Below are positions 1 to 64,000 of a stretch of 64,000 nucleotides of DNA, in pieces. Position 1 is the first letter of the stretch. Every line of letters begins with the position of its first letter. The notes beneath the pieces were generated by a model that saw only the letters and a program-made list of their open reading frames with translations, searched no databases and was not told the origin of the DNA. The stretch is from a virus: the IMG/VR virus record IMGVR_UViG_3300029787_000010, positions 40,981 through 104,980 of that record; one strand, given 5' to 3'. Both the position numbers and the translations under genes were made by a program.

Positions 1-558
1 CCCTCCTGCTGACACCGTGTAGTGAAGGATAGCGAGTACGACGGCCTGTTGATTGTTGGCTGGTCCGGGTGCTGACAAAAATGTGTTCGGCACCTGTGGA
101 GTCTCAGTGGCTGGGTCAGCCAGTGTCCCAAACTCGTACATGATGTTGTTATTCGCTCCCATGGCAGCAACATAAATGACGACATACGCTTCTTTGTTGA
201 CTGACGCGTGTGGTGTGGGGAGAGTTCCGACTTTGTTCGTGCTTGTTCCAATGACGGTGCTGGTGTGCGTACCACCCACGCCTCCGCCAAACTGGTAGAC
301 TACCCCGTCAAGGACAGCAAAGCCGCCCGACACAGTGATTGCGCCACCGGAGCCGACTGCTACATGTCCTTCTGTAGAGGAGCCAGTAGCGTTCCGAGTG
401 CCCCCGTATGCCCCATCAGCCACGCGAAGGATGCCATTGCCGTGCAAGCCCTCGTAAGGATTGGTCAACGAGGGACTGGTCAAACCATCGCCATCTCGTA
501 GCCCACTGCCACCAGTGAAGCCTTGAGCAGCGGTGTGTCCGGAGAGTGGATTAGACAT
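1..558 (-). CDS. Fibre/baseplate-type protein, partial (C terminus lies beyond the left edge)
   Basis: The reading frame opens with ATG at 558-556 and stays open to base 1, giving 186 residues with no stop, so the gene continues off the window. The start lies one base after the stop of the next gene upstream. The N-terminal half is rich in Gly, Ser and Thr (for example GGSGLRDGDG and GGAITVSGG), followed by a beta-rich part containing VYQFGGGVGGT and VIYVAAMGANNN. This composition is typical of fibre or baseplate-wedge proteins, and the gene is last in a tail-tip cluster behind a hub-like protein. I do not recognise a named family, so the role is inferred from position and composition. Confidence 0.75.
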   Translation of the reverse strand, partial: MSNPLSGHTAAQGFTGGSGLRDGDGLTSPSLTNPYEGLHGNGILRVADGAYGGTRNATGSSTEGHVAVGSGGAITVSGGFAVLDGVVYQFGGGVGGTHTSTVIGTSTNKVGTLPTPHASVNKEAYVVIYVAAMGANNNIMYEFGTLADPATETPQVPNTFLSAPGPANNQQAVVLAILHYTVSAGG

Positions 559-559
559 T

Positions 560-913
560 TCAGTTCACCTCTATGATAGTAGCGAAACGCAATTCATTAT
601 TTTGCGTTTTGGTCACGGCTCGGTGCGTGTAGCGGAAAAGCACAGTTGTGTCAGTGGAGTCGGCTGGGTTTTGATATTGGACGCACACCTCTTTTAGTGG
701 GATAGTAAATGTAGATGAAAGGGGCACGACTGCCTCTACGAGAAGAGAATGGTCGTCAACGATGCGCACAGTAGGTGTGGCTACAAAAGCGGGCCTCCCT
801 GCGCCTCCGTCTTCACTGGTAGCCAGTGTCCCATCAAATCCAAAGACCACTTGGTTGATGCGGTCTTTCAGCGTGTCAATCAAAAATCGGTTTCCTTCTG
901 TCAGTAGTGGCAT
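560..913 (-). CDS. Small tail-tip/baseplate protein, 117 aa
   Basis: The ATG at 913 is preceded by GAGAGG at good Shine-Dalgarno distance and overlaps the junction TGATATG with the hub-like gene. The protein is short and predicted mostly beta: a helix (LIDTLKDRINQVVFGFDGT) followed by strands such as PTVRIVDDHSLLVEAVVPL and TVLFRYTHRAV. It sits between a hub-like protein and a fibre-like protein, so a baseplate or fibre-attachment role is likely. No catalytic motif, membrane segment or Cys cluster is visible. The family is not recognised. Confidence 0.75.
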   Translation of the reverse strand: MPLLTEGNRFLIDTLKDRINQVVFGFDGTLATSEDGGAGRPAFVATPTVRIVDDHSLLVEAVVPLSSTFTIPLKEVCVQYQNPADSTDTTVLFRYTHRAVTKTQNNELRFATIIEVN

Positions 914-914
914 A

Positions 915-2324
915 TCATCCTCTCCAAATGGTTATTGGTTTGCGCTTTGGATTCTGTATTTTGAGTAGATTGGCTTGCTCAGTCTTCGGACGAGTGGCTT
1001 TTCCACCTATGATGCTGCGGTCCCCTTGGCCAATGATATAGCCTTCTTGGCGAACCGTTGCAGCAGTGAGTTGCCAGCGAGTGGTAATTTGATAGCGAGC
1101 ACTGGTTCCAAACTCAATCGTCTCCGTCTGCCGACTCTTTTCTTGGCTGGCTTCGCTAAGTTCCACGATGTCATTCTGTTGGAACCGCTGTAGTAAATCA
1201 GCGATACCCGTGTCCATGGATGTGACACGGAGGTCAGTCTTCTTTTGTACAAGGTGGTGGGTGGCTGTCAAGACATTGTAGTTGTCGTTGTCCGTCTGTG
1301 TTTGGTAGCGGATAGCCTCACCCGGCTGAACCGTAGTGGCCCTCACAACCTCGTGCAAAGTAGTAGCACCTTTAGCCCGATTGGCCGCTGCTAAAAACTT
1401 GCGACCAATGGCCCTTGCACTTGCCTTGGACACGGCCGTAGGGGCGTTGATACCACCGGGTACTTCAATGACCCCAGTTTCTTGTGCACTAAAGTCATCA
1501 ATTGTGACGCTATTGCTGTCATTCAACGCTCTCGCTTTTCCACGAACCACGAGCCTATTTGGTAGGTGCTGAGTTTCGCTTTCGGTTTTCCCACCTGTAA
1601 CGGCTACATTGCTGAGATAGTGAGAGCGGTTAGATTGGAGTTGATGTTGGTAAAACAGATTACCAAATCGGTCAGTGATGAGGCGGTGCCCATCATGTCT
1701 GCTCAAGAAGCGCATAGCACTGACACCATCTATGCCATTGAAGTCTTTGGCCACGAAGGTGGTACTGCCACGCTTCCTGCTCACATTGACGGAGTTGAGG
1801 GAAGACGATTGACTGTCGCCAAGGCGTGCAGCAAGGTCGCTTGTTCGCAGTCCTACATTGACTGGCTGTGTTATTTGCACAGTCTTTGCACTCATCCCGA
1901 TGTCCGTCAGCGCCCGACCTTTGAGGTTGGGCACCATGAGTCGTGAGCCTTTAGTGGCCGTCACTACTTGGTCAACAACGAGGTTTTCCTTCGTGTTGGA
2001 ATCACTGGTGACCATGGCCGGCTTCGTCGCACCACTGGACAGTTTGCCGCCTTGGTGAAACACAACGCCCTCATACCGCATGTGCTCAGTCGGCGTGTGC
2101 ACTAAGTCAATGGAGTCGTCCTGCTCAGTCAGCGTGTAAGTGCGCTGGTGAGTAGGTTGAAAGTCACTTTGCTTTGGTTTGGCTACACTACGCTTGGACG
2201 CAGTCTGCGTGTAGATACCGTGGCGAACAGCATTGTCCACAAACTTAGGCTTGCGGATGCGCTTCATGACCGTAGGCTGGGCTGCATCACTTCGCCCGGT
2301 GTTGGTGTTCTTTGCGACCGCCAT
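915..2324 (-). CDS. Tail hub-like protein (gpD/late-control type), 469 aa
   Basis: I chose the ATG at 2324, with GGAG at 2332-2335, rather than the upstream in-frame start at 2348, because it follows the stop of the giant tail gene in the recurrent junction TGATAACATG. The first 60 residues are basic. The C-terminal half has the layout of tail hub proteins related to phage late-control protein D: a helical stretch with repeated Ala (around AVSKASARAIGRKFLAAANR), then VQPGEAIRYQTQTDNDNYNV and a V-x-x-x-H strand (LTATHHLVQKK). In that family this end forms the beta-barrel ring at the tail tip. The gene order (giant tip protein, then hub, then small baseplate genes) agrees. The assignment is moderate because the similarity is in pattern rather than sequence identity. 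Confidence 0.6.
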   Translation of the reverse strand: MAVAKNTNTGRSDAAQPTVMKRIRKPKFVDNAVRHGIYTQTASKRSVAKPKQSDFQPTHQRTYTLTEQDDSIDLVHTPTEHMRYEGVVFHQGGKLSSGATKPAMVTSDSNTKENLVVDQVVTATKGSRLMVPNLKGRALTDIGMSAKTVQITQPVNVGLRTSDLAARLGDSQSSSLNSVNVSRKRGSTTFVAKDFNGIDGVSAMRFLSRHDGHRLITDRFGNLFYQHQLQSNRSHYLSNVAVTGGKTESETQHLPNRLVVRGKARALNDSNSVTIDDFSAQETGVIEVPGGINAPTAVSKASARAIGRKFLAAANRAKGATTLHEVVRATTVQPGEAIRYQTQTDNDNYNVLTATHHLVQKKTDLRVTSMDTGIADLLQRFQQNDIVELSEASQEKSRQTETIEFGTSARYQITTRWQLTAATVRQEGYIIGQGDRSIIGGKATRPKTEQANLLKIQNPKRKPITIWRG

Positions 2325-2328
2325 GTTA

Positions 2329-5300
2329 TCACTCCGTACTGTGGTCACCCGTGTTGAAGTTCGTATCGCCGTCTGCGCCCTTGGGGTGCAACGATTGACT
2401 GTAGCGAGGCTCTACCGAAAAGTCTTCCTTTCGTGCAGCGTCGCTGCGGAAATGTTCCAAGGTGTTCTCACTCATGACAATGCGGGCCACTGGATTGGTA
2501 ATGTCAGTCTTGTCATAGCCCGTCACATCCACACCCAAAATTTTGGGTCCGTTGCTGTCCGAAGCAGTGACACTCGTGTTGGGAGCGATGCTGTAGACCG
2601 GTGAATATGGAGGACTGCTGGGCGTACCTGTCCGTGCGGACGGGGCATCACTGGTGTAGATACCGTACTTACCTCCACCTGTAGCGAGGTAGAAGTTGCT
2701 GCCGTCTTGAGGGCTGCCCGTCTTGAGCATACGCTTACCACGGAACAACTGGGCATGATGCTTGTCCAGCGTGCGCACAGGGCGCACAAGGAACTCAATG
2801 CGACTGTCGGAGACATTGGTCTTGCCGTCAGTCGGGTCATGGTTAGCGTCTTGATATGGATTGGATGTAGAAGCAGTGTTAGCCTTGCCCCAACCCTCGT
2901 CGGAAAGTGCACCTTGTCGCACTGACCAATCCATGATGTAGGTGCCACCAAGACTCCACATGCTGTGAGCATCCGAGATTTTCAAAATACCCTTGACAGG
3001 CTGGGCTGACCAACTGAGGGCTGTCATGTCCAAGTGACCAAGAGTCTGTGAGCCGACATCCTTTGCACCACGCAGCGTGATTCGCTGACCGACGCTTCGG
3101 TTGCTGTGTAGACTATGTGCCTCAGTTGACATAATGATGTACTCTTGACTTTCACCGTCGTTGAGTTCACTCATTGTGTCCACATCAAGTCCTATACGCA
3201 CACCGTCTGCACCTACAGGGTCAGTCATATCTGTGTTAGCACTGACTGTTTCAATGCTCTCACTGACCATGGCCTCGGGCTTGAGAAGGCCTTCTTCGCT
3301 GTCCAGTTCCAACCTCGCGCTGATACCACGCTCAATCTCCTCCGCTTGAAGCACATCGTTGCGTGGACGATTGAGTCCTTTACCAATAGTCGGCTCACTT
3401 GTCGGCTGTGAGAGGACGAGGCCGGTTGGCTCAATTGATTCGGACACATCCATTAGCAGACTTTCATTGAAATGCGTGGGCCAGCGCACACCACGACCGT
3501 CTCCACGGTCGCCGACACGCATGGAGTTAGCCGGATTGAACCAATCCACCGTACCCATGTCTGTAGCATCGTTGTTGACTGTGTTGCTGTTGCCGCTTTG
3601 ACGGTCGTCGTAGGATGCAAACAAACCTCGGTTGGCAGGTCGGTCATTACGACCGCCGTCTGTGTAAGCGTTCTCCGGGTCCCACGCAGGACTGATGCCG
3701 AAGCCACGGACAGGGAACCGGCGAACATCCTCACCACGAGTGTTGCCCCACCAGTCTACAAGGTAGTAACGATGAGCGTTAGCAAGTTCGTAAATCTCCT
3801 TGCCAGCAGCATCTCCTGCGTACATTTTCCGGACAGTAGACGGGTTGCGTAGAACACGCACAGGGCAGCCAAACGGCTTTGTCATTCGGCGACCGTCGCT
3901 GTAGCGAACCTGTCGCCCGAGTTGGTCTTCGTTGAACAACGCACTGATTTGCGTCAGTCGTTCAAGAATACCCGCGTAAGACGCTGGGTAATCTGTACCG
4001 GCCTTCCAGCCGTCCGTCTTGCTATCCTGTTGTACAAACGGCCCGTGGTAGTAACCAAGCAATGCGTTGCTGTTAGCCACTTCCAAGTAGCCCCGAACAT
4101 ACGGTGACCAACGAGGGCGATTCATTGGTTGACGCACAGCCATGCGGTAGCCAAAGCAGTAGTTACGAGCATCGTCGGAATCGCTGGTCATTTGTGCATA
4201 GGTACGCTCATCTACACCACTATTGTCACGGAAACTTACACAGTCCACTCCGAACAACTTGCCACCCCAACCAATCAGCGCCTCAAGGAATCCGTCAAGG
4301 CGACTGGAACCAGCGCCGCCACGAGAGCCGCCGGGCCAATAGCCTGCAAAGTTGAACTTGTCCGAGCCGATTGTCCCACCTTGATGTGAAAGTGCCGATG
4401 TGGCGTCCAGTTGACTGGCAGTGAAAATGGCTCCAGTGCCACCTACGGAACTGGTGGTAGAAATGCTGATTTCCATTATTGGGAAACGGTTAGTGGTGCT
4501 GGCTCCGTCTACTCCGTTGACCGTCGCTGGACTTGGATTGTTGGACATTTTGCTGTCATCAATGACACCCCAAAGTGTTGAAACATAGAGTTTGGTCCCA
4601 TCGTCACTCCAGTCAATACCTGAAACCCAAGGGGTGGTATCACTGCCGGACTGAGAAACCGAAGCAGATTTGTTAAGGAAGTAAGTACGCAAGTCAAGTG
4701 TCACATCCAAACTGGAAGTAGAGGTGTCATAAGGTGTAGACAAAGTGTACTCTCGTACATAGCCGGACGCTCCACTCAGCCACATTTTAGTCCCGTCCGA
4801 GTTGAACAATATGTCGCTGATTGTACTTGCGCTGATTGACGCTGATGTACCTTCGGTATCGCCACTGGCCACGATGTAGGGGCTGGCAGTGGAGAATTGA
4901 CGAAGAGTAGAAGCATACCCTACGAAATACTTGGTACCGTCTCCGTTCCAAGCGGCGGCACGAATACCTGTTTGGCTTGACAAATTCTTACTACCGGTGA
5001 AAGTAAAGGTGCTTGACACATCAAATGCGGATGCGAGTGTTGCACTTCGTATGCCGCCGCCATGGAAATCTGTGACAATCATCTTTGTGCCACTGGGGTC
5101 AATATCAAATCCGTCACAACTGTTGAGGTCCGAATCTCCAAGGCCCGCACTCTGTTGGTCGTAAAGTCCGTCAGTATTGGCAATGTCAATTTTAGAGAAA
5201 AATACATTGTCAGTATCGTAATCGTTATTGTTACCACGGTTAGAAACAATGATGTCGTCCCCAACTACGCGCATACCTGTCAACCATGTAGTCGTGGCAT

Positions 5301-8300
5301 GAATTTGTTGGAAGTTGATACCTTTGCGGTTAGCCGTCGTCCCTACTGAATCGGACACTGCTTGTAGTGAATATGAAATGGTTTCTTCATAGGGCGGCTT
5401 CAACCAGTTCATGCCAAGTGCAAACGGACCTTTGGAAGCAGCGTAAAAGAAATCATTGTAATGGACTGTTTCATAGTGCTCGGGGATGTTATTCAGTCCT
5501 TTCTTGAGTACAGGGCTGTCCACATCACCTGCTTTTGTGTAGAATGAACGGGAACCATCGTCCGAATAGTAGGTGAATGGTCGTCCGAGATTGGGGTGCC
5601 ACATACACAGGAACGCATCGGGAAGATGAAGACTGTTTGTATCACGAGTACCAGTGTAAGTTTGTAAGAGGTTACGAGTGACTATGCTCTTATTTGAATC
5701 AGTGTAGATTTCATCAGCGAACCGGTTAGCATAAGGCCCGGTCAATTTGACGATAGTGCCCGAACCACTGACAGTCAAGTTAGTCCAAAAGTTCGGAGTG
5801 ATGTTGACCACTCCAGCAAATTGCACAGGGGAGCCAAGTGTCGCGTGAGCCAATGTGCCCACACGGTGCGTGTAAGTAGCCAATTGCCTTTCTCCATTGG
5901 AGTCTATATATTCCAATTGCTCTCCGTAATACGGGTCTACTGGGAACAACTCAGCGTTAGTCACTGTGATTGTTTTAGCAGAATCGTCTTTCGCAGTAGC
6001 ACGGGTGTTGGGATTGAGTGAGCGTATTCGGAAATGCTCAGCGTAGATGTCGGGGTAGCAAGTGGGGTAGCCTGCCAATGTAATCTGTGCACCAACAGCG
6101 CCGAATGTAGCCCTGTTCAATTGATAGTAATGGTCGGGAGTGTGCCATTCTAAATGACGGAAGTATGTCGCTGCTGCCGCTCTTGCGCCGTCTTTGTGCA
6201 ACTGTGCCCACCAAGGTACAGTGATGGTGAAGCCGGGCGTGGTTTCTACGAACATGTTCGGGTGGTATGGTAGCGAACGACGACTGAATGCGGGTGAAGC
6301 AGACTCCTCTACGCCCAAGGGATTGTAGAGAGCAAGAGGTGGAAGGTTGGTGAATTGACTACCTGCATCGGGCTCAATGTCCAACATCAGTTCGTTAAGA
6401 AGTATTTCACAACCACGCACATCGGCCATGGTAGCCTCAGCAAGAACAAGTGTGTAGCCGCCGTCTCCACTCGTAGAGTGCTCAATAGCGATGACCGTGT
6501 TGACCTGTTGACCCGTGAGTTCAATAACAGACCCATCGGGCACATTGTTAGCAGGCCCGTTCCGGTGATAGCCATTGAATTGTTGCTTAAACAAATTTGG
6601 CTGAATAACAATTTGGTAAGCACCTACTTCCATAGGGTCGGGGAAGTGATTGTTTTGAGTGTAAGTTCCAGCAGCCTCCAGCACAATGCTATGGCCACCT
6701 GTCTTATTGGCATCTATAGAAGCAGCAATACCGTAGCCTTCAAACTTCAATTTTGTCTCTGTGAGCAAGGTGAATGCGCCGCCGTGGATGTCCGATGGAG
6801 AAACGGATGCAGTTGGGCCGGAGAACCAAATCAAGGGGTCACGATGAGGGCGCTTTCCTTCGTCACTGAACTCTTCTTCAACTGAAATAACCGATGCTGC
6901 GGAAGCGGCCCTGTGCAAATCATACAGTCGTTGATACGCAGGATGAGCGTAATGGCCCGGCATCATTGCCATGGTGGCGTTGACATAATGGTGACCCATG
7001 CGAGGGATTGGCATCGGTGTCAATTTAGGTGTACCCAATTGTGTCATTGGAGTGGTACCGACATTTGGCCAATCAATGGTAGGCATGTCCGGGCTGGCAC
7101 CGCTGTACTCTGCATGGTCACGCAGACGGCGAGCGGCAAAGAATCGGGTGCTACCGGCTGGCATGTAGTACGATGGGACAACCTTGAGTCCAGTCTTCCC
7201 AGCCACGAATGACGAGAAGTCGGGACTGTAGACGACGCCTGTGAACTTGTTTGTCCCCACCCCCGTATACGAAGCGATGACGCCTTTATCGGTCGTCGGG
7301 TCATAAACGCGCAGGAAATACCGACCGCTACTTTGCTCGTTTGAATCTGTCCATGTAGCCGCTTCGGGTGTAGACCCGACGGTGATTTCTGTACCGCTGA
7401 AACTGGAGTAGGTCAGTTCGTCAACATCGTACCGATGCGTCATGGTCGCACCCATTTTTGTCACATGGAAGTGCAGGGCACGGTCGTGTGGCTCATAGGC
7501 TGTCTTGAGAGAAGCGTTATCCGTATGTTGCTGCCAGCCCTGCGTTGAACTGTTAGGGAACGCAAGTCGGTCATTACTTACATCTGACCCATCTTGAGAA
7601 AGGTGTTCCCACCCATTGTTCTCCCAAGTTGGCCAAAGGCGAGGACCGGTGTAGGTATCAGCAAAGGTGTCCTTGACAGCCCCTTCTCCCTGCAACGGGT
7701 GCATAATACCGCCAGCCCCCATCGTTTCGGTTTGGTAGCCCTGTATTCGGTCAAATCCGGGTCGCACGATGATGTTGCCCGGAATCTCGTTCGCAAGTGG
7801 TAGACGGATGCGCATGTTTGGTGAGACACCGTCACCGGCAAGCGAAGGGGCCAAGCCCTCAAGGTCCCGGTCGCTGACATGTCGGAAGTCATAGATGATG
7901 GTACCCAGTGGACTACCTCCTTCTAACCGGTGCTCTTGCCCTGTATCGTCAACGACCTGTAAACTTCGGAACTGCAATTCTTCGTTGGGTATGTTGAGTG
8001 CACTTTCTACAAGTGGATAGTTCAGTTCCAATTGCGGATGGCTCAATTCTTGCGCTTGGATAAGTGGCATCATGGCTTTATTTGTGGTTTCAAAAGAAAA
8101 CCGATTGTTACCAAGGACTTTTTCACCCACTGTTTTGTAAGTTGAGGAGTCTTTGCGCACGACCCATGGTGTCATGCCCAGTCCACGAGCGTTGCTGGCA
8201 GGAAGCGTGAGGTTGCCACCGTCCATTCGCTTCCAAACGACATGTTCTTCAAGGAAATTACGAGCAGCCTGTCGCCCGTTGTAATACTTGTACAGACCTT

Positions 8301-11300
8301 CACTTGTGCTGTAATACTGTATTTTGGTTGTCACACCCGTACACTCAACTCCATAGGTTGCACTGTCTTCGTGATTGGCGCGTGCCGGTACGATTGACTT
8401 ATCCCAAAACAAATCACCTGTCGGACTGTGACAGGCATCGCCGCGACTAATGTGAGAAGCGGCTGTGACTCGTGAATGCCAGTAGGCTTCCGTGCCGACC
8501 GCTGGATAGGAGGTGGCTTTTTGTGGGAAAGAAGTTGTTGTATTGACCATAGTAGCCTCAATGTGAGGCCCGGCAGTAGCGTGTGAAACATAGCGGTCTT
8601 TGTTGTGTACCTTACCAGTGTTCCAAGCAACCGTGCCAGCATTAGCAAGCGTGGCACTTCGTTTCACATCCAACCAGTCCCCCATGGCAATAATGCCGTC
8701 TCGGTCGGTCTTTGCGATGAGTGGCAATTCGCTTTCGTGCGTCACAGCAATCAAGTGTCGGGAAGCAAGACCATGAACGCAACTTTCCGATGACAAAGTA
8801 GTGATGGTGTCTATAGAGCCATGAGGGGAAACGCTGCCTATACAAGACTCTGCACTACCGTATGGAGAGAACCCTAAGAATGGGTGCCATGCACCGAGTC
8901 CGGCAGCAAAGGTGGAGGTAGTGCCTACTTCCAATGAGTTGAGATATGAGTATCGTTCACCTGCCCAACCTACTGCGCCAATCGGTTTCGTGCGGTCAAC
9001 GGCGTCCATAAGTCCGTTGAAGTGCACTTGTGTACGCTCATTGATTGATTCATTGGAATTGTCGTAGCGATGCGTACCAGCCTTGGTCCACACATACACT
9101 TTGACATTTGGACCATTGAATGTTGCAGAAGGTATGGCTGCCTTTGAAACTGGGTTGACAATGTTACTGTTGGAGGTAATCGTATTGACACCAAGCGTAA
9201 AAGTAGCGCCTGTGTACGAAACATAGGGTGCAAACCCACTGACTGCTCCATCGCTAACTCTTAGCCAGCCGTATTGAGGTAGTGTGGTAGGAATGGCAGA
9301 TGTCACTGTAAGGGTCGCCGCAGTTGGTCCGGAAGCATGTTCAGTGTAACCTGTGTTTTGAACTGCATCCAGTGTCACCCAACCGTAGCGGTCTTGCTTT
9401 GCAGCGTGCTGCATAGACGGTAAGAAGGTTCCACCAATCGCTTTCAATGGTTCAGTACCGGGGAAAGTGTTGATGGATGTAGCGACAACAGCCGCTAACT
9501 CTTCTGCATTTTGGCAACGCGTGGCATCAATGATGAAAATGTTATCAGTGTGGTCCATAGCGGCTTCGGAACCGTAAGTGCCAAGGTATGCTTTGGCCAA
9601 AGCAGAAGCAACACGGAACACCGACGGGTTTTGTGATGTGCCCGAACCTGTTGCCAATCGCTGGGTGGATTTAGGATGCTTGATGTTACGGATGATATGG
9701 TTGTCCAAGAAATGCCCACCGGGATGGTAGCCGCCGTCCATGTGCCAAACACAGCCACTGGCATGCGTTGTCGGCAAAGAAGCGTGCCCCATCGCCACAC
9801 CGGCAACATTGGTGAAAACTTCATTCATCAAATGAGCGTTTGCTGGAGGACTTGATGCTCCTAATTGACTTTGATAATAGCGCCCTTCTCCTGCACTTTG
9901 ACCGTAATAAGTGGCGTTGGGTGAACCTTTAGTCGGCTCCCAATTTAAAATGAAATTGAAACCTTGGACATTGGTCTTTTGGTATTCTTTTGCAGGAGGT
10001 AACCTTGCTCCGAAGCCTTGGATAGAAGCATCTCCGTGCGTGATGATGTTTGGAAGAAGAGAAAGACCCGACACTGGGTGATTTGTGGGTACAGCACTGT
10101 AGCCGTTACCTGTTTCAATGATGTTTGAAAGTTGGGGCTCAAAGGAAGCAAAGTTGTGAGGCACGGCTTGACCCGGTCCAAAGACGAGATAGGTGGTAGA
10201 ATCGTCCGCTTGTGGCGTAGAGTCATAACGGGCATGAGGATGTCCAAAGCGTATGACAATGGGGCTTGGACGAGCGCAATTCACAGTGAATCCTCCTCCA
10301 GCATAAGTGACACCAGTAGATGATGCATTGGTGTTGTTCCCCGCATCCAAGTCCGGACTTAGCATAGCGTCTTGATTGAAGAACGGCATGTGATTGCGAC
10401 CGTTATGTTGGTTGAGGTAAGGTGTTCCGGGGAACATAGCCAGCATAGCGTTAGCGTCAAGTAATGCGTACGAACCTGCAACCTCACCTACATTTTGCAT
10501 TCCACTCGCACCTGTTGGTCCATCGGCGTACGGATGCGTGTAAAACTCCGAGTAGTCATTTTCTGTACCGTCGTTGATGTCTACGGTCACGCCCGAGAAA
10601 CCGCCGCCAAAGTACAGAGGTACCCACCGGTCGGGACTGGGCTTACCCCCACGGAAGTAAAGGAAAGGCTCCCCGTGTTTACTTCCCTTCGTACGAATGC
10701 CTTGCAGGTATCTACTCTTCGCAATGCTGTTTTGCTTTACCAGTATGTCTCCTGCCACAGCAGTTGTCAAAAAGTCGTCGGAATGAGAAACTATGGTTGC
10801 GTGGTAATGAGAAGTTGAGCCAGCGGTGCTTTGCACACGAGCCCAGTTTTCTTCACCTAACCAAAGTACAACTTGGTTCCCCCATGAGTTACTGTCATTT
10901 GAGGCCGGCGTTAATGCCAAGAACAGTAACTCGTTATTGCTATTATCTGTTTCAATGTGAGGAGTACCAGTGTTGATAGTGGCGATTTCAATCATTGGTG
11001 AGTTGACCATGGGTATGATTCGGTCGCCGGGCAACCTGTAGAAGTTATCTCCACGCAAATTTTGACGCCACAAATCAGTGCTGACAATGTTGTTTTGACT
11101 GTTGACCAAAACTGGAGTAGCCGTGTTAGCGTTTGGACCTCGGAACTTGGTGGTAATCGTCAACAGCGTCTTTGGTAAGTAGCCACAATCAATGCGCATA
11201 CTGTCGTTGATTTGACTTGCACTCAAATCAGCATCAGCGACAGAGGCTTGAATACCCAAGTCGGGGGTCAATGAAGACTCAAAGAGATGGTTAAGTGGTA

Positions 11301-14300
11301 CGACACGGTCTTTGGAACTGTAGGCTTTGATTCGCACAGCGCCGGGCTTTACGCCCCACTCACCCAAAGTGCGCCCGTCGGGAGCGTAGAGTCCAGTGCA
11401 ATCAAAGGTAGTGGCTGCCACATCGTCTGTGTTGGGGTCATCCATGTTGATGGCAAAGTTGACGGCCGCTGCCATCACTTCGTCTGTTAAAACACAAGTG
11501 AAATTGATACGAGGGCTCATGATACGAGTCACTTTTCCACTTTGATAATTGGACCCTATATTCTTGACACCATACAAAAAGTGCTCATTGGACCCGCCAA
11601 TACCAGCCTTACCCTCATGTGAACGAGAAGTATAGTAGTAGACTTCACCATTGTTGCCCGAGCCCATGTCATTCAACTGAATCAGCCCACTGTCCGGCAG
11701 TCCGAGATAACCAAGAATATCTGTGTGCGTGAACGAACCACCATTGTCGTATGGCGAAGCGAGCGTGAACTTCAAGTTGTCATTTGAGCCGTCCTTTTCA
11801 ACGGAGATGGAAATGCCCACAGCAGGAGAATTGTAGTTGTTCCAAAGGTTGCCCTTGAACGACGACTTCGTCCCTGCTGTATAACGCCCGTTGACATCAC
11901 CTTTCCCGGCCATGTGCTTACCGACAGTGAATCCGCCCTGCCCAACATCTCGGTCATCAAAGTAAATGACAATTTCATCGTCAAGTGTTTCGGGGAGATG
12001 TGTCAAGTCGCCTGCAAAAGCCTCGCCAAACTGCCTGTACACGAAGCGTACAGTGTGAGACTTACCACGATGGTCAGCGAGTCGGATGCCGTACATTTGC
12101 CCATCACCAATTTTGTCGGGGCGTATCTCATCGTCGGGGATGTAGGAACCAGCCAACTGATTGACCAAGCCATGCTGCTTTGTCCCAATGTGCTCGTTGT
12201 CTCCGTAGATGTGGTCAAAGCGGACATTTTCCCCATCGGGACCATAACCCCAGCGACTACAATCGGGTGCCCATCCGGGTATGCCAGCCTGTGTCAATCC
12301 GCCAAAATTGATGCGACCAATCGCCTGTGACCCTACTCGGAGTCCGTTGACGATGACTTGACCACTTGCTTTGGGCTCAAAGTTTGAATCAACAACTGTG
12401 TTAGCACTGCGCCCAGTAGCGTGCTCAGTGGTTGATTCTGTGTTGAGGGAAACGCTGCTTTGAATCTCGGGACCAAAGTCCAAGTTGTTTCGGTATTCGT
12501 CCGAAGTTTGCTCAACAGGAAGGTATTCTCGTAGCGTGGTGATGGGAGCAAACGGGCGACCGAGACGGTTAATTGGCATAGGTGCAGGGTGCATATTTTC
12601 GCCATCCTTTTCATTTGGTTGACACCAATAGTTGCGGAAGCGGCCACCATGCCCAATCAAAAATTCCGGACGATAAGGCGTCTGTGCACGGGATGCGTCT
12701 AACCACACACAGAAGTTGCGACCGGATGCACCGGGAACCGTTGAGTGGATGACAACAGAATAGCCTTCTTTCCCATCTTCATCAGTGACAATGCGTCCCA
12801 AATGTGCTCGCATGTAGCCCATATGACTACCACGGTCATGGCTACCAAACGCTGTGTCTTTGTTCCAAAACGGAGCAGGGTCATGAGTTGAGCCCGTAGC
12901 CGCAAAGTCAGCGCGCTGATGTCTTGCTGCTGGGTCTTTGATACGCCCTGTGTTGACAGAAGTCTCACCCTTACCCAAATCAAACCGCTCACCTTCACCC
13001 AAATACTGGTCCGCTGGACGCCGTGCGTGAGTGCGTCCGTTCTTAGCACCTGCTTGATTGATGAGTCGGACCACCTCTTTTGCGGCTGCCTCAATATCAG
13101 TTACACCTTCTTTGACACCAACCTCGCCTAAATCAATAACAAGGCGGCGAACGAAGTCCATGTTCGTCCAATGCGGGAGATGCTGGAGGCGGTCCTCTTC
13201 GTGAGTGGATAAATCAAGTGTAGATGAACGAATGCCCTTCATTGACAAGAATGCAGGAATGACTCTCGTCCCATCGGGGGTATCAAAGAATGTAGCCTGC
13301 TCAGTAGTGTCTTTGAGCATTTGCTGATGCAAAGTGTTGGCCTCGGATGTATCAACCGTGGCGTCTTGAGTTCGTGGCATGATTGAACTGACTTGAGGGG
13401 TTTGCTCATGATAACCAGTTGCGTGGCTACCTATCGCTACATTTGCGTTCCAAGTGCTGTTATGCGACATTGACGCTTCTACAAATTCGGACGACGCACT
13501 GCTTGCCAAGTTCTTGTTTTGTGAGGCGAACCCTGCTGCGACATCAATTCCGGAGTTTCGCTTGTCATTGTCGTGGGCCCCGGAACCTTCGTTGTCAGTG
13601 CCAATTTTGACAGCGGCTGGACTTGACTGAACTTGCATGTGCAAATCTTGGAACGCTATGAACTCCCGGTCATGAGCGACATCGTAAAGCAATACCCTCG
13701 CATGCTCTTCTGTAGACTGGTATGGGTCAAGGTATGCTACGACAGGTATAGCAGATGACAAACCGAGTGATTCATAATTCATCTCAATCGTTTTATTCAC
13801 ATGCTGTACGAAATTGCGAGCCGTTTCCAAACAAGAGTTCCCAATCAAAAAGTTCTCCAATGGTAGACTGCTACGAGGTATAGTAGCAAGGTCGCCCTCT
13901 CCACCAAGGAATCCTTCCCACACCTCGCCTTCATTCAATGTTCCACGACTCTTGCAGAAAAGGCCTTCCGTGGCGTGAGGGTTCGTGTAGTGCATGTTCA
14001 TCCACACAGTGTCACCAGCACGCAGTCCACCCGGACAATACGGATTTGCCCAAGCCGTATTGAGGAAATAGTTGGTATTCACCTCGGGGAAAATAGATGT
14101 CGTAGTGTGCACATCTATGAGTGTGATTTCAGTCCCAACTGGAGGATTAAAGCCCGAATCAATTGAAACCAGTGCTAATGAATTACCAGTGCGAGTGTTG
14201 TAATGAGCATGTTTAAAGGCACTTGCGGTGGTATCATAGTACCTTACACGGTAAGCATAATTGGAGTTAGCAGTTATGTCAAGAGGGAAATCCGACCCGT

Positions 14301-17300
14301 CTTTCAATACAAGAGTAGGACTACTAAAAGAAGAAACGATGCCTTTCGCACGCTTGTTTTTGATGCGTGCCAAATGTGGGTTGATAGATGGCCCTGCTCT
14401 AAACTCAACCGCACTGACATACTGTTTGAGCCCATAGTCAATGTTTCCACCCTGTGTCATGGCGTTCGCTCGGTCAAAGTAGAACGAATCCCGACCCTCA
14501 TAACCTGCACTGGAGACTAAGGGGTTGTCAGCCACGCTTTGGTAATTGAGGTTTTCATTGTCAAGCGGTGGCATGACTTGCATGCCCACTTGAAACTCTC
14601 GTTTGAAGCCCGCTGAAAAAGCCCAGTTGTCATCAGCGGCAGCGTTCCCCGCCACTTCTAAATAGCCATTTGCAGTGTTGACCCCACTGTACATGACCCA
14701 CTCACCATTAGCAGTGTACGCTGTCCGTAATCGCAAAGCGCCGTTGATGTTTGCCACAGTGACAGGTATTGATGATGGAGCGGGAAAGACCTTGTGATTC
14801 GTGACATAAACTCGGCGATTAGCAGCATCATATTCAGCACTGACAGTTGTGCCTTCTCGGTGGGTTTTGTCTACGACTGAAACAGAATAAGCACTGTGTA
14901 AGGCAGGGTCTTCCGGCGATGTGCTCGTCGGTCGCCTCCCTACCGGATTCGGTGACCAAGAAGGAGCGGTATATGTAGCATCCAAATGCAACTTCATACT
15001 GTTGTCCGGTCCAACCAAAGCGTTGAAAAATTGGTCATGGAATAATGGAATCTCAACCATAGCACGAGTGCTGGCATACTGCGTGCCCAGTTGATAATCA
15101 TGCTGAACGCTGTTCAATGATTGGAACATACGGTCGTTAATTGTTGTACCATCGTGCACAACAGAACCCTCGTCAAACTTGTTATCCACATGTAAGTTAT
15201 TGCCTACTGATATGCCAACAGCCGTTTTCCAAGCCGCAAAAGAATCCAATTCTCTTCCGTCAAAGTCCACGAAAGTGCCCAAGCCTCGTTGACCTGTACT
15301 TGAAGTAAAGGTAAATGCAGTTCCTGTCTTTGATGAATATGTAGCGTAAGCAAAAGCATTATCGGTACCAGTATCAGTGGAGACTGGTTGCTTGAAGTAA
15401 ATACGCCCATTTTGAGGGAAGCAGTATGTGCCCCACGATGCCAAGTCAGTGGCGGCGTTGTTTAACGGAACAACAGTGATAGTGGTTGAGCCAAGTGCAC
15501 TCACTTTAGTTACGCAATCTCGTCGCAGCGACCAGCCAAGGCGTGAAACAGCACTGGGACTAAAGGTGGGCTTTGTGTTGACAGCCCCTTGACCGGGACC
15601 GCCCATGGTCATGGTGACGACAGGGGCACCGGGCATAATCTCCTTGACAACAAACGAGTCGGGCGCACCATCGCCTTTGACATTGACGGAGTTGGACAGT
15701 GCGTCAGCCACTAACCCATGTGCTCGCAAAGTAATGTCTTGTCCGTTCATGGACAACTGGAAATCCAATACTTTCCCACGGGACATGACATATTGTACAG
15801 CGACTTTATTGGGCGTTGTTGAGTCTTCCTCAAGCGTCAGCATTTTTGACAGTTGGTTGAAACGAGTGCGGTCATTGGGTTGAACAATAAGTCGTACACT
15901 TGCTCCTTGGCCACGATGACTGACAATGTCAAACACTTCATTGATAGGAGTGCCTTGATTGCTGTTGCTACGAGATTGGCGTATGGGTTGGTAGAACAGT
16001 TCTTCTCTGTGAACAATCGCCGCTGTGCTTCCCGAAGAAATGGTGATACTGGTCGCTGATAATGCTGAAATCTCACCCAAATTTTGACCATGTAAACTGT
16101 AAAGCGGAACACCAACAGCGAACACAGTAGTAGCATCAACGCCACTGACGGTAAAGTTAGTAGTAGATGCCGCATAGCCACCTGCGTTATTGACGAGGAC
16201 GCCTGTGCGGACACGACGACCATGAGCAAACTTTGCTTTGAAATTACCATTGGAGTCAACCTCCGAACCAAGGTCTTCTACTTCGGACGGGGTTACAATC
16301 AATTTATGGAAGTAGGACGGACGAGCGTTATCATCGTAGAACGCAGTGGGTATGATACTTGGTGCACTTTGTGGACTGTCCGATGAGTGAGACGGCAGGT
16401 AGTTTTTAGGTGATTTTGTTTCATCCAAAGCCCCTTCATGCAGCGTTCCTTCTGTGTCATCACCGATTAAGTCGCCGTCTTCAAAGTAAAAATCCGATGT
16501 TGCTCCAAACTCAATGACACCACCGGGAGCGTAGAGAACAGCAGTGCCGGCTGCAATGTCCGTATGCATGATGTCCAGCACTCGTGTGCCCGAAGTCACC
16601 TCTACGCTGGCCTTGGGCACGGTCTTGTTGACAATCAGTGCGCTGCCGTCAAGTGTTGTCCGTACAATAGCACCAGTCACTGCGGCTGTTTGGAAGGCTG
16701 AGGTGGGTGCCGAAGAAAAGGTAAGAGTGGCAGGTGAATGACTGATAGTCACAGTGATGGACGATGCTCCTGCAACTTCGGAGCCAATGAATACCTTGTC
16801 AGCCGTCGTTGTTCCTGTGTCCTTACCAAACGCTTTCGTGCTTTGTAAAGTGATGACATTGCTGCTGTAGTTTGCTGCCAAGCGACCTGTAGCAGCGTAC
16901 TGCAAGCCCGTGCCACCGAAGTCAATCGCTTCGTAGTGAACTTGTACAAAGGGTGCATAATCGTGAGTGGCCAGTGTTGGGAGTTTAAGGATGGCAATAC
17001 GAGGCTCCGACGAAGGTGTAAGGTGACGAGTATGCTCAGTTCCTGTCGGGTCCGTGTCCTGTAGACCTTTGAGTGCAAACGGCTCTGCATCAAATCCTGT
17101 GCCCCCAATAGCCAGTAGACCACGCTTTGTGTCATCAATGCCAGCCATTCCATTTTCTACGACCTGTGTAGGGCTTGAAGTAAAGGTAGCGTGGCTAACT
17201 GAGAAATCACCAACTTCGTCATGGAACGCTACTTCCGAGCCAGCCACGACGACATCTTTCAACTGACCATAGCGACCTGTAAAGGTGGCTTCCATAATTT

Positions 17301-18789
17301 GAGCAACGGCGTCTACTGATTGTTCTACAAAGGCAGCACTTGCTTCGGGTAAAACACCCATAAAGGGGTGGCCAGCGACATGGTTGAGCGTGTGTCGCCC
17401 AGTATGTCCAATCAAGAACTTGTCATCCATCCGAGTCGTGGCCGAGAACTTGGTGTAGTCATTATCAGTGATAGCCATCGTTGTAGAGAACATGATGCCG
17501 TGATTTTGCAGGTCACTTTCATCAATCAAAACTTGTCCTTGCCGGTGAGAAAATTGTGTTCCTGTTCCAACCTTTTGGTTCGGGTTGTCTTGACCCGCAT
17601 CTACCAAACAATCCCCAGTCACAATCACGCCAATACCTGCGCTGTGTGTCATCAATGCTCCACGACGACCCGTGCTGGCATTTGAAGCAAAGTCCAAATG
17701 AATGCTCTCTACAGTCATGGTCCCAGCAGAAGCATCTACCGCAGTGATGCGCATACGCTCGGGGGCTTCTCGGTTTGGAATACCAGTATCGTTGTCATAG
17801 CCCAACGGGTTGATAAGCAAGTTGTAAGGGACATGCGGTATTGAAACAGTAGAAGTCGTACCTCCGCTGTTTGTACGAGTCACAGCGTAATTACCAGTTG
17901 ATTGGGGCGAAGTGGTCAAAGTAACTGATGACTCACCTGCCTTTCCAGTGAATGAGTCAACCAATGTTTGAGCAAGCGTAGTCCCAATGCTGATAGACGA
18001 AGACACACCTGTCTGCGCAGATATGGAAGGTAGGTCAAGAACTGTCGTGAACGGCTCTACAGGCTCTTCAAATCGCCAAAGTCCAATTGTACTGTCACTC
18101 TTGATAGGCATTTCAAAACGAGAAGCAGCGTCGGAAGCCCCACGCATCCAGTGAATGGCTTCAATGACTCCACGATATTCACCTCCGGTACCGCCGATAC
18201 TGAGGGTCGTAGGGTAGAGCACAAGTTCATGGTCTTCTGTAAGTTGACGCTGTGCCACGACAGTACCGTTAATAGCCAGTGAAAGGACTCGCCGGTCAAA
18301 GGTCGCCGTGACCAGCATCAATTCTCGGTGCCCCAAGTTAAGGGCCGTAAGGTCATTCTTCCCTTTGTCCTGCGCACTGAATGTGTCGTGTACATCGTCA
18401 CCTGCTTGTGGAAAAGTAATGCCGTCCCAATAAGCAATTTCGCCGTCGGGCCCGGACACACTTTTCGCAGTGCTCAGTGTAAATGTGTTGACAGCGCCGT
18501 TGTTGGCGTTTCGCAACTGAACTTGGAAATGAGCCGGGCCCGGACTTGATGGGCTGCCGACAATGAGGCGGCAGATGTTTTCTTGTTCCCACACGATACC
18601 TCCCGAGTCGGGGATGACCCACGCTTCAAGTGTAAACGAAGAAAGTGAATTGAGTGGTGACTGGTTGTTCAAATCACTCCCTTCGTGCAACTCACCGAAG
18701 TTGCTTCGGAAGTTCATGCGCGGGACAGTGACACCATCAGTGACGCCATTGAAGAAGAGAGCGTGACTTGGCTTCATCAATAACGACAT
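2329..18789 (-). CDS. Giant tail-tip/fibre protein, 5486 aa, with LamG-like N terminus and beta-propeller
   Basis: One uninterrupted frame of about 16.5 kb. The ATG at 18789 overlaps the upstream stop as TGATG and has GGGGTGA upstream; a TTG at 18792 is the alternative. Residues about 1-260 look like a concanavalin/LamG sandwich (SFTLEAWVIP, ELMLVTATFDRRVLSLAING, LSIGGTGGEYRGV, IGLWRF). Most of the rest is beta-rich, low in Lys and Cys and full of Asn, Gly, Ser and Thr, as in extracellular adhesins. Residues about 4520-4750 (bases about 5230-4540) carry at least four propeller-like repeats of the form [ND]-x-D/S-G-T-K (DPSGTKM, NGDGTKY, NSDGTKM, SDDGTKL). No transmembrane segment or protease domain is evident. 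Position after the tail chaperones and two tail proteins suggests a virion-exterior role in host binding or tail-tip structure. The size is far above usual tail fibres. Confidence 0.8.
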   Translation of the reverse strand: MSLLMKPSHALFFNGVTDGVTVPRMNFRSNFGELHEGSDLNNQSPLNSLSSFTLEAWVIPDSGGIVWEQENICRLIVGSPSSPGPAHFQVQLRNANNGAVNTFTLSTAKSVSGPDGEIAYWDGITFPQAGDDVHDTFSAQDKGKNDLTALNLGHRELMLVTATFDRRVLSLAINGTVVAQRQLTEDHELVLYPTTLSIGGTGGEYRGVIEAIHWMRGASDAASRFEMPIKSDSTIGLWRFEEPVEPFTTVLDLPSISAQTGVSSSISIGTTLAQTLVDSFTGKAGESSVTLTTSPQSTGNYAVTRTNSGGTTSTVSIPHVPYNLLINPLGYDNDTGIPNREAPERMRITAVDASAGTMTVESIHLDFASNASTGRRGALMTHSAGIGVIVTGDCLVDAGQDNPNQKVGTGTQFSHRQGQVLIDESDLQNHGIMFSTTMAITDNDYTKFSATTRMDDKFLIGHTGRHTLNHVAGHPFMGVLPEASAAFVEQSVDAVAQIMEATFTGRYGQLKDVVVAGSEVAFHDEVGDFSVSHATFTSSPTQVVENGMAGIDDTKRGLLAIGGTGFDAEPFALKGLQDTDPTGTEHTRHLTPSSEPRIAILKLPTLATHDYAPFVQVHYEAIDFGGTGLQYAATGRLAANYSSNVITLQSTKAFGKDTGTTTADKVFIGSEVAGASSITVTISHSPATLTFSSAPTSAFQTAAVTGAIVRTTLDGSALIVNKTVPKASVEVTSGTRVLDIMHTDIAAGTAVLYAPGGVIEFGATSDFYFEDGDLIGDDTEGTLHEGALDETKSPKNYLPSHSSDSPQSAPSIIPTAFYDDNARPSYFHKLIVTPSEVEDLGSEVDSNGNFKAKFAHGRRVRTGVLVNNAGGYAASTTNFTVSGVDATTVFAVGVPLYSLHGQNLGEISALSATSITISSGSTAAIVHREELFYQPIRQSRSNSNQGTPINEVFDIVSHRGQGASVRLIVQPNDRTRFNQLSKMLTLEEDSTTPNKVAVQYVMSRGKVLDFQLSMNGQDITLRAHGLVADALSNSVNVKGDGAPDSFVVKEIMPGAPVVTMTMGGPGQGAVNTKPTFSPSAVSRLGWSLRRDCVTKVSALGSTTITVVPLNNAATDLASWGTYCFPQNGRIYFKQPVSTDTGTDNAFAYATYSSKTGTAFTFTSSTGQRGLGTFVDFDGRELDSFAAWKTAVGISVGNNLHVDNKFDEGSVVHDGTTINDRMFQSLNSVQHDYQLGTQYASTRAMVEIPLFHDQFFNALVGPDNSMKLHLDATYTAPSWSPNPVGRRPTSTSPEDPALHSAYSVSVVDKTHREGTTVSAEYDAANRRVYVTNHKVFPAPSSIPVTVANINGALRLRTAYTANGEWVMYSGVNTANGYLEVAGNAAADDNWAFSAGFKREFQVGMQVMPPLDNENLNYQSVADNPLVSSAGYEGRDSFYFDRANAMTQGGNIDYGLKQYVSAVEFRAGPSINPHLARIKNKRAKGIVSSFSSPTLVLKDGSDFPLDITANSNYAYRVRYYDTTASAFKHAHYNTRTGNSLALVSIDSGFNPPVGTEITLIDVHTTTSIFPEVNTNYFLNTAWANPYCPGGLRAGDTVWMNMHYTNPHATEGLFCKSRGTLNEGEVWEGFLGGEGDLATIPRSSLPLENFLIGNSCLETARNFVQHVNKTIEMNYESLGLSSAIPVVAYLDPYQSTEEHARVLLYDVAHDREFIAFQDLHMQVQSSPAAVKIGTDNEGSGAHDNDKRNSGIDVAAGFASQNKNLASSASSEFVEASMSHNSTWNANVAIGSHATGYHEQTPQVSSIMPRTQDATVDTSEANTLHQQMLKDTTEQATFFDTPDGTRVIPAFLSMKGIRSSTLDLSTHEEDRLQHLPHWTNMDFVRRLVIDLGEVGVKEGVTDIEAAAKEVVRLINQAGAKNGRTHARRPADQYLGEGERFDLGKGETSVNTGRIKDPAARHQRADFAATGSTHDPAPFWNKDTAFGSHDRGSHMGYMRAHLGRIVTDEDGKEGYSVVIHSTVPGASGRNFCVWLDASRAQTPYRPEFLIGHGGRFRNYWCQPNEKDGENMHPAPMPINRLGRPFAPITTLREYLPVEQTSDEYRNNLDFGPEIQSSVSLNTESTTEHATGRSANTVVDSNFEPKASGQVIVNGLRVGSQAIGRINFGGLTQAGIPGWAPDCSRWGYGPDGENVRFDHIYGDNEHIGTKQHGLVNQLAGSYIPDDEIRPDKIGDGQMYGIRLADHRGKSHTVRFVYRQFGEAFAGDLTHLPETLDDEIVIYFDDRDVGQGGFTVGKHMAGKGDVNGRYTAGTKSSFKGNLWNNYNSPAVGISISVEKDGSNDNLKFTLASPYDNGGSFTHTDILGYLGLPDSGLIQLNDMGSGNNGEVYYYTSRSHEGKAGIGGSNEHFLYGVKNIGSNYQSGKVTRIMSPRINFTCVLTDEVMAAAVNFAINMDDPNTDDVAATTFDCTGLYAPDGRTLGEWGVKPGAVRIKAYSSKDRVVPLNHLFESSLTPDLGIQASVADADLSASQINDSMRIDCGYLPKTLLTITTKFRGPNANTATPVLVNSQNNIVSTDLWRQNLRGDNFYRLPGDRIIPMVNSPMIEIATINTGTPHIETDNSNNELLFLALTPASNDSNSWGNQVVLWLGEENWARVQSTAGSTSHYHATIVSHSDDFLTTAVAGDILVKQNSIAKSRYLQGIRTKGSKHGEPFLYFRGGKPSPDRWVPLYFGGGFSGVTVDINDGTENDYSEFYTHPYADGPTGASGMQNVGEVAGSYALLDANAMLAMFPGTPYLNQHNGRNHMPFFNQDAMLSPDLDAGNNTNASSTGVTYAGGGFTVNCARPSPIVIRFGHPHARYDSTPQADDSTTYLVFGPGQAVPHNFASFEPQLSNIIETGNGYSAVPTNHPVSGLSLLPNIITHGDASIQGFGARLPPAKEYQKTNVQGFNFILNWEPTKGSPNATYYGQSAGEGRYYQSQLGASSPPANAHLMNEVFTNVAGVAMGHASLPTTHASGCVWHMDGGYHPGGHFLDNHIIRNIKHPKSTQRLATGSGTSQNPSVFRVASALAKAYLGTYGSEAAMDHTDNIFIIDATRCQNAEELAAVVATSINTFPGTEPLKAIGGTFLPSMQHAAKQDRYGWVTLDAVQNTGYTEHASGPTAATLTVTSAIPTTLPQYGWLRVSDGAVSGFAPYVSYTGATFTLGVNTITSNSNIVNPVSKAAIPSATFNGPNVKVYVWTKAGTHRYDNSNESINERTQVHFNGLMDAVDRTKPIGAVGWAGERYSYLNSLEVGTTSTFAAGLGAWHPFLGFSPYGSAESCIGSVSPHGSIDTITTLSSESCVHGLASRHLIAVTHESELPLIAKTDRDGIIAMGDWLDVKRSATLANAGTVAWNTGKVHNKDRYVSHATAGPHIEATMVNTTTSFPQKATSYPAVGTEAYWHSRVTAASHISRGDACHSPTGDLFWDKSIVPARANHEDSATYGVECTGVTTKIQYYSTSEGLYKYYNGRQAARNFLEEHVVWKRMDGGNLTLPASNARGLGMTPWVVRKDSSTYKTVGEKVLGNNRFSFETTNKAMMPLIQAQELSHPQLELNYPLVESALNIPNEELQFRSLQVVDDTGQEHRLEGGSPLGTIIYDFRHVSDRDLEGLAPSLAGDGVSPNMRIRLPLANEIPGNIIVRPGFDRIQGYQTETMGAGGIMHPLQGEGAVKDTFADTYTGPRLWPTWENNGWEHLSQDGSDVSNDRLAFPNSSTQGWQQHTDNASLKTAYEPHDRALHFHVTKMGATMTHRYDVDELTYSSFSGTEITVGSTPEAATWTDSNEQSSGRYFLRVYDPTTDKGVIASYTGVGTNKFTGVVYSPDFSSFVAGKTGLKVVPSYYMPAGSTRFFAARRLRDHAEYSGASPDMPTIDWPNVGTTPMTQLGTPKLTPMPIPRMGHHYVNATMAMMPGHYAHPAYQRLYDLHRAASAASVISVEEEFSDEGKRPHRDPLIWFSGPTASVSPSDIHGGAFTLLTETKLKFEGYGIAASIDANKTGGHSIVLEAAGTYTQNNHFPDPMEVGAYQIVIQPNLFKQQFNGYHRNGPANNVPDGSVIELTGQQVNTVIAIEHSTSGDGGYTLVLAEATMADVRGCEILLNELMLDIEPDAGSQFTNLPPLALYNPLGVEESASPAFSRRSLPYHPNMFVETTPGFTITVPWWAQLHKDGARAAAATYFRHLEWHTPDHYYQLNRATFGAVGAQITLAGYPTCYPDIYAEHFRIRSLNPNTRATAKDDSAKTITVTNAELFPVDPYYGEQLEYIDSNGERQLATYTHRVGTLAHATLGSPVQFAGVVNITPNFWTNLTVSGSGTIVKLTGPYANRFADEIYTDSNKSIVTRNLLQTYTGTRDTNSLHLPDAFLCMWHPNLGRPFTYYSDDGSRSFYTKAGDVDSPVLKKGLNNIPEHYETVHYNDFFYAASKGPFALGMNWLKPPYEETISYSLQAVSDSVGTTANRKGINFQQIHATTTWLTGMRVVGDDIIVSNRGNNNDYDTDNVFFSKIDIANTDGLYDQQSAGLGDSDLNSCDGFDIDPSGTKMIVTDFHGGGIRSATLASAFDVSSTFTFTGSKNLSSQTGIRAAAWNGDGTKYFVGYASTLRQFSTASPYIVASGDTEGTSASISASTISDILFNSDGTKMWLSGASGYVREYTLSTPYDTSTSSLDVTLDLRTYFLNKSASVSQSGSDTTPWVSGIDWSDDGTKLYVSTLWGVIDDSKMSNNPSPATVNGVDGASTTNRFPIMEISISTTSSVGGTGAIFTASQLDATSALSHQGGTIGSDKFNFAGYWPGGSRGGAGSSRLDGFLEALIGWGGKLFGVDCVSFRDNSGVDERTYAQMTSDSDDARNYCFGYRMAVRQPMNRPRWSPYVRGYLEVANSNALLGYYHGPFVQQDSKTDGWKAGTDYPASYAGILERLTQISALFNEDQLGRQVRYSDGRRMTKPFGCPVRVLRNPSTVRKMYAGDAAGKEIYELANAHRYYLVDWWGNTRGEDVRRFPVRGFGISPAWDPENAYTDGGRNDRPANRGLFASYDDRQSGNSNTVNNDATDMGTVDWFNPANSMRVGDRGDGRGVRWPTHFNESLLMDVSESIEPTGLVLSQPTSEPTIGKGLNRPRNDVLQAEEIERGISARLELDSEEGLLKPEAMVSESIETVSANTDMTDPVGADGVRIGLDVDTMSELNDGESQEYIIMSTEAHSLHSNRSVGQRITLRGAKDVGSQTLGHLDMTALSWSAQPVKGILKISDAHSMWSLGGTYIMDWSVRQGALSDEGWGKANTASTSNPYQDANHDPTDGKTNVSDSRIEFLVRPVRTLDKHHAQLFRGKRMLKTGSPQDGSNFYLATGGGKYGIYTSDAPSARTGTPSSPPYSPVYSIAPNTSVTASDSNGPKILGVDVTGYDKTDITNPVARIVMSENTLEHFRSDAARKEDFSVEPRYSQSLHPKGADGDTNFNTGDHSTE

Positions 18790-20084
18790 CAATTCACCCC
18801 TATTACATGGTCCGCACTGACTACTTGTAAATCAAACCTGTAGTAGTTTTCCGCACCTTCTTTGCTCATGTGGAATGATTCGGGTATCACCGAAATGCCA
18901 CCGCTATTGAGGGTCGCACCTCGCGCCGTAACCTTAGCCCACGCATCTCCAATGACATCGCCAATACCATCTATAGAAAAGCCAAACACATCTTCAATCA
19001 CACTGGATTCGGGCTCACCTGTTTCTTCTTGGCCACTGCTGTCAAAAGCGCCGATGTCCATCGGCAGCGTACTCGGGCGAGTGTTGCGAAGCGAGCCCTT
19101 CTGCAAAGGAGACACTTTGCCCGCAGTGAGAAAAAAATTGCGTACAACAGGCGTAATGTCGTTTGAAGTGATGAGTGAGTTGTAGGGTATTTGGATGCCT
19201 CGTAAAAGGTCCTTGTCCTTTGTGCTATTCGCCAGCAAACCAAGCAAATTTTGGGCCTTATCACCTGCGCTCAAAACCTTACCTCCCAAGCCGTCCGAAC
19301 TGGTTTTTTGAACTGCGATTGGGACCGGCCGACCTAATCCTGTATTCATAGCGAAAAACGGATTGTATCGCACAGCGTCGTTGACAAAGGTGTCCACCAA
19401 TGTTAGCGTAGTACCCGAAACGGAGTCATTGAAAGCATCAGTCACTTGCTTTCCACTCACGCCGTCCACGCTACTTGTTTTGGTAATTTCAGTGGTCAAT
19501 TGAAGGGCATCCTGTACGATAAGTGCTAATGTGCTGGCGGGGTTTGAGTTGGCTGAACTGTACATCACACCGCCAACCGGGACATCAATTTGCACTTTGC
19601 CTGTTTTTTCAGCCAAATTAAACGATGCGTTGACAGATGGTGTAGCGGAGCCGCCTGCACGGTTTGAAACAGAACTGTTGAATTGTAGGACTATGTAGTT
19701 GCCCGACAGAAGCGAAGCACCACCATTTGGTGAGTTGTATCGCCAGTAGGCTGGCTGCAAGCCGATGAGCGAAGATTGTAGGTTGGTCTGTGTCGCAGTG
19801 TTTTGTACATTAACGACAGGTGTAGTTGTCGGCAATATGTTGGCGAAGTTCATGACGAGGGACGAAGGTGCAGAAGTAGTAAGGGCGCTCATAGGGTCGT
19901 CTTGAATGATGCCTTGTACACTGATGACGATTTGGGGTATGTTGGTATCAATGGCTGCACGATAGGAACTGATAGGTACAGGGAATGCAGCCACTGTCCG
20001 CTCGGCCACGATGTTGATGTCGGTGGCGTCCACGAAGACCTCATGTCGGTCTTTCTCGCCAAAAATCAGTCGCAGCGGAATCAT
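18789..20084 (-). CDS. Tail protein, paralogue of the next upstream gene, 431 aa
   Basis: The ATG at 20084 has GAGGTG upstream. The protein shares an ordered series of blocks with the 551-residue gene just upstream: an N-terminal beta region ending in a GIIQDD-type strand (GTFVDD in the partner), then SAGDKAQNLLGLLANS, GIQIPYNS and RNFFLTAGK, each nearly identical in the partner. The two genes are therefore a tandem duplication that has diverged. The location between chaperone/tape-measure position and the giant tip protein suggests distal-tail or tail-tip components that bridge tube and fibre. No enzymatic motif is visible, and the family has no name I recognise. Confidence 0.7.
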   Translation of the reverse strand: MIPLRLIFGEKDRHEVFVDATDINIVAERTVAAFPVPISSYRAAIDTNIPQIVISVQGIIQDDPMSALTTSAPSSLVMNFANILPTTTPVVNVQNTATQTNLQSSLIGLQPAYWRYNSPNGGASLLSGNYIVLQFNSSVSNRAGGSATPSVNASFNLAEKTGKVQIDVPVGGVMYSSANSNPASTLALIVQDALQLTTEITKTSSVDGVSGKQVTDAFNDSVSGTTLTLVDTFVNDAVRYNPFFAMNTGLGRPVPIAVQKTSSDGLGGKVLSAGDKAQNLLGLLANSTKDKDLLRGIQIPYNSLITSNDITPVVRNFFLTAGKVSPLQKGSLRNTRPSTLPMDIGAFDSSGQEETGEPESSVIEDVFGFSIDGIGDVIGDAWAKVTARGATLNSGGISVIPESFHMSKEGAENYYRFDLQVVSADHVIGVN

Positions 20085-20093
20085 CGTGGCACC

Positions 20094-21749
20094 TCACAGG
20101 ATAAAGTCCGACGCAATCATTTGTAGTCGGAAATTGTAAACATTGGATTGGGCTTGGTGTTCAAGTTGAAGGTCCGTGATAATCGCTTTGATACCTTTGG
20201 TTCTTGCACCATTTTGTGTTGAACTGAATGCGTCACTGGCTGGGTATGGGTTGCTGGAAGACAACTTGCTATCCGTTGATTTGCTCTTACCGTGTGTGAT
20301 GAAAAAGTTGCGCTGCTCCTTTATCTCGCTGCTTGAAGTAGCGGAAGAATCGTATGGGATTTGAATGCCCAAGATGTAATCCCCCTTGTCGCTGGCTTCA
20401 TAACTGCGTAAGTTCTCAACAGCGGTCATAACTGCTTCGGAAAATTCGGAAGGAGTAGACGAATTGGGCTGAAAGTTTTGACTGTTGGCTACAATGCCAA
20501 GGAGGTCTTGCGCCTTGTCACCTGCTGATTTGACCTTCTTACCAGCCCGACCACCAGTGAATCCAGTTGACTCAAACGACACAGCGTAGGGAATGTTGTC
20601 TTGAATGGTGCCTTCCAATGCCCCTAACTCTACATCGGTCTTCTGTGTAATCGTGAGGAAGGTTTGGTCCCCTCCAACTCCAGCAGATGTCACTGCCGAA
20701 TAAACATCTCCGACTTCTTTCCCTCCAGCAGCGTCAACACTCCGACTGCACATTCCTCCGACATTGGTAGGCGAACTGCTGTTGAATGCATTCATTACGA
20801 TGTGTGCCAAGACCTCACCGGGGTTGGTAGCAGTGCCTATACTACGGGCTGCTCCATTTTGGAAAGCGGGGGCCGTTTGGTCAAACATGTGATTGATTGG
20901 AATAACCACAACTGGCATGGTGTCATTCAAAATAGAAGAATAGGGGACATGAGTGGCTGCCAGTATTTTGACAGCATGGCCGTTTGTCGGCGTTGTGTTG
21001 GAATCGTTGAATAGTGTAATGGTGTTGGAAGTGACGCTGCTGACAGCGCCGAAAAGGTTCGCAGCAGAACCGTTACCAGTTATAGTGAATGAGTTGGACT
21101 GAGCACCAGTGGTTTCAAACCATTCACGCGGGTCCCCTCCAGTCACGGTAATGGTGCGAGTTGAACTATTATAACTGTCAACGACAAGGTTTGTCGTTCG
21201 GAAACGATTAACATAAGCATACGGCTCTTGGACAGAGCCACTTCGCCTGCTATCAAAGACGAAGCGAACATGACGACTTCCTACAGGTTCGTCTGTCTTG
21301 TACCAGTAGCCAACGGGTAAATCAAAGTATTTCCCATGGAGATTATTGAGGTAAGCAAAATGAGTATTGCTGGGCGTAGTTGGTGGCATAGTCGGCAATA
21401 AAAATCCAATGTCTGCAAAGCGAGAGAATCCGGATTTAGTACCAGTTGAAGGAGGGAAAAGGTTCGTGTGCCCATTACCGGGAGGGTTAGCGAATGGAGC
21501 ATCCGTACCAAAGTCCATCGTAGCCGTGGCAAACTCGGACTTCTCTTGCCCTTTGTCATCCACGAATGTTCCTTCCAACTCCAGCATGACAGCGGCCATG
21601 TTGAGGTCAATACCAAATTTCGCACCGTCCGTGAAAGGCGTTGTGATAGCCGAAGAAGTCCGGTCTACGACAAACTCCACCTTGTGAGCCAAGAGTTCAA
21701 TGGTGTCACCATCCTCTCGCACAAGTCGGACAGGCAATTGCTCTACCAT
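20094..21749 (-). CDS. Tail protein, paralogue of the next downstream gene, 551 aa
   Basis: ATG at 21749 follows GGGGTATTTGAG. The first 65 residues form a beta-rich domain (VRLVREDGDTIELLAHKVEF and MLELEGTFVDD). The middle carries an insert with Gly/Ser/Thr repeats absent from the shorter paralogue. The last third contains SAGDKAQDLLGIVANS, GIQIPYDS and RNFFITHGK, matching the neighbour. The C terminus (LQLEHQAQSNVYNFRLQMIA) parallels the neighbour's ending (YYRFDLQVVSADHVIG). It is probably a distal-tail protein placed near the tube end. Order and duplication are seen directly; the tail assignment is inferred from neighbours. Confidence 0.7.
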   Translation of the reverse strand: MVEQLPVRLVREDGDTIELLAHKVEFVVDRTSSAITTPFTDGAKFGIDLNMAAVMLELEGTFVDDKGQEKSEFATATMDFGTDAPFANPPGNGHTNLFPPSTGTKSGFSRFADIGFLLPTMPPTTPSNTHFAYLNNLHGKYFDLPVGYWYKTDEPVGSRHVRFVFDSRRSGSVQEPYAYVNRFRTTNLVVDSYNSSTRTITVTGGDPREWFETTGAQSNSFTITGNGSAANLFGAVSSVTSNTITLFNDSNTTPTNGHAVKILAATHVPYSSILNDTMPVVVIPINHMFDQTAPAFQNGAARSIGTATNPGEVLAHIVMNAFNSSSPTNVGGMCSRSVDAAGGKEVGDVYSAVTSAGVGGDQTFLTITQKTDVELGALEGTIQDNIPYAVSFESTGFTGGRAGKKVKSAGDKAQDLLGIVANSQNFQPNSSTPSEFSEAVMTAVENLRSYEASDKGDYILGIQIPYDSSATSSSEIKEQRNFFITHGKSKSTDSKLSSSNPYPASDAFSSTQNGARTKGIKAIITDLQLEHQAQSNVYNFRLQMIASDFIL

Positions 21750-21750
21750 C

Positions 21751-22215
21751 TCAAATACCCCTGCTCACTCCACTGTTCTGCAACGAGCCGCCCATTTTGG
21801 AACGGAGTTGCTTAGACACCATGGCCCCAAGTTCTTCTGCCAGTTTCTTCTTGTCACTGCGGTCAGTGATTCCGGAGACATCAATTTTGATAGCGCCGAT
21901 GTTGACATTTTGGTTTTGTTCTACTGAGCCAGCCGGCTGATTTTGCGGAAGGGCATCGGTCTGCTGAGGAGGTCGGAACGCTGTCTGCTGTGCTTCTTCT
22001 AACACACCCTGCACATTGCGCATGGGCTCAATGCTTTGCATTTGGCGCAATGCCTCACGCAAATCACGAGTGCGGGTGTGTGAAACATTCATGATGCGAT
22101 TGAATCCACTGAGTTCGTCTCGTAGCCGATTCATGTTTTTGGTGGAATCATCGCTGTATTCAGCGAAGCGACGCATGGAATCAACTGTGCGTGGGTCAAG
22201 GTTCTCGTCTACCAT
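21751..22215 (-). CDS. Short helical tail protein in the tape-measure position, 154 aa
   Basis: This gene directly follows the two overlapping chaperone-like genes, where siphoviral genomes usually encode the long tape-measure protein. Here it has only 154 residues: an N-terminal helical region (residues about 10-65), a Gln/Pro-rich linker (PPQQTDALPQNQPAG) and a C-terminal piece (IGAIKIDVSGITDRSDKKK, then a helix) resembling the short C-terminal tail of some tape-measure proteins. If it is the tape measure, the tail would be very short; otherwise it may be an initiator or plug. It has no strong transmembrane segment. The start at 22215 has GGAG nine bases upstream. Confidence 0.55.
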   Translation of the reverse strand: MVDENLDPRTVDSMRRFAEYSDDSTKNMNRLRDELSGFNRIMNVSHTRTRDLREALRQMQSIEPMRNVQGVLEEAQQTAFRPPQQTDALPQNQPAGSVEQNQNVNIGAIKIDVSGITDRSDKKKLAEELGAMVSKQLRSKMGGSLQNSGVSRGI

Positions 22216-22221
22216 ACTTCA

Positions 22222-22488
22222 TCACTCCAGTGGAGGCACATAGTCATAGCCCAAATAGACTGCGTCGGTTCGTTGTGCTTCTTGCTTTTTTCTCATTGCC
22301 ACTGCCCATGCCAGCAGTTGTCGTGCGTCTTGTGGTCCCAGTTCCCTCACTTCTCTCAGCCCCATGTTGTAATGTGTCATCAGCAAGTATTCGTTTCCTT
22401 CTCTTTGTAAGCGAAGCCAGTCAGTCGTTTGTTTACCCGTTATAAAGTCTACAACGACGCTGACTTCGCCTCCCGAAAACTGAGCCAT
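22222..22488 (-). CDS. Putative tail-assembly chaperone, downstream partner (GT-like), 88 aa
   Basis: This 88-residue frame overlaps the end of the preceding 98-residue gene by 40 bases and lies in the -1 frame relative to it. Such an overlapping pair just before the tape-measure position is the hallmark of tail-assembly chaperones (lambda G and GT). The protein is small and helical with a conserved-looking WLRLQREGNEYLLMTHYNMG core. It could be made from its own ATG at 22488 or as a fusion by -1 slippage at a run of four T within AGTTTTCGG. No canonical slippery heptamer is present, so the fusion is only a possibility. Confidence 0.6.
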   Translation of the reverse strand: MAQFSGGEVSVVVDFITGKQTTDWLRLQREGNEYLLMTHYNMGLREVRELGPQDARQLLAWAVAMRKKQEAQRTDAVYLGYDYVPPLE

Positions 22489-22745
22489 TCTACGACTTGG
22501 TCGGGATGAGGCACCAGTTCTCTAAGCGCCATACCTTCTGTGATGGTCAAGTCCTTGAAAGAAATGTTGTCGGGCATATCAAGCCACATATCAAACGCAG
22601 CGAGCCAGTATTGAACAAGGTTGAACTCGGAAGCAGAAAACAATGCTGCGAGAGATTGAACTTCAAAGAAGGTCGGCTCATGCACAGCCACCTCTATAGT
22701 CTCTCCATCAATGTCAATTTTCGTCTGTTTGGTTTTCCTCGTCAT
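22449..22745 (-). CDS. Putative tail-assembly chaperone, upstream partner (G-like), 98 aa
   Basis: I take the ATG at 22745 (a GTG at 22751 is the alternative). The product is acidic-helical: a beta start (KIDIDGETIEVAVHEPTF) and then helices (FFEVQSLAALFSASEFNLV and PDQVVEWLSFREAKS). Length, composition and the 40-base overlap with the following -1 frame fit the G-type tail-assembly chaperone family, which coats the tape measure during tail building. It also overlaps the preceding acidic gene by about 30 bases. Family membership rests on position and shape rather than a diagnostic motif. Confidence 0.6.
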   Translation of the reverse strand: MTRKTKQTKIDIDGETIEVAVHEPTFFEVQSLAALFSASEFNLVQYWLAAFDMWLDMPDNISFKDLTITEGMALRELVPHPDQVVEWLSFREAKSASL

Positions 22746-22947
22746 ACTCACTCACTTCGTCGTTTGAGGCAGCCTCTTCCGAGGGGTCCTCTTGAGAGTC
22801 TGTCGCCTGCTCTTGCGAGGGGGCGGTGTGCTCTCCAAATGGGTCATCCGAAGCACGACCTGCTTCGGGATTGAATACTTCGTCTTCAACAACTTCGGCC
22901 TCGTGCTCCGAACGAGGGTGTAGTCGTGAAGGGCGTTTCATGGGCAT
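22714..22947 (-). CDS. Small acidic, probably disordered protein, 77 aa
   Basis: The ATG at 22947 sits in the recurrent junction TGATACCATG. An in-frame upstream start at 22962 would overlap the tail-tube gene. After a basic N terminus (MPMKRPSRLHPRS) the protein is almost entirely Glu, Asp, Ser, Gln and Thr with hardly any hydrophobic residues, indicating disorder. It lies between the tail-tube candidate and the chaperone pair. It may be an assembly factor or a tail-completion peptide; no family is recognised. Confidence 0.6.
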   Translation of the reverse strand: MPMKRPSRLHPRSEHEAEVVEDEVFNPEAGRASDDPFGEHTAPSQEQATDSQEDPSEEAASNDEVSEYDEENQTDEN

Positions 22948-22955
22948 GGTATCAC

Positions 22956-24980
22956 TCAGCAATGGAAAAGGGTGTCGGTGCTAATGACCTTGACATTTTT
23001 TGGATGAATCATGACACGAGAGTGTAGCAAACCTTTGTCATCGGGAATAGGTATGGGAGCCTGTGTGATGACATAGTCGTCAATGAGGATGCGCATCAGT
23101 TGGGCTGAATTAGCCGTACCTGTACTTGGCTTTGTAAACACCATCTCAATAATTGATGCATCCGAGTTCACTGTGCCACCGACTTCCCGATGAGTGCGGA
23201 GTTCATGGAAAAGCAACGGGTCACGAATGATGATGTCCATTTCCAATTCAAACTCTTCACGACCTTCACGGATGACCGATGCGTTACGAGTGCCGCCGTA
23301 AGGAACTTGCTTGGTTGACCGCTTTGCACTGTCAACAGTTTCGGGCACGGGTGTGCCGCCAATGGTGTGGAAAGTCTCTACGCCGGTCTTGCCACGCAAC
23401 TCAAAGGTAGAGACATAGCCAATGTCTTGGTCAAACGCCGTAATGGTACCGTTGTAAAACATGAACGGCTTCTCCGAGCCGGGAGCAATACCGGATTCTT
23501 TGCGCCCCTTGACATCGGAGGCTGTGTTTTGGAACATGCGGTGCGCAGTGTAACGGTCCCCCGGATTAGAAGCATCAAGACGACCAGTGTCAGTGTAACA
23601 TGACAGTGCGTTGAAAATGCAACGATACTTGACCTCTGCATCAGTCGTCGCCGTCAGTTCCCACTCTACAACCTTACAGCCTCGGAAGATACGCGTCAAT
23701 TGCTTAGAATCGGTGGACGAACCGGGCGTGTTACTGCTTTCACTTGCGGCGTTAAACGACCCTACATCTCGGTTACGGATGCTGTGCTCAATGCAAAATG
23801 AAGGGACTGTTTCTGCTGAAAACAACAAGCGATGAACAGGGTTGTCAATACGGCCGTTTGCATCTACATCCGGGCTACCCGTTGAGGCATCCGATGCGAA
23901 TCGGAAAGCCTGTACGCCGTCCGAAGTCTCATGTTGGTAGTAAATAGGGTCGTCAAGGAACAGTCGCTGGTCGCTCCCAACAGCCTCAATGGCCACTACC
24001 CGACGAATCTCGCTTGAGCGGGCTTGGTCAAAGTGATGGCTGTCACTGGTCAACGCAGATGATGAGTCCGAAGAAGGCCAGTATTGTGAAGCACTACCTT
24101 CCACGGCTTTGTAGTAAACTGTGGGAACAAGTGTGGTGTCGGGGAACAAAACATAGTCGCCAACAGCAAGTGTGTGACCGTTGAAATCAAGACTGTCCAC
24201 ATCAGCGTAGGTTTGACCGGGAGTGATAGGGCCACGCAGTGTCCCTGCTTTGCTATAGCCCGCTCCACCTATCATGGTCGCAGCGTCCACGACTTCACGA
24301 CCGAGACTGTAGTAGAGCCAACGAGGACTGTGTAAGGGCATCTCCACTTGGCCGCCTTGATGGTGAACTTTACCGGGTTGTTGAATAGCAGGTTGGCGAC
24401 CAAGTCCGACGACATGGTGCTTGAGCAATTCCACTGTCGTGTCGGGCAAGACCATGTGCGAGGCCAATCCAATGAACTGGTCAATGGTTGACACCTCTTT
24501 CGCTGAACTTGGATTGTCGTGATGGGCGAAATCGGACGCACTCAAAGTCGGCATACCAAGAGAATGAATGAACAAAGCGTCGCCTGTTCCACTCACTCGG
24601 CTACTGGTGGTGTGCTCAAGAGCCGGAACCAGTTTGATTTTCGTGGCATTGCTCTCCACCGTGTGGTCTACGATTCGGTAGTTGCGACTGTTGAACCCGT
24701 CATTGTAAAAATCCGAAAATAAATTGTTGGACGCACCTGCTTTGTGAAAAGTCAACTGCTGACCAATGAGCATACCGAGGGGCACTTTGAGAATCGGATT
24801 GCTTTCAAAAATGGTGTTAGCACCACCCGAGCCGACAAAGGTCAACACGGTGCAGTCCGGTGAACTGGTCGTCCATGTCGTTATCCAAGTACATGGCTCG
24901 CCGTGTTGGATGTAGATACCTGTCTCGTGACCCATGAGAACTTCCGAGACATCACCCTTGTACGCTTGGCTCGCCGACAC
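22956..24980 (-). CDS. Major tail (tube) protein candidate, 674 aa
   Basis: The start is GTG at 24980, immediately after an in-frame TGA, with GGGGGTGTGA upstream; the nearby ATG is out of frame. The protein is long and beta-rich, with segments such as YIQHGEPCTWITTWTTS and a C-terminal part (KQVPYGGTRNAS, REEFELEMDIIIRDPLL, HSRVMIHPKNVKVIS) that fits the barrel of tube-like proteins. It follows a neck-like gene and precedes the chaperone pair, the usual site of the tail-tube gene. It is much longer than typical tube subunits (about 150-300 residues), so extra surface domains are likely. No sheath gene was seen, which points to a non-contractile tail. Confidence 0.5.
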   Translation of the reverse strand: MSASQAYKGDVSEVLMGHETGIYIQHGEPCTWITTWTTSSPDCTVLTFVGSGGANTIFESNPILKVPLGMLIGQQLTFHKAGASNNLFSDFYNDGFNSRNYRIVDHTVESNATKIKLVPALEHTTSSRVSGTGDALFIHSLGMPTLSASDFAHHDNPSSAKEVSTIDQFIGLASHMVLPDTTVELLKHHVVGLGRQPAIQQPGKVHHQGGQVEMPLHSPRWLYYSLGREVVDAATMIGGAGYSKAGTLRGPITPGQTYADVDSLDFNGHTLAVGDYVLFPDTTLVPTVYYKAVEGSASQYWPSSDSSSALTSDSHHFDQARSSEIRRVVAIEAVGSDQRLFLDDPIYYQHETSDGVQAFRFASDASTGSPDVDANGRIDNPVHRLLFSAETVPSFCIEHSIRNRDVGSFNAASESSNTPGSSTDSKQLTRIFRGCKVVEWELTATTDAEVKYRCIFNALSCYTDTGRLDASNPGDRYTAHRMFQNTASDVKGRKESGIAPGSEKPFMFYNGTITAFDQDIGYVSTFELRGKTGVETFHTIGGTPVPETVDSAKRSTKQVPYGGTRNASVIREGREEFELEMDIIIRDPLLFHELRTHREVGGTVNSDASIIEMVFTKPSTGTANSAQLMRILIDDYVITQAPIPIPDDKGLLHSRVMIHPKNVKVISTDTLFHC

Positions 24981-24983
24981 TCA

Positions 24984-25424
24984 TCACACCCCCACTGGGT
25001 CTGCTAACACGACCACCTCTACTTGAAAGGTGTGGCGAAACAACCGCTTGGTCCTGTCACTCAAATCAGTCCTTGTCTTGAATATCATGCGGTCGTAATT
25101 GACACCGTCGCCTTTGCGGTCAACATGAATCAATCTACGAATCTCATTCTCCAGCGCCTGTAAATGCGAATGACTCTTAGCGGTGCGTACATCAACGGTG
25201 ATGTTGATGCGAGTCATAACAAAGTTGTAGAGCAAATCGGGCACATCCTCGTTGTGGGCTGTTTCGTACGCAAACACAAAGTCCGAACGCTGGAGGTCTT
25301 GACGCTTGCCACGCTCCGGCTTAACCGAAGCAATGTGCTCAATCACTGGCTTGATGTTATTGGTCTTTGCCCGGTTCCACTTTCGTAGCGTTTCAAGCAC
25401 AAGGTCAACGGCCTCTTTTACCAT
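24984..25424 (-). CDS. Neck/tail-terminator-like protein, 146 aa
   Basis: ATG at 25424 has GAGGTGG seven bases upstream. The small alpha/beta protein begins with a helix (VKEAVDLVLETLRKWNRAK) and continues with strands that include FVMTRINITVDVRT, a helix (HLQALENEIRRLIH) and a final strand FRHTFQVEVVVLADP. This helix-strand-helix-strand layout and the place between a connector and the tube gene are those of tail-completion or tail-terminator proteins of siphoviruses, which cap the tube and join it to the head. Identification is by architecture and order. Confidence 0.6.
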   Translation of the reverse strand: MVKEAVDLVLETLRKWNRAKTNNIKPVIEHIASVKPERGKRQDLQRSDFVFAYETAHNEDVPDLLYNFVMTRINITVDVRTAKSHSHLQALENEIRRLIHVDRKGDGVNYDRMIFKTRTDLSDRTKRLFRHTFQVEVVVLADPVGV

Positions 25425-25433
25425 GTGCCCACC

Positions 25434-27074
25434 TCACTCAAACACAACGACCTCAATGTAGCGGCGGAGGATAGCCTCGGATTCTTGCTTCCACATCGTG
25501 GCCTTCTGTGCCAGCGGGATGTTTTCACTTCCTTCGGGGATGAGGACTGAGCGGTCATCTGCCATGAGCAAGTCTACGGCGACCATCTTTGTCGCTGCTT
25601 CTTCAATGGCCTGCTCCACATAACGCTCACCGTAGATGTAGGACACCTTGATAGCGTTGAACTCAAAGAACGGGTAGGAGTTGTTGAAGTAAATGATACC
25701 CATCTCGGAATCAAGCCACCAGTCTTTGAGTCGGGCTTGGTCACCGCCAGCGTCGGAAAAGGCACCAATGTCCGATTGGAAAGCCTTCTGTGCAATTGTG
25801 TAATCAACACCAGTAGCCGGTTCCGCATTCATCCATTTCACACCAGTAAACGATGACGCTGTCTTACCAGTGTAGCCAAACACAACGGTTGTGCGCCCGT
25901 CGGCAGAAGCCGTGGCCACGCCGTAATCTGCAAATGCGCTCGTATCAACGCCGCTACCGGCGAGCCACACTCCCGAACCGTTGTACTGAAATGGGTTGCC
26001 GCTCCGGTCATCCGTATCTGAGAGCACCATGGCAGTGCTGTCAGTGACGGCAATTGTCGCTGACTCACCTCCCTTTGTTTGGCGCATGCTCGTGATTTTG
26101 AGTTTGCCATTACCGTAGTCGGAATTAGCAGAAGCGAAGAACTCATTGTCCACATTGACAGCCGTGTTGGTTGAACCAAGCGGGAGTGTGAATGCGACAC
26201 CGTCGTGTTTGTGCTGCTGTCCACTCACCACATCTTCTGTGAAAGGGACAGCCGATTTGTTGACGCGGTCTTCTTTGTTGATAAGGTCAGCAAGACTTTG
26301 TGCCGTAGAGACTTTATCAAAACGACTGTCCCACTCGGTGCTACCCGTACCCACCTTGAGTTGAGCGAAGCCTCCACCACCCGGCGATAATGCGATGAGG
26401 TCGCTTTCCAAAGCAGTGTAATCAGCGATTTCAAGACGAGCCTCAGCCGAACCAATCTCACGGTAGTTTTCGCCTTGCCACATCTCAAGGCGTAGAATCT
26501 GCTGAATGTTGCGGAAGAGAAGTGGAGTCGTACCGACATAGTCCGTAAAGTATCGGCGACGGTAAGGCTTGTAGGTGTCAAAGTTGAGATATTCGGCCGA
26601 CACGAGGTAAGGTCGCCAAGCGTTATGCGTTACATTGTCAATGCGGTCTTGCACCTCTTTGATGCGCTGCTCCACATGGCTGCGCTTCATACCACGAATT
26701 TTACCGTTTGTAAATGAGGCTTGATTCTGCACATAACCGTTGTCCGTCGTTTCATACAAACCGGGATTGATGGATGAAGAAAACGCCAGTTTAACACCGC
26801 TTGCCGTTGAGGTTATCGCTGTGATTTCCCGCTCCAAGCCCATCGGGTCAGCGTCGCTGTAAATGAGAATCGTATCGCCAACCGAGAAGCCGGTTTCCCT
26901 GTAATCTGTACCAGTCACAAATACTGCCGTAGCCTCGGCATTGGCTGCCATCAAAACGGCTTCTTGCGGACCGATACCAAGGAGGTCAGCAACTTTCTGC
27001 GCAGTGGTGTAAACAATCTCGGTAGGACGAAGTGGCCGTGTTTCGGGCTCACCGGGACTGAACACTACGGGCAC
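25434..27074 (-). CDS. Head-tail connector/adaptor protein with inserted beta domain, 546 aa
   Basis: The start is GTG at 27074 with GGGAGGA at perfect distance; an in-frame TGA lies directly before it, and the overlapping ATG is out of frame. The N terminus contains a helical region (PTEIVYTTAQKVADLLGI and HVEQRIKEVQDRIDNVTH) and the C terminus a second helical bundle (YVEQAIEEAATKMVAVDLLM and WKQESEAILRRYIEVVVF). This matches the helical ring of head-tail adaptors. Between them is a long beta-rich insert (about residues 230-420) rich in Gly, Ser, Thr and Asp. The insert makes it several times longer than a classical adaptor and may decorate the neck. Confidence 0.55.
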   Translation of the reverse strand: MPVVFSPGEPETRPLRPTEIVYTTAQKVADLLGIGPQEAVLMAANAEATAVFVTGTDYRETGFSVGDTILIYSDADPMGLEREITAITSTASGVKLAFSSSINPGLYETTDNGYVQNQASFTNGKIRGMKRSHVEQRIKEVQDRIDNVTHNAWRPYLVSAEYLNFDTYKPYRRRYFTDYVGTTPLLFRNIQQILRLEMWQGENYREIGSAEARLEIADYTALESDLIALSPGGGGFAQLKVGTGSTEWDSRFDKVSTAQSLADLINKEDRVNKSAVPFTEDVVSGQQHKHDGVAFTLPLGSTNTAVNVDNEFFASANSDYGNGKLKITSMRQTKGGESATIAVTDSTAMVLSDTDDRSGNPFQYNGSGVWLAGSGVDTSAFADYGVATASADGRTTVVFGYTGKTASSFTGVKWMNAEPATGVDYTIAQKAFQSDIGAFSDAGGDQARLKDWWLDSEMGIIYFNNSYPFFEFNAIKVSYIYGERYVEQAIEEAATKMVAVDLLMADDRSVLIPEGSENIPLAQKATMWKQESEAILRRYIEVVVFE

Positions 27075-27087
27075 TCATATTCCTCCC

Positions 27088-29646
27088 TCAAGCATCTTCC
27101 GGCGGGATGTCGTCTTCAGGGTAAAGAGGTCTACCCGTAGCCTGTTCATATTGAGCGGCAAACTTTTCTGCGTCTCGGTCCATTTCAGCCATTCCTTCCC
27201 TTTTCCTTTGCTCTCGGCGTTGGATGGTGCGGGGGTTATTTTCATACGCTTCATTTTGAAGTTGCAGTATAGCCGCTCTTTTTCTTTCTTTTTCGGCTGG
27301 ACTGTCGTATTGGTTAGCCCGAAGTTCATCGGGAATAGGCGTAGGACCTTTCAAAATGCGTCGTGTCATGTCGTCTTGAATACCCTTGAGCAACTGCTCG
27401 CCAACGGACATCCACTGTCCAGTTTGGACTTCGTCATCATCGTCAAGTGCGCCGACACCTGCTTGAAGTCGCTGCAAGAAGTTCATGTTGGAAGGTGGCG
27501 CAGCCGTATCAGCCGTCGCTGCGGGTGCTGGTGCGTCGCCGCCGCCCATCAGCATCTCCTCAAGTTGTTCCTGTGAGAGTTGTGAGAAGTCCGGTTCGCC
27601 ACGAATAGATTGGCCGGATTCTCGCATACCTTTTGCTCGTCGGCGTCGGCCACGGATTTCGTCTTGGCTTTCGGGGACGGTGCGGTCAAGTCGGCTGTCC
27701 GACTGTTCGCCGCCCATACCGGGGATTTGAACAGGTTGCCCTCGCCGTGTGTTTTGTACATCCGAGCCTGCCGTTGGTATGTTTTGACCTGTTCGGAAAG
27801 CATACTCAGTTCGCTTTGCTTCCGGAGAAAGTTCATCCATGCTCGGCCGTTGTCGCTCTTCGGTCGGTCGGCCACCCATTTGCACAAAGTTCGCACCAAT
27901 CTCGTCTTCCTTCGCATCAATTGCGCTTTGAATACGAGCCATTTGCTCACGGTAGTCAGCGGGCTTTTCTCGCTCGGGGAGCATGTCCAACTGACGGAGT
28001 TGAAGTTTGAGGCGACTGACCTCCGCTTCAAGTGGACCTGTTTCCATCATGGCGCCTTGCTCCATCGCACGGCGACTTGCGTCCATTTGTTCAAACGCTC
28101 GGTCGCCGTAGATTTGGTCCATCTCGCTCAAGAACTCGCCGCCCTCGCCTCGGAGATTTACCTGTTGAAGAGCATTTGACATGGCTTCGCCAGCCATTTG
28201 ATTCATCATTGCCTCATCCATTTCGCCTGCAAGAGCCTGTTGAATGTCAACCCGAGTGCGAGCAAGCGGGTTTCGGGCAATTTCTGCTTCTGCCATCTGT
28301 CGTCGCATATCGGACACTTGGACGGCTTGATTGCTGAGGCTTTGCATAACAGCGGACTTAAACTTGTCAAGCATTTCGGGACTGGCTTGTCCTTGACGGA
28401 CCAAATTCTCAAACTCTCTTTGAATCTGCAAGTCCATACGCTGCTGAGCCGTGACCATGGGGTCCCGCTCTTGAGGCGCGGGACGCACTTCGGGAGCGTC
28501 AATGGAAATTTCCTTACCTCGTCCAACGAGTTCGGGAGCGATGCCAGCCGTAGTCGTCGTGATAGGCGTAGCCTGCTGCATAGCGTCTTGCATGACATTG
28601 TCCATCATGCCCTGCACTTCGCCGAAACTACCGGGGTTGGCAGCCGCTACCAAATCACGCTGAGCCTCGGGCGTCATGCGAAGCCCTTGCTCTTGTAGCA
28701 TCCTATCCAGTTGTTGGAACATCACTGCACCGGGCTGGCTGAGTCGCATGGTTCGTGCGAGGTCGCCAACAGAATCCATGTCGCCCAAGTCGGCTCGTGT
28801 AGAGCCGAGTGCGCCCATGCTGTCGTCGTCAACGGAGAGTTCAAGACCTTGTGTAGTCAAAAACTCTTGAAACTTTGCAGGGTCATCTCGGATAGTGCCC
28901 AAAGCCTGTGCAATAAGCATCTGTCGCATCTCATCGCTACCACCCCCGCTTCGTCCGAGTGACATGACCGTACTGGGGTCGGCTCCGAACATTGCTTGGA
29001 ATCGCTCGGGCTCGGAACTGAGGAATCGGTTAAGGAGTTTTGGAACAGGAATCTCGTCTCGTGGACCTTGCTTACTCCGGAAATAAGGATGAACTCCACT
29101 GGGGTCAAACACTTGACCGATGTTACCAAGTCCAGCACCTTCGTCGCCACCTTGGATGTTTTCGGAGATGAATCCTTTTTCTCGTCGCCCGCCCGTCTTG
29201 GCGTCTTCTTGACCTTGCATGATGGTCCGACGAGCATCAAGGCCCGCTCGGAAACTGGCACCGATGTCGCGCTTCTCACGCTCGTCTTCGTCAGTCTCCT
29301 CAAAGGCTTCTCGTCGTGCAGCAGGGCGAGCAGGGCCCAATTCTTCACGACGGCGCTCAAAAAGTTCTCGTGCTTCACGAGCCATTCTTTGTGCTGCACC
29401 ACTGCGTTTCTCGCTACCGGGAGTGATGCGCGTGCGTTCCATTTCAGCACGCCGCTCGGCTTGTTCTTCGGCTTCCTTCCTACTACGCTCTGCGGCACTT
29501 TCGCCAGTAGTCAATGGCATCAGTTCGCCAGTCCGTGGGTTCCGATAAGCCTTCATTCCATTCGGCAATGTGACAAAGTTTTCCTTTTCGGGGTCGCCCT
29601 TGGGCTTCCTATCGCCTTCTGCTTTCCGAACAAGAACTCGTCCCAT
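27088..29646 (-). CDS. Large charged helical/disordered structural protein, 852 aa
   Basis: The ATG at 29646 follows GGTGAGTGAT; an upstream ATG at 29658 would overlap the preceding gene. The protein is extremely rich in Arg, Glu, Gln, Met and Ala. It starts with KAEGDRKPKGDPEKENF, and long stretches look coiled-coil (GPLEAEVSRLKLQLRQLDML and REQMARIQSAIDAKEDEIG) separated by disordered linkers. No Cys cluster or enzymatic motif is visible. It is encoded between the decoration genes and the connector. Possible roles are an internal head protein, a scaffold-like ruler, or the displaced tape-measure function, since the usual tape-measure site holds only a 154-residue protein. The functional role is not established. 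Confidence 0.6.
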   Translation of the reverse strand: MGRVLVRKAEGDRKPKGDPEKENFVTLPNGMKAYRNPRTGELMPLTTGESAAERSRKEAEEQAERRAEMERTRITPGSEKRSGAAQRMAREARELFERRREELGPARPAARREAFEETDEDEREKRDIGASFRAGLDARRTIMQGQEDAKTGGRREKGFISENIQGGDEGAGLGNIGQVFDPSGVHPYFRSKQGPRDEIPVPKLLNRFLSSEPERFQAMFGADPSTVMSLGRSGGGSDEMRQMLIAQALGTIRDDPAKFQEFLTTQGLELSVDDDSMGALGSTRADLGDMDSVGDLARTMRLSQPGAVMFQQLDRMLQEQGLRMTPEAQRDLVAAANPGSFGEVQGMMDNVMQDAMQQATPITTTTAGIAPELVGRGKEISIDAPEVRPAPQERDPMVTAQQRMDLQIQREFENLVRQGQASPEMLDKFKSAVMQSLSNQAVQVSDMRRQMAEAEIARNPLARTRVDIQQALAGEMDEAMMNQMAGEAMSNALQQVNLRGEGGEFLSEMDQIYGDRAFEQMDASRRAMEQGAMMETGPLEAEVSRLKLQLRQLDMLPEREKPADYREQMARIQSAIDAKEDEIGANFVQMGGRPTEERQRPSMDELSPEAKRTEYAFRTGQNIPTAGSDVQNTRRGQPVQIPGMGGEQSDSRLDRTVPESQDEIRGRRRRAKGMRESGQSIRGEPDFSQLSQEQLEEMLMGGGDAPAPAATADTAAPPSNMNFLQRLQAGVGALDDDDEVQTGQWMSVGEQLLKGIQDDMTRRILKGPTPIPDELRANQYDSPAEKERKRAAILQLQNEAYENNPRTIQRREQRKREGMAEMDRDAEKFAAQYEQATGRPLYPEDDIPPEDA

Positions 29647-29647
29647 A

Positions 29648-29932
29648 TCACTCACCATGTTTCCCTAAGTTATAATCCATTTGCTTGCCACAAGTTCTGC
29701 ACTTGTCAACCCAGCAGAAGTAAAGCATACCACAGTCCGTACAGCGAGTGCCTGCACCGATGTTCAAAACATCGCCAGTCTTGCGTGTACGGATGCGTTG
29801 CTTGGAAGTGATGCCATCAAGAGGTCGCTCCGTGTTGTGAACCGAGCCAACGCCAAAGCGTTCAGCAAAGCGGATGCCTCGCTTCTCAAGGCGCTCTACT
29901 TCGTCAAGTCCAATCGTCGCTTCATCCATCAT
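29648..29932 (-). CDS. Zinc-ribbon protein, 94 aa
   Basis: I place the start at the ATG at 29932, just after GAGGTGG; a GTG at 29938 is possible. The N-terminal part is helical and charged (GLDEVERLEKRGIRFAERFG). The C-terminal third holds C64-x2-C67 and C78-x2-C81, with an extra Cys at 73, which is a zinc-ribbon arrangement. Such ribbons mediate protein or nucleic-acid contacts. It is placed among head-completion genes, so it is probably a structural or assembly factor rather than a transcription factor. Confidence 0.75.
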   Translation of the reverse strand: MMDEATIGLDEVERLEKRGIRFAERFGVGSVHNTERPLDGITSKQRIRTRKTGDVLNIGAGTRCTDCGMLYFCWVDKCRTCGKQMDYNLGKHGE

Positions 29933-29939
29933 AACCACC

Positions 29940-30113
29940 TCAACTGGTAGTCACGAAGATAAACACATTCCCAAGAATCACATGCGGGTCTGCTGACACG
30001 CAAGTGTTGGAGCCAATTGCCGTACTGATTTCAGTCGCAATCGCCGTTTTCTTCGTTGAGTCTTGAAAATCTCTCGGAGCAAACGGACCAAGGATGGTGA
30101 CGCTCTTTGCCAT
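29940..30113 (-). CDS. Small head/tail-region protein, 57 aa
   Basis: A short gene reading MAKSVTILGPFAPRDF..., with ATG at 30113 and GAGGTGG upstream (bases just right of the ATG); its TGA stop overlaps the Shine-Dalgarno of the zinc-ribbon gene. The 57 residues run from a strand (SVTILGPF) through a helix (STKKTAIATEISTAIG) to a hydrophobic strand (HVILGNVFIFVTT). It lies between a small beta-rich protein and the zinc-ribbon gene, in frame-perfect contact with both. It may be a minor head or neck subunit. No family is recognised. Confidence 0.7.
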   Translation of the reverse strand: MAKSVTILGPFAPRDFQDSTKKTAIATEISTAIGSNTCVSADPHVILGNVFIFVTTS

Positions 30114-30123
30114 CTAAGCCACC

Positions 30124-30432
30124 TCATCGGCGACCAATAGCAAGGAAAGTTCCAGCGACAGTGTTTCCGCCAACTACAGCAGGGACGATTGTAATCGTCG
30201 TGCCACTCACAGTACCAGTGTCTTGAAGGTTAAGGTTGGCGGGTGTACCGCCATCATCCGCAACAGTAGAGTCAACCACTTGAGGTGTGTTTGCGGACGG
30301 ATTCAAAATAAGCCCATCAATGCTGGTCATAATGCTGCTCAAGTCAATGCTTGTGTCAGTCGCTTCGTAAGAGCCGGTCGCTACGATTCGGTCGCCAAAG
30401 TAGGTTGGTCGGGGGTCAATTGTTACTGCCAT
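30124..30432 (-). CDS. Putative capsid decoration/minor head protein, 102 aa
   Basis: The ATG at 30432 lies behind a very strong ribosome site (AACAGGAGATGA), the same 12-base block seen before the major capsid gene. The protein begins MAVTIDPRPTYFGDR and is beta-rich and small, without Cys or charge clusters; the end GTFLAIGRR is typical of compact beta proteins. The N terminus resembles that of the 138-residue gene nearby (MAVTFTRTT). Strong translation plus position just after the capsid genes suggests an abundant virion protein, such as a decoration or cement protein. Confidence 0.6.
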   Translation of the reverse strand: MAVTIDPRPTYFGDRIVATGSYEATDTSIDLSSIMTSIDGLILNPSANTPQVVDSTVADDGGTPANLNLQDTGTVSGTTITIVPAVVGGNTVAGTFLAIGRR

Positions 30433-30434
30433 GT

Positions 30435-30818
30435 TTATTCATCTCCTGTTGGGGTTTCTGCCTTTGCTTCTTCAAGAACTTCGGCTGTTGGTTCGGCTAC
30501 GGGTTCCGGGTTTAAGAAAGCATTGACAGATTTGAGGAGAGTGGCTTTGGTGGCGTAGCCGCCGACCGCAAGTCCCTTCTCTTTCATCCATGCGCCAATG
30601 TCCTTCTTGGTCCAGCCAGCATCGGGGATGCCGTCGTCGCCTTCGTCAACTGTGATGCCGTCGCCTTCAATCCGCCACCACTTCTTGTTCAAGCGGTTTC
30701 GGTTGGCGTCAAGGTATTCTTGAGGCACTTCCATGGGAACCCCACGGACTGCCATGATTCGCTTCATGCCGGGGACTCGCCTTTCAAAGTAAGGCCCAAG
30801 TGCCGTAATCGTGGGCAA
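30435..30818 (-). CDS. HeH/LEM-like small head protein, 127 aa
   Basis: A TTG at 30818 is preferred because GAGGTGG lies seven bases upstream, as for most genes here; the longer GTG start at 30833 would overlap that ribosome site. The middle of the protein (GWTKKDIGAWMKEKGL, then ATKATLLKSVNAFL) matches the helix-extended-loop-helix fold (HeH/LEM/SAP-like) often found in small phage head-completion or DNA-contacting proteins. Residues around YLDANRNRLNKKWWRIEG precede it, and a disordered Glu/Pro/Ala tail follows. It probably acts at the head-tail interface. The domain call is by pattern. Confidence 0.65.
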   Translation of the reverse strand: MPTITALGPYFERRVPGMKRIMAVRGVPMEVPQEYLDANRNRLNKKWWRIEGDGITVDEGDDGIPDAGWTKKDIGAWMKEKGLAVGGYATKATLLKSVNAFLNPEPVAEPTAEVLEEAKAETPTGDE

Positions 30819-30829
30819 GGTTATCCACC

Positions 30830-31246
30830 TCACGACACGATTGCCATGAACAGCGTTCGGTTGTCAAGTGTTCCTTCTGCAAGCATGGTTGCCGTTGCAC
30901 TTCCAACACCACTGAAATCAGTGGTGCAGGTAAGGGACTTTCCAGCCACGCCGGAGCCTCCGACCACCATTCCGTGGATTTTGTCAGCGTCTCCACCAAT
31001 GGTGAAGACATTGGCGTTTTGCACAAGGGTAAACACACCCATAACGAGTTTGAGTCCACGGCCAGCCGTGTTGCTCGTATCGTTGTTGGTGGCTTTAAAC
31101 CCGTCAAGGGAACCGGGATAGGTACCGCCAGCGGCACCCTTCAACCAGTCCGTGCCGTCAACGAGGGCACCTGCATAAAGGTCAATTTCAAAGTCTACGG
31201 CCATAACGCCGCCTGCGCCAGTTGTTCGTGTAAATGTCACTGCCAT
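30830..31246 (-). CDS. Putative capsid decoration protein, 138 aa
   Basis: The ATG at 31246 is preceded by an 18-base leader (31247-31264) identical to the one in front of the major capsid protein, AACAGGAGATGATGAAAA, so high expression is expected. The protein is beta-rich (TRTTGAGGVMAVDFEIDLYA, GLKLVMGVFTLVQNANVF, MVVGGSGVAGKS) with no Cys cluster or membrane segment. It is the first gene after the capsid gene. Size, composition, expression signal and place suggest a decoration or head-stabilising protein. No family is recognised. Confidence 0.65.
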   Translation of the reverse strand: MAVTFTRTTGAGGVMAVDFEIDLYAGALVDGTDWLKGAAGGTYPGSLDGFKATNNDTSNTAGRGLKLVMGVFTLVQNANVFTIGGDADKIHGMVVGGSGVAGKSLTCTTDFSGVGSATATMLAEGTLDNRTLFMAIVS

Positions 31247-31279
31247 TTTTCATCATCTCCTGTTTTTTTTTGTTCTCCA

Positions 31280-32464
31280 TCATGCCAAGTCTCGGATTGA
31301 ACCGTGACCGCCAAAGAAAGTCGTCCATAGTTCTCCCATGGTTCGGTACAGTCCCTCTTGACCGAGGCGGTTGATGGCGAATGGGTCACCGGTTTCAATT
31401 CCGGATTCGTAGTATTGCGTTGGCTTAGCCACACTAAAGTGCAGGTAGTCCGTATCAAGGAAGTACATTCGGCTGATACCGTCTGCGGCGACATCCTTGG
31501 AAGGAATGATTGGAACGCCGTTGTAGGTAGCCACGATGAAACCGGCTTCAATACCGGGAACACCCTTCACACCGTTGAAGGTAGGGGTGACTCGCTTCTC
31601 TTCCATGAATCGCTGTTGTGCTTGGAGGAGTTGTTGGATTCGCATCAAAGTGTCGTAGCCCGTAAGGATAACCTTGGGGTTGCCACCACGGACCCAAATC
31701 TTCTGAAAGATGTCGTCAAGGTGGTCAAGACTGAGAACACGCTCCGTCAAACCAGCGTCGGCTGCGATGCTGACTTCTGCGTTGGACCAAGTGTTAGCAC
31801 TGCGGTCAATGCTGTAGATGTCAAGGTCAGCAGCGTCGCTTACATGCGCAGTGTGAGTGGTGGAAGAGCCACCGCTCACGGTTGCGGCGTATGCAGTACC
31901 GGTGCTGTCCATGGTGCTTGAAGCGGTGACACGGTCCAAGGACTCGTAGTCGTTGCCGGCAGGGGTGTCAACATCTTGCGTGAGCATTTTGTTGATTTCT
32001 TCTGCGTGGTGCTTACCCATTTCTTCCTTGAGGATGGAACGGATGTCGCCAAGTCCATCGTCCTTGTCGTTAAGGAAAATGGCCATTTCGCTCATGTCAA
32101 AGGTGTGAGCGATGGTCTTTGGCTTTGCAGCGATGTTTTGGAAGGTTGGCTTCGTCGTTTCGGGAAGCGTTCCGTTCTCAGCAATTCCGCCGCCCTTGGT
32201 AGAGTCGGGGCGAGCGGTGACAACACGCCATCCGCTTCGGTCCCAAGGCTTCTTTGGAAGAATGGAGAAGGCGTTGAACTCTTGGTTCAATTGCGACCAA
32301 ACTTTGCGTCCGTAGATGGCTTGGTAGGTACCAGCCGTGGTGGACAACATTGGTGCGTCAGCCTTCAAAAGTTCACTACCGGAGTAGGCGTAGCCCATGT
32401 TGGAGCCAGCGCCGTAGTAGTAGCGTTCCATGTCGTTAATTGTGCGTAGGTAATTTCTTGCCAT
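31280..32464 (-). CDS. Major capsid protein, HK97-fold type, 394 aa
   Basis: The protein follows the protease/scaffold gene, as in HK97-type viruses, and has the right length (394 residues). It contains a helical N-terminal region (MARNYLRTINDMERYYYGA), an elongated arm, IAHTFDMSEMAIFLND, a long helix (DIRSILKEEMGKHHAEEINK) matching the spine helix, and the domain with VLSLDHLDDIFQKIWVRGG and PKVILTGYDTLMRIQQLLQA. Near the C terminus are GVPIIPSKDV and YFLDTDYLHFSV, typical of capsid proteins of this fold. A Ser/Thr-rich loop (residues about 175-220) may be a surface insertion. An optimal ribosome site precedes the ATG. This is the best supported structural call in the window. Confidence 0.9.
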   Translation of the reverse strand: MARNYLRTINDMERYYYGAGSNMGYAYSGSELLKADAPMLSTTAGTYQAIYGRKVWSQLNQEFNAFSILPKKPWDRSGWRVVTARPDSTKGGGIAENGTLPETTKPTFQNIAAKPKTIAHTFDMSEMAIFLNDKDDGLGDIRSILKEEMGKHHAEEINKMLTQDVDTPAGNDYESLDRVTASSTMDSTGTAYAATVSGGSSTTHTAHVSDAADLDIYSIDRSANTWSNAEVSIAADAGLTERVLSLDHLDDIFQKIWVRGGNPKVILTGYDTLMRIQQLLQAQQRFMEEKRVTPTFNGVKGVPGIEAGFIVATYNGVPIIPSKDVAADGISRMYFLDTDYLHFSVAKPTQYYESGIETGDPFAINRLGQEGLYRTMGELWTTFFGGHGSIRDLA

Positions 32465-32482
32465 TTTTCATCATCTCCTGTT
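32465..32482 (-). promoter_or_regulatory. Strong translation leader before the major capsid gene
   Basis: The 18 bases AACAGGAGATGATGAAAA lie directly in front of the capsid ATG. The same 18 bases occur in front of the 138-residue gene (31247-31264), and the first 12 recur in front of the 102-residue gene. It contains AGGAGATGA, a near-perfect match to the complement of the 16S rRNA tail. It probably sets high translation of abundant virion proteins. Confidence 0.6.
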
Positions 32483-33355
32483 TCAGTTAAATGCTCTCCC
32501 AGCCAGTTGGTGGACTTCGTCCCATGACATGTTTGCCATGTCTTCGGTGGAAGGAATGGTGATGGATGGTGCGGCTTCCGACTTGCGGAGCGTTGCACCT
32601 TCGCCAGTGGCGAGGCCGTCAATTCGTGCACTGAGGGAGGCAACTGCCTTCTCAATGGATGCGAGTGGGCCACGAGCGTCAAACTGGGAAGCACGGCGGG
32701 TTTCAACCTCAGCCGTTTGTTCCTTGGCAAGACGGTCAGCGAACACAGCGCCGAGGCTGCTCTTGAGTTGCTTCTCAACGGAAGCAGCCTTGTAAGCAGC
32801 GTAGGCTTCCTCAACTTGTGCTGGGGTCAAATCGCTCGGGGACAAGAATCCCTTAGCAACTGAGCCGCCGGAGCCGCTGTTGAGTTTGCCGATGGCGTTG
32901 GTGGAAGGAGAGCCGTTCTCTTGAGCACGGCCCTTGACTTGCCCAGCGAAGTAATCAGCGCCGTCGCCGATGGATTCGGGGGTAGAGCCAAGGTTGGCTT
33001 TGGAGAGTTCGTCAAAGTGCGAGCGAGCACCATCAGTGTCTACACCAGCGGATTTGAGAGTGTTCTCCATCCAGTGGAGGTAGTCTTCTGTAATCACATC
33101 GCTGTACTCACCTTTGTTCATGCTGTGGCCGTACATGCCTTCCTTTTTGTCTTCGTCATCTGCCATTTCCTCACCTTTGTCTTCGGTTTTTTTGTCTTCG
33201 GTTTTTTTGTCTTCGGGCTTGTCGTCCTTCTCGTCCTTCTTGTCGTCCTTCATGTCAGCAAAAGGGTTTTCGCCCTTTTCCATGGCATCCAGTCGCAGGT
33301 TAATTCGGTCAAGAACTGATGACAGTTCGCCCATTGCTTCGTTTTCGTTGGTCAT
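32483..33355 (-). CDS. Nested scaffold protein from an internal in-frame start, 290 aa
   Basis: Codon 179 of the protease-scaffold gene is an ATG at 33355 preceded by AGGAGG (33364-33369) at eight bases. This is the strongest Shine-Dalgarno seen in the window apart from that of the right-hand partial gene. It would start free scaffold immediately after the protease domain (residues TNENEAMGELSSVLDRI). Lambda C/Nu3 and similar phages make scaffold this way. The product is acidic, coiled coil and ends with MSWDEVHQLAG. The element is seen in the sequence; expression is inferred. Confidence 0.6.
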   Translation of the reverse strand: MTNENEAMGELSSVLDRINLRLDAMEKGENPFADMKDDKKDEKDDKPEDKKTEDKKTEDKGEEMADDEDKKEGMYGHSMNKGEYSDVITEDYLHWMENTLKSAGVDTDGARSHFDELSKANLGSTPESIGDGADYFAGQVKGRAQENGSPSTNAIGKLNSGSGGSVAKGFLSPSDLTPAQVEEAYAAYKAASVEKQLKSSLGAVFADRLAKEQTAEVETRRASQFDARGPLASIEKAVASLSARIDGLATGEGATLRKSEAAPSITIPSTEDMANMSWDEVHQLAGRAFN

Positions 33356-33889
33356 TGTGGTGTCCTCCTTCAATATACGGAAGGTTGCTTCGGGGTTTAT
33401 CCCTTTTTCACAAATGGTAACCTCGTGTAGTTCCAGTTTGGAGATTTCCGTGTAGTCGCCATGTTGGCTGTCGGATTTGTTGACACGCTTGAAAGCCTGT
33501 CCTCCAATACTGAATCCACGAAGGGACCCTTTGCGAATTTCATTGGCAACTTCTCGTGCCTTCTCAATGTCATCACGAACTTTGATGACGACAAACAGAC
33601 CAGCGTCATCAACACCGGACTTCCAAAGTCGGCCACTGCTGTCGGTGTAAGCATCAATGACGCTGCCGACTTGGATGTTAGAGTGAGCCAACTGAACATT
33701 GCGGAACTCTTGGGACTTCATGAATCCGTCAAAAGCATTTTTGAGTGCGCCTCGGGTAATCAAGTCCCCTTGCTTGTCCACCATTTCAACGGAGGCATAG
33801 CCTGCGACAACAAGGTCACCGCTGCTCTTGAGTACCGAGAGACTACCCGTCTGAGAGAACGGGGAGGTTCGGAGAGCAGTGGCCATCAT
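32483..33889 (-). CDS. Prohead maturation protease fused to scaffold (U35/S78-like), 468 aa
   Basis: Residues 1-175 form a prohead serine protease: H69 (QLAHS), S127 (GFSIGG) and an acidic residue near 154-156 (LELHEVT) make the expected triad, with RNV and GYAS strands. The rest is a scaffold: an acidic, Lys/Asp/Glu-rich disordered stretch (residues about 205-240, with repeated KKTED units), helices, and an Ala-rich coiled coil (residues about 360-410). The C-terminal 22 residues carry the peptide MSWDEVHQLAG. The protease cuts scaffold and capsid during maturation. ATG at 33889 lacks a clear Shine-Dalgarno; a TATA-like box lies 27 bases upstream. A strong internal start gives free scaffold (separate entry). 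Confidence 0.85.
   Translation of the reverse strand: MMATALRTSPFSQTGSLSVLKSSGDLVVAGYASVEMVDKQGDLITRGALKNAFDGFMKSQEFRNVQLAHSNIQVGSVIDAYTDSSGRLWKSGVDDAGLFVVIKVRDDIEKAREVANEIRKGSLRGFSIGGQAFKRVNKSDSQHGDYTEISKLELHEVTICEKGINPEATFRILKEDTTMTNENEAMGELSSVLDRINLRLDAMEKGENPFADMKDDKKDEKDDKPEDKKTEDKKTEDKGEEMADDEDKKEGMYGHSMNKGEYSDVITEDYLHWMENTLKSAGVDTDGARSHFDELSKANLGSTPESIGDGADYFAGQVKGRAQENGSPSTNAIGKLNSGSGGSVAKGFLSPSDLTPAQVEEAYAAYKAASVEKQLKSSLGAVFADRLAKEQTAEVETRRASQFDARGPLASIEKAVASLSARIDGLATGEGATLRKSEAAPSITIPSTEDMANMSWDEVHQLAGRAFN
33364..33369 (-). promoter_or_regulatory. Internal Shine-Dalgarno for nested scaffold
   Basis: AGGAGG on the minus strand, eight bases before the ATG at 33355, inside the protease-scaffold reading frame. 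It is in the right place to start scaffold without protease. Confidence 0.65.
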
Positions 33890-33910
33890 TGCTGCCGAAT
33901 ACTCTTGTCA

Positions 33911-33920
33911 TGGTATTTAA
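33911..33920 (-). promoter_or_regulatory. TATA-like box before the protease-scaffold gene
   Basis: TTAAATACCA on the minus strand lies about 27 bases before the ATG at 33889, which itself lacks a good Shine-Dalgarno. This spacing is that of archaeal promoters giving leaderless transcripts. It overlaps the TAA stop of the 1895-residue gene. It could provide extra transcription of protease, scaffold and capsid genes. The call rests on one short AT-rich box. Confidence 0.35.
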
Positions 33921-36900
33921 TCAGTATGGATGACAGCCTTCTCGTCTGTAAGTTCCAAATCGCCTTGCAGTGCGTCGTTTTTAGGAAACTTTTTCTTGTC
34001 TTCGGCCGATTCCTTCTCATCACGCTCAATGTCACGGACATCGTAATCGGGCATGGTTTTAGCATCGTTGAGGTTCGTGGGACCACTGGGTGATTGGATT
34101 GGTGTAGCAAAGTCAAAGCCCAAACCTTTGGCTCCCCCGTGATAGTCGCCAACAGCACCAACGCTGCTCTTCTCCAACAGTCGCTCTAACAGCAACAGGC
34201 TCTTGCTAAGGATATGGCGTTTCTTGCGCTTCCATTCTGTGCCCTCTACTTTGTGAGGTTCGGTAAGTGGTTCGGCTGGTTCTGTAGATTCTTTGACCTC
34301 AGCCTTTTCTTCAATCTCCAACTTGCCCTTGAGAAGCACACCGACAACTGGGGACCAAAACGGTCGTTGATTTTCACTAAGGCGAAGCACATGCGGGTTG
34401 TCAGCCTCGGGCGTATGCACCGACCACTCGTCGCCCCGTACTGTCGCTTTGTAAACTACGGCACTGTCGCCGATTTTGATTTGAACATGCCTGCCCTTTC
34501 GGAACACTTCTACAGGGTGATGATACAACTCACCCTTCGCCAGCATGGACAGGGATTCGGAACTAACCAGCCCTTCACCCTCGGCCTCGCCTTCAATTTT
34601 GGGAGCGTGCACGGTGTAAACTTTCTGTCGCTCGGAAGCCTCAGTCTCTGTTACATTGGTGACATCTACACGCACCAAATCTCCAACATCATACTTGTCT
34701 TCACTTTGGAATGATGCACCCACATCCATGTAGTCATCCCCGTCATGCTTGACACGACGGTCACCTAAGTCTTCGCCGTGTGCGATAGGGCCGGTGCCAA
34801 GACGATACTGATACGGACCTTCGCCACGGCGGTCAAGCACCATAAGCACAACCTCCGAGCCGGGCTGGAGCATTACCCACTTTGGATGGCGTGGCTCACC
34901 CTTCATGTAAGCAGACTTAGCGTCCCGCATCAAAATGCGTGGACCTTCCAAGTTCTTGACAGCCGACTTCAAGCCAGCATCATCGGTGAGTTTCGTGTCG
35001 GATGCACTGGGCGTATGAACCATCTCCACGCTTTCAAGTGCTCCTCGCAAAACCTTGATGCGCTCTTGGATGGGCATGTCGTAGGTGTCGCTGCCGTCAA
35101 ACTCCAGTATGTCAAAAATGTGGATGACATCCTTTCCACGAATAGCGTCAATCACGAAGTCTTTGTCACTGACTTTCTTGAACGCAGCCTTTTCTTCATC
35201 CGACAGGTCTGCTTTGGATTCAATGTCGCCGTCCTTTTTGGTAACAAAGAAGCGGGGGCCTTCGGGAAAGTCGCTGACAATCCAGTCGCCCGTGAAGCCT
35301 TTCAAATGCTCCATGTCGTCCAATTCAAAAATGCGGTGCATGGCTTGCAGCGATGGCACACCGTCCGGCATATCCTTGCGGATAAAGTCCGGATTTGTGA
35401 GCGAAGCCAAGAGCGAAGGGCCATCCATCTTGTTACGCTGAGCACTGACTTGCTCATTATGCCTTCGGCCGATGGCGCTCTCCCGCATGCTACGAGGGCG
35501 CTCCTCGTTGGCTACTTCCGAACGGTGGTCCCCAAAGTAAGCACGATGCTCCGGAGCGAGCGCATGAGCGTTTTCCAAAGTAGGTGTGACCAACGATTCT
35601 TTTTGGGGCTCATCACGGCGATAAATCTGCATGTTGCCGTCTTCATCAATGTGACAGCCAAGTGACACATCGTGAATGTGACCCCAGTTCATGCGATAGG
35701 CAGGACTGTCGTACAACGACTGGACACCATCGCCGTCATGCCCGCCGGCTCGCCCGATGTGCTTGTACTTGAGTGCCTTTTCTCGCTTGATGTGCGTTGG
35801 TTTAACTGCCGGCTCGTGCCCTTCGGGCATGATAAGGAACGAATCAAGGATGTCCAATTTACGATGGGCCTTCGCATTATGCTTGTCTTTGACCTTTGTC
35901 CCCTTTTTGGGGCGTGGTTTTTCAGCAATAAAATCCCCATCAGCAAGAAGCAGTGCATTATCAGCCGTCTGTCCCTTATCGCTCAGCATCACATTTTTCA
36001 ATTGATTTAGAGCATCATTGATACGGGCTCTTCGTTGGTGGCGTGGAGCATTCGGGTGATTATCAGCAACTTTGTGGGGCTTGCCCCGAATGTTGTTTTC
36101 CAACATGATTTGATGCGGCATGGCACTACGGCTCATCGCAGCAAACTTTGGCTGAGCGTCACCGTTCTCATCAATGTAATACGACAGGTCATCCTTGACA
36201 TGGGCGTGAAGGTCGCCCATTCCCCGTAAGTTAAGTTCCTCTATGCCGCCAACATTTTGCAGAAACTGGGCCACCGGCATGACATGAAACGCTTGTTCAG
36301 CGGGGAACTTGTCACGCAATTTTTTGTGAACTGCTCTCAATTTAGCCACGGCTTCGTCCCGTGCAATGTTGGTCTTACCGGCTGCCTTGTTGCCTTCAAG
36401 GTCATACTCGGCTGCTTGCATGCCCAAGGCCTCAAGCCAGTCTTCGGCTTCATTCTCCAACGACAAAGGCTCCCCATGCAATTGTGGTGCAAGATGCTGC
36501 ACATTGAGTCCAATTTGAGCAAGGAGCAAACCCTTTCTACCAGTTTTGCTTTCCACTTCGTCAAAACTCGGATGCAGTGCCTGTAGTCCGTGCGCTTCGT
36601 GTGGGGCCTTGTTGGCAAAAGTGTTACCGTGTCGCATAGCCCAAGCCACGGCTGTGGCCGGACCCATGTCCGCTATGGGGTCAAAACCCTGCTCGTAGGC
36701 TGCTCGCATAACTTGCTGAGCCGCCTGCTCAATCACACTGTTATGGTTGGTCAAAATCTCGTGCATGGTGTCGTGTTCACGGTTTCGGGGTTCCTCTCCC
36801 GGTTTGACCTCTTCATAATGTTGGTCCAAGTCCTTCTCAAGCGCCCTCATTTCAGCGTAGAGTTCCTTCAAAGCCTGTGCCTTTTCGTCAATTTTTTCTT

Positions 36901-39604
36901 GGTGATGGGCACTGGTATCGCTGTTCCTTTCTTGCTCTTCAAGTAGCGCATCCAGTTCCTCTTGCACATCAAAATAATCATTGGTAATATGGTCCAACTC
37001 TTCTTCCTTTTGCATGGCCAGTCGGCGATGAGGAGTATCGTCCAATGAAGGCGCAGTTTCCATAACCGAATCTCGTTGGCGACGAAGGTCGTCCTGCAAT
37101 TCTTCCTGCTCTTGGATTTCAGTAGAAATGATGTTCATGGCATTTTCTTTCTGCTCGTCCGTCATGTCTGTTGTGGGAACACGAGCAACTTGCTCCCGCA
37201 AAAACTGCAACCTGTCTTGAGAAGTCGCAATCTGCTCGTCTATCTCTACAGCAGCAGGGAGCGTTTGCTCGCCTTCACGCAGCGGCGAAATGTCCTCCCT
37301 CCGGCGAAGAATTTGGTTTTCTTCACTGGGTCTACGCATAACACGAGCAAACTCAGCCGCATCACCCGTCGTGTGGTGAGCGTCGTCGGGTACTGCCGAG
37401 CCGTGATGGATGCCCGACTGAGGGTTCCCCGGAGGAGCAGCCAGTCCCAAATAGGTCGGAGCAGCATGGTGATGACGGGATTCCAAGAAATCAACATCGG
37501 TGTTGCCCAAGTGATAGTACGGGTTGCTGACAGTGACGAGTGCATTTTTCCTGTTCATGAAATGCTCGTCAAGGTGCGCACCGGCTGCTGCAAATCCTTC
37601 GCGTGTTCCGGCTGCGACCAAGTCATGAAACTCTTGAAATTGCTCATCGTGATAACTGCCCGACCACGAACTCTTGTTTCGTGCGGCATGACGGTTGCCT
37701 GCGAATGTTAAACCTCTGCTGACCCCTGCGGGATTCATAGCCGAAGCGAGGTCCGTTGGGTCACGAGCGATGTACTGCCCGTCAACACGCGATGCGTTGA
37801 CTTCGGGCGGAGCAAACGGAGCAGCAAGCCCTCCAGTGTGGACCACGGCTCCGCCCCGACCGGAAATGGCCAAATTCTTCGCAGCCTCCTGTGCTGGCGT
37901 TAGTTCGGGTATCTCAGACAATACACCTCGCTCACCCTCACCAACAACTTCGGGAGCCTCTACTGAGATGGGGCCTTGTGTGTGATGCGTTTTTCCGTCC
38001 GGCGTAGCAAACGCAGCGTGACGCATGTCTTCCACCGTGCGGTAAGTTTTACCGTGACCGCCTGTGCCATGAAGTGTCCAGTGAGTCGCCAATGTACGAG
38101 GGCGGCCTCCGGTGTAGGCTTCCGGATGCCCACCGTTGCCCTCGGTTCTCACGGAGTGGTTGACATGAAATTGCAGGGCGTTGCGAATATCGTTTTGTGC
38201 CTTGAATGAAGAACGCTCCTCGTCAACGGCTGTCAAGAAGTTTTCAATGTCCTGTGGCGTCCATGTGACAAGGCTACTCTTTGGCTCCCATCCGCTGTAA
38301 AACGGATGCTCACCAGCAGGGTAAAACTCGTACCCAGCCTCATTCTGCTTCGGACGAACACCCGCTGCAAGAAGCAATTCTTTACGACTGATAGCACGAG
38401 CATCCAGTTGTCCGTTTTTGTCGCCTTCAACCTGCCTTCGGGTCAACGGCTTCAATTTAATTTCACCGTCTGCATCAACCTTCAAAAAATCATAACCGTG
38501 TTTCGGCTTTTGAGCAGTTTTGTACTTGTCTCGCCTGCGCGTCTCAATATCGGTGTGATACTTATGGTGGGCTGCAATCCCTTGATAAAACGAATTTCCA
38601 AGCGACCCAGTCATTCGGCTGTAGAAGAAAGTGCGACTGTCTTTGTTTGAAGGCGTAGGGACGATAGGCGAGCGTATGGGTTCACCCAAGTTCATCGGTG
38701 CTCGTGTAAAGTGCTTATGATAGCCCGACTCTCGTTGTGCACGGCTGTACTTTGCTCGGGGCACTGAGTAATCCATATCAAGTTCCGGTATGCGCTGGTG
38801 GTCGGGTGATTCTGTCCCGTGTTCTTTCATATGTGCACGAGCAATCCGACGCTTGCCCCTTGTCATCCACTCCATGCCCTCAAAGTAGTCCTTCTCACCC
38901 AACTTCCACTCGGGGTCGTTTTGCCATTTACGCTCATAATCGTCAAGGTGCACTTTCCGGAAAAATTGTTTCAAAGCGGCTTCGTTTTGACCACCTGCAA
39001 TCATGCCTTCCATGGCAGTTTTTGGCGTAGCGCCACCCAAGTTGTCAAGTGGCGTGTCCATCCACTCAGCAAAGTTGTCTTCGTAACGAGCGTGATGAGT
39101 GTGCTCGCTGTCCAATCTACCCATAGCCATGTAGGAAAGAATCGGGTGTATTTGCCCGCCAATACCGGAACTCATGTGGTGCAGAACCCAAGACATTTCT
39201 GCATCAGCGTCCTCTTTGGACTGGCCGGATTCGTAAAACGACCGCACTTTGCGGATATGCAGTGGTGCAATGCCGATTTCGGGATGGGCTTCCAAAAGCG
39301 GGTTGAACTCGGGATGGACGGGGGAAGTGTCGGCGAAGTGCCCGGCTTCGGAATAGGTCTGCTGAGTGGTAGGTGCATTAACACCTTCGTGTGTCCACCG
39401 TCCGCTCATGTCGCCCAAGTCTTGGACGCCCGTCATTCGCTCAGCATGCGGGTGAGCAGGAGCCAGCGTTTCTTGGATGAAAGTCCCGCCCGTATCGGTA
39501 AGTGTAGGGCTGGTTTCGGGGACGAGGGTTTGAGTGTCAATTTGAGCACTCGTGGCTTGGTCAGCCTGTTCAAACTGGTCTTTGAGAAGAATGTCGTCCG
39601 ACAC
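33917..39604 (-). CDS. Very large head-region protein with degenerate DNA-ligase-like region, 1895 aa
   Basis: The start is a GTG at 39604; no better start is seen and the exact N terminus is uncertain. Residues about 1-760 are His/Gly/Pro/Arg-rich with no recognised fold. Residues about 770-940 form a strong coiled coil (EELDALLEEQERNSD, MRALEKDLDQHYEEV). Residues about 1400-1680 follow the order of an ATP-dependent DNA ligase: a motif-I-like site (VSDFPEGPRFFV) lacking the catalytic Lys, HIFDILEFDGSDTYDMPIQE (motif IIIa-like), EGPRILMRDAKSAYMKGE (motif IV-like), then PKWVMLQPGS and an OB-type region. The gene sits between portal and protease genes, suggesting an internal head protein. Enzyme activity is doubtful. 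Confidence 0.7.
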   Translation of the reverse strand: MSDDILLKDQFEQADQATSAQIDTQTLVPETSPTLTDTGGTFIQETLAPAHPHAERMTGVQDLGDMSGRWTHEGVNAPTTQQTYSEAGHFADTSPVHPEFNPLLEAHPEIGIAPLHIRKVRSFYESGQSKEDADAEMSWVLHHMSSGIGGQIHPILSYMAMGRLDSEHTHHARYEDNFAEWMDTPLDNLGGATPKTAMEGMIAGGQNEAALKQFFRKVHLDDYERKWQNDPEWKLGEKDYFEGMEWMTRGKRRIARAHMKEHGTESPDHQRIPELDMDYSVPRAKYSRAQRESGYHKHFTRAPMNLGEPIRSPIVPTPSNKDSRTFFYSRMTGSLGNSFYQGIAAHHKYHTDIETRRRDKYKTAQKPKHGYDFLKVDADGEIKLKPLTRRQVEGDKNGQLDARAISRKELLLAAGVRPKQNEAGYEFYPAGEHPFYSGWEPKSSLVTWTPQDIENFLTAVDEERSSFKAQNDIRNALQFHVNHSVRTEGNGGHPEAYTGGRPRTLATHWTLHGTGGHGKTYRTVEDMRHAAFATPDGKTHHTQGPISVEAPEVVGEGERGVLSEIPELTPAQEAAKNLAISGRGGAVVHTGGLAAPFAPPEVNASRVDGQYIARDPTDLASAMNPAGVSRGLTFAGNRHAARNKSSWSGSYHDEQFQEFHDLVAAGTREGFAAAGAHLDEHFMNRKNALVTVSNPYYHLGNTDVDFLESRHHHAAPTYLGLAAPPGNPQSGIHHGSAVPDDAHHTTGDAAEFARVMRRPSEENQILRRREDISPLREGEQTLPAAVEIDEQIATSQDRLQFLREQVARVPTTDMTDEQKENAMNIISTEIQEQEELQDDLRRQRDSVMETAPSLDDTPHRRLAMQKEEELDHITNDYFDVQEELDALLEEQERNSDTSAHHQEKIDEKAQALKELYAEMRALEKDLDQHYEEVKPGEEPRNREHDTMHEILTNHNSVIEQAAQQVMRAAYEQGFDPIADMGPATAVAWAMRHGNTFANKAPHEAHGLQALHPSFDEVESKTGRKGLLLAQIGLNVQHLAPQLHGEPLSLENEAEDWLEALGMQAAEYDLEGNKAAGKTNIARDEAVAKLRAVHKKLRDKFPAEQAFHVMPVAQFLQNVGGIEELNLRGMGDLHAHVKDDLSYYIDENGDAQPKFAAMSRSAMPHQIMLENNIRGKPHKVADNHPNAPRHQRRARINDALNQLKNVMLSDKGQTADNALLLADGDFIAEKPRPKKGTKVKDKHNAKAHRKLDILDSFLIMPEGHEPAVKPTHIKREKALKYKHIGRAGGHDGDGVQSLYDSPAYRMNWGHIHDVSLGCHIDEDGNMQIYRRDEPQKESLVTPTLENAHALAPEHRAYFGDHRSEVANEERPRSMRESAIGRRHNEQVSAQRNKMDGPSLLASLTNPDFIRKDMPDGVPSLQAMHRIFELDDMEHLKGFTGDWIVSDFPEGPRFFVTKKDGDIESKADLSDEEKAAFKKVSDKDFVIDAIRGKDVIHIFDILEFDGSDTYDMPIQERIKVLRGALESVEMVHTPSASDTKLTDDAGLKSAVKNLEGPRILMRDAKSAYMKGEPRHPKWVMLQPGSEVVLMVLDRRGEGPYQYRLGTGPIAHGEDLGDRRVKHDGDDYMDVGASFQSEDKYDVGDLVRVDVTNVTETEASERQKVYTVHAPKIEGEAEGEGLVSSESLSMLAKGELYHHPVEVFRKGRHVQIKIGDSAVVYKATVRGDEWSVHTPEADNPHVLRLSENQRPFWSPVVGVLLKGKLEIEEKAEVKESTEPAEPLTEPHKVEGTEWKRKKRHILSKSLLLLERLLEKSSVGAVGDYHGGAKGLGFDFATPIQSPSGPTNLNDAKTMPDYDVRDIERDEKESAEDKKKFPKNDALQGDLELTDEKAVIHTD

Positions 39605-39617
39605 ACCATCACCGCCT

Positions 39618-40040
39618 TCAAAGGCGGCTTTGGAGTTTCTGCACCGCTTTGCGAAGTTCGCTCAAAGCAAACTTATGCTCATCAGCACCGACAAGACTCT
39701 TTTGCACTTTTTGCGAACCGCCGTCAAGGAAGTGAGCATCCAAGGTGGAGAGAGCCGTAGGGTAGTGAGGGTTCTTGTCAAGGACATTTGATTTCTCGGA
39801 GGTAGCCCCTTTGTTGGCAATGTCTTCTACACTGATGGTGCGTTGGTTGGTGCTGTAGTATTGGTTCTGCACACCGGTTTCACCGCCGACCTGTACATGA
39901 AACTGAACATCACCGAGGTCAGTGCCTTCTTTTTGAGTGAATCCAACGCCCTGCTCCTTGAGCAAACGCTGTTCCAACTCAATGGCTTCTTTCAACAGTT
40001 GGTCAAACTCGGGGTCCCGTGGTTCAAATCGTGGCTTCAT
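39618..40040 (-). CDS. Small head-region protein, 140 aa
   Basis: ATG at 40040 lies in the recurrent junction TGATACCATG, overlapping translation with the upstream gene's stop. The N terminus is helical and charged (FDQLLKEAIELEQRLLKEQG), the middle is Gly/Gln/Thr-rich (VQVGGETGVQNQYYSTN), and the C terminus is a helix (EHKFALSELRKAVQKLQSR). It is one of three small genes between portal and the 1895-residue protein. It may be a minor head or assembly factor. No family is recognised. Confidence 0.7.
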   Translation of the reverse strand: MKPRFEPRDPEFDQLLKEAIELEQRLLKEQGVGFTQKEGTDLGDVQFHVQVGGETGVQNQYYSTNQRTISVEDIANKGATSEKSNVLDKNPHYPTALSTLDAHFLDGGSQKVQKSLVGADEHKFALSELRKAVQKLQSRL

Positions 40041-40044
40041 GGTA

Positions 40045-40419
40045 TCACTCTATTCCAGTTTGGTTACCGAGGGCTCCTGCGCTCTTGGCCTCGGCGGCAA
40101 GTTGATGAATATCATCCCAATTCATCTCATGGAACGCTTGGTTAGAAGTTGGAATATCAATCCCATCACCGTTATCGTTCTTCAAGATGTCATAGTGAGA
40201 ATCGCCTCGGAACATGTCGGGCATGACATCTACAGGTGCAGCCGTCTTGCGGGACACAAATCCAGCCTTTTTCAACAAGGCTGCTGGGTCGCCAACCAAT
40301 CCTTTGAGAACTTCGTTCTCGGCTTTTAACACTTGCAGATTGCTGTCCATGACTTCCATTTTAGAAATCAATGCGTTCATCAACTGTTCTGCGACGCTCC
40401 CCTCATTGTCGTCAGTCAA
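40045..40419 (-). CDS. Small coiled-coil protein sharing a C-terminal peptide with scaffold, 124 aa
   Basis: A TTG at 40419 is six bases after GAGGTG and is the most likely start; the GTG at 40428 would overlap that site. The N-terminal 45 residues form a coiled coil (AEQLMNALISKMEVMDSNLQ, KAENEVLKGLVG). The C-terminal part contains MNWDDIHQLAAEAK, nearly the same as the last residues of the scaffold (MSWDEVHQLAGRAF). Because scaffold C termini commonly bind capsid or portal, the shared peptide suggests both proteins dock on the same partner. It sits two genes downstream of portal, in order toward the protease. Confidence 0.75.
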   Translation of the reverse strand: MTDDNEGSVAEQLMNALISKMEVMDSNLQVLKAENEVLKGLVGDPAALLKKAGFVSRKTAAPVDVMPDMFRGDSHYDILKNDNGDGIDIPTSNQAFHEMNWDDIHQLAAEAKSAGALGNQTGIE

Positions 40420-40429
40420 GTTGTTCACC

Positions 40430-40777
40430 TCAAAGTGTTCGGTTGTTGCGCCGGCTCATGATAGGACCACGGCGTGAAGTACGAATAGTACCGGGTAGCA
40501 CACGCTCAGTAGTTGCGTGAACACTTTGCACTTCACTGAACTTACGCACAGGTACACCGCCTGCATAAATGTCGTTTACACCAGTTGAAGCAGGCGTAGC
40601 GGATTTGGTGATGGCCGAGGAAACATCTTCGGACAAGTATTCAGCAAACTTGCGCACTTGATTGATGTGGTCTACTGCGCTGTTTTGGTCGTTATTTTCC
40701 AACGCTTTGTAAAAAGCATCAACATGACTGCGCATTTTGCGTGCCATCGGGTCCAGTTTCAAGAGGTCCATGTTCAT
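40430..40777 (-). CDS. Small helical head-region protein, 115 aa
   Basis: The start at 40777 (ATG AAC ATG) follows GTGGG. The N-terminal two-thirds is helical (DPMARKMRSHVDAFYKALEN and SAVDHINQVRKFAEYLSED) and the C-terminal end is basic and disordered (RTSRRGPIMSRRNNRTL). It directly follows portal and precedes the small coiled-coil gene. It may bridge portal and scaffold. No family is recognised. Confidence 0.7.
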   Translation of the reverse strand: MNMDLLKLDPMARKMRSHVDAFYKALENNDQNSAVDHINQVRKFAEYLSEDVSSAITKSATPASTGVNDIYAGGVPVRKFSEVQSVHATTERVLPGTIRTSRRGPIMSRRNNRTL

Positions 40778-40807
40778 CCCACTACTACCTTTGTCTTTAA
40801 GTTTGCT

Positions 40808-42538
40808 TCAAAAACCGCCTGTATTCCGGCGTGCTTGCTCTACTGGTCCGGCTGGTGGACCACGCTGTTGAACGCTGCCAATCGGTGAGCCGGAGCCGGC
40901 TGTTTGGAATCGCTGAGGGCTGGCAGGACCACGGTTTCGCAAACCTCGGCCTTCGCCGCCGGGGTTCATGGCAGCCATACCCGCATTCGCCTGTCCTGCT
41001 AACGCCCCTGCCAGTTGCGGAGGAATGTTGCGAGACGGTAGTCCTCCGGGTTGCGTCATTGGCTGAGGCCCACCGGGCATACCGGGCATACCGGGTTGAC
41101 CGGGTTGACCGGGTGGCATCTCCTGCTTCTTGTAGACGAAGCGAATGTCTCTACCGCCTTCTTCAACAAGTTCTGCTTGGTAGCCAAGTTGAGCCATGCG
41201 TTGAGCAATGTTGACTTCCATTTCATCTCGTCGTAGACGAGTGACTTCGTCCTCTTCTTCGTTGGGGTACAGCGTGAGTTTCCAATCGTGCACATCCATT
41301 TCTTGCATCAAGCGAGGGAACAGGTTCTCAGTGTAGACTTTGTGCCCTGCTTCTACAGCACGATTGGTCACGAGGATTTGCAGACCTTCGTTGTTGAGGC
41401 CACCGGACTTACCTGTGTCCATCATGAAGACATTGGACACACCATAAAACGCAGCAATACGGGTTCGCATTTCATCACGCACCGAGATGTATTGCATTTC
41501 TTCAAGCGTGTCCATGAACTTGACCCAGTTGACTCCGCCACGGCCATTTTGACTTTCAACAGCAATTTTAGGGATGTAATGAGGGTCGCGCTCCATTTTT
41601 TCATCCACGCCTTTCCAAAAAGACTTCATGGATTCTACATTGTCTGTCGTAATTGAAATCAGCCCACGAGGCACACGGCGTTTTGAATAAGCCGTGTACA
41701 TGTAATTATCCATGGCCGTGAGTGTCATGGCCTGTCGCCAAATGGTGGCTACAGGAGAGCGACCATAGAGTTTGGACGGATGGTACTTGCTAACATGGAT
41801 GACTTCGCCTTCAATGTAATACTGTGATTTACCCGGACCACCTGTGTTGACATGGTGCACATCCTCCAACTCGTGTCCACAGATTTCACAATTGTTTTCT
41901 TTCTGCGTGTAGCCACGAACTTGGTCACGATGGATTGGGCAGACTTTGTAGCGACCACCACGCACGCCACGCTTATCAGCAACAATGCGCATAAAAATGG
42001 GGTCGCCTCGCAAAATCTCCTTGACACGGTAGAATTGAATTTCGTTGGACTCCGGGTCCACATAATACTCCTTGACCAAAACAAGGAAAGCATCGTCAAC
42101 AATGTTCAAATCAAACTCAATTTCTCGTAAAACATCAATAAAGCGTTGCTCCATGCTGTTGCGCTGTTCAATCAGCCACTTGGGGTAGACGAGATTGTCG
42201 GGGTCGGGCTTCTCTAATTCAGTAGAGTCGCACTGCTTACACACATCTACATCGTGCTGATACTCCTTGTCACAGACCATGCACTTTCGGTGATACGCTT
42301 TTTCCCAATAGTAGCCCCGTCGGAAAATTTCCTGCTGGAGTGTGGTGATAACGGTTCTTAAAATGACATTTTCATGTGCAACAGAGTACAGAGCAGGGAT
42401 GGTAATACCCTGCATGATAACGGGTTCTTGAATACCCGTCGTCCACAAGGGCATTTGTGGCTCGGGAGTGCGTCGGCGACGGAAGCGGTCAGCCAACCCG
42501 CTAAGGGCTCTTGAAACTCTACCTTTTTCTTCTGCCAT
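40808..42538 (-). CDS. Portal protein with two inserted zinc clusters, 576 aa
   Basis: The ATG at 42538 overlaps the upstream stop (TAATG) and follows GAGGTG. Portal features include a basic N terminus, helix-rich wing and stem regions, and blocks such as HENVILRTVITTLQQEIFRRG, KYHPSKLYGRSPVATIWRQA and GGLNNEGLQILVTNRAVEAG typical of portal families. Two Cys clusters sit in the wing: C86, C89, C100, C103, and C200, H203, C217, C220, probably zinc ribbons. The C terminus is a collagen-like Pro/Gly tail (GQPGQPGMPGMPGG) and a disordered Gly/Arg-rich end. Portals form the dodecameric gate for DNA packaging. Zinc clusters inside a portal are unusual. Confidence 0.85.
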   Translation of the reverse strand: MAEEKGRVSRALSGLADRFRRRRTPEPQMPLWTTGIQEPVIMQGITIPALYSVAHENVILRTVITTLQQEIFRRGYYWEKAYHRKCMVCDKEYQHDVDVCKQCDSTELEKPDPDNLVYPKWLIEQRNSMEQRFIDVLREIEFDLNIVDDAFLVLVKEYYVDPESNEIQFYRVKEILRGDPIFMRIVADKRGVRGGRYKVCPIHRDQVRGYTQKENNCEICGHELEDVHHVNTGGPGKSQYYIEGEVIHVSKYHPSKLYGRSPVATIWRQAMTLTAMDNYMYTAYSKRRVPRGLISITTDNVESMKSFWKGVDEKMERDPHYIPKIAVESQNGRGGVNWVKFMDTLEEMQYISVRDEMRTRIAAFYGVSNVFMMDTGKSGGLNNEGLQILVTNRAVEAGHKVYTENLFPRLMQEMDVHDWKLTLYPNEEEDEVTRLRRDEMEVNIAQRMAQLGYQAELVEEGGRDIRFVYKKQEMPPGQPGQPGMPGMPGGPQPMTQPGGLPSRNIPPQLAGALAGQANAGMAAMNPGGEGRGLRNRGPASPQRFQTAGSGSPIGSVQQRGPPAGPVEQARRNTGGF

Positions 42539-43857
42539 TACAACACCTCTTTCCAACCCATTACCGTGTCTTTGTCAACTGTCCATTCTCCCATTTTCTT
42601 TGCCAGTGCATCGGGGTCGTCTTTCCAGTTTTCATGCTGAACAAACAACCGGAGTTGTTCTTTGAGAAGGGGGTCCTGTTCTTGTAGGCATCGGAGAGCG
42701 GCCTTAGCCTGCATGGACTTAAGTTGCAGGTGAGGAAGGATGCCTTCAAGCACTTTTTTGACATCGGATTTGGATTGGAAATTAACACGGTGAACGCTAC
42801 GGTTGCTGGTTTTGCCTACACGCTCGTTAAGGCTGAGCATACCACAGCCCAGTGTTTTCTGCAAGCGTTCACAATGAATTTTACCACGGTCGCCAGTAGC
42901 GATGGCAGAAGCACGAACTTCTCCACGCTTGGTGATGTAGATTGAGCCGTCTGCGTCAAAGAAACCAGCGGCATAGGCCCATGGGTCTTTGACGATAATG
43001 CCGTGCGAAGTCAACACAGCATACTCGCCACGCCTTGGGGCCTTGATGATGTCAATCTCCTCACCGTACATTTTGAGAAGTTGTGAAACATTGGTGGCTC
43101 CTACACGACCATCTCCTTTGACGATGATGTTGGAAGCGATGGCCCGTGCACTCATATGCCCTTTGTCCACCAGTTCTTGCTTTGCCATTTGCAGAACATT
43201 TTGCTGCTGCTTGGTCAAACTATCAATTTGATGTAGACCGCTGCGCCACATTTTCTTAGCGTCTTGTCGCTGTTGCATAGCATTGACCCAAGCATTTCGC
43301 TCTTCGTCGCCCCACACATCCTCAAACTCGTCCAGCATTTTGAGTGTTTCGTCAGCCACTTCCCACATGTTACAAGCCCGGCGCAGCGTACTTTCACGGG
43401 ACTTAGAAAACAAACGGAGTGATTTCAAGTTCCTATCGGTAAGTCCCAAGTTGCGTATGGTGCTGTGATGGTCCTTCGCCCAAGGGATGGACTCCAAAGT
43501 CTTCTGCACCTCTTCTGCTTTCATAGTGCGCACGCTTTCTATAGCCTTGTCAATCTCGTCACGCATGTCTTTCATGTGCCGACGAGCACGCTTGAAGTTC
43601 TTGACCACATCATCGGCATCCTTGCCAAAGTGACTGATGAACCAAGAGTCTCCGTTGACAGGAAACTCATGCATCTCCACAAAAATATCCGGCTCTTCTA
43701 CACGAGGGAGGGCTTCCTTAGCGATGATGACAGCCGTAGACGGGTCCTGTTTGACCAGTGGATGATGAGAAAGCGTAGAAGCGACCATGTTGCCCAGTTC
43801 GTCCCCCAAGTCAACGAAGTTTTCGCCCACGCCGACCTTTAATGATGACCACATCAT
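42538..43857 (-). CDS. LAGLIDADG-domain protein in the packaging cluster, 439 aa
   Basis: ATG at 43857 follows GGAGGGGG. Residues 1-230 are helical and charged (DDVVKNFKRARRHMKDMRDE, AEEVQKTLESIPWAKDHH) and match no homing-endonuclease part. Residues about 234-266 look like a winged HTH (GHMSARAIASNII, TNVSQLLKMYG). Residues 295-305 hold AAGFFDADGSI, a single LAGLIDADG motif with the expected acidic Asp, followed by an alpha-beta region to about 395. One motif means it would act as a homodimer. It lies between intact terminase and portal genes, has no intein splice signature, and no intron is apparent. It may cut DNA during packaging or be a free-standing homing endonuclease. Confidence 0.7.
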   Translation of the reverse strand: MMWSSLKVGVGENFVDLGDELGNMVASTLSHHPLVKQDPSTAVIIAKEALPRVEEPDIFVEMHEFPVNGDSWFISHFGKDADDVVKNFKRARRHMKDMRDEIDKAIESVRTMKAEEVQKTLESIPWAKDHHSTIRNLGLTDRNLKSLRLFSKSRESTLRRACNMWEVADETLKMLDEFEDVWGDEERNAWVNAMQQRQDAKKMWRSGLHQIDSLTKQQQNVLQMAKQELVDKGHMSARAIASNIIVKGDGRVGATNVSQLLKMYGEEIDIIKAPRRGEYAVLTSHGIIVKDPWAYAAGFFDADGSIYITKRGEVRASAIATGDRGKIHCERLQKTLGCGMLSLNERVGKTSNRSVHRVNFQSKSDVKKVLEGILPHLQLKSMQAKAALRCLQEQDPLLKEQLRLFVQHENWKDDPDALAKKMGEWTVDKDTVMGWKEVL

Positions 43858-43900
43858 GCCCCCTCCATTGTGTTGAGCGAGGCCATCTCTTTATGACACT

Positions 43901-43912
43901 TTAGGTCCCTAA
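43901..43912. repeat. Palindrome TTAGGTCCCTAA at the terminase stop
   Basis: TTAGG-TC-CCTAA is an inverted repeat overlapping the TAG stop of the terminase gene, 44 bases before the LAGLIDADG start. A version differing by one base, TTAGGGCCCTAA, lies at 63115-63126 beside the late promoter. It could be an operator. Confidence 0.4.
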
Positions 43913-45414
43913 GCGACAAAAATATCATCTCCTCCAAACCGAGGGTTGGGCATACTTGGTGCCCCCAAGAACCATTTATCAAAGCCGGGCAAGTCATCAT
44001 CATCGTCCAGCAAAATAACGCTACCCTTGAACTCCTTGGTGCCCCAGTTGGCAAGAGCCACAGCCATGGCCAAGTCGTCGTGGCTACCTACAGACTCAAG
44101 GCGACCGTTCCGCTTCATACCAAAGCGACTGAGTTGAGTTTCCAAAATCCTCGTGTACTCTTTGCTCTTCTCATCACCCCAAGGCGTTTTGAGTTGCCCC
44201 TGCTCAAGTGCCAAAAGCAAACTCATGAACATGGACTCCTTTCGCTGACGGGTGGTCATGAAGGTCTTGATAGGAATATCATCTCGCATGTCCCGCAGTT
44301 CAGCCTCAAACATGCGTTGGAAGTTGTTGCCTTCCAATTCAATGAGGTCCGGCTGGAACCGATTGTTGAGGATGAGCATGCGCTTCTTCTGCGCCATACC
44401 CCCAAGTCCCTTTTCGTTGACAACATGAATGATTTGTTTTGTACCGTCGCCCGGAACGATGCGAATCACCACCATGGCAGTATAGTCGGCGTTTTTATCC
44501 GAAGCAATGGCTGGGTCCCAGCCGATAAAGTGCTGTCCGAAGAGTCCGGTTTTTTCACCATTTTCATCATAGTCATGTTCGGCGTAGTCCATAATTTTGA
44601 GATTCGGGTCACGGGCACTCTCCAACAAACTCATCGGGAACATACTGGAAGTGTCGTGAATTGGTTCGCACAAGTATTCACGAGCGAACCGAATGGCAGG
44701 CATGGAGGACTCACGCATTTTGAGGGCGTCCAAGTCCCATCGCTCCGGCCACAATGCTTCGCCTTTGTCGTTGATGGCAGGATATGTCTCTACCATGAAA
44801 GTGTCTTTTTCTTCTAACTCGGCGTACAAGTCGTCATAAGAAAACGGAGTGCCGACCATCATCATACGCCCCGTGTGGTGCAACACAGGAAGAAGAACGG
44901 TGTAAAACCAGTCAGCAGCACGCTGCAACTCACCCGTGGTCGTTCCCCACAGAATGTCATCGCACACCACAACATCGGGGTGGAACCCACGGGTAGCACC
45001 ACCGACCGACTTCGCCATGATACGGCTGCCGTTGGTGAACTCAAAGTAGGATTTAGCCCACGGCTTACCAGTAGGTTTGAGATGCTTAAGCAAATCCGTG
45101 CCCTCAATGTTACTGCGAATAAAGCGCATGTGCTCAAGCGTCTGCTCAAGACTGTGACTGAACACCATGATGTGTGTACCGGGCTGGAAGGCCCCAATCC
45201 ACAAAGCGTAAGACATGAAGAACACGGACTTACCGTGGTCACGAGACGCCTTCACGCAGTAGTATTTGTTTTCATTCAGCCCTTTCTCCCAGCAGCCGTG
45301 GTGGTAGGAGTAGTCAAACCCCAAAATCTCGTGAAAAAAATACTTGAAACTCTTCTTGCACATCTCAGTGTCCACTTGATGAACGAGGTCTTTGATGGCA
45401 GGATTGTCGCTCAA
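43909..45414 (-). CDS. terL: Terminase large subunit, 501 aa
   Basis: The ATG at 45414 overlaps the stop of the preceding gene (ATGA). The ATPase domain has a Walker A-like loop at about residues 55-64 (KASRDHGKSV), Walker B DVVVCDD at 147-153, and a coupling stretch VGTPFSYDD near 188. The nuclease domain has D300 (GWDPAIASDKNAD, the RNase H-like first metal ligand), a Glu near 358 (LIELEGNN) and D-D near 463 (SHDDLAMA). Length fits the family. It drives DNA into the prohead through portal and cuts the concatemer. Both domains are intact, and the neighbours (portal, HTH protein) are those expected of a packaging cluster. Confidence 0.9.
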   Translation of the reverse strand: MSDNPAIKDLVHQVDTEMCKKSFKYFFHEILGFDYSYHHGCWEKGLNENKYYCVKASRDHGKSVFFMSYALWIGAFQPGTHIMVFSHSLEQTLEHMRFIRSNIEGTDLLKHLKPTGKPWAKSYFEFTNGSRIMAKSVGGATRGFHPDVVVCDDILWGTTTGELQRAADWFYTVLLPVLHHTGRMMMVGTPFSYDDLYAELEEKDTFMVETYPAINDKGEALWPERWDLDALKMRESSMPAIRFAREYLCEPIHDTSSMFPMSLLESARDPNLKIMDYAEHDYDENGEKTGLFGQHFIGWDPAIASDKNADYTAMVVIRIVPGDGTKQIIHVVNEKGLGGMAQKKRMLILNNRFQPDLIELEGNNFQRMFEAELRDMRDDIPIKTFMTTRQRKESMFMSLLLALEQGQLKTPWGDEKSKEYTRILETQLSRFGMKRNGRLESVGSHDDLAMAVALANWGTKEFKGSVILLDDDDDLPGFDKWFLGAPSMPNPRFGGDDIFVA

Positions 45415-46412
45415 CCCTGCCCACCGCCCATATTGTCAATCGTGCGACGCTGCTGCAAGGCTTGTCCAAAAATACGCGAGTCGCTGGGCGGCTCCTCTTC
45501 TTCTTCGGCCACCTGTTGCCCAAGTTGCGCAGCCAAGTTTGTGTCTTGTGTGGTATGGTTGGCATGGTTCGGGTCAATTTGTTCACCTGCCTGCAAAACC
45601 GCTCCGGGACCCGGAGCCGTCTGCAACGGCCGAACTGGCTGAGGTAGTTGAGCCATTTGTGCGTTGGGGAACTGCTGGCCCAAAGACGGGCCTTCCCTTC
45701 GGTTATAGGTAGTGGCTCTAATTTGGTCGCTGGTAGCAACAAGAACTTGTCGGAGAGCGTCCAAATTACCTGTTTCTGCAAAGCCTTGGAGGGTGGGGGC
45801 TATTTGGTTGATTTGTTCCGGAGTTGCCCCTTGATTCAACAAGTCACTGATTGCTCGCGCTGCGGCAGGGTGCTGTTTTGCGGCTTGCTTTTGTGAACGC
45901 AGTCGCTCTCTACCAAGAGTAGTGCCCAATTTTCTATCTGCTGCCATTTTACCCTTTTGCTGAGCAGCCGAGCCGGCTTGTGCTAAACGCTCATCCTCGT
46001 CAGCCAACATAGCAGCGTTGCGAGTGCGGACACTTATTGGATTGATGCGACTGGTTTCAAATCGCTGCCGACCTTCTTCTTGAGCCTGTGCCGCAAGGCG
46101 GTCTTCTCGCTCCTTCAATTGTGCACGCCGTGCTCGGGAAACAGTTTTACCAGCAAGGCCACGACCAACATCTGCCCCCTGCATCCCACCTGCATAGGCG
46201 CTGCCAAGCAAACTGCTGATATTGCGATGCTTTCCCGTTACTGCTCCTGCAATACCGACGAATCTTCCTAAACCGGCTCCCAGTTTTTCTCGCAAAGAAA
46301 GCGGGGCACGAGCACTACCCCTGTTCCCGCCACCCACATCCATCACATAGGACATTTTGCCACTGCTGTCAATTTGTGGTTTCAACGCTTTTTGAACAAG
46401 GACTTTCTTCAT
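45411..46412 (-). CDS. Helical/disordered protein before terminase, 333 aa
   Basis: The ATG at 46412 overlaps the preceding stop (TGATG); a TTG three bases upstream is less likely. The N terminus contains a glycine-rich, weakly hydrophobic stretch (GRFVGIAGAVTGKHRNISSL, LLGSAYAGGMQGADVGRGLAG), followed by an Arg/Lys/Glu coiled coil (ARRAQLKEREDRLAAQAQEE) and a Gln/Pro-rich disordered tail. No catalytic motif is seen. Its place between a His-rich protein and the terminase suggests an internal or assembly-related head protein. It has a character similar to several other proteins in the cluster, but no family is recognised. Confidence 0.65.
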   Translation of the reverse strand: MKKVLVQKALKPQIDSSGKMSYVMDVGGGNRGSARAPLSLREKLGAGLGRFVGIAGAVTGKHRNISSLLGSAYAGGMQGADVGRGLAGKTVSRARRAQLKEREDRLAAQAQEEGRQRFETSRINPISVRTRNAAMLADEDERLAQAGSAAQQKGKMAADRKLGTTLGRERLRSQKQAAKQHPAAARAISDLLNQGATPEQINQIAPTLQGFAETGNLDALRQVLVATSDQIRATTYNRREGPSLGQQFPNAQMAQLPQPVRPLQTAPGPGAVLQAGEQIDPNHANHTTQDTNLAAQLGQQVAEEEEEPPSDSRIFGQALQQRRTIDNMGGGQG

Positions 46413-48622
46413 CAAACGCCACCCCCAAAGGTGACCTTGACCGCCTTGACGATTTCGGGACCGACATTCCAGTCGTTTGCTACACGGTGCCAGTCGCCGT
46501 GCGAGTGGTAGATACCGTGAACATCCATCACGCTGATGCCGAGTGATTTGGCTACAACACTGACATCGTCAGCCTTGGTGATTCGGGACCGGTATTGAGC
46601 CAGTGATTTAACCACGGTGTCTTGACTTGCTTCTTTGAATTGAATACGCTCCATGGTCTTGAGCAGGTCGCTAACCGTGCGCTCTTCGGAAGTGATGATG
46701 CTGCCGTCGTCCAGTCGTTGTTGCCGAGATACCCTTTGAGTGCCTTCAAAGTCTTGAAAGGACGGTTGGGGTAAGTTCGCAGAAGCCCGTGATACTCCCG
46801 GTGTGAGGTTCGTCAATTGAGCGCGGGCCGCTTCAATCTCTTCCATGCGAGTGGGCGCAGCAGCGTCCCCCATGGCTTGCCGATGCAGTTCCGGACTATC
46901 TGCATTGTTATCAAGCATGTTTCGTGTGACTTCATGTGCTTGGTCAGCCGTTGGCGAAACACCTTGGGGTATGCCGTGCACATGGCCAGCCCAATGGTCG
47001 GGCACAGACGAGTGAATAGCGTGGTGAGGGTGGTCTTTGTGGGCCTCGGGGAGTTTACCAGTGACTTGGGACCTTTGTCCTCTATGGTCGTCGGTATTAC
47101 GAAACGCATTGGCGAATTGGAGGTATGCGTCGTGGTTTGCCTCATCATAAGCATGGTCTTTGTGGTCGTAGTCTGCGTTGCGAAAATTATCAAGTGCCTG
47201 CGCCCAAGCGTCCTGTTGGCTCTCCACTTGCCCCGATGCAACAAGGTTAAGTGAATGCATCCAAGGAATAGCGTACAAATCACGAGAACGATTAAGACCC
47301 TTATTCTTTGATGGGCCTTTGCGAGTTGCGATAGAGTCCCGAACCCGTTTGTACATGGGAGAATCCATGTCCACACCAAGTGATGCAGCAACCCCTCTCA
47401 AAATGGCCGGTGCCCGTGAGTTATCGTTTACTTGGTGTCCCGTCCCACCAATCAAGAATTGTGAAATGGGCATGGATGCGTATTGCCTGTACTTTTCTAT
47501 GTCTTCCGGTTTAATTTCTACCCCAATGTTACGAAGTTCTTGCATAATTTCGTTAGTACGAGATGCGATTTCAGCCGAATTTTCAACTTGGGCTCGCTTT
47601 TTACCACCCATTTTTCGTGTTGGTGTAGCGAACAGTGCTTTAGGAGCGAACTGCGCTACATCCAGCGGGTGGTAATTCTCAATGACTTTCCCCGACTTGT
47701 GTCCGGGAATCATACCGCTTCCATCTTCGCCAAAATGCTTCTTTGCTTCGGGCCCACTGAGTGCTTTGACTCGTCCAAAGGTCATGTTGTCAAGGCGAAC
47801 TTTGGAGCCTCCAAGGTAATGAAATCTGTCCTTGGGTGGCAACTCAACCCCTAATTGCTCTCGGTACATATTACGAAGACTTTCGTACAGTTCTGCTGTT
47901 GAATCATACATTGGATGCACGCCACCGTCAATGAACATCCCTTTGTCAGCACCTTCCAAGTCATGCAAGTTCCCCATGTTTGCGGAGTAATTAGTTGGGC
48001 GACCGTCTTCGGTCCCGACTTGCCTTTGGCTGCGAACACTGTTCCCGTCAAAAGGTCCCGATGTGTTTAGTCGCCACAGCACGCTATTTACATCGGGTAA
48101 CTTTTGCCCGGTTTTGTTGTGATTGTCAATGGCCCCTTGAAATAATTGCTTAACAAGGTCCATGTTCCAAATTGGAATGTTGTGTTCTTCTCCAAATCCG
48201 GGGTTGCGAGCATCCGGGTTGATACCCTCTTTGATAAGGTGACTCCGTATTACAGAATGCATGTGCCCCATCATGTAGTCAAGCGGGTGAGAACTTTCGG
48301 GCTCGGTTACACCATTGCGAGTGCGATGAAGAAGGCGACCTGTTTTGAAGTCGTGACCAAACGGCGGGTGGTGGGCTCGCACGCCCTCGGGCCCTTCAAA
48401 CTGGTCGTACCAACCAATGTCTTCGGGTGGATTGAATACTTCTTTGGGTGACCAGTGGCGAATCGGATGCGTCTCATCCTCACCGATGTGATACAGACCG
48501 TAGGATTTGCGAAGCACCATCTGCTGCTTCATGATGTTCCATGTGCGGTGAAGCGTGTCTACGATGTCAAACCTGCCACGGCTCTCGGCCAGCGAGTCCG
48601 ACGAGTAGTGAACACGAAACAT
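46412..48622 (-). CDS. His-rich structural-region protein with variant AW-type tag, 736 aa
   Basis: ATG at 48622, with GGGAGG upstream, overlaps the preceding stop (TGATG). Residues 21-33 (IVDTLHRTWNIMKQQ) resemble the shared short peptide (the variant LEHAWRIIK is found in another gene), but the match is weak. The protein is unusually rich in His (for example HKDHPHHAIH and DHWAGHVHG), with Asn, Asp and Met. The C-terminal end (SLGISVMDVHGIYHSHGDWH) is well ordered in appearance. No recognised domain is visible. It lies upstream of terminase and may be a large internal virion protein. Confidence 0.65.
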   Translation of the reverse strand: MFRVHYSSDSLAESRGRFDIVDTLHRTWNIMKQQMVLRKSYGLYHIGEDETHPIRHWSPKEVFNPPEDIGWYDQFEGPEGVRAHHPPFGHDFKTGRLLHRTRNGVTEPESSHPLDYMMGHMHSVIRSHLIKEGINPDARNPGFGEEHNIPIWNMDLVKQLFQGAIDNHNKTGQKLPDVNSVLWRLNTSGPFDGNSVRSQRQVGTEDGRPTNYSANMGNLHDLEGADKGMFIDGGVHPMYDSTAELYESLRNMYREQLGVELPPKDRFHYLGGSKVRLDNMTFGRVKALSGPEAKKHFGEDGSGMIPGHKSGKVIENYHPLDVAQFAPKALFATPTRKMGGKKRAQVENSAEIASRTNEIMQELRNIGVEIKPEDIEKYRQYASMPISQFLIGGTGHQVNDNSRAPAILRGVAASLGVDMDSPMYKRVRDSIATRKGPSKNKGLNRSRDLYAIPWMHSLNLVASGQVESQQDAWAQALDNFRNADYDHKDHAYDEANHDAYLQFANAFRNTDDHRGQRSQVTGKLPEAHKDHPHHAIHSSVPDHWAGHVHGIPQGVSPTADQAHEVTRNMLDNNADSPELHRQAMGDAAAPTRMEEIEAARAQLTNLTPGVSRASANLPQPSFQDFEGTQRVSRQQRLDDGSIITSEERTVSDLLKTMERIQFKEASQDTVVKSLAQYRSRITKADDVSVVAKSLGISVMDVHGIYHSHGDWHRVANDWNVGPEIVKAVKVTFGGGV

Positions 48623-49674
48623 CAAGCCGTCCTCCCGCTACCCCTGCTCACAAAGTGGTGACCGGAGGCACCGGCAGAACGGAACTCATCAGCCTCTTTG
48701 TTGTCAGTGCCCCCTTGAGGCTGAGTGGTTTCACCATCACGGTGCCCAGCCTCACCTTCTTTGGAGGTACCCTTGCCGGACGGCGGTGCTTTCTTGGCTG
48801 ACTCCTTGCGAGCGATGGCTCGCTTCAAGTCTCGCAAAATGTTGCGCAATTGGCTGAGGTGAAGGTAGCCCGAAGCCGACTTAACGAGCATCTGCATCTC
48901 TTGAAGTTCGGACTTCATGGTCATGGGCTTGAACTTTGTACGGCGTTCGGGGTTGTGCCCTTGATAGGGCAAGGAAATGTTACCGCGATTGGCCTGCATG
49001 GCTCGGGTACCGAGACTTTGGCGGTATTTGTCGGGAAACAAACGCAGAGGCTGCTTAGTATCAAGTCCAAGGTGGGACATCTCAACGGCTTTATCAGCAT
49101 TAACCATGCCACCCTGTTCAGTACGAGGACTGAGTGTACGGGACTGTCGCTTGGCACGCATGGATGTTGCTTGCTTTTGACGAGAGCGGCCACCGGGGGG
49201 AGCCTTGAACTGCTGGGTGGAGAAGTCGCCGTCTCGCTTGAGCAGTTGGAAAGCGATGTCCATCGGCTCACCGGCCATGACAGTTTGCTGACCGTATGGA
49301 CTAAGTGCCTGTGCACCAAAACTGATGCTGGCTTCGGGAGAACCAGTGCCCGGCGAGCCAGTGAGGGCACTGAGTTCATTCTGTTGAGCCATAGGCGTTT
49401 CTTCCATCATGTCCTCTTCCGGCTCGTCCATCGGCATAGGAGTGGGCATACCCATGTCGGGTTCTTCCGATTCAATGTTGAACTTGAGATGGGGCAGTTC
49501 ACGCGTCTTAACACGCTCCTCCTTCTCCTTCATTTTTTTGTCCTTCATTTGGTCCTCATGTTCAGGTGAACCCTTACCGTGCCGGTAGTCTTCGCCGTCC
49601 GAATAAAGGTGGTCCGAATCGGACCGGGGGGAATACATGCGGGTGTCAGTACCGGTACCCATGCTACTGGTCAT
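48622..49674 (-). CDS. Protein with internal PMDxAF tag and basic C-terminal half, 350 aa
   Basis: ATG at 49674 overlaps the preceding stop (ATGA). Residues 1-130 are charged and disordered (Asp/Glu/Lys/Met). Residues 135-146 (GEPMDIAFQLLK) are an internal copy of the shared peptide. The part after it is rich in Arg, Lys and Gln (RSRQKQATSMRAKRQSRTL), then RTKFKPMTMKSELQEMQMLV and a helical region, ending with a disordered Gly/Ser tail. The basic region could contact packaged DNA. It is the most promoter-distal clear bearer of the tag, in contact with the small-terminase candidate and packaging genes. Confidence 0.7.
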   Translation of the reverse strand: MTSSMGTGTDTRMYSPRSDSDHLYSDGEDYRHGKGSPEHEDQMKDKKMKEKEERVKTRELPHLKFNIESEEPDMGMPTPMPMDEPEEDMMEETPMAQQNELSALTGSPGTGSPEASISFGAQALSPYGQQTVMAGEPMDIAFQLLKRDGDFSTQQFKAPPGGRSRQKQATSMRAKRQSRTLSPRTEQGGMVNADKAVEMSHLGLDTKQPLRLFPDKYRQSLGTRAMQANRGNISLPYQGHNPERRTKFKPMTMKSELQEMQMLVKSASGYLHLSQLRNILRDLKRAIARKESAKKAPPSGKGTSKEGEAGHRDGETTQPQGGTDNKEADEFRSAGASGHHFVSRGSGRTA

Positions 49675-50381
49675 GCGCTACCCTCCTGTTCTAACAAGCC
49701 GCTGATGTCAATTTCGTCGCCTTCCTGTGTGAGCAAGGCTTCTTTGACGCGCTTCCAAGTATCGGGACTCTCCTTTGCCATTTCAACTTTGAGGATGTTG
49801 ATGGTGTTTGCCACCATTTTCTCCTCGGGCTCAACCCACGCCTTTTGAAATGTGGTTAAGTCTTTGATGGACTCACGAATCTCTTTGCTTAACCTCACCA
49901 TATCCGAAACAGCCCCATCATCGTGGATGCTGACCTCGTCCATGTAGCGAGACAATTTCTCATTGAGGCGTTCAGTGTTGTGTCGCAAGATGTCAGCCTC
50001 TTGACCTACTTTGATGGACACGATGGCTGATGCACTTTGCTTGACGATGGGCTGGAAATGTTCTTTCATGTGCTTGTAAACAGTAGCCTCACTGCAATTC
50101 AACTCTTGAGCAATCTCTTCGGTGGTCATACCTTCGTCAAAGTAAGCGACTTCGTACATACTTCGGTGGTCGTCCGTGCATATCACGCAGCGGTAGTTGG
50201 AACCTTCCAAGTTTTCACCAGCATGATTCCGCATGTGGCGCTCAGCCGTGTTGGCTCGCCACCCTTTGTCCCGGTCCATGGTGCGCACATCAGCGGTACC
50301 TTGAGCAAGATTCATCTCAAGTTCGTCACGGTCGGGGTCTTGGCAGAAAGGGCAAGAACGCTTGCTTTGCCTAACTCCCAT
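49671..50381 (-). CDS. Tandem zinc-HTH protein, small-terminase candidate, 236 aa
   Basis: Two copies of the same unit are visible: C10-x2-C13 ... H49-x3-H53, and C65-x2-C68 ... H104-x3-H108; the second contains a clear helix-turn-helix (MTTEEIAQELNCSEATVYKH, residues 85-104). Each unit has a zinc site holding an HTH. The C-terminal half is coiled coil (residues about 120-215). The combination of DNA-binding HTH with oligomerising coiled coil and the position upstream of the large terminase are typical of small terminase subunits, which recognise viral DNA for packaging. A transcription factor role for late genes is the alternative. No Shine-Dalgarno precedes ATG 50381, so it may be leaderless. 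Confidence 0.6.
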   Translation of the reverse strand: MGVRQSKRSCPFCQDPDRDELEMNLAQGTADVRTMDRDKGWRANTAERHMRNHAGENLEGSNYRCVICTDDHRSMYEVAYFDEGMTTEEIAQELNCSEATVYKHMKEHFQPIVKQSASAIVSIKVGQEADILRHNTERLNEKLSRYMDEVSIHDDGAVSDMVRLSKEIRESIKDLTTFQKAWVEPEEKMVANTINILKVEMAKESPDTWKRVKEALLTQEGDEIDISGLLEQEGSA

Positions 50382-50439
50382 GCGTGGTCCATGCTACGCC
50401 CAACGATAAGCCTTTAGGAAAGAGCAGTGAGGAAACACT

Positions 50440-50691
50440 ATGCCAAGACTGCCCAAAATGAATGTCAAAGTGGCCGGAATCCCTATGACAAAGGAAACGG
50501 CTGTTTCATTGTCAAAGGCTGCAAGAGATGTGGCTTTGCGACGAAAGGTAAGTCCGGAAGAGCGGGGTCGCAGACTCTCTATCTGCCAAGAATGCCCAAG
50601 TTGGACAGGCACACGATGCAAAGACTGTGGATGCATCATGCGAGCAAAAGCATCACTCAAATCGTCCACCTGTCCGCAAGACAAGTGGTGA
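50440..50691 (+). CDS. Small Cys-rich zinc-binding protein on the opposite strand, 83 aa
   Basis: This is the only plus-strand gene inside the 63 kb minus-strand block. ATG at 50440 follows GAGGAA. Residues C49-x2-C52, C60-x2-C63-x-C65 and C78 form the signature of a small family of aquatic phages ending CPQDKW, in which Cys residues bind zinc; the family's function is unknown. The N-terminal half is helical. It diverges from the zinc-HTH gene with 58 bases between them and converges exactly (stop next to stop) with the membrane protein gene. It looks like an independently expressed moron gene. Confidence 0.75.
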   Translation: MPRLPKMNVKVAGIPMTKETAVSLSKAARDVALRRKVSPEERGRRLSICQECPSWTGTRCKDCGCIMRAKASLKSSTCPQDKW

Positions 50692-50943
50692 CTATTGTTG
50701 TGAAATACGGGTGTAAATCCCCGTAGCGAGTAGAATCGCACCCATCATAGCGCCCATCATGTAAGCCATCATGTCCGATGAGAGTTTTCCCGAGCCGGTC
50801 AAGAGCACCAATGATAGCGTAACGATGATGGTCAGCACCTGTACCATCACCATGTCTACAATGACGCTCTTCTTTGGAGCAAAAATATCACGCGTTGACA
50901 TGGCAAAGCCATGGTAAATTCCGGGCATACCTCGGTCATTCAT
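50692..50943 (-). CDS. Small membrane protein, 83 aa
   Basis: Two hydrophobic segments, about residues 27-49 (SVIVDMVMVQVLTIIVTLSLV and on) and 57-77 (SDMMAYMMGAMMGAILLATG), make this a two-pass membrane protein with a short N-terminal tail. The stop is directly adjacent to the convergent plus-strand gene. It is the last gene of a set with a GTPase and two other membrane proteins. It could be holin-like by size and topology, but no lysin is next to it. No Cys or catalytic residues are seen. Confidence 0.7.
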   Translation of the reverse strand: MNDRGMPGIYHGFAMSTRDIFAPKKSVIVDMVMVQVLTIIVTLSLVLLTGSGKLSSDMMAYMMGAMMGAILLATGIYTRISQQ

Positions 50944-50944
50944 T

Positions 50945-51574
50945 TCATCGTCCTCCCATCATACTGCGGGCAAAGGAACCAACGCCTCCGCCCACCTTTT
51001 GCATCATACCTTCGTCAGCCAAGGCTGCTTGGAGCGCACCGCCCATCATTGATTGTTGGGCCATCGCAAGTATTTGCTGTTGCTGCATCTCCATTTGCTG
51101 GATATTTTGCTGACTGGCACTTTGCATTTGATTGAATTGATTGGTGACATTCTCCGCACTCATGGTTTGAAGGTTGGAAGGGAGGGAAGTTACATCCATT
51201 TTCATGGTCCCATCGTCTTCATTGATAACAAAAGTAGCGTTTTTCATCACTTCCAGCACTGAAAAACTGACAAGGTCGTTCAACATTTGAACGAGTGTCG
51301 CCATTTGGGCTGACGCTACGAACCTGTCCATGGGTGCGACGGAGCGCATAAGTGCCAGTTGAATCTCAGCCTCGCTTGGAGGGGTAATAGGCTGCTGCAT
51401 CATACCCGGATTCATACCCATACCCTGCATCATACTGCCTCCAAAAGCACTTTGACCAAAGTTTTGCATGGTGCTTGGGGGCTGTTGATTGAAGCCAAAG
51501 GGCTGTTGAGGGGAATTGGTAGGTGCACCGAGGTTCAAGGCGCTATTTTGTTGCTGATTGTTGCCAAATAACAT
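50945..51574 (-). CDS. Gln/Met-rich protein, 209 aa
   Basis: The ATG at 51574 has AGGTG six bases upstream; the GTG at 51592 is less likely. The first 65 residues are low complexity in Asn, Gln, Pro, Gly and Met (GNNQQQN and MMQGMGMNPGMMQQP). The middle is an ordered helical region (IQLALMRSVAPMDRFVASAQ, LVQMLNDLVSFSVLEVM) with a beta part, then a Gln-rich coiled coil (NIQQMEMQQQQILAMAQ) and a Gly end. It follows the Cys/His protein and precedes the small membrane protein. The function is unknown. It may form assemblies through its Gln-rich parts. Confidence 0.65.
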   Translation of the reverse strand: MLFGNNQQQNSALNLGAPTNSPQQPFGFNQQPPSTMQNFGQSAFGGSMMQGMGMNPGMMQQPITPPSEAEIQLALMRSVAPMDRFVASAQMATLVQMLNDLVSFSVLEVMKNATFVINEDDGTMKMDVTSLPSNLQTMSAENVTNQFNQMQSASQQNIQQMEMQQQQILAMAQQSMMGGALQAALADEGMMQKVGGGVGSFARSMMGGR

Positions 51575-51588
51575 GTTTTCACCTACTT

Positions 51589-52572
51589 TCACACTTGCCC
51601 TTGCACCGACTGAGGACCATTCTCCTCTTCAACCTGTTGGACAGGAGGGGCACTGGGCAGCGTAATACCCATTTTACCCACTGCATCAAGTATGCCGGGT
51701 TGAGTATTTTGGTCAATTTGACCCAATTCTTGCTGAAAAATCCTCAAATCAAAGACAACCATGGTCACATCGTTCATTTTTGACACCGGATTTTGGTAAT
51801 GAAGGATAGAAATACCGCTTGTTTGGCGTGAATCCTGCTCTAATTGCTTGAAAAAAGCCTCATATTTGGACAAAAATTGGGGTGTATTGTCCTTCTTTTT
51901 GACCATAGAGATGGGTACAGCGACCGTAGAAACGCCTTTTTTGACCATTTCTCGCATACCGGACTTGCTGGAAAGGCGAACTTTGTCGTTTTCATCCTCC
52001 CATTTGCACAACAAATGGTACAAATGGAGGTGTTCGGGGCAATAAGTACCCCGCATACTGCGCCCATCAGTCACATTTTCTTTGGCTACGAACGCTTGAA
52101 CCTCTCCAGACACTGGATTTTTCCAATAAAGGTCCCAAAGGCTCTCACCAGTGCCCTCATCGCATATTTTTGAGTACAAATTGTCGTATTTGATGAGTTC
52201 AACGCAGTCACAACCGTCCACAACGCATCGCTCATGCTGTTTATTGTACCTGTACTTCATTCCAAGCCACCGAAGTGGGTTAAAAATGCTCCTTTTGCTG
52301 GGTCGGAGCAACTTTCGGGCCTGCTTGATGTCTTTTTTGCGGGCTTTGCGTGAATCGGGGTGCCGACTGGGGTAAAAATTGACTTTTGGTACCTCAATGT
52401 TGCTTTTTACAGCCGCTTCACGCATTCCTTGCTGCGCACCCTGCATTTCAAGCAGTTGTTCGTGGGTAAGGTTGCCCTGTTGCGATAATGCGACCATTTG
52501 ATTGGCATCAAGTGCGTACAAATTGCCATTTCTTTGTTGTGGGACTTGCCCATACCGTCTTAATCCATTCAT
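51589..52572 (-). CDS. Cys/His-rich protein next to the GTPase, 327 aa
   Basis: ATG at 52572 follows GAGGTG. Residues 1-70 are Gln/Asn-rich, then a basic helix (KKDIKQARKLLRPSKR). A Cys/His cluster follows: C116, C121, C123, C137, C178, H181 and C189, spanning about 75 residues, likely binding one or two zinc ions. The later part (KKGVSTVAVPISMV, LSKYEAFFKQLEQDSRQ, VTMVVFDLRIFQQELG) is alpha/beta. It is directly downstream of the small GTPase, in the same run of genes, so it may be an effector or a binding partner. The family is not recognised. Confidence 0.65.
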   Translation of the reverse strand: MNGLRRYGQVPQQRNGNLYALDANQMVALSQQGNLTHEQLLEMQGAQQGMREAAVKSNIEVPKVNFYPSRHPDSRKARKKDIKQARKLLRPSKRSIFNPLRWLGMKYRYNKQHERCVVDGCDCVELIKYDNLYSKICDEGTGESLWDLYWKNPVSGEVQAFVAKENVTDGRSMRGTYCPEHLHLYHLLCKWEDENDKVRLSSKSGMREMVKKGVSTVAVPISMVKKKDNTPQFLSKYEAFFKQLEQDSRQTSGISILHYQNPVSKMNDVTMVVFDLRIFQQELGQIDQNTQPGILDAVGKMGITLPSAPPVQQVEEENGPQSVQGQV

Positions 52573-52583
52573 TTGTGTTCACC

Positions 52584-53300
52584 TCATGTTGAAAGCAAGT
52601 CTACCATCGTATTTTCTACATTCCAGCCTATTCGGGTGGCCATCATACCCCTTCGGGTAGGTATGCCGGCTTTTTGTAAACGAATAAGGTCTTCCCGAAA
52701 TGGGTCAAAAATACGATGTTCTCCAAGGCGCTGTTGTTGCCACAGAGTATTCGCTTGCTCATCCCACCACTTATCCGCCTTATTGGCGACTAAAAGAATG
52801 ACTTTCGGCGTGTATTTTTTGCCTTTTAGCCAACTTTTTAGATTTCTGTACCGATATTGGCGATAAATGAGAGCGTCTACCAAGAATTTGAAGCCACCAA
52901 CGGCATCAATGGTCGTGTCACCCCCCGCCGAAGCCCTGTCATCAAACATAAACACCACCGCTTCTACCCTTCTGTTGACCATATCATCAACCCAAAGGTT
53001 CCAAAAACGCTGTTCACCACCCAAATCAGCCGAATGAATGACACGGGTTTCACCCTTGTACTTGACTCGCTTACGACTGGGGCGAGGGAGAAGGAATTTT
53101 CCAAGCACCTTTGTGTGTGTAGTACGCTTGTCAAGTGCAATATCCTCCATTTCACCGGGTGTAGTCAAGTATTTGTCCAATGTCGTCTTACCAGCCATCG
53201 GTGGTCCGTAAATACCAACACGGCGGGGAATCCAATAGTGGTAAAGTTCTTTGGCAAAAATAACGCCACCTACCATTGCGGAGCCCGCTGCTGCACTCAT
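52584..53300 (-). CDS. Ras/Arf/SR-beta-like small GTPase with hydrophobic N-terminal segment, 238 aa
   Basis: GTPase motifs are in order: G1 GPPMAGKT at residues 32-39, candidate G2 Thr near 60, G3 DLGGEQ at 92-97, and G4 NKAD at 173-176 (VANKADKW). Between G3 and G4 is VEAVVFMFDDRAS, the usual strand. Residues 4-17 are weakly hydrophobic (AAGSAMVGGVIFAK), too short and weak to call a membrane anchor securely. This arrangement recalls SR-beta/Arf-type GTPases. The G3 Gln is present in the E-Q pair. Neighbours upstream are two membrane proteins with 4-base overlaps, so the GTPase probably works at a membrane. A viral structural cluster is an unexpected place for it. Confidence 0.8.
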   Translation of the reverse strand: MSAAAGSAMVGGVIFAKELYHYWIPRRVGIYGPPMAGKTTLDKYLTTPGEMEDIALDKRTTHTKVLGKFLLPRPSRKRVKYKGETRVIHSADLGGEQRFWNLWVDDMVNRRVEAVVFMFDDRASAGGDTTIDAVGGFKFLVDALIYRQYRYRNLKSWLKGKKYTPKVILLVANKADKWWDEQANTLWQQQRLGEHRIFDPFREDLIRLQKAGIPTRRGMMATRIGWNVENTMVDLLST

Positions 53301-53542
53301 TCAAACCAGCCCATGACTTCATTGGCCATCCAATTGACAGTGTGTTCCCAAAAACTCCAATTGTTGTGGTACTCAAACGCACTAATTGCCAACGCACTGA
53401 TGAATGAAAAAATAATCGTCTTAACCCATCCCCATGTGCGCTCATAGGCAGTGTCCAAAGTGTTGGCCATGTGAATAGCACGGAGCGTTGACTCCGTCGC
53501 ATCATCACTTGGCGTTTTGAACAGCCAGCCCACAGACCTCAC
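53297..53542 (-). CDS. Small membrane protein upstream of the GTPase, 81 aa
   Basis: The gene overlaps both neighbours by four bases (ATGA), indicating coupled translation. Residues about 39-55 (WVKTIIFSFISALAISAF) form one membrane segment; the N-terminal 38 residues are soluble and the C-terminal 20 (NWSFWEHTVNWMANEVMGWF) amphipathic and aromatic. A second, interfacial helix is likely there. Coupling to the GTPase gene suggests it is a membrane partner. No recognised family. Confidence 0.7.
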   Translation of the reverse strand: MRSVGWLFKTPSDDATESTLRAIHMANTLDTAYERTWGWVKTIIFSFISALAISAFEYHNNWSFWEHTVNWMANEVMGWFE

Positions 53543-54075
53543 TCCTTCTTCTTGAATTTACCATCAGCGCCACGGTTGGCGCTGGTGTCTTTGTCGTCAA
53601 ACGATACGCCCAAATCAAGAGTTTTATCACCTTTCTCGGGATTAAATGAACCTGTGTCAAGCGAGATGGGGTCGGAGAGGTTCATCGGTGGTATTTTGCC
53701 GGGATTGTTTTCCATCCAACGAAGTTCTTGCTCAAGTTGTGCCTCTTGCATTCGCAACTCCATGTCCTGTCGTCGCCGTTCAAAGGTCATTTCCATAGAG
53801 CGGTATCGGTTCCTGCGCTCTCGTTCCATTTCGGATTGCCGAGCCTTGTCATCCATGCCCTGTTGAAAGAACATTTTGAAGAAGTAGTAGGCAATGCCTT
53901 GAACAAAGAAAGCGCCCATCGCATAGGTGAAAGCGTTCAACATTGTACTTTCTAAATCAATCCAAATACCGGCGTTAAAAACACCTATGGCAAGTCCGAC
54001 ATTTAACGACTGCATGAGGATAAGCCCCATCAGCCGGATTTCACTTTGGTCAACGCTTTGGCTACCGCTTGTCAT
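53539..54075 (-). CDS. Membrane-anchored coiled-coil protein, 178 aa
   Basis: Residues about 15-38 and 45-70 are hydrophobic (LMGLILMQSLNVGLAIGVFN, LNAFTYAMGAFFVQGIAYYF), giving two membrane segments. Residues 75-130 form a strongly charged coiled coil (SEMERERRNRYRSMEMTFER, QDMELRMQEAQLEQELRW). The C-terminal part is short and charged, ending FKKKE. ATG at 54075 has AGAGG upstream. It is the first gene after a hairpin-containing gap and overlaps the next membrane gene by four bases. It may recruit the GTPase to a membrane. The family is not recognised. Confidence 0.7.
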   Translation of the reverse strand: MTSGSQSVDQSEIRLMGLILMQSLNVGLAIGVFNAGIWIDLESTMLNAFTYAMGAFFVQGIAYYFFKMFFQQGMDDKARQSEMERERRNRYRSMEMTFERRRQDMELRMQEAQLEQELRWMENNPGKIPPMNLSDPISLDTGSFNPEKGDKTLDLGVSFDDKDTSANRGADGKFKKKE

Positions 54076-54128
54076 GCAATCCTCTCATATAACCCCAAAA
54101 TGCACAAGGACATAAAACCTTCTAAGGT

Positions 54129-54160
54129 GGGCTGTACGCTGAGAGGTAGCGAAACAGCCC
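54129..54160 (-). terminator. Hairpin between two gene groups
   Basis: An imperfect inverted repeat, GGGCTGT...ACAGCCC with an inner AGCG/CGCT pair, forms a stem of about eleven pairs. It starts eight bases after the stop at 54168 and is followed on the minus strand by ACCTTAGAAGGTTTTATG. It could reduce transcription between the tag-bearing genes and the membrane/GTPase set, or act as an RNA processing site. Confidence 0.4.
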
Positions 54161-54167
54161 TTGAGTA

Positions 54168-55313
54168 TCAGTCTTCCTTGTCCTTTTTGTCGTCCCGCTT
54201 ACCGTTGGTAGACGGGCCGGGGCCGGCTTTGGAACCAATGACGATGACCATGCCGTGAGCAGGCTTTTTCTTTTTGTCATCATCGGCTTTCGTCATGCAA
54301 TGCATTTTGTTGACGCAGCCTTTCTTGCCACAGCGTTCGCACACACTGGCTTTCATAATGTTGCGTTCCATTACACCCAAGGTGGAGTTGATGAGATTGT
54401 TTCCAAGTGACATAGGCGTCCCCTTCTGTTTGATGGAAGGGGCCTGCATATTTGATGATGTCGGAGCCGACTGGAATTGCTTGCCTTGGAAAATATCCTT
54501 GTCAGCCATACCGCTCACACCGACATTTTGCACACCGCCAACGCCGCCGGACTGTTGGCCTGCGAGTTGAAAGCCCTGTTGACCGCCTTGTCCTGCACCA
54601 AAGCCGGCCACGGCTCCTGTTGTACCTGCCGCAAAGTTTGGAAATTCTGTATCTGTAGGCGAAAACGGACCCATTCCCAACGCCATCATAAGTTCGGGAG
54701 CATAAGCGGCGGCGGCACCAGCGCCAGTGGCTCCGGTCATGACAGCACCCCGTTTTGCACGCTGACCCAATGTCAACGGAGCGACTGGCGCTTGTGCTCT
54801 CGGAGCCAACCTTGCAGCCCGTGCTTGGGCAGCATTGAAGGCTTGACGCTGAGCACCAAGTTGAGAAGGAGAAACATAGGGGGCTACATCACCAAAGGCA
54901 TAACCAATTTCGGGATTATCTCGCTGTAACATGCCCCTTCGCTGCTGAGCAGACAACGCTTGATGGCGGGCCGCAGCCTCAGCCGCCTCCTTTTCTGCGG
55001 CTTCTCGTGCTGCTGCACGCTTTGCTGCACGGCGGCCGCCAAACCTCCGGGCCAAAAAGCCCCCACCCTTGACGGGGACAACGCCCTCGGCAAATCCCGA
55101 ACCAAATTCAGCAAGGTTGCTACCGAGTGAATCATTACCTTCTGCAACGGCTGTACCGAGGATTGGCTCGGACACTTCGTTTCGCTTAAGGTTTTGAGCG
55201 CCACGGAAGCCGCCGTAAAGTGCCATCGCCGCCGGAACGAGAAACGGAGCCACCTTCTCCACACGATGCCCTTCTTCAAGGACAGACCAAGCGGCGTCAG
55301 TTGGACTCAGCAT
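54168..55313 (-). CDS. Ala-rich protein with N-terminal SPTDAAW tag and C-terminal Cys cluster, 381 aa
   Basis: An ATG at 55313 starts the protein right at the tag (MLSPTDAAWSVLEEG), as in other tag genes; the ATG at 55331 would add six residues. After the tag come an Ala/Arg/Glu coiled coil (AAAREAAEKEAAEAAARHQA), a Gly/Ala-rich region with many Gln, and near the end a Cys group (CERCGKKGCVNKMHC). The last part is very basic (KADDDKKKKPAHG, KRDDKKDKED). It ends before the hairpin gap and the membrane-GTPase set. The tag suggests it belongs to the same cargo set. Confidence 0.7.
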   Translation of the reverse strand: MLSPTDAAWSVLEEGHRVEKVAPFLVPAAMALYGGFRGAQNLKRNEVSEPILGTAVAEGNDSLGSNLAEFGSGFAEGVVPVKGGGFLARRFGGRRAAKRAAAREAAEKEAAEAAARHQALSAQQRRGMLQRDNPEIGYAFGDVAPYVSPSQLGAQRQAFNAAQARAARLAPRAQAPVAPLTLGQRAKRGAVMTGATGAGAAAAYAPELMMALGMGPFSPTDTEFPNFAAGTTGAVAGFGAGQGGQQGFQLAGQQSGGVGGVQNVGVSGMADKDIFQGKQFQSAPTSSNMQAPSIKQKGTPMSLGNNLINSTLGVMERNIMKASVCERCGKKGCVNKMHCMTKADDDKKKKPAHGMVIVIGSKAGPGPSTNGKRDDKKDKED

Positions 55314-55542
55314 GCAACCAGTTACCCCCATGTTTCATTTTTTCATAAGCCTGTCGCAACATCATGTACTGCTCTTGAGCATCCACAAGGTCGGCGAGCA
55401 ACACATCGTTGCCGTCGCAAGCCTCCTCCAACATGTCAATGATGTCAGCGTAGTGGTCAAGCAAGTCCTGCATGATTTGCAGATGGTCTTCCAGCGTAAG
55501 CACGAACTGAAAGCCCCAACTGTCAAAGGGATATTCGGTCAT
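55297..55542 (-). CDS. Small acidic helical protein, 81 aa
   Basis: The ATG at 55542 overlaps the preceding stop (TGATG) and follows GGTGAGTG. The protein is a single acidic coiled coil (LEDHLQIMQDLLDHYADIID, LLADLVDAQEQYMMLRQAYE) with a Tyr/Phe/Trp start (EYPFDSWGFQFVLTLE). There is no tag. It sits between two tag-bearing genes, so it could be an assembly helper for them. No family is recognised. Confidence 0.7.
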   Translation of the reverse strand: MTEYPFDSWGFQFVLTLEDHLQIMQDLLDHYADIIDMLEEACDGNDVLLADLVDAQEQYMMLRQAYEKMKHGGNWLHAESN

Positions 55543-56804
55543 CACCACTCACCTTTGAGGAGGCGGAACGAAAGGTCCATCGGTTCGCCGGTTGTGAAAT
55601 ATCCGCCAAAAGGTACGCCTTGAAAAGTGGGTTCTTCTTGGAGTTGCCCTGCGTGGTCCATTATCCGAATATAATTGGCTTGGGGGCGGTCGCGGGGGCC
55701 TTCTGCAAGAAGTTCGTCCATGAAATTTTCGTACTGTGGCATGACTGTGACTTTAGGGACACTTGGAATTGTAGGTAAGCCGGGCTGAATAACATCTTCA
55801 TGAAACAATTGGTTGAAACTACTCGGATGAATCATGAAGCCCGCCTCGGAACCAATGTCATTTGTGTTGAATACTTGCTGCGGACTGGTACCGTAAAACG
55901 GGAGCGGGCCTTTAGTCCAACCACGCCCGTAGTCAAAAGATGCGTTCGGTTCACCGGGATGATGTGTGGCTGCGTCAATGTTTTCCTCCAATTTGCGCCG
56001 AGCCATTTCTTGATTTTGCGCTGCCCTTGTCGCACGCAGTTTTTCACTTGCACGCTCAACTGCTTCCGGATTAGCAGCGAAGTTTTTGGTCGGTTGTCCA
56101 CGGGCAGGACGACTTTGCTCAAGACGACGGAGTTGTCCTCGTGAAAGCGTTTGTCCGGGCGCTCGCTTGCGGTTAAATTGACGCATCAAGTCTTCTTCAC
56201 GCTGCTCAAACTCATCCATGTCGTCGGGCGAACGCTGGTCCAAGTCAAACTTGAGTAGAAGCCAAGCGATGTCCATAGGGTCGCCCTTGAGGGTACCTCG
56301 CTCTTTGAAGTGGCGGGCCCTGTTGGTGTGAGGGTCTTCGGCGACGAGGGTGTGGTCTTTCGTGTGGCTCATGTCCGGACCTCCTTTACCCTCAATGCCC
56401 CTATGTCGGCGTTCACGCTTGAGTTCTTCCCGATACTTGACACGCTCGGGCGTGGACTCGTACTCGGTGTCGTACTCCAACTTGTGGCGCTTGGCCTCGG
56501 GGCTGACAGGTCGCTTGAGCACCAGTGATTTGACAATCGTTGGCTTCCCGCCGACACCTTGCTTCTTGCTACGCTTCCGCTTGGTTGCCGCACGCTTCTG
56601 CCCTTCGCTCATGGAGCCACTGGTCTTCGGCGTCTTGCTGGACACCTTGACTGACGGGCGGCACTTGGGGTAGCCTTTGCTTCCTTTCTTCGCTTTGGAA
56701 CGACCACATGGCGGGTGCTTACCGTCCTTGTCCTTGCGAGACACATCCACCCACTTCTCCTTGAACCAGCGGTTCAAGTTCTTGCGGACGACGACTTTGC
56801 TCAT
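55542..56804 (-). CDS. DUF5872-like basic protein with two copies of the AW tag, 420 aa
   Basis: ATG at 56804 follows GGGGAAG and overlaps the preceding stop (ATGA). Residues 1-80 match the pattern of a basic Cys-containing family of aquatic viruses (WFKEKWVDVSRK, GKHPPCGRSKAKKGSKGYPK, MSEGQKRAATKRKRSKK), which I associate with DUF5872. Residues about 174-185 (GDPMDIAWLLLK) hold one internal tag and residues 409-419 (GEPMDLSFRLLK) a second tag, which ends with GEW at the very C terminus. Between them are charged helices (REEDLMRQFNRKRAPG) and a Pro/Gly-rich region. It is the only protein with two clear tags. DNA binding is plausible but not shown. Confidence 0.75.
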   Translation of the reverse strand: MSKVVVRKNLNRWFKEKWVDVSRKDKDGKHPPCGRSKAKKGSKGYPKCRPSVKVSSKTPKTSGSMSEGQKRAATKRKRSKKQGVGGKPTIVKSLVLKRPVSPEAKRHKLEYDTEYESTPERVKYREELKRERRHRGIEGKGGPDMSHTKDHTLVAEDPHTNRARHFKERGTLKGDPMDIAWLLLKFDLDQRSPDDMDEFEQREEDLMRQFNRKRAPGQTLSRGQLRRLEQSRPARGQPTKNFAANPEAVERASEKLRATRAAQNQEMARRKLEENIDAATHHPGEPNASFDYGRGWTKGPLPFYGTSPQQVFNTNDIGSEAGFMIHPSSFNQLFHEDVIQPGLPTIPSVPKVTVMPQYENFMDELLAEGPRDRPQANYIRIMDHAGQLQEEPTFQGVPFGGYFTTGEPMDLSFRLLKGEW

Positions 56805-57013
56805 TTCTTCCCCGCCCAAGCATCACACACATGGTCAGCACGACAGGTAAAGTCGTACCACTCACAGTACCCCGTCATGGGGTCATCGGTCTTTGAAGAA
56901 TCCCAAGCCTTGCAGTTGCCGCACTTCTTCGGCCCTGTGGCTTTGCGATAATTTGGAGCATCCTCCTTGCCCTTGATGATACGCCAAGCATGTTCAAGGG
57001 CTTCAAGATTCAT
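56801..57013 (-). CDS. Cys-rich small protein with AW tag, HiPIP-like Cys pattern, 70 aa
   Basis: The N terminus MNLEALEHAWRIIKGKED carries the tag without the Pro. Cysteines are at 31, 34, 50, 57 and 63 (CGNC, TGYCEWYDFTCRADHVCDAW). Cys-x2-Cys ... Cys ... Cys-D-x-W resembles small phage proteins with a high-potential iron-sulfur or zinc-binding look. Whether it binds iron-sulfur or zinc is not clear. It overlaps both neighbours by four bases. It is one of a series of short payloads attached to the tag. Confidence 0.7.
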   Translation of the reverse strand: MNLEALEHAWRIIKGKEDAPNYRKATGPKKCGNCKAWDSSKTDDPMTGYCEWYDFTCRADHVCDAWAGKK

Positions 57014-57201
57014 TTCTTCTTCCCCTTCTTTCCTTTGAACTTACCTTTACAGTACTGTACAGCCCATCCGTTAGCATACGCTGAGGGATAAACTTTGAAC
57101 TTACGCTTCGCCGCCGCTTTACCAGCAGGGCACAACTTCTTCTCAAGAAGGTCCCAAGCCGTCTGCATGCCAAAGCAGTGTTCACAGTCGCAATCGGTCA
57201 T
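57010..57201 (-). CDS. Small basic protein with variant AW tag (KVYPSAYANG family), 63 aa
   Basis: ATG at 57201 lies in the junction TGATACGATG. Residues 11-21 (GMQTAWDLLEK) are the tag in a variant form, following a Cys-rich start (DCDCEHC). Residues 24-51 (CPAGKAAAKRKFKVYPSAYA, with a later Cys at 51) match a small basic family seen in phages and large DNA viruses, function unknown. The last residues are Lys/Gly only (KGKFKGKKGKKK). The basic tail could bind nucleic acid. Confidence 0.75.
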   Translation of the reverse strand: MTDCDCEHCFGMQTAWDLLEKKLCPAGKAAAKRKFKVYPSAYANGWAVQYCKGKFKGKKGKKK

Positions 57202-57205
57202 CGTA

Positions 57206-57439
57206 TCACAGTCCGTCCATTAAAACGACATCGCCGTGTGGACTAATTTTCACATTGTCCATGGAAGCAATCAACTTCTTGCACTCAGCCTTGGGTCGGT
57301 CGCAGGCTTTGCAGCAGTCCTCCAACGACGCCGCCCCGCCTTCTTTCTTCAAGCAAGCAATGAGTTTTTTCTTAGCCTCTTCGTCACTTGCGTTCTTTTC
57401 TTCTTTCAACAAGGTCCATGCGGTTTCAAACGGATTCAT
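57206..57439 (-). CDS. Small Cys-containing helical protein with AW tag, 77 aa
   Basis: It starts with MNPFETAWTLLKEEKN, the consensus tag. Then come a Lys/Glu-rich helix (ASDEEAKKKLIACLKKEGG) and a Cys group (C-C-x2-C and a further Cys) in LEDCCKACDRPKAECKKL. The end is a short strand (NVKISPHGDVVLMDG). AAGGAG precedes the start, which overlaps the upstream stop (ATGA). It is one of the shortest tag proteins and shows the tag plus a compact helical Cys-rich payload. Confidence 0.8.
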   Translation of the reverse strand: MNPFETAWTLLKEEKNASDEEAKKKLIACLKKEGGAASLEDCCKACDRPKAECKKLIASMDNVKISPHGDVVLMDGL

Positions 57440-57885
57440 GCTCGCTCACTCCTTGCGTCTATCAAATCTTGAAGAGTAGGCCCTCTTTGCGGGCGACCGA
57501 TGGTGCTTTCGCCCGAATCGGGGTCACTGACATAAAAGGAAGAAGGCATTCCTGTCCCTCGTTCCTTTTCTGTTTTATAAGGTAGGTATTGATGAGGTAG
57601 CCTGTGTTCGGGAGCCATCTCCGACATAGAATAAGCACTTTGCCTAAACATGGCCGGTGCGAAAGAAGCGTACTCGCCAGTCAACCCAGCAGGAACAACA
57701 CCCGCCCGCTCCAAGGCCTCGTTGACATCTCTCAATTCTTCATGTTCGTACAGCGTGGAATAGCCGCCCTTGTCAAACCCTTCATCTGCTCTATGTTTCG
57801 GAACAGCAGGCAAGCCCCCGTACTTCTCTGCAAAGGCAAAGTTTTCCCGCTTTAAAAGAAGCCACGCTTGTTCCATTGGGGTCAA
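57436..57885 (-). CDS. Tag-bearing protein with Tyr/Pro-rich disordered tail, 149 aa
   Basis: I choose a TTG at 57885, six bases after GAGGTG, over the GTG at 57894 that overlaps the ribosome site. This makes the protein start exactly at the tag, TPMEQAWLLLKRENFAF. The remainder has Tyr, Pro, Gly, Glu and Arg with few hydrophobic residues (EYASFAPAMFRQSAYSMSEM, LPHQYLPYKTEKERG), so it is likely disordered. No enzyme motif is visible. Confidence 0.75.
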   Translation of the reverse strand: MTPMEQAWLLLKRENFAFAEKYGGLPAVPKHRADEGFDKGGYSTLYEHEELRDVNEALERAGVVPAGLTGEYASFAPAMFRQSAYSMSEMAPEHRLPHQYLPYKTEKERGTGMPSSFYVSDPDSGESTIGRPQRGPTLQDLIDARSERA

Positions 57886-57904
57886 CAGTTTCACCTCAAA
57901 ACTT

Positions 57905-58327
57905 TCATTCTGTACCCATGTACTGACCTTGTGCGTCCATTGCTAACGCCGCTTCAAGGGCCTCTTCGGGACTTTGTTGATAAAAACTGTAAGGTATTTT
58001 TCCTACCGGGATAGTAGGTTGTCCTCGCTCTAACTCATGGGGGTATGGAATATCCGACCTGTAGCCCGGATTTGAAACAGCAGTTATGTCCCCTGCGCGG
58101 TGAGCCACTGCGGGGTGAACGGTCCTAACATTCCTTGTCATCTCGGTAGATGGTTGACGGCCTCCTGCCATCCCACGAGCGTAAGGGTTGGATTTACCAC
58201 CCGGCTTCGTAGCAGTTTGAGTTATCTGTGGTTTAGGGTCTGCGAAGGCTTCACGAAACCCTTTTTCGTCTTGTTGCCTAAAATCGTCTTGTTTCAATAC
58301 GGTCCACGCTATGTCTATCGGATTCAA
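57905..58327 (-). CDS. Tag-bearing protein with disordered tail, 140 aa
   Basis: A TTG at 58327 gives the N terminus NPIDIAWTVLKQDDF, right at the tag, with GAGGTGG upstream; it overlaps the preceding stop as TTGA, as other genes overlap with ATGA. The body is Pro/Gly/Thr/Arg-rich (PKPQITQTATKPGGKSNPYA, RTVHPAVAHRAGD). One conserved-looking part near the end (EEALEAALAMDAQG) is helical. No family is recognised. Similar THP/HPAI-type stretches occur in two other tag proteins (LHPAIAGLL, AHPAIGGLL), suggesting shared ancestry. Confidence 0.75.
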   Translation of the reverse strand: MNPIDIAWTVLKQDDFRQQDEKGFREAFADPKPQITQTATKPGGKSNPYARGMAGGRQPSTEMTRNVRTVHPAVAHRAGDITAVSNPGYRSDIPYPHELERGQPTIPVGKIPYSFYQQSPEEALEAALAMDAQGQYMGTE

Positions 58328-59118
58328 CAGTTCCACCTCTTGAGTGATGCTCCCTTGGGAGTGAGTTTACCCTTCTTGCTGGTCGGGCCTTTGACGCCCG
58401 ACATGCGAGCACAGAATGATTTACGACGCTTGGCGGATTTACTACCGGGCTTCAACTTACTCGGCTTCTTGGTGACGGGTGGCTTGAGGTTTGCACCCGT
58501 CTTGCGCTTAGCGGCGGCACGACCTTTAGCGTTCAGCCCGCCTTTCTTGTTATGCTTGTTAGGGTTGTAGCCATGGAATGGCTTGGATTTTTTCTTAGCC
58601 TTCATTAGCGCAAAAGCGTTATCCATCGGCGAACAACAATCGCAGAATGAAACATCGGACCAGTCGGTCTTGGCAACATCTCCTTCACCCATCTGCTGTG
58701 TTGCTAACTGTGTTGCTTCCTCATTGGACATCCCTTGAAGTTTGAAAGCGGCAATCATATCAGCCATTTCTTGAGATATGTTTTGTGGGAATGAGGCAGC
58801 AAAAGACCCACTCATCATTTGTTCAAACTTCCTTGCTTGTTCTTCTCGCTGTGCTTGCGCCGCTCTAATTTCCTCCATAGCCGAATCCATAGGGTTTGGC
58901 TCTTGAGGTTCATCGGTCTTCACATTACCGCCAGCAGAAATCTGTGTGTTGTTGTCACCCGTTATTCTTTGGTTGACATCTCTTTTACTTGTGTCAATAT
59001 GGGGTTCATCGGCTTCGGCGGGCGATAGCGTTGAAAAAGGAATTAGAACACGACGCTTCATCTTTGAAATGCTGGGCGAATGCGACTGAGAGATGACCCT
59101 TACTAAAGCGTCCGCCAT
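58324..59118 (-). CDS. DUF6321-like basic protein with internal AW-type tag, 264 aa
   Basis: The ATG at 59118 lacks a Shine-Dalgarno; an ATG at 59061 (KRRVLIPFST) is the other possible start. Residues 75-80 (NPMDSA) are a partial tag, and residues 162-173 (CSPMDNAFALMK) a full one, following CDCC. Residues about 113-145 form a small three-helix region (ISQEMADMIAAFKLQGMSNE), loosely UBA-like. Residues 191-264 (KKGGLNAKGRAAAKRKTGAN, then KSFCARMSGVKGP and SLKRWNC) are the pattern I associate with DUF6321, a basic family of phages and large viruses. The strong positive charge suggests nucleic-acid contact. Confidence 0.75.
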   Translation of the reverse strand: MADALVRVISQSHSPSISKMKRRVLIPFSTLSPAEADEPHIDTSKRDVNQRITGDNNTQISAGGNVKTDEPQEPNPMDSAMEEIRAAQAQREEQARKFEQMMSGSFAASFPQNISQEMADMIAAFKLQGMSNEEATQLATQQMGEGDVAKTDWSDVSFCDCCSPMDNAFALMKAKKKSKPFHGYNPNKHNKKGGLNAKGRAAAKRKTGANLKPPVTKKPSKLKPGSKSAKRRKSFCARMSGVKGPTSKKGKLTPKGASLKRWNC

Positions 59119-59144
59119 GTGGCGTGACAGCGTGGGTGGCTACA

Positions 59145-59279
59145 TCAAAGTTTCCACATGTGCTCACACTTTGGACATAGCCACGCTACGCCGTGAAGTG
59201 TGCCTCCAGCCTTGGAGTACAATCGTTGAGTAGGTTGTTGCTGACAATAGGGGCAGGCAGGACTTTTGCGCCGTGGCAT
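59145..59279 (-). CDS. Small zinc-ribbon protein, 44 aa
   Basis: A short frame from ATG at 59279 (GGTGA six bases upstream) to TGA at 59147-59145. C9-x2-C12 and C35-x2-C38 form a zinc ribbon (ACPYCQQQ, LCPKCEHMWKL). It lacks the tag. It lies downstream of the 12-base inverted repeat and close to the DUF6321-like gene. The very short size and the position after the inverted repeat suggest independent control, but this is not shown. Confidence 0.7.
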   Translation of the reverse strand: MPRRKSPACPYCQQQPTQRLYSKAGGTLHGVAWLCPKCEHMWKL

Positions 59280-59296
59280 GCGTTTCACCGAAAGGG

Positions 59297-59375
59297 GGGA
59301 GAGGCGGTGGAATGAAGAAATACAACAAGTGATTCAGAGCCCAAAAGAACACACAGTGGAGGTACCGCCTCTCCC
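59297..59375 (-). repeat. 12-base inverted repeat in the gap before the 44-residue gene
   Basis: GGGAGAGGCGGT at 59297-59308 and ACCGCCTCTCCC at 59364-59375 are perfect complements with 55 bases between. They would fold as a long-range stem in the minus-strand transcript between the stop at 59404 and the ATG at 59279. Function could be termination, attenuation or processing; no T-run follows clearly. Confidence 0.5.
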
Positions 59376-59403
59376 TTAGTACCCTATGTTCGGCATCCCC
59401 TAC

Positions 59404-59823
59404 TTAACGCTTCCGTTCTTCACGCTCGGTTTTGCGCTGTTTCGTCTCTTCTTCGTCGGCCTTGATGCGAGCCATGAACTCGGGGTCAGCCGGCGGAGGA
59501 GCGGGTGAGGTTTGTTGTGCCATAAGGGGGTTAGGTTCGTCATCGTAAATTGGAATGCGGGATTCACCCCTTTCTCCTCTTCGGTTAAGGAGCCTATGTT
59601 GCTGGGGTGTCAAGCCAGTCAACTCCGGTACACCAAACGGGGGTGACAAAAGTATACTCTTTTTTCCACCTTGGTAGTACGGCGTGCCTTTGGTTTCTTC
59701 GGGTTGAGAATAAGGGTCTGCTCTTGAGCGAGCAGCACTTTGTGCTTCGGCAATTCTTAGACCCAGCGAGGATTCCCGCAGGTCGGCTTTCAGCACAGTC
59801 CAAGCGGCGTCCATTGGGTTCAT
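59404..59823 (-). CDS. Tag-bearing protein with charged C terminus, 139 aa
   Basis: It starts NPMDAAWTVLKADLRES, nearly the same as the next upstream gene, and its ATG lies in the junction TGATACTATG. The middle is Tyr/Pro/Gly-rich (DPYSQPEETKGTPYYQGG), and the C terminus is a charged helix (RIKADEEETKQRKTEREERK). A region like LTPQQHRLLNRRGE may be helical. No known domain is seen. It is followed on the minus strand by the inverted-repeat gap. Confidence 0.8.
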   Translation of the reverse strand: MNPMDAAWTVLKADLRESSLGLRIAEAQSAARSRADPYSQPEETKGTPYYQGGKKSILLSPPFGVPELTGLTPQQHRLLNRRGERGESRIPIYDDEPNPLMAQQTSPAPPPADPEFMARIKADEEETKQRKTEREERKR

Positions 59824-59827
59824 AGTA

Positions 59828-60478
59828 TCACATCTGCCCCATCATGTCGGGTATCATTTGAATGTTGTCGGGGTTGCCCCTACGCCCCACACGACCAAAG
59901 TCTTGGTGACCGGCGATGTGCGGCCGCGAATGCGGCTGCACATCCATATCTCCTTGTTGCTCATAGAATTGACGCAACTTTTCGGGGTAGGCATTGAAGA
60001 CCTGCATGAACTCTTCATTTTGAGAAGGGTCATCAATCTGTAGCATGTTCGCAGTATCATACGCTCTGTAAGGAGAATCCTTTGACATCTCGTGAAGAAC
60101 TCGGTCGGGAGGTTTGGGAGCACCTTGCCGGTGGACCGGGCCCAAGGACCGGCGACTTCCCGCAGAGTTTAGTTGTTCGTCTGTACTGTAAGGGTCTAAA
60201 TTTCCGGGTGCTTCACTATACGGTTGAGGCCAATCTCGGTAACGAGGGGGGTGATATGTGTCAAGATGACCGGGGTTATTGAGCGCAATGTCATCTATGT
60301 CTAACTCTTTGTCGGCGAAGTCTAAGTAAGGGGGCCTTTTCGTAAGCAATCCAGCGATAGCAGGGTGCAGAGTTTGACTCCTTCCGCCGCCGCGCTGCGA
60401 CGGGAAGCCGCCGCCGTGCACCATACGGAGATTGGGGTCGGCCTTGAGGATTGACCATGCTGCATCCATTGGGTTCAT
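59828..60478 (-). CDS. Tag-bearing protein, 216 aa
   Basis: ATG at 60478 lies in the junction TGATACAATG, and the protein begins NPMDAAWSILKADPNLR. The body is Pro, Gly, Arg, Asp and Tyr-rich, with the short block LHPAIAGLLTKR also found in the next upstream tag gene (AHPAIGGLLERL). This block at the same place after the tag argues for common descent. The rest is probably disordered (HPPRYRDWPQPYSEAPG). No enzyme motif is seen. A longer start at 60493 would overlap the upstream gene. Confidence 0.8.
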   Translation of the reverse strand: MNPMDAAWSILKADPNLRMVHGGGFPSQRGGGRSQTLHPAIAGLLTKRPPYLDFADKELDIDDIALNNPGHLDTYHPPRYRDWPQPYSEAPGNLDPYSTDEQLNSAGSRRSLGPVHRQGAPKPPDRVLHEMSKDSPYRAYDTANMLQIDDPSQNEEFMQVFNAYPEKLRQFYEQQGDMDVQPHSRPHIAGHQDFGRVGRRGNPDNIQMIPDMMGQM

Positions 60479-60482
60479 TGTA

Positions 60483-61727
60483 TCACAGTCCACTTAAGTC
60501 ATACTGAGGTTCGTCAAAGGCGAAGTCAAACTGAGACTCATTAGTTTGAGGGCGACGGAAGCGGTTAAAAATTCTACTTAGGGCGCTACTTAGACGATTA
60601 CGAGGACGAGCGCCTTGAGCGAGTTCTTGACCCAACTCCATCATCGGTCTGTTCTTGAATGATTCATTACTTCCCGGTAACATGGCAGTTTGGTCACCCG
60701 GACGACCTTGGTAAACATCCGTAGAAGGTTTTCGGAGGAGATGCCACGAAGTAATGTCATCGTCTTCACCACGGCTTCGCATGTCTCTAAGGTGTTGACT
60801 GCGAGGGGGGTAAAATCCGCTTCGTGCAACACCGTCTCTACCACGGGATGTACTTAGGATATTGATTGGCTCGCCATAGTTGCCCATGTGAGGGTGTTTT
60901 TGCCTTACTGCTCCAATCATACCAACCTCGGGAGGCGTGTCTAAATGAGGGTGGTGGGCACCGCCCGGTACGCCCGGAATCGGTGCTTGAGGAAGTTGAA
61001 TTGGTCCATATTCAAAATCGTCTATGACATTCGTTAATTCATTTTGTCGCTCATCATAATGGGCATCATACTTTGGGTGCTCTTGTCGGCTACCGAACCT
61101 CATTATCAAGTTTCCATCTTCATCCCGTTGATTTCCGTAACGGCCGACTGGGAAGTTGTCGTAAACGATGGGTGGGTCGCTGAATTTGACACCGGGTACA
61201 CCCTGCACCGTTGTGGGGTCAGCCCTACCCGTCATTCGTGGTACATACGGATAGCCCCTATGGCGAAGTTCATGCTCCGGTGTATTGCGTCGCAGTTCAT
61301 CAAATGCTTCATGGTCTGTTTGACTGGCAAAGTGGTGACGCTTGCCACTGTTCTCCAACATGTCTTGCATTTGCCCCGAGTCTACACGAAGAGAAGGCTG
61401 GTCGCCAAAACTATGAATAAAACTCCCAAGGCCCCCATGTCCTCCTGCGGCTCCGCCACCTTCTCCACCAAACCTATCAAATCGTTTTTCGGGGTCGTAA
61501 ACACCTTGGGGGTCTTCATCACGCGCACGGCTGCGTCTCATGTCCTCTAAACGCTCAAGTAAACCACCTATCGCCGGATGGGCAGTACCGAGTCGCATTT
61601 GCTCAGTGCCCGGATAGCCGACATCACCGAAGCCTACTGGTACTCGGCCTTGACCGTGCTGTTCGTACAATTGCTGTTCATCCAAAGCCTTGAGAAGCGA
61701 CCAAGCGGCTTCCAAGGCTGCGACCAT
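60483..61727 (-). CDS. Long tag-bearing protein with disordered body, 414 aa
   Basis: I place the start at ATG 61727, giving VAALEAAWSLLKALDEQ with the tag two residues in. A GTG at 61766 would add 13 residues and overlap the stop of the previous gene. Residues near 45-60 repeat the AHPAIGGLLERL block of another tag gene. The rest is Gly/Arg/Pro/Asp-rich and His-rich (PHMGNYGEPINILS, NRFRRPQTNESQFDFAFDEP), so mostly disordered. It is the longest protein with the tag at the N terminus. No Shine-Dalgarno is seen at either start. Confidence 0.7.
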   Translation of the reverse strand: MVAALEAAWSLLKALDEQQLYEQHGQGRVPVGFGDVGYPGTEQMRLGTAHPAIGGLLERLEDMRRSRARDEDPQGVYDPEKRFDRFGGEGGGAAGGHGGLGSFIHSFGDQPSLRVDSGQMQDMLENSGKRHHFASQTDHEAFDELRRNTPEHELRHRGYPYVPRMTGRADPTTVQGVPGVKFSDPPIVYDNFPVGRYGNQRDEDGNLIMRFGSRQEHPKYDAHYDERQNELTNVIDDFEYGPIQLPQAPIPGVPGGAHHPHLDTPPEVGMIGAVRQKHPHMGNYGEPINILSTSRGRDGVARSGFYPPRSQHLRDMRSRGEDDDITSWHLLRKPSTDVYQGRPGDQTAMLPGSNESFKNRPMMELGQELAQGARPRNRLSSALSRIFNRFRRPQTNESQFDFAFDEPQYDLSGL

Positions 61728-61762
61728 GTACGGGGGAGAGCGGGCGAAGAGATAAAGTTTCT

Positions 61763-62611
61763 TCACACGCCGAGGCCCTGTTCTTGGAGCCGTTTCTCAT
61801 AGCGCAATTGGTCAGCCGAAGGGCCAGCCAAATGCAACTCGGACATCGGTTTGGGGTCTTCTCGGCTGAGATAGGGGCCAAACGAGTATTTCTGCATCAT
61901 GTTGTAAATCTCTTCTTGAGTCATGCCGGGCGTCAGTGCAAACGCTCCCGTTTCATGACCCATGTTTTTCAAATTGCGAAACGCATGTTCGGCCGCTTGT
62001 CGGTCATAATCACCCAACATTTCTTCAACGAAATAGGGCCCAAGTTCATCGTACATTTGAGTACGGAAGGCCATGTCGTTTTTGAGTCGTTCCTTGAGTG
62101 CGGTGTCCTCCTGCAAATCCATGATGCCGGACTGCTGCTTGGCCCATTCAACCATCTCCGGGTCAATAAGTTGGTGAACAACTTCGTGCCCCATTATATC
62201 GCCAACCCGTTGTGCGTACTGGTCAAAGTTGTCGCCAACATCCCCTTCAAAGTCCAAATCTAAAATGCGCTGAACATTGGCTCCGGAAAAACTCCCATCG
62301 GGGTTGAGCCGGGGAACGGACCCGCCACGATAGTAAGGTTCTCGTGAAGGGCTGCTTACCACTTTTGCTGCCGCCATGTTTGGAAAGTTTTCCCGCATGC
62401 CTGCTGATGTCATCCCACGACCTGTGTTGTAATGCATGTTGAGAGGGCTGTACCGTTCAGCCCCCGATATGTAGGATGGACCGCCATAAGGGCGCGTCCC
62501 CTTATATCGTTCCGCGTTGTAATCAGCACTCATCACACCACGAGGAGTACCTTTGCCACCAAGAAAAAAATCCGCTTTGAGGACAGACCAAGCCTGTTCA
62601 AAGGGGGACAT
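61763..62611 (-). CDS. Tag-bearing zincin-type metalloprotease candidate, 282 aa
   Basis: ATG at 62611 overlaps the preceding stop (TGATG). The N terminus is MSPFEQAWSVLKADFF, a good tag. Residues 138-150 (DIMGHEVVHQLID) contain HExxH (H142, E143, H146), and about 50 residues on is YFVEEMLGDY (E196-E197), a possible third zinc ligand as in gluzincins. The region between is helical. This would be a zinc metalloprotease carried in the virion by the tag; it might help enter the host or mature virion proteins. The motif is short, so the activity is inferred. Confidence 0.65.
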   Translation of the reverse strand: MSPFEQAWSVLKADFFLGGKGTPRGVMSADYNAERYKGTRPYGGPSYISGAERYSPLNMHYNTGRGMTSAGMRENFPNMAAAKVVSSPSREPYYRGGSVPRLNPDGSFSGANVQRILDLDFEGDVGDNFDQYAQRVGDIMGHEVVHQLIDPEMVEWAKQQSGIMDLQEDTALKERLKNDMAFRTQMYDELGPYFVEEMLGDYDRQAAEHAFRNLKNMGHETGAFALTPGMTQEEIYNMMQKYSFGPYLSREDPKPMSELHLAGPSADQLRYEKRLQEQGLGV

Positions 62612-63072
62612 CACTGACCACCGAACACTGTGAAAGGATTGAAGTTCGGGTTGGGAGGTCGTGAAAAACTACCGGGCTCGGGTAAGTTCTGCATGGCGTC
62701 AATGCGGTCTTGGTGGAACTGATTCGCCCGGTCCACGGCTTGGTCACGGTCAGCCGTCACTCGGACAAGCCGCTCGTCGGGCGTAAGGTTCCTACCTTTG
62801 CGTTGATGCTGGAACCTCACTTCGTGGAGCGGGCCCTCTTGGTCTTGCTCGTGATAAGGTGTGAAGAAGCCCTTGGACTTGGGGTGCATCTGTGAAAAGC
62901 CGCCTTTGTGTCTACCCAAGGTGTGCAAGGGAAGGCCGTCCCTCCCTACCTGTCGGTTCACCACTGTTTCCGTAGGTGAGCGCATCTGTGGAAACATGGC
63001 CGAGCGACCATGCAGCGACCGCTGAGGGTCATACTGCTTGAGGACAGACCAAGCCTGTTCAAGCGGATGCAT
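62611..63072 (-). CDS. First gene of the late unit, tag-bearing protein, 153 aa
   Basis: ATG at 63072 is not preceded by a Shine-Dalgarno but has a TATA-like AT-rich box 21-32 bases upstream, so the message may be leaderless. The protein starts HPLEQAWSVLKQYDPQ. The body is His/Arg/Gln-rich (LGRHKGGFSQMHPKSKGFF, EVRFQHQRKGRN) with a charged helix (RVTADRDQAVDRANQFHQDR) and a Pro/Asn-rich end. No known domain is seen. As the first gene of the operon, it is probably highly expressed. Confidence 0.75.
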   Translation of the reverse strand: MHPLEQAWSVLKQYDPQRSLHGRSAMFPQMRSPTETVVNRQVGRDGLPLHTLGRHKGGFSQMHPKSKGFFTPYHEQDQEGPLHEVRFQHQRKGRNLTPDERLVRVTADRDQAVDRANQFHQDRIDAMQNLPEPGSFSRPPNPNFNPFTVFGGQ

Positions 63073-63092
63073 GACTATCGGAGCCGGCCCGA

Positions 63093-63104
63093 CTTAAAAA
63101 AAAT
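63093..63104 (-). promoter_or_regulatory. Candidate archaeal-type promoter for the late minus-strand unit
   Basis: A TTTTTTTTAAG stretch on the minus strand is centred about 26 bases before the ATG at 63072, matching TATA spacing for leaderless archaeal transcripts. It sits inside an AT-rich palindrome in otherwise GC-rich DNA. No bacterial -10/-35 pair is obvious. Confidence 0.45.
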
Positions 63105-63116
63105 TGTTAATTTTTT
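63098..63116. repeat. AT-rich palindrome over the promoter
   Basis: AAAAAATT-GTT-AATTTTTT is a perfect inverted repeat with a three-base centre. It overlaps the candidate TATA box and could be a regulator-binding site or part of a promoter with bound protein. Confidence 0.5.
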
Positions 63117-63126
63117 AGGGCCCTAA
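63115..63126. repeat. Palindrome TTAGGGCCCTAA
   Basis: A perfect 12-base palindrome just upstream of the AT-rich promoter box. It differs by one base from the palindrome at the terminase stop (43901-43912), so it may be a common operator. Confidence 0.45.
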
Positions 63127-63172
63127 GCCTGTGAGCAAAAAAAATGGCGGAGCGCCGTGTGTGGTTAAAGGA

Positions 63173-63265
63173 GGGTAAACCCGGCGGGTAAACCCATTCC
63201 TCCGGCTAAGGTAAACCCCCTGCGGCGGCTGGGGTAAACCCCTTGCCCGATTTGGGTAAACCCCC
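63173..63265. repeat. Five iteron-like repeats GGTAAACCC
   Basis: Core GGTAAACCC occurs at 63174-63182, 63187-63195, 63210-63218, 63233-63241 and 63255-63263, most as GGGTAAACCC(CC). Spacings are 13, 23, 23 and 22 bases, about one and two helical turns. They lie 100-190 bases upstream of the late start, between the minus and plus arms. They may be binding sites for a replication initiator or late activator. Confidence 0.65.
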
Positions 63266-63277
63266 TCAGTCGCACGG

Positions 63278-63402
63278 TCTATAGAACGGGGTGCGTCGTG
63301 CGAGTCAGCCGGCTCACACGGTAGGGCCAGCCGCCTCGTGCGTAGGGCCAGCCGCCTCGCATGGGGTGGGCTAACAGCCTCGCAGGGTGCCGTTCTATAG
63401 AA
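63278..63402. repeat. Paired inverted copies of CCGTTCTATAGA
   Basis: TCTATAGAACGG at 63278-63289 and CCGTTCTATAGA at 63390-63401 are inverse copies 100 bases apart; the second contains the palindrome TTCTATAGAA. They frame a GC-rich block with tandem repeats. The TATA-bearing palindromes could be binding sites or a promoter element. Confidence 0.4.
63321..63359. repeat. Tandem repeat, two 18-base copies
   Basis: GTAGGGCCAGCCGCCTCG occurs at 63321-63338 and 63342-63359, period 21. Nearby, blocks similar to GCCCCGTGTGAG recur near 63424, 63492 and 63561. This is a low-complexity GC-rich, non-coding-looking region. Confidence 0.5.
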
Positions 63403-63547
63403 TGCCTCGTGCGCCCTCGCCGCCGCCCCGTGTGAGTCGGCTCCCTGTGCTGGCACAGGGGGACGGCTCTCCCGTGCAAGGGCTCTCCAAGCCGCCCCGT
63501 GTGAGCCGCCTTGCTGTGTTCTGTGTGAGGTGGCCCCCTGTGGTGTA

Positions 63548-63559
63548 GGGGGTTTACCC
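63548..63559. repeat. Inverted copy of the iteron
   Basis: GGGGGTTTACCC is the exact reverse complement of the fifth iteron copy (GGGTAAACCCCC at 63254-63265). Degenerate forms such as GGGTAAAGCCCC follow at 63662. The pair could form a large stem or serve as an opposing binding site. Confidence 0.5.
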
Positions 63560-63711
63560 TGCCCCGTGCGAGTCGCCGTCGCTTGTTTGGGGGGACAAGC
63601 CCCACCGATATGGGTGTGCGTTCCGCTTCTCAATGTCCCGTAAAGCCCTGCTGTGCTGTGTGGGTAAAGCCCCCCTGCCCTGTTTTCGTGAGGTGGCCTT
63701 TTTGGACTTCT

Positions 63712-63721
63712 CTTTATAAAG
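63712..63721 (+). promoter_or_regulatory. TATA-like box for the plus-strand gene
   Basis: CTTTATAAAG is a strong TATA-type palindrome. It predicts a start near 63745 and a leader of about 115 bases before the ATG at 63861. In bacteria it would not be a canonical promoter. Confidence 0.45.
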
Positions 63722-63750
63722 CCTCAAAACAATGTTTCAATGTCCTTCCC

Positions 63751-63838
63751 CCTCCGCTTGGAGGCCGGTACACCCACCCCCTTGCCCTGTGCTGGGGTGT
63801 GGGTGTGCCTGCTCCGGCTGATGTGTGGGGGTAGGCAC
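63751..63838 (+). promoter_or_regulatory. Three consecutive hairpins in the leader of the plus-strand gene
   Basis: CCTCC-GCTT-GGAGG (63751-63764), CACCCA...TGGGTG with added C/G pairs (63771-63805), and GTGCCT...AGGCAC (63805-63838) lie one after another, ending nine bases before AGGAGGG. The chain of stems suggests a structured leader with possible translational control. No known riboswitch is recognised. Confidence 0.4.
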
Positions 63839-63860
63839 CCGAATACAGGAGGGAAAACAC

Positions 63861-64000
63861 ATGATGACAAAGTACGAGAAGAAGCCAATCCGTGACGCAT
63901 GCGAGCAGAAACACCGAGACGGTGGTCTGTGCCGTGGGGTACTCAACCCCAAGGGCACGACCGTCGGCACCGTGTACATCTGCGCAGACTGCGGCCACGA
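63861..64000 (+). CDS. Zinc-ribbon protein, partial (C terminus beyond the right edge)
   Basis: ATG at 63861 has AGGAGGG at seven bases. The 46 residues in the window include two Cys (near 14 and 24), then a C-x2-C pair near the edge (ICADCGH), so one or more zinc-binding sites. It is the first plus-strand gene after the control region; the right-hand arm probably holds early or replication genes, but these are outside the window. The role is unknown. Confidence 0.75.
   Translation, partial: MMTKYEKKPIRDACEQKHRDGGLCRGVLNPKGTTVGTVYICADCGH

Follow-up and report, generated by a model that had tools for sequence, protein, structure and literature searches.

A conserved gene block of an Arf-like small GTPase and membrane proteins among the late genes of marine tailed viruses that look like archaeal viruses

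Main finding

Among the late genes of an abundant marine virus group that looks like archaeal viruses, we found an Arf-like small GTPase embedded in a block with two membrane proteins, a Cys/His protein and a Q-rich protein. We are highly confident of the molecular identity of the GTPase and of the module that surrounds it. A strictly kept Arf-like GTPase in late genes would represent a core gene of a kind new to prokaryotic viruses. The window described here, by which we mean the whole stretch of DNA that was analysed, comprises 64,000 nt from a source record of 104,980 bases. Coordinates refer to this window, and all features given with them lie on its minus strand.

Results

Motifs and fold of the GTPase

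The core of the module is a 238 aa protein (52584..53300), assigned as an Arf-like small GTPase by its G1–G5 motifs, an Alphafold2 (AF2) model and Foldseek. The P-loop (G1) reads GPPMAGKT (residues 32–39; 53184..53207), with G32, G37, K38 and T39 invariant in 48/48 sequences. Thr60 (53121..53123) is invariant in both clades of the family described below (48/48) and, judged by its position, would be the switch-I threonine of G2. Switch II (G3) reads DLGGEQ (residues 92–97; 53010..53027), with D92 and G95 invariant, and G4 reads NKAD (residues 173–176; 52773..52784), in which N, K and D are again invariant (48/48). Alignments place the G5 region at MATRIGWNVE (residues 220–229; 52614..52643). 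The first-pass annotation had listed GPPMAGKT, DLGGEQ and NKAD, all of which are present, and had lacked Thr60 and G5. Ten residues (G32, G37, K38, T39, T60, D92, G95, N173, K174 and D176) are thus invariant in 48 non-redundant sequences from two clades that are only ~30% identical, which argues that the motifs are not due to chance. The P-loop, switch-I threonine, DxxG and NKAD are likewise invariant in an alignment of 39 proteins. Clade 2 has NKFD or NKYD at G4, and carries a canonical VSAKS/T at the place where clade 1 has MATxIGWNVE.

Residue 96, which corresponds to Gln61 of Ras, is Glu in 28, Gln in 16 and Asp in 4 of the 48 sequences. In Ras, a Glu at this position keeps or raises intrinsic hydrolysis. 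Since the position is mostly occupied by Glu, the viral protein is likely a hydrolysing switch.

In the AF2 model (pLDDT 75, pTM 0.76; P-loop poorly resolved), an N-terminal helix leads into strands and helices arranged in Ras-like order. Searching the PDB with Foldseek returned 1022 chains at E ≤ 0.001, and the 50 listed are all small GTPases (Rab, Rho, Ras and others; E down to 3e-7). In BFVD, the only matches at E < 0.001 were GTPases, Ras-family and others, that eukaryotic giant viruses encode. The TM-scores are modest, at about 0.35–0.6, as expected at this model quality. At the profile level, NCBIfam small_GTP is the most frequent match (29/39 members, under the cut-off in the member shown), accompanied by weak matches to Pfam Roc, Arf and SRPRB. 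Profile and fold searches therefore point to small GTPases and not to the packaging ATPases or kinases that had been named as the outcome that would speak against this assignment. With G1, the G2 threonine, G3, G4, G5 and a Ras-like fold, the protein has the features of the Ras superfamily.

The hydrophobic N-terminal helix (residues 3–23; 53232..53294) ends nine residues ahead of G1 and is, by AF2 and hydropathy, a probable membrane anchor. In the window protein, its Kyte-Doolittle value of 1.16 (residues 1–19) and its low 18-residue helical moment are borderline, and the corresponding stretch of clade-2 GTPases is amphipathic.

Place in the GTPase superfamily

Aligning the viral profile to cellular families by hhalign gave E-values of 6e-13 (5.6e-13) for Arf-like GTPases, 2e-5 (1.6e-5) for Ras and 4e-6 for ArvA, in a cellular sample restricted to Asgard archaea. 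Values for Asgard Arf-like GTPases ranged from 6e-13 to 3e-16, and the best such match by hmmsearch reached 1e-13 within the retrieved ORF set. Arf-like proteins were also the best cellular matches (E down to 8.5e-11) in 148 genomes of the phylum to which a MAG with an Asgard name belongs. Some Asgard Arf-like proteins have a switch II of the form DLGGQxxFWxLW, which nearly equals the viral one.

A tree of 77 sequences unites the viral proteins in a single group (100/98) that falls outside both Ras and ArvA. The phylogeny proposed in the first-pass annotation is thereby answered as far as monophyly is concerned; the deeper forks are unsure, with long branches and biased sampling. The nearest-neighbour place of the 'best' Asgard sequences is partly given by construction, as these were picked with the viral profile and sit on long branches. 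Of the weak Pfam matches, those to SRPRB and Arf rank among the most frequent, and both remain weak (SRPRB 18.1 versus a gathering score of 25 in the member shown). The tryptophan ahead of the G3 aspartate (WDxGGQ) is absent from the aligned members shown, which carry S, A or T there. Hence, the earlier label 'Arf/SR-beta type' holds in a broad sense, with the viral protein nearer to Asgard Arf-like GTPases than to Ras and with weak SRPRB and Arf matches, and fails as a family assignment: the sequences indicate a monophyletic family of its own.

Two other families were considered and rejected. MglA proteins lack a conserved Asp in G3 (PMC4316618), and the invariant Asp92 rules this family out. 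Orthology to ArvA was rejected by tree and hhalign, using OapB-linked Asgard genes.

Partner genes of the block

Upstream of the GTPase gene lie a two-pass membrane protein of 178 aa with a charged, coiled-coil-like C-terminal tail (53539..54075; 99/100 clade-1 loci) and a one-pass membrane protein of 81 aa with a GTG start (53297..53542; 102/103), both recognised by hydropathy. Downstream follow a Cys/His protein of 327 aa with zinc-finger-like residues (C116 and TYC(x2)H; 51589..52572; 103/103) and a Q/M-rich protein of 215 aa with a GTG start (50945..51592; 102/102). Clade 1 extends the block by a small two-pass membrane protein of 83 aa, again identified by hydropathy (50692..50943; 95/102). 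All clade-1 linkage counts refer to loci with room in the contig.

The genes are tightly packed. The two-pass and one-pass genes overlap by GTGA, so that the GTG start of the latter overlaps the stop of the former, and the one-pass and GTPase genes overlap by ATGA; 11 bases separate the GTPase gene from the Cys/His gene, whose stop is overlapped by the GTG start of the Q/M-rich gene. This arrangement suggests that the two membrane proteins are translationally coupled to the GTPase. Reading frames, gene order and 4-base overlaps agree with the first-pass annotation, for which a lack of conservation of the membrane genes would have been a counter-argument; they are conserved beside the GTPase in nearly all loci. 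The Q-rich partner, the third, small membrane protein and the TerS-like HTH protein next to it extend that earlier picture.

For the AF2 model of the Cys/His protein (pLDDT 76, pTM 0.54) no fold match was found, and the protein showed no similarity to ArvC/DUF2072 or Arf-GAP. Comparison of the two clades by hhalign supports homology of the GTPases (99.9%), Cys/His proteins (95.4%) and Q-rich proteins (90%). The one-pass and two-pass proteins of the two clades (TM1 and TM2) are alike in place, size and topology, with no homology detectable by profile-profile comparison, and the same approach found no clade-2 counterpart of the small two-pass protein.

A scan for sigma-70-like promoters yielded no more sites than expected, and this promoter type is the wrong one for an archaeal virus. 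Directly upstream of the block (54076–54170), a CCCTCTC element can pair with the GAGAGG(G) ribosome-binding region. The resulting hairpin is found in 17/99 clade-1 loci, close relatives only, compared with 0.2% of shuffled sequences.

Two clades share the block

The GTPase gene is present in at least 397 IMG/VR stretches, comprising at least 209 of clade 1 and 188 of clade 2 as counted with mutually exclusive search patterns. Clade 1 was represented by 68 relatives at 58–96% identity at first and by at least 209 later, clade 2 by 89 and 188 stretches in two scans; the split between the two clades is deep. Clade 2 was first met as two homologues (E 6e-33 and 6e-31) in a profile search of three MAGs with misbinned viral contigs, both of which sit in the identical five-gene order. 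Contigs of these viruses (L072-L074, L141, L142; G001-G003) have been placed in MAGs that bear the names Maricaulis, Asgard group archaeon and Cytophagaceae, which is probably misbinning and could mislead host prediction.

Both clades have the order two-pass, one-pass, GTPase, Cys/His, Q-rich, set within the gene clusters for capsid, terminase and tail. In clade 2, the positional equivalents of the one-pass (74/74 and 78/78 loci) and two-pass proteins (73/73 and 77/77), the Cys/His protein (74/74 and 77/77) and the Q-rich protein (71/71 and 72/72) are retained throughout, and the order is kept in 70/70 and 75/75 complete loci. The genomic place of the block differs. In clade 1, it lies upstream of TerS/TerL, the Q-rich gene being followed by the small two-pass protein, the TerS-like HTH protein and, further on, TerL and portal; in clade 2, it follows the MCP gene at a distance of 1.3–2.9 kb and immediately precedes the neck genes. 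Because the five genes stay together while their surroundings change, they very probably form one functional unit. Each of 16/16 genomes of 86–116 kb carries exactly one copy of the GTPase gene, marking it as a core gene of these viruses; as the 16 were reached via the GTPase gene, they speak to single copy and constant setting and not to frequency among all magroviruses.

Virus and genome setting

The left arm encodes PolB, an RFC-like clamp loader, an ERCC4 nuclease and a group II chaperonin. TerL, the prohead protease and the major capsid protein (MCP) are supported by Pfam, with the portal slightly under the cut-off. The magrovirus-type gene set (PolB, ERCC4, clamp loader, terminase, portal, protease and MCP in ~100 kb) is accordingly present, and magroviruses, the putative viruses of Marine Group II archaea, have been reported to carry the same set (PMC10160649). 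The MCP (31280..32464; Pfam SU10_MCP) matches exclusively archaeal virus records, namely Druskaviridae and viruses assigned to methanogens. The large terminase (43909..45414; Pfam Terminase_6N and 6C) is found in 79/79 clade-1 loci with room. A Zn-finger/HTH/coiled-coil protein (49671..50381; 101/101 clade-1 loci) is a probable small terminase, with matches to HTH families and two weak matches to small-terminase PHROGs. Marine Group II/Poseidoniales are the putative hosts. PolB was found in 16/16 relatives; the chaperonin is encoded by 7/8 clade-1 genomes and 0/8 clade-2 genomes. PolB occurs in two separate pieces in 7/8 clade-2 genomes (e.g. G198, G200-G205) and in one piece in 8/8 of clade 1; the two pieces may reflect a split gene or an insertion.

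Several further features of these genomes were observed. Downstream of the tail genes, a single ORF of 5,487 aa (2329–18792) presumably encodes a giant adhesin or tail-fibre protein. Between TerL and portal, an ORF at 42538–43857 combines a long helical N-terminal part with the stretch AGFFDADGSIYI, as is typical of LAGLIDADG homing endonucleases. Where the replication and tail regions meet, a minus-strand gene (L070:19128-19955, record 39128-39955) encodes a protein bearing EVGPRDGLQ, which we take to be a signature of HMG-CoA lyase-like enzymes. Twelve late proteins encoded between 48622 and 63072 have in common a short motif resembling P[M/I/L][D/E]xAWxxLLK, with 13 instances versus 0.02 in shuffles, located near the N-terminus, inside the protein or at the C-terminus. 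A related theme, MSWxxILK, begins tandem small proteins of clade 2 (L219). By analogy with the signal of T4 internal proteins, the AWxxLLK-like motif may serve in capsid targeting or as a prohead-protease signal.

Discussion

Proposed mechanism

We propose that a membrane-tethered, Arf-like switch and its four partners act on the host membrane late in infection, with egress or membrane remodelling as the most likely task. Taken as a whole, we put this statement at slightly below an even chance. Its parts differ in strength: that the module acts late and at the host membrane is likely, and egress as the main role is a tentative assignment that we would not yet favour outright. We infer that the GTPase is anchored to the inner face of the host membrane by its N-terminal helix together with the two membrane proteins, whose charged tails would point to the cytoplasm. 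Against this stands the helix, which is borderline as a transmembrane segment or an amphipathic helix. Loading with GTP would turn the switch on, and would recruit or order the membrane proteins. The Cys/His protein, placed like ArvC beside ArvA, could be a regulator (GAP-like) or an adaptor, and the Q-rich protein may connect the complex to proheads or capsids. With late expression, the switch would reshape or open the membrane for release by budding, vesiculation or controlled rupture, comparable to the vesicle budding that ArvA drives in haloarchaea. The most specific form of this proposal sees the block as an apparatus devoted to egress in marine archaeal tailed viruses, one that works without holin or endolysin and arose independently of ArvA; this is possible and rather doubtful.

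The main rival to egress is a membrane-based assembly platform, in which the GTPase would control when membrane-tethered proheads assemble, when packaging occurs or when heads and tails join, while the membrane proteins anchor the complexes and the Q-rich and Cys/His proteins bridge to the head. The gene neighbourhood speaks for it: the clade-1 block runs directly into TerS and TerL, and the position of the clade-2 block between MCP and neck genes fits assembly just as well as egress. However, tailed-virus heads generally form without a dedicated membrane GTPase, and HVTV-1 and HCTV-1, which have related capsid proteins, gave no match in the stretches searched; we regard this reading as unlikely. 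The same adjacency to capsid and neck genes could reflect an entry device, with virion-carried proteins opening or fusing at the membrane during genome entry, yet a switch that needs cytoplasmic GTP would be an odd virion component and the chances of this reading are slim. Somewhat better, and still improbable, is a role in host takeover or superinfection exclusion, in which the module would alter the host surface, polarity or vesicle traffic by competing dominantly with the Arf-like or ArvA GTPases of the host. Its Arf-like kinship, the attached membrane proteins and the need for a small GTPase in the vesiculation of other Euryarchaeota (PMC10927574) are in line with this role, but in both clades the block is tied to late structural genes, and it occurs in all 16 large genomes tested, which would be unusual for accessory takeover genes.

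Two readings concern the protein itself. As an SR-beta-like receptor subunit, it would guide the insertion of viral membrane proteins, an idea prompted by weak SRPRB matches in 20/20 clade-2 members and by the hydrophobic N-terminal segment ahead of the G domain. The SRPRB score of the member shown is nevertheless under the Pfam cut-off, the block contains no SR-alpha-like partner and we know of no SR-beta in archaea, making this reading very improbable. The idea that the protein is another P-loop NTPase, be it a kinase, packaging or RecA-like ATPase, has almost nothing left in its favour: single-sequence searches weakly match RecA P-loops and Sak4, but over only ~20 P-loop residues, and the G4 NKxD, G5 SAK, switch-I threonine and fold specify a small GTPase. 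Identity with RecA or Sak4 was rejected on this basis.

Novelty and meaning

To our knowledge, no machinery has been described in these viruses for leaving, or assembling at, a membrane that lacks peptidoglycan. The block provides defined genes for testing how archaeal tailed viruses exit or assemble at such a membrane. Membrane traffic in eukaryotes is characteristically marked by Ras-superfamily switches, and since the discovery of ArvA this also holds for some archaea. Among 50,697 annotated phage records, there was no convincing match to the GTPase of either clade; a match to a 'cell division protein' of Escherichia phage 683R6 (E 0.1) was rejected as chance. No PHROG could be assigned to the viral GTPase, and the literature searched does not mention such a viral module. 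The first-pass annotation knew of no counterpart, which stands for prokaryotic viruses in the collections searched and does not extend to cells, where ArvABC is a close working analogue (PMC10927574).

Comparison with known systems

The viruses themselves are reminiscent of the magroviruses (Magrovirales: Aoguangviridae, Apasviridae and Krittikaviridae), with which they share tailed-virus genomes of ~100 kb, PolB, ERCC4, clamp loader, portal, terminase and MCP (PMC10160649). The magrovirus literature searched does not mention a GTPase; the original descriptions lay outside this search, and a bare 'GTPase' annotation is possible there. HMM searches of HVTV-1 (1-50000 and 60000-102319), HCTV-1 (60000-103257) and parts of vir519 and vir335 found no match to the GTPase module. 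Its absence from the searched stretches of these MCP-related haloarchaeal viruses indicates that the module is not general to archaeal tailed viruses. Between its capsid and neck genes, HVTV-1 encodes a single small one-pass membrane protein (gene 124; L390:18406-18738), which might be a simple counterpart of the block.

The Ras/Rab-like GTPases of giant viruses found in BFVD are likewise virus-encoded and have a Ras fold. However, they are only 10–17% identical to the viral family described here and are, by annotation, accessory genes outside any fixed block with membrane proteins. The best cellular profile matches are the Asgard Arf-like GTPases, which have in common with the viral proteins a GKTT P-loop, a DxGG(Q/E) switch II and an N-terminal helix before the G domain. 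Unlike these, the viral proteins have an insertion-rich region between G3 and G4, lack the W before the G3 Asp, score weakly against Pfam and form their own monophyletic group.

The closest working parallel is the ArvABC (OapABC) system. In Haloferax volcanii, deletion of the small GTPase ArvA abolishes vesicle release and its overexpression raises it; the arvA operon also encodes ArvB and the Zn-ribbon protein ArvC, for which roles as GEF and GAP have been proposed, and loss of the operon's Zn-ribbon protein raises vesiculation (PMC10927574). Both systems have a small single-domain GTPase with Arf as its nearest Pfam family and an N-terminal helix, predicted in the viral protein, that contains hydrophobic residues. 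In both, a Cys/His-containing partner is encoded next door, one of the two ArvABC partners being a Zn-ribbon protein, and ArvA acts at the cell membrane. Nevertheless, the viral family falls outside the ArvA clade, and its hhalign alignment to ArvA covers the P-loop region only (E 4e-6, 36 columns). By Pfam, the viral block has neither an OapB (PF09846) nor an OapC domain, and it has two membrane proteins instead. By analogy, the viral block may thus work like ArvABC without being a member of that system.
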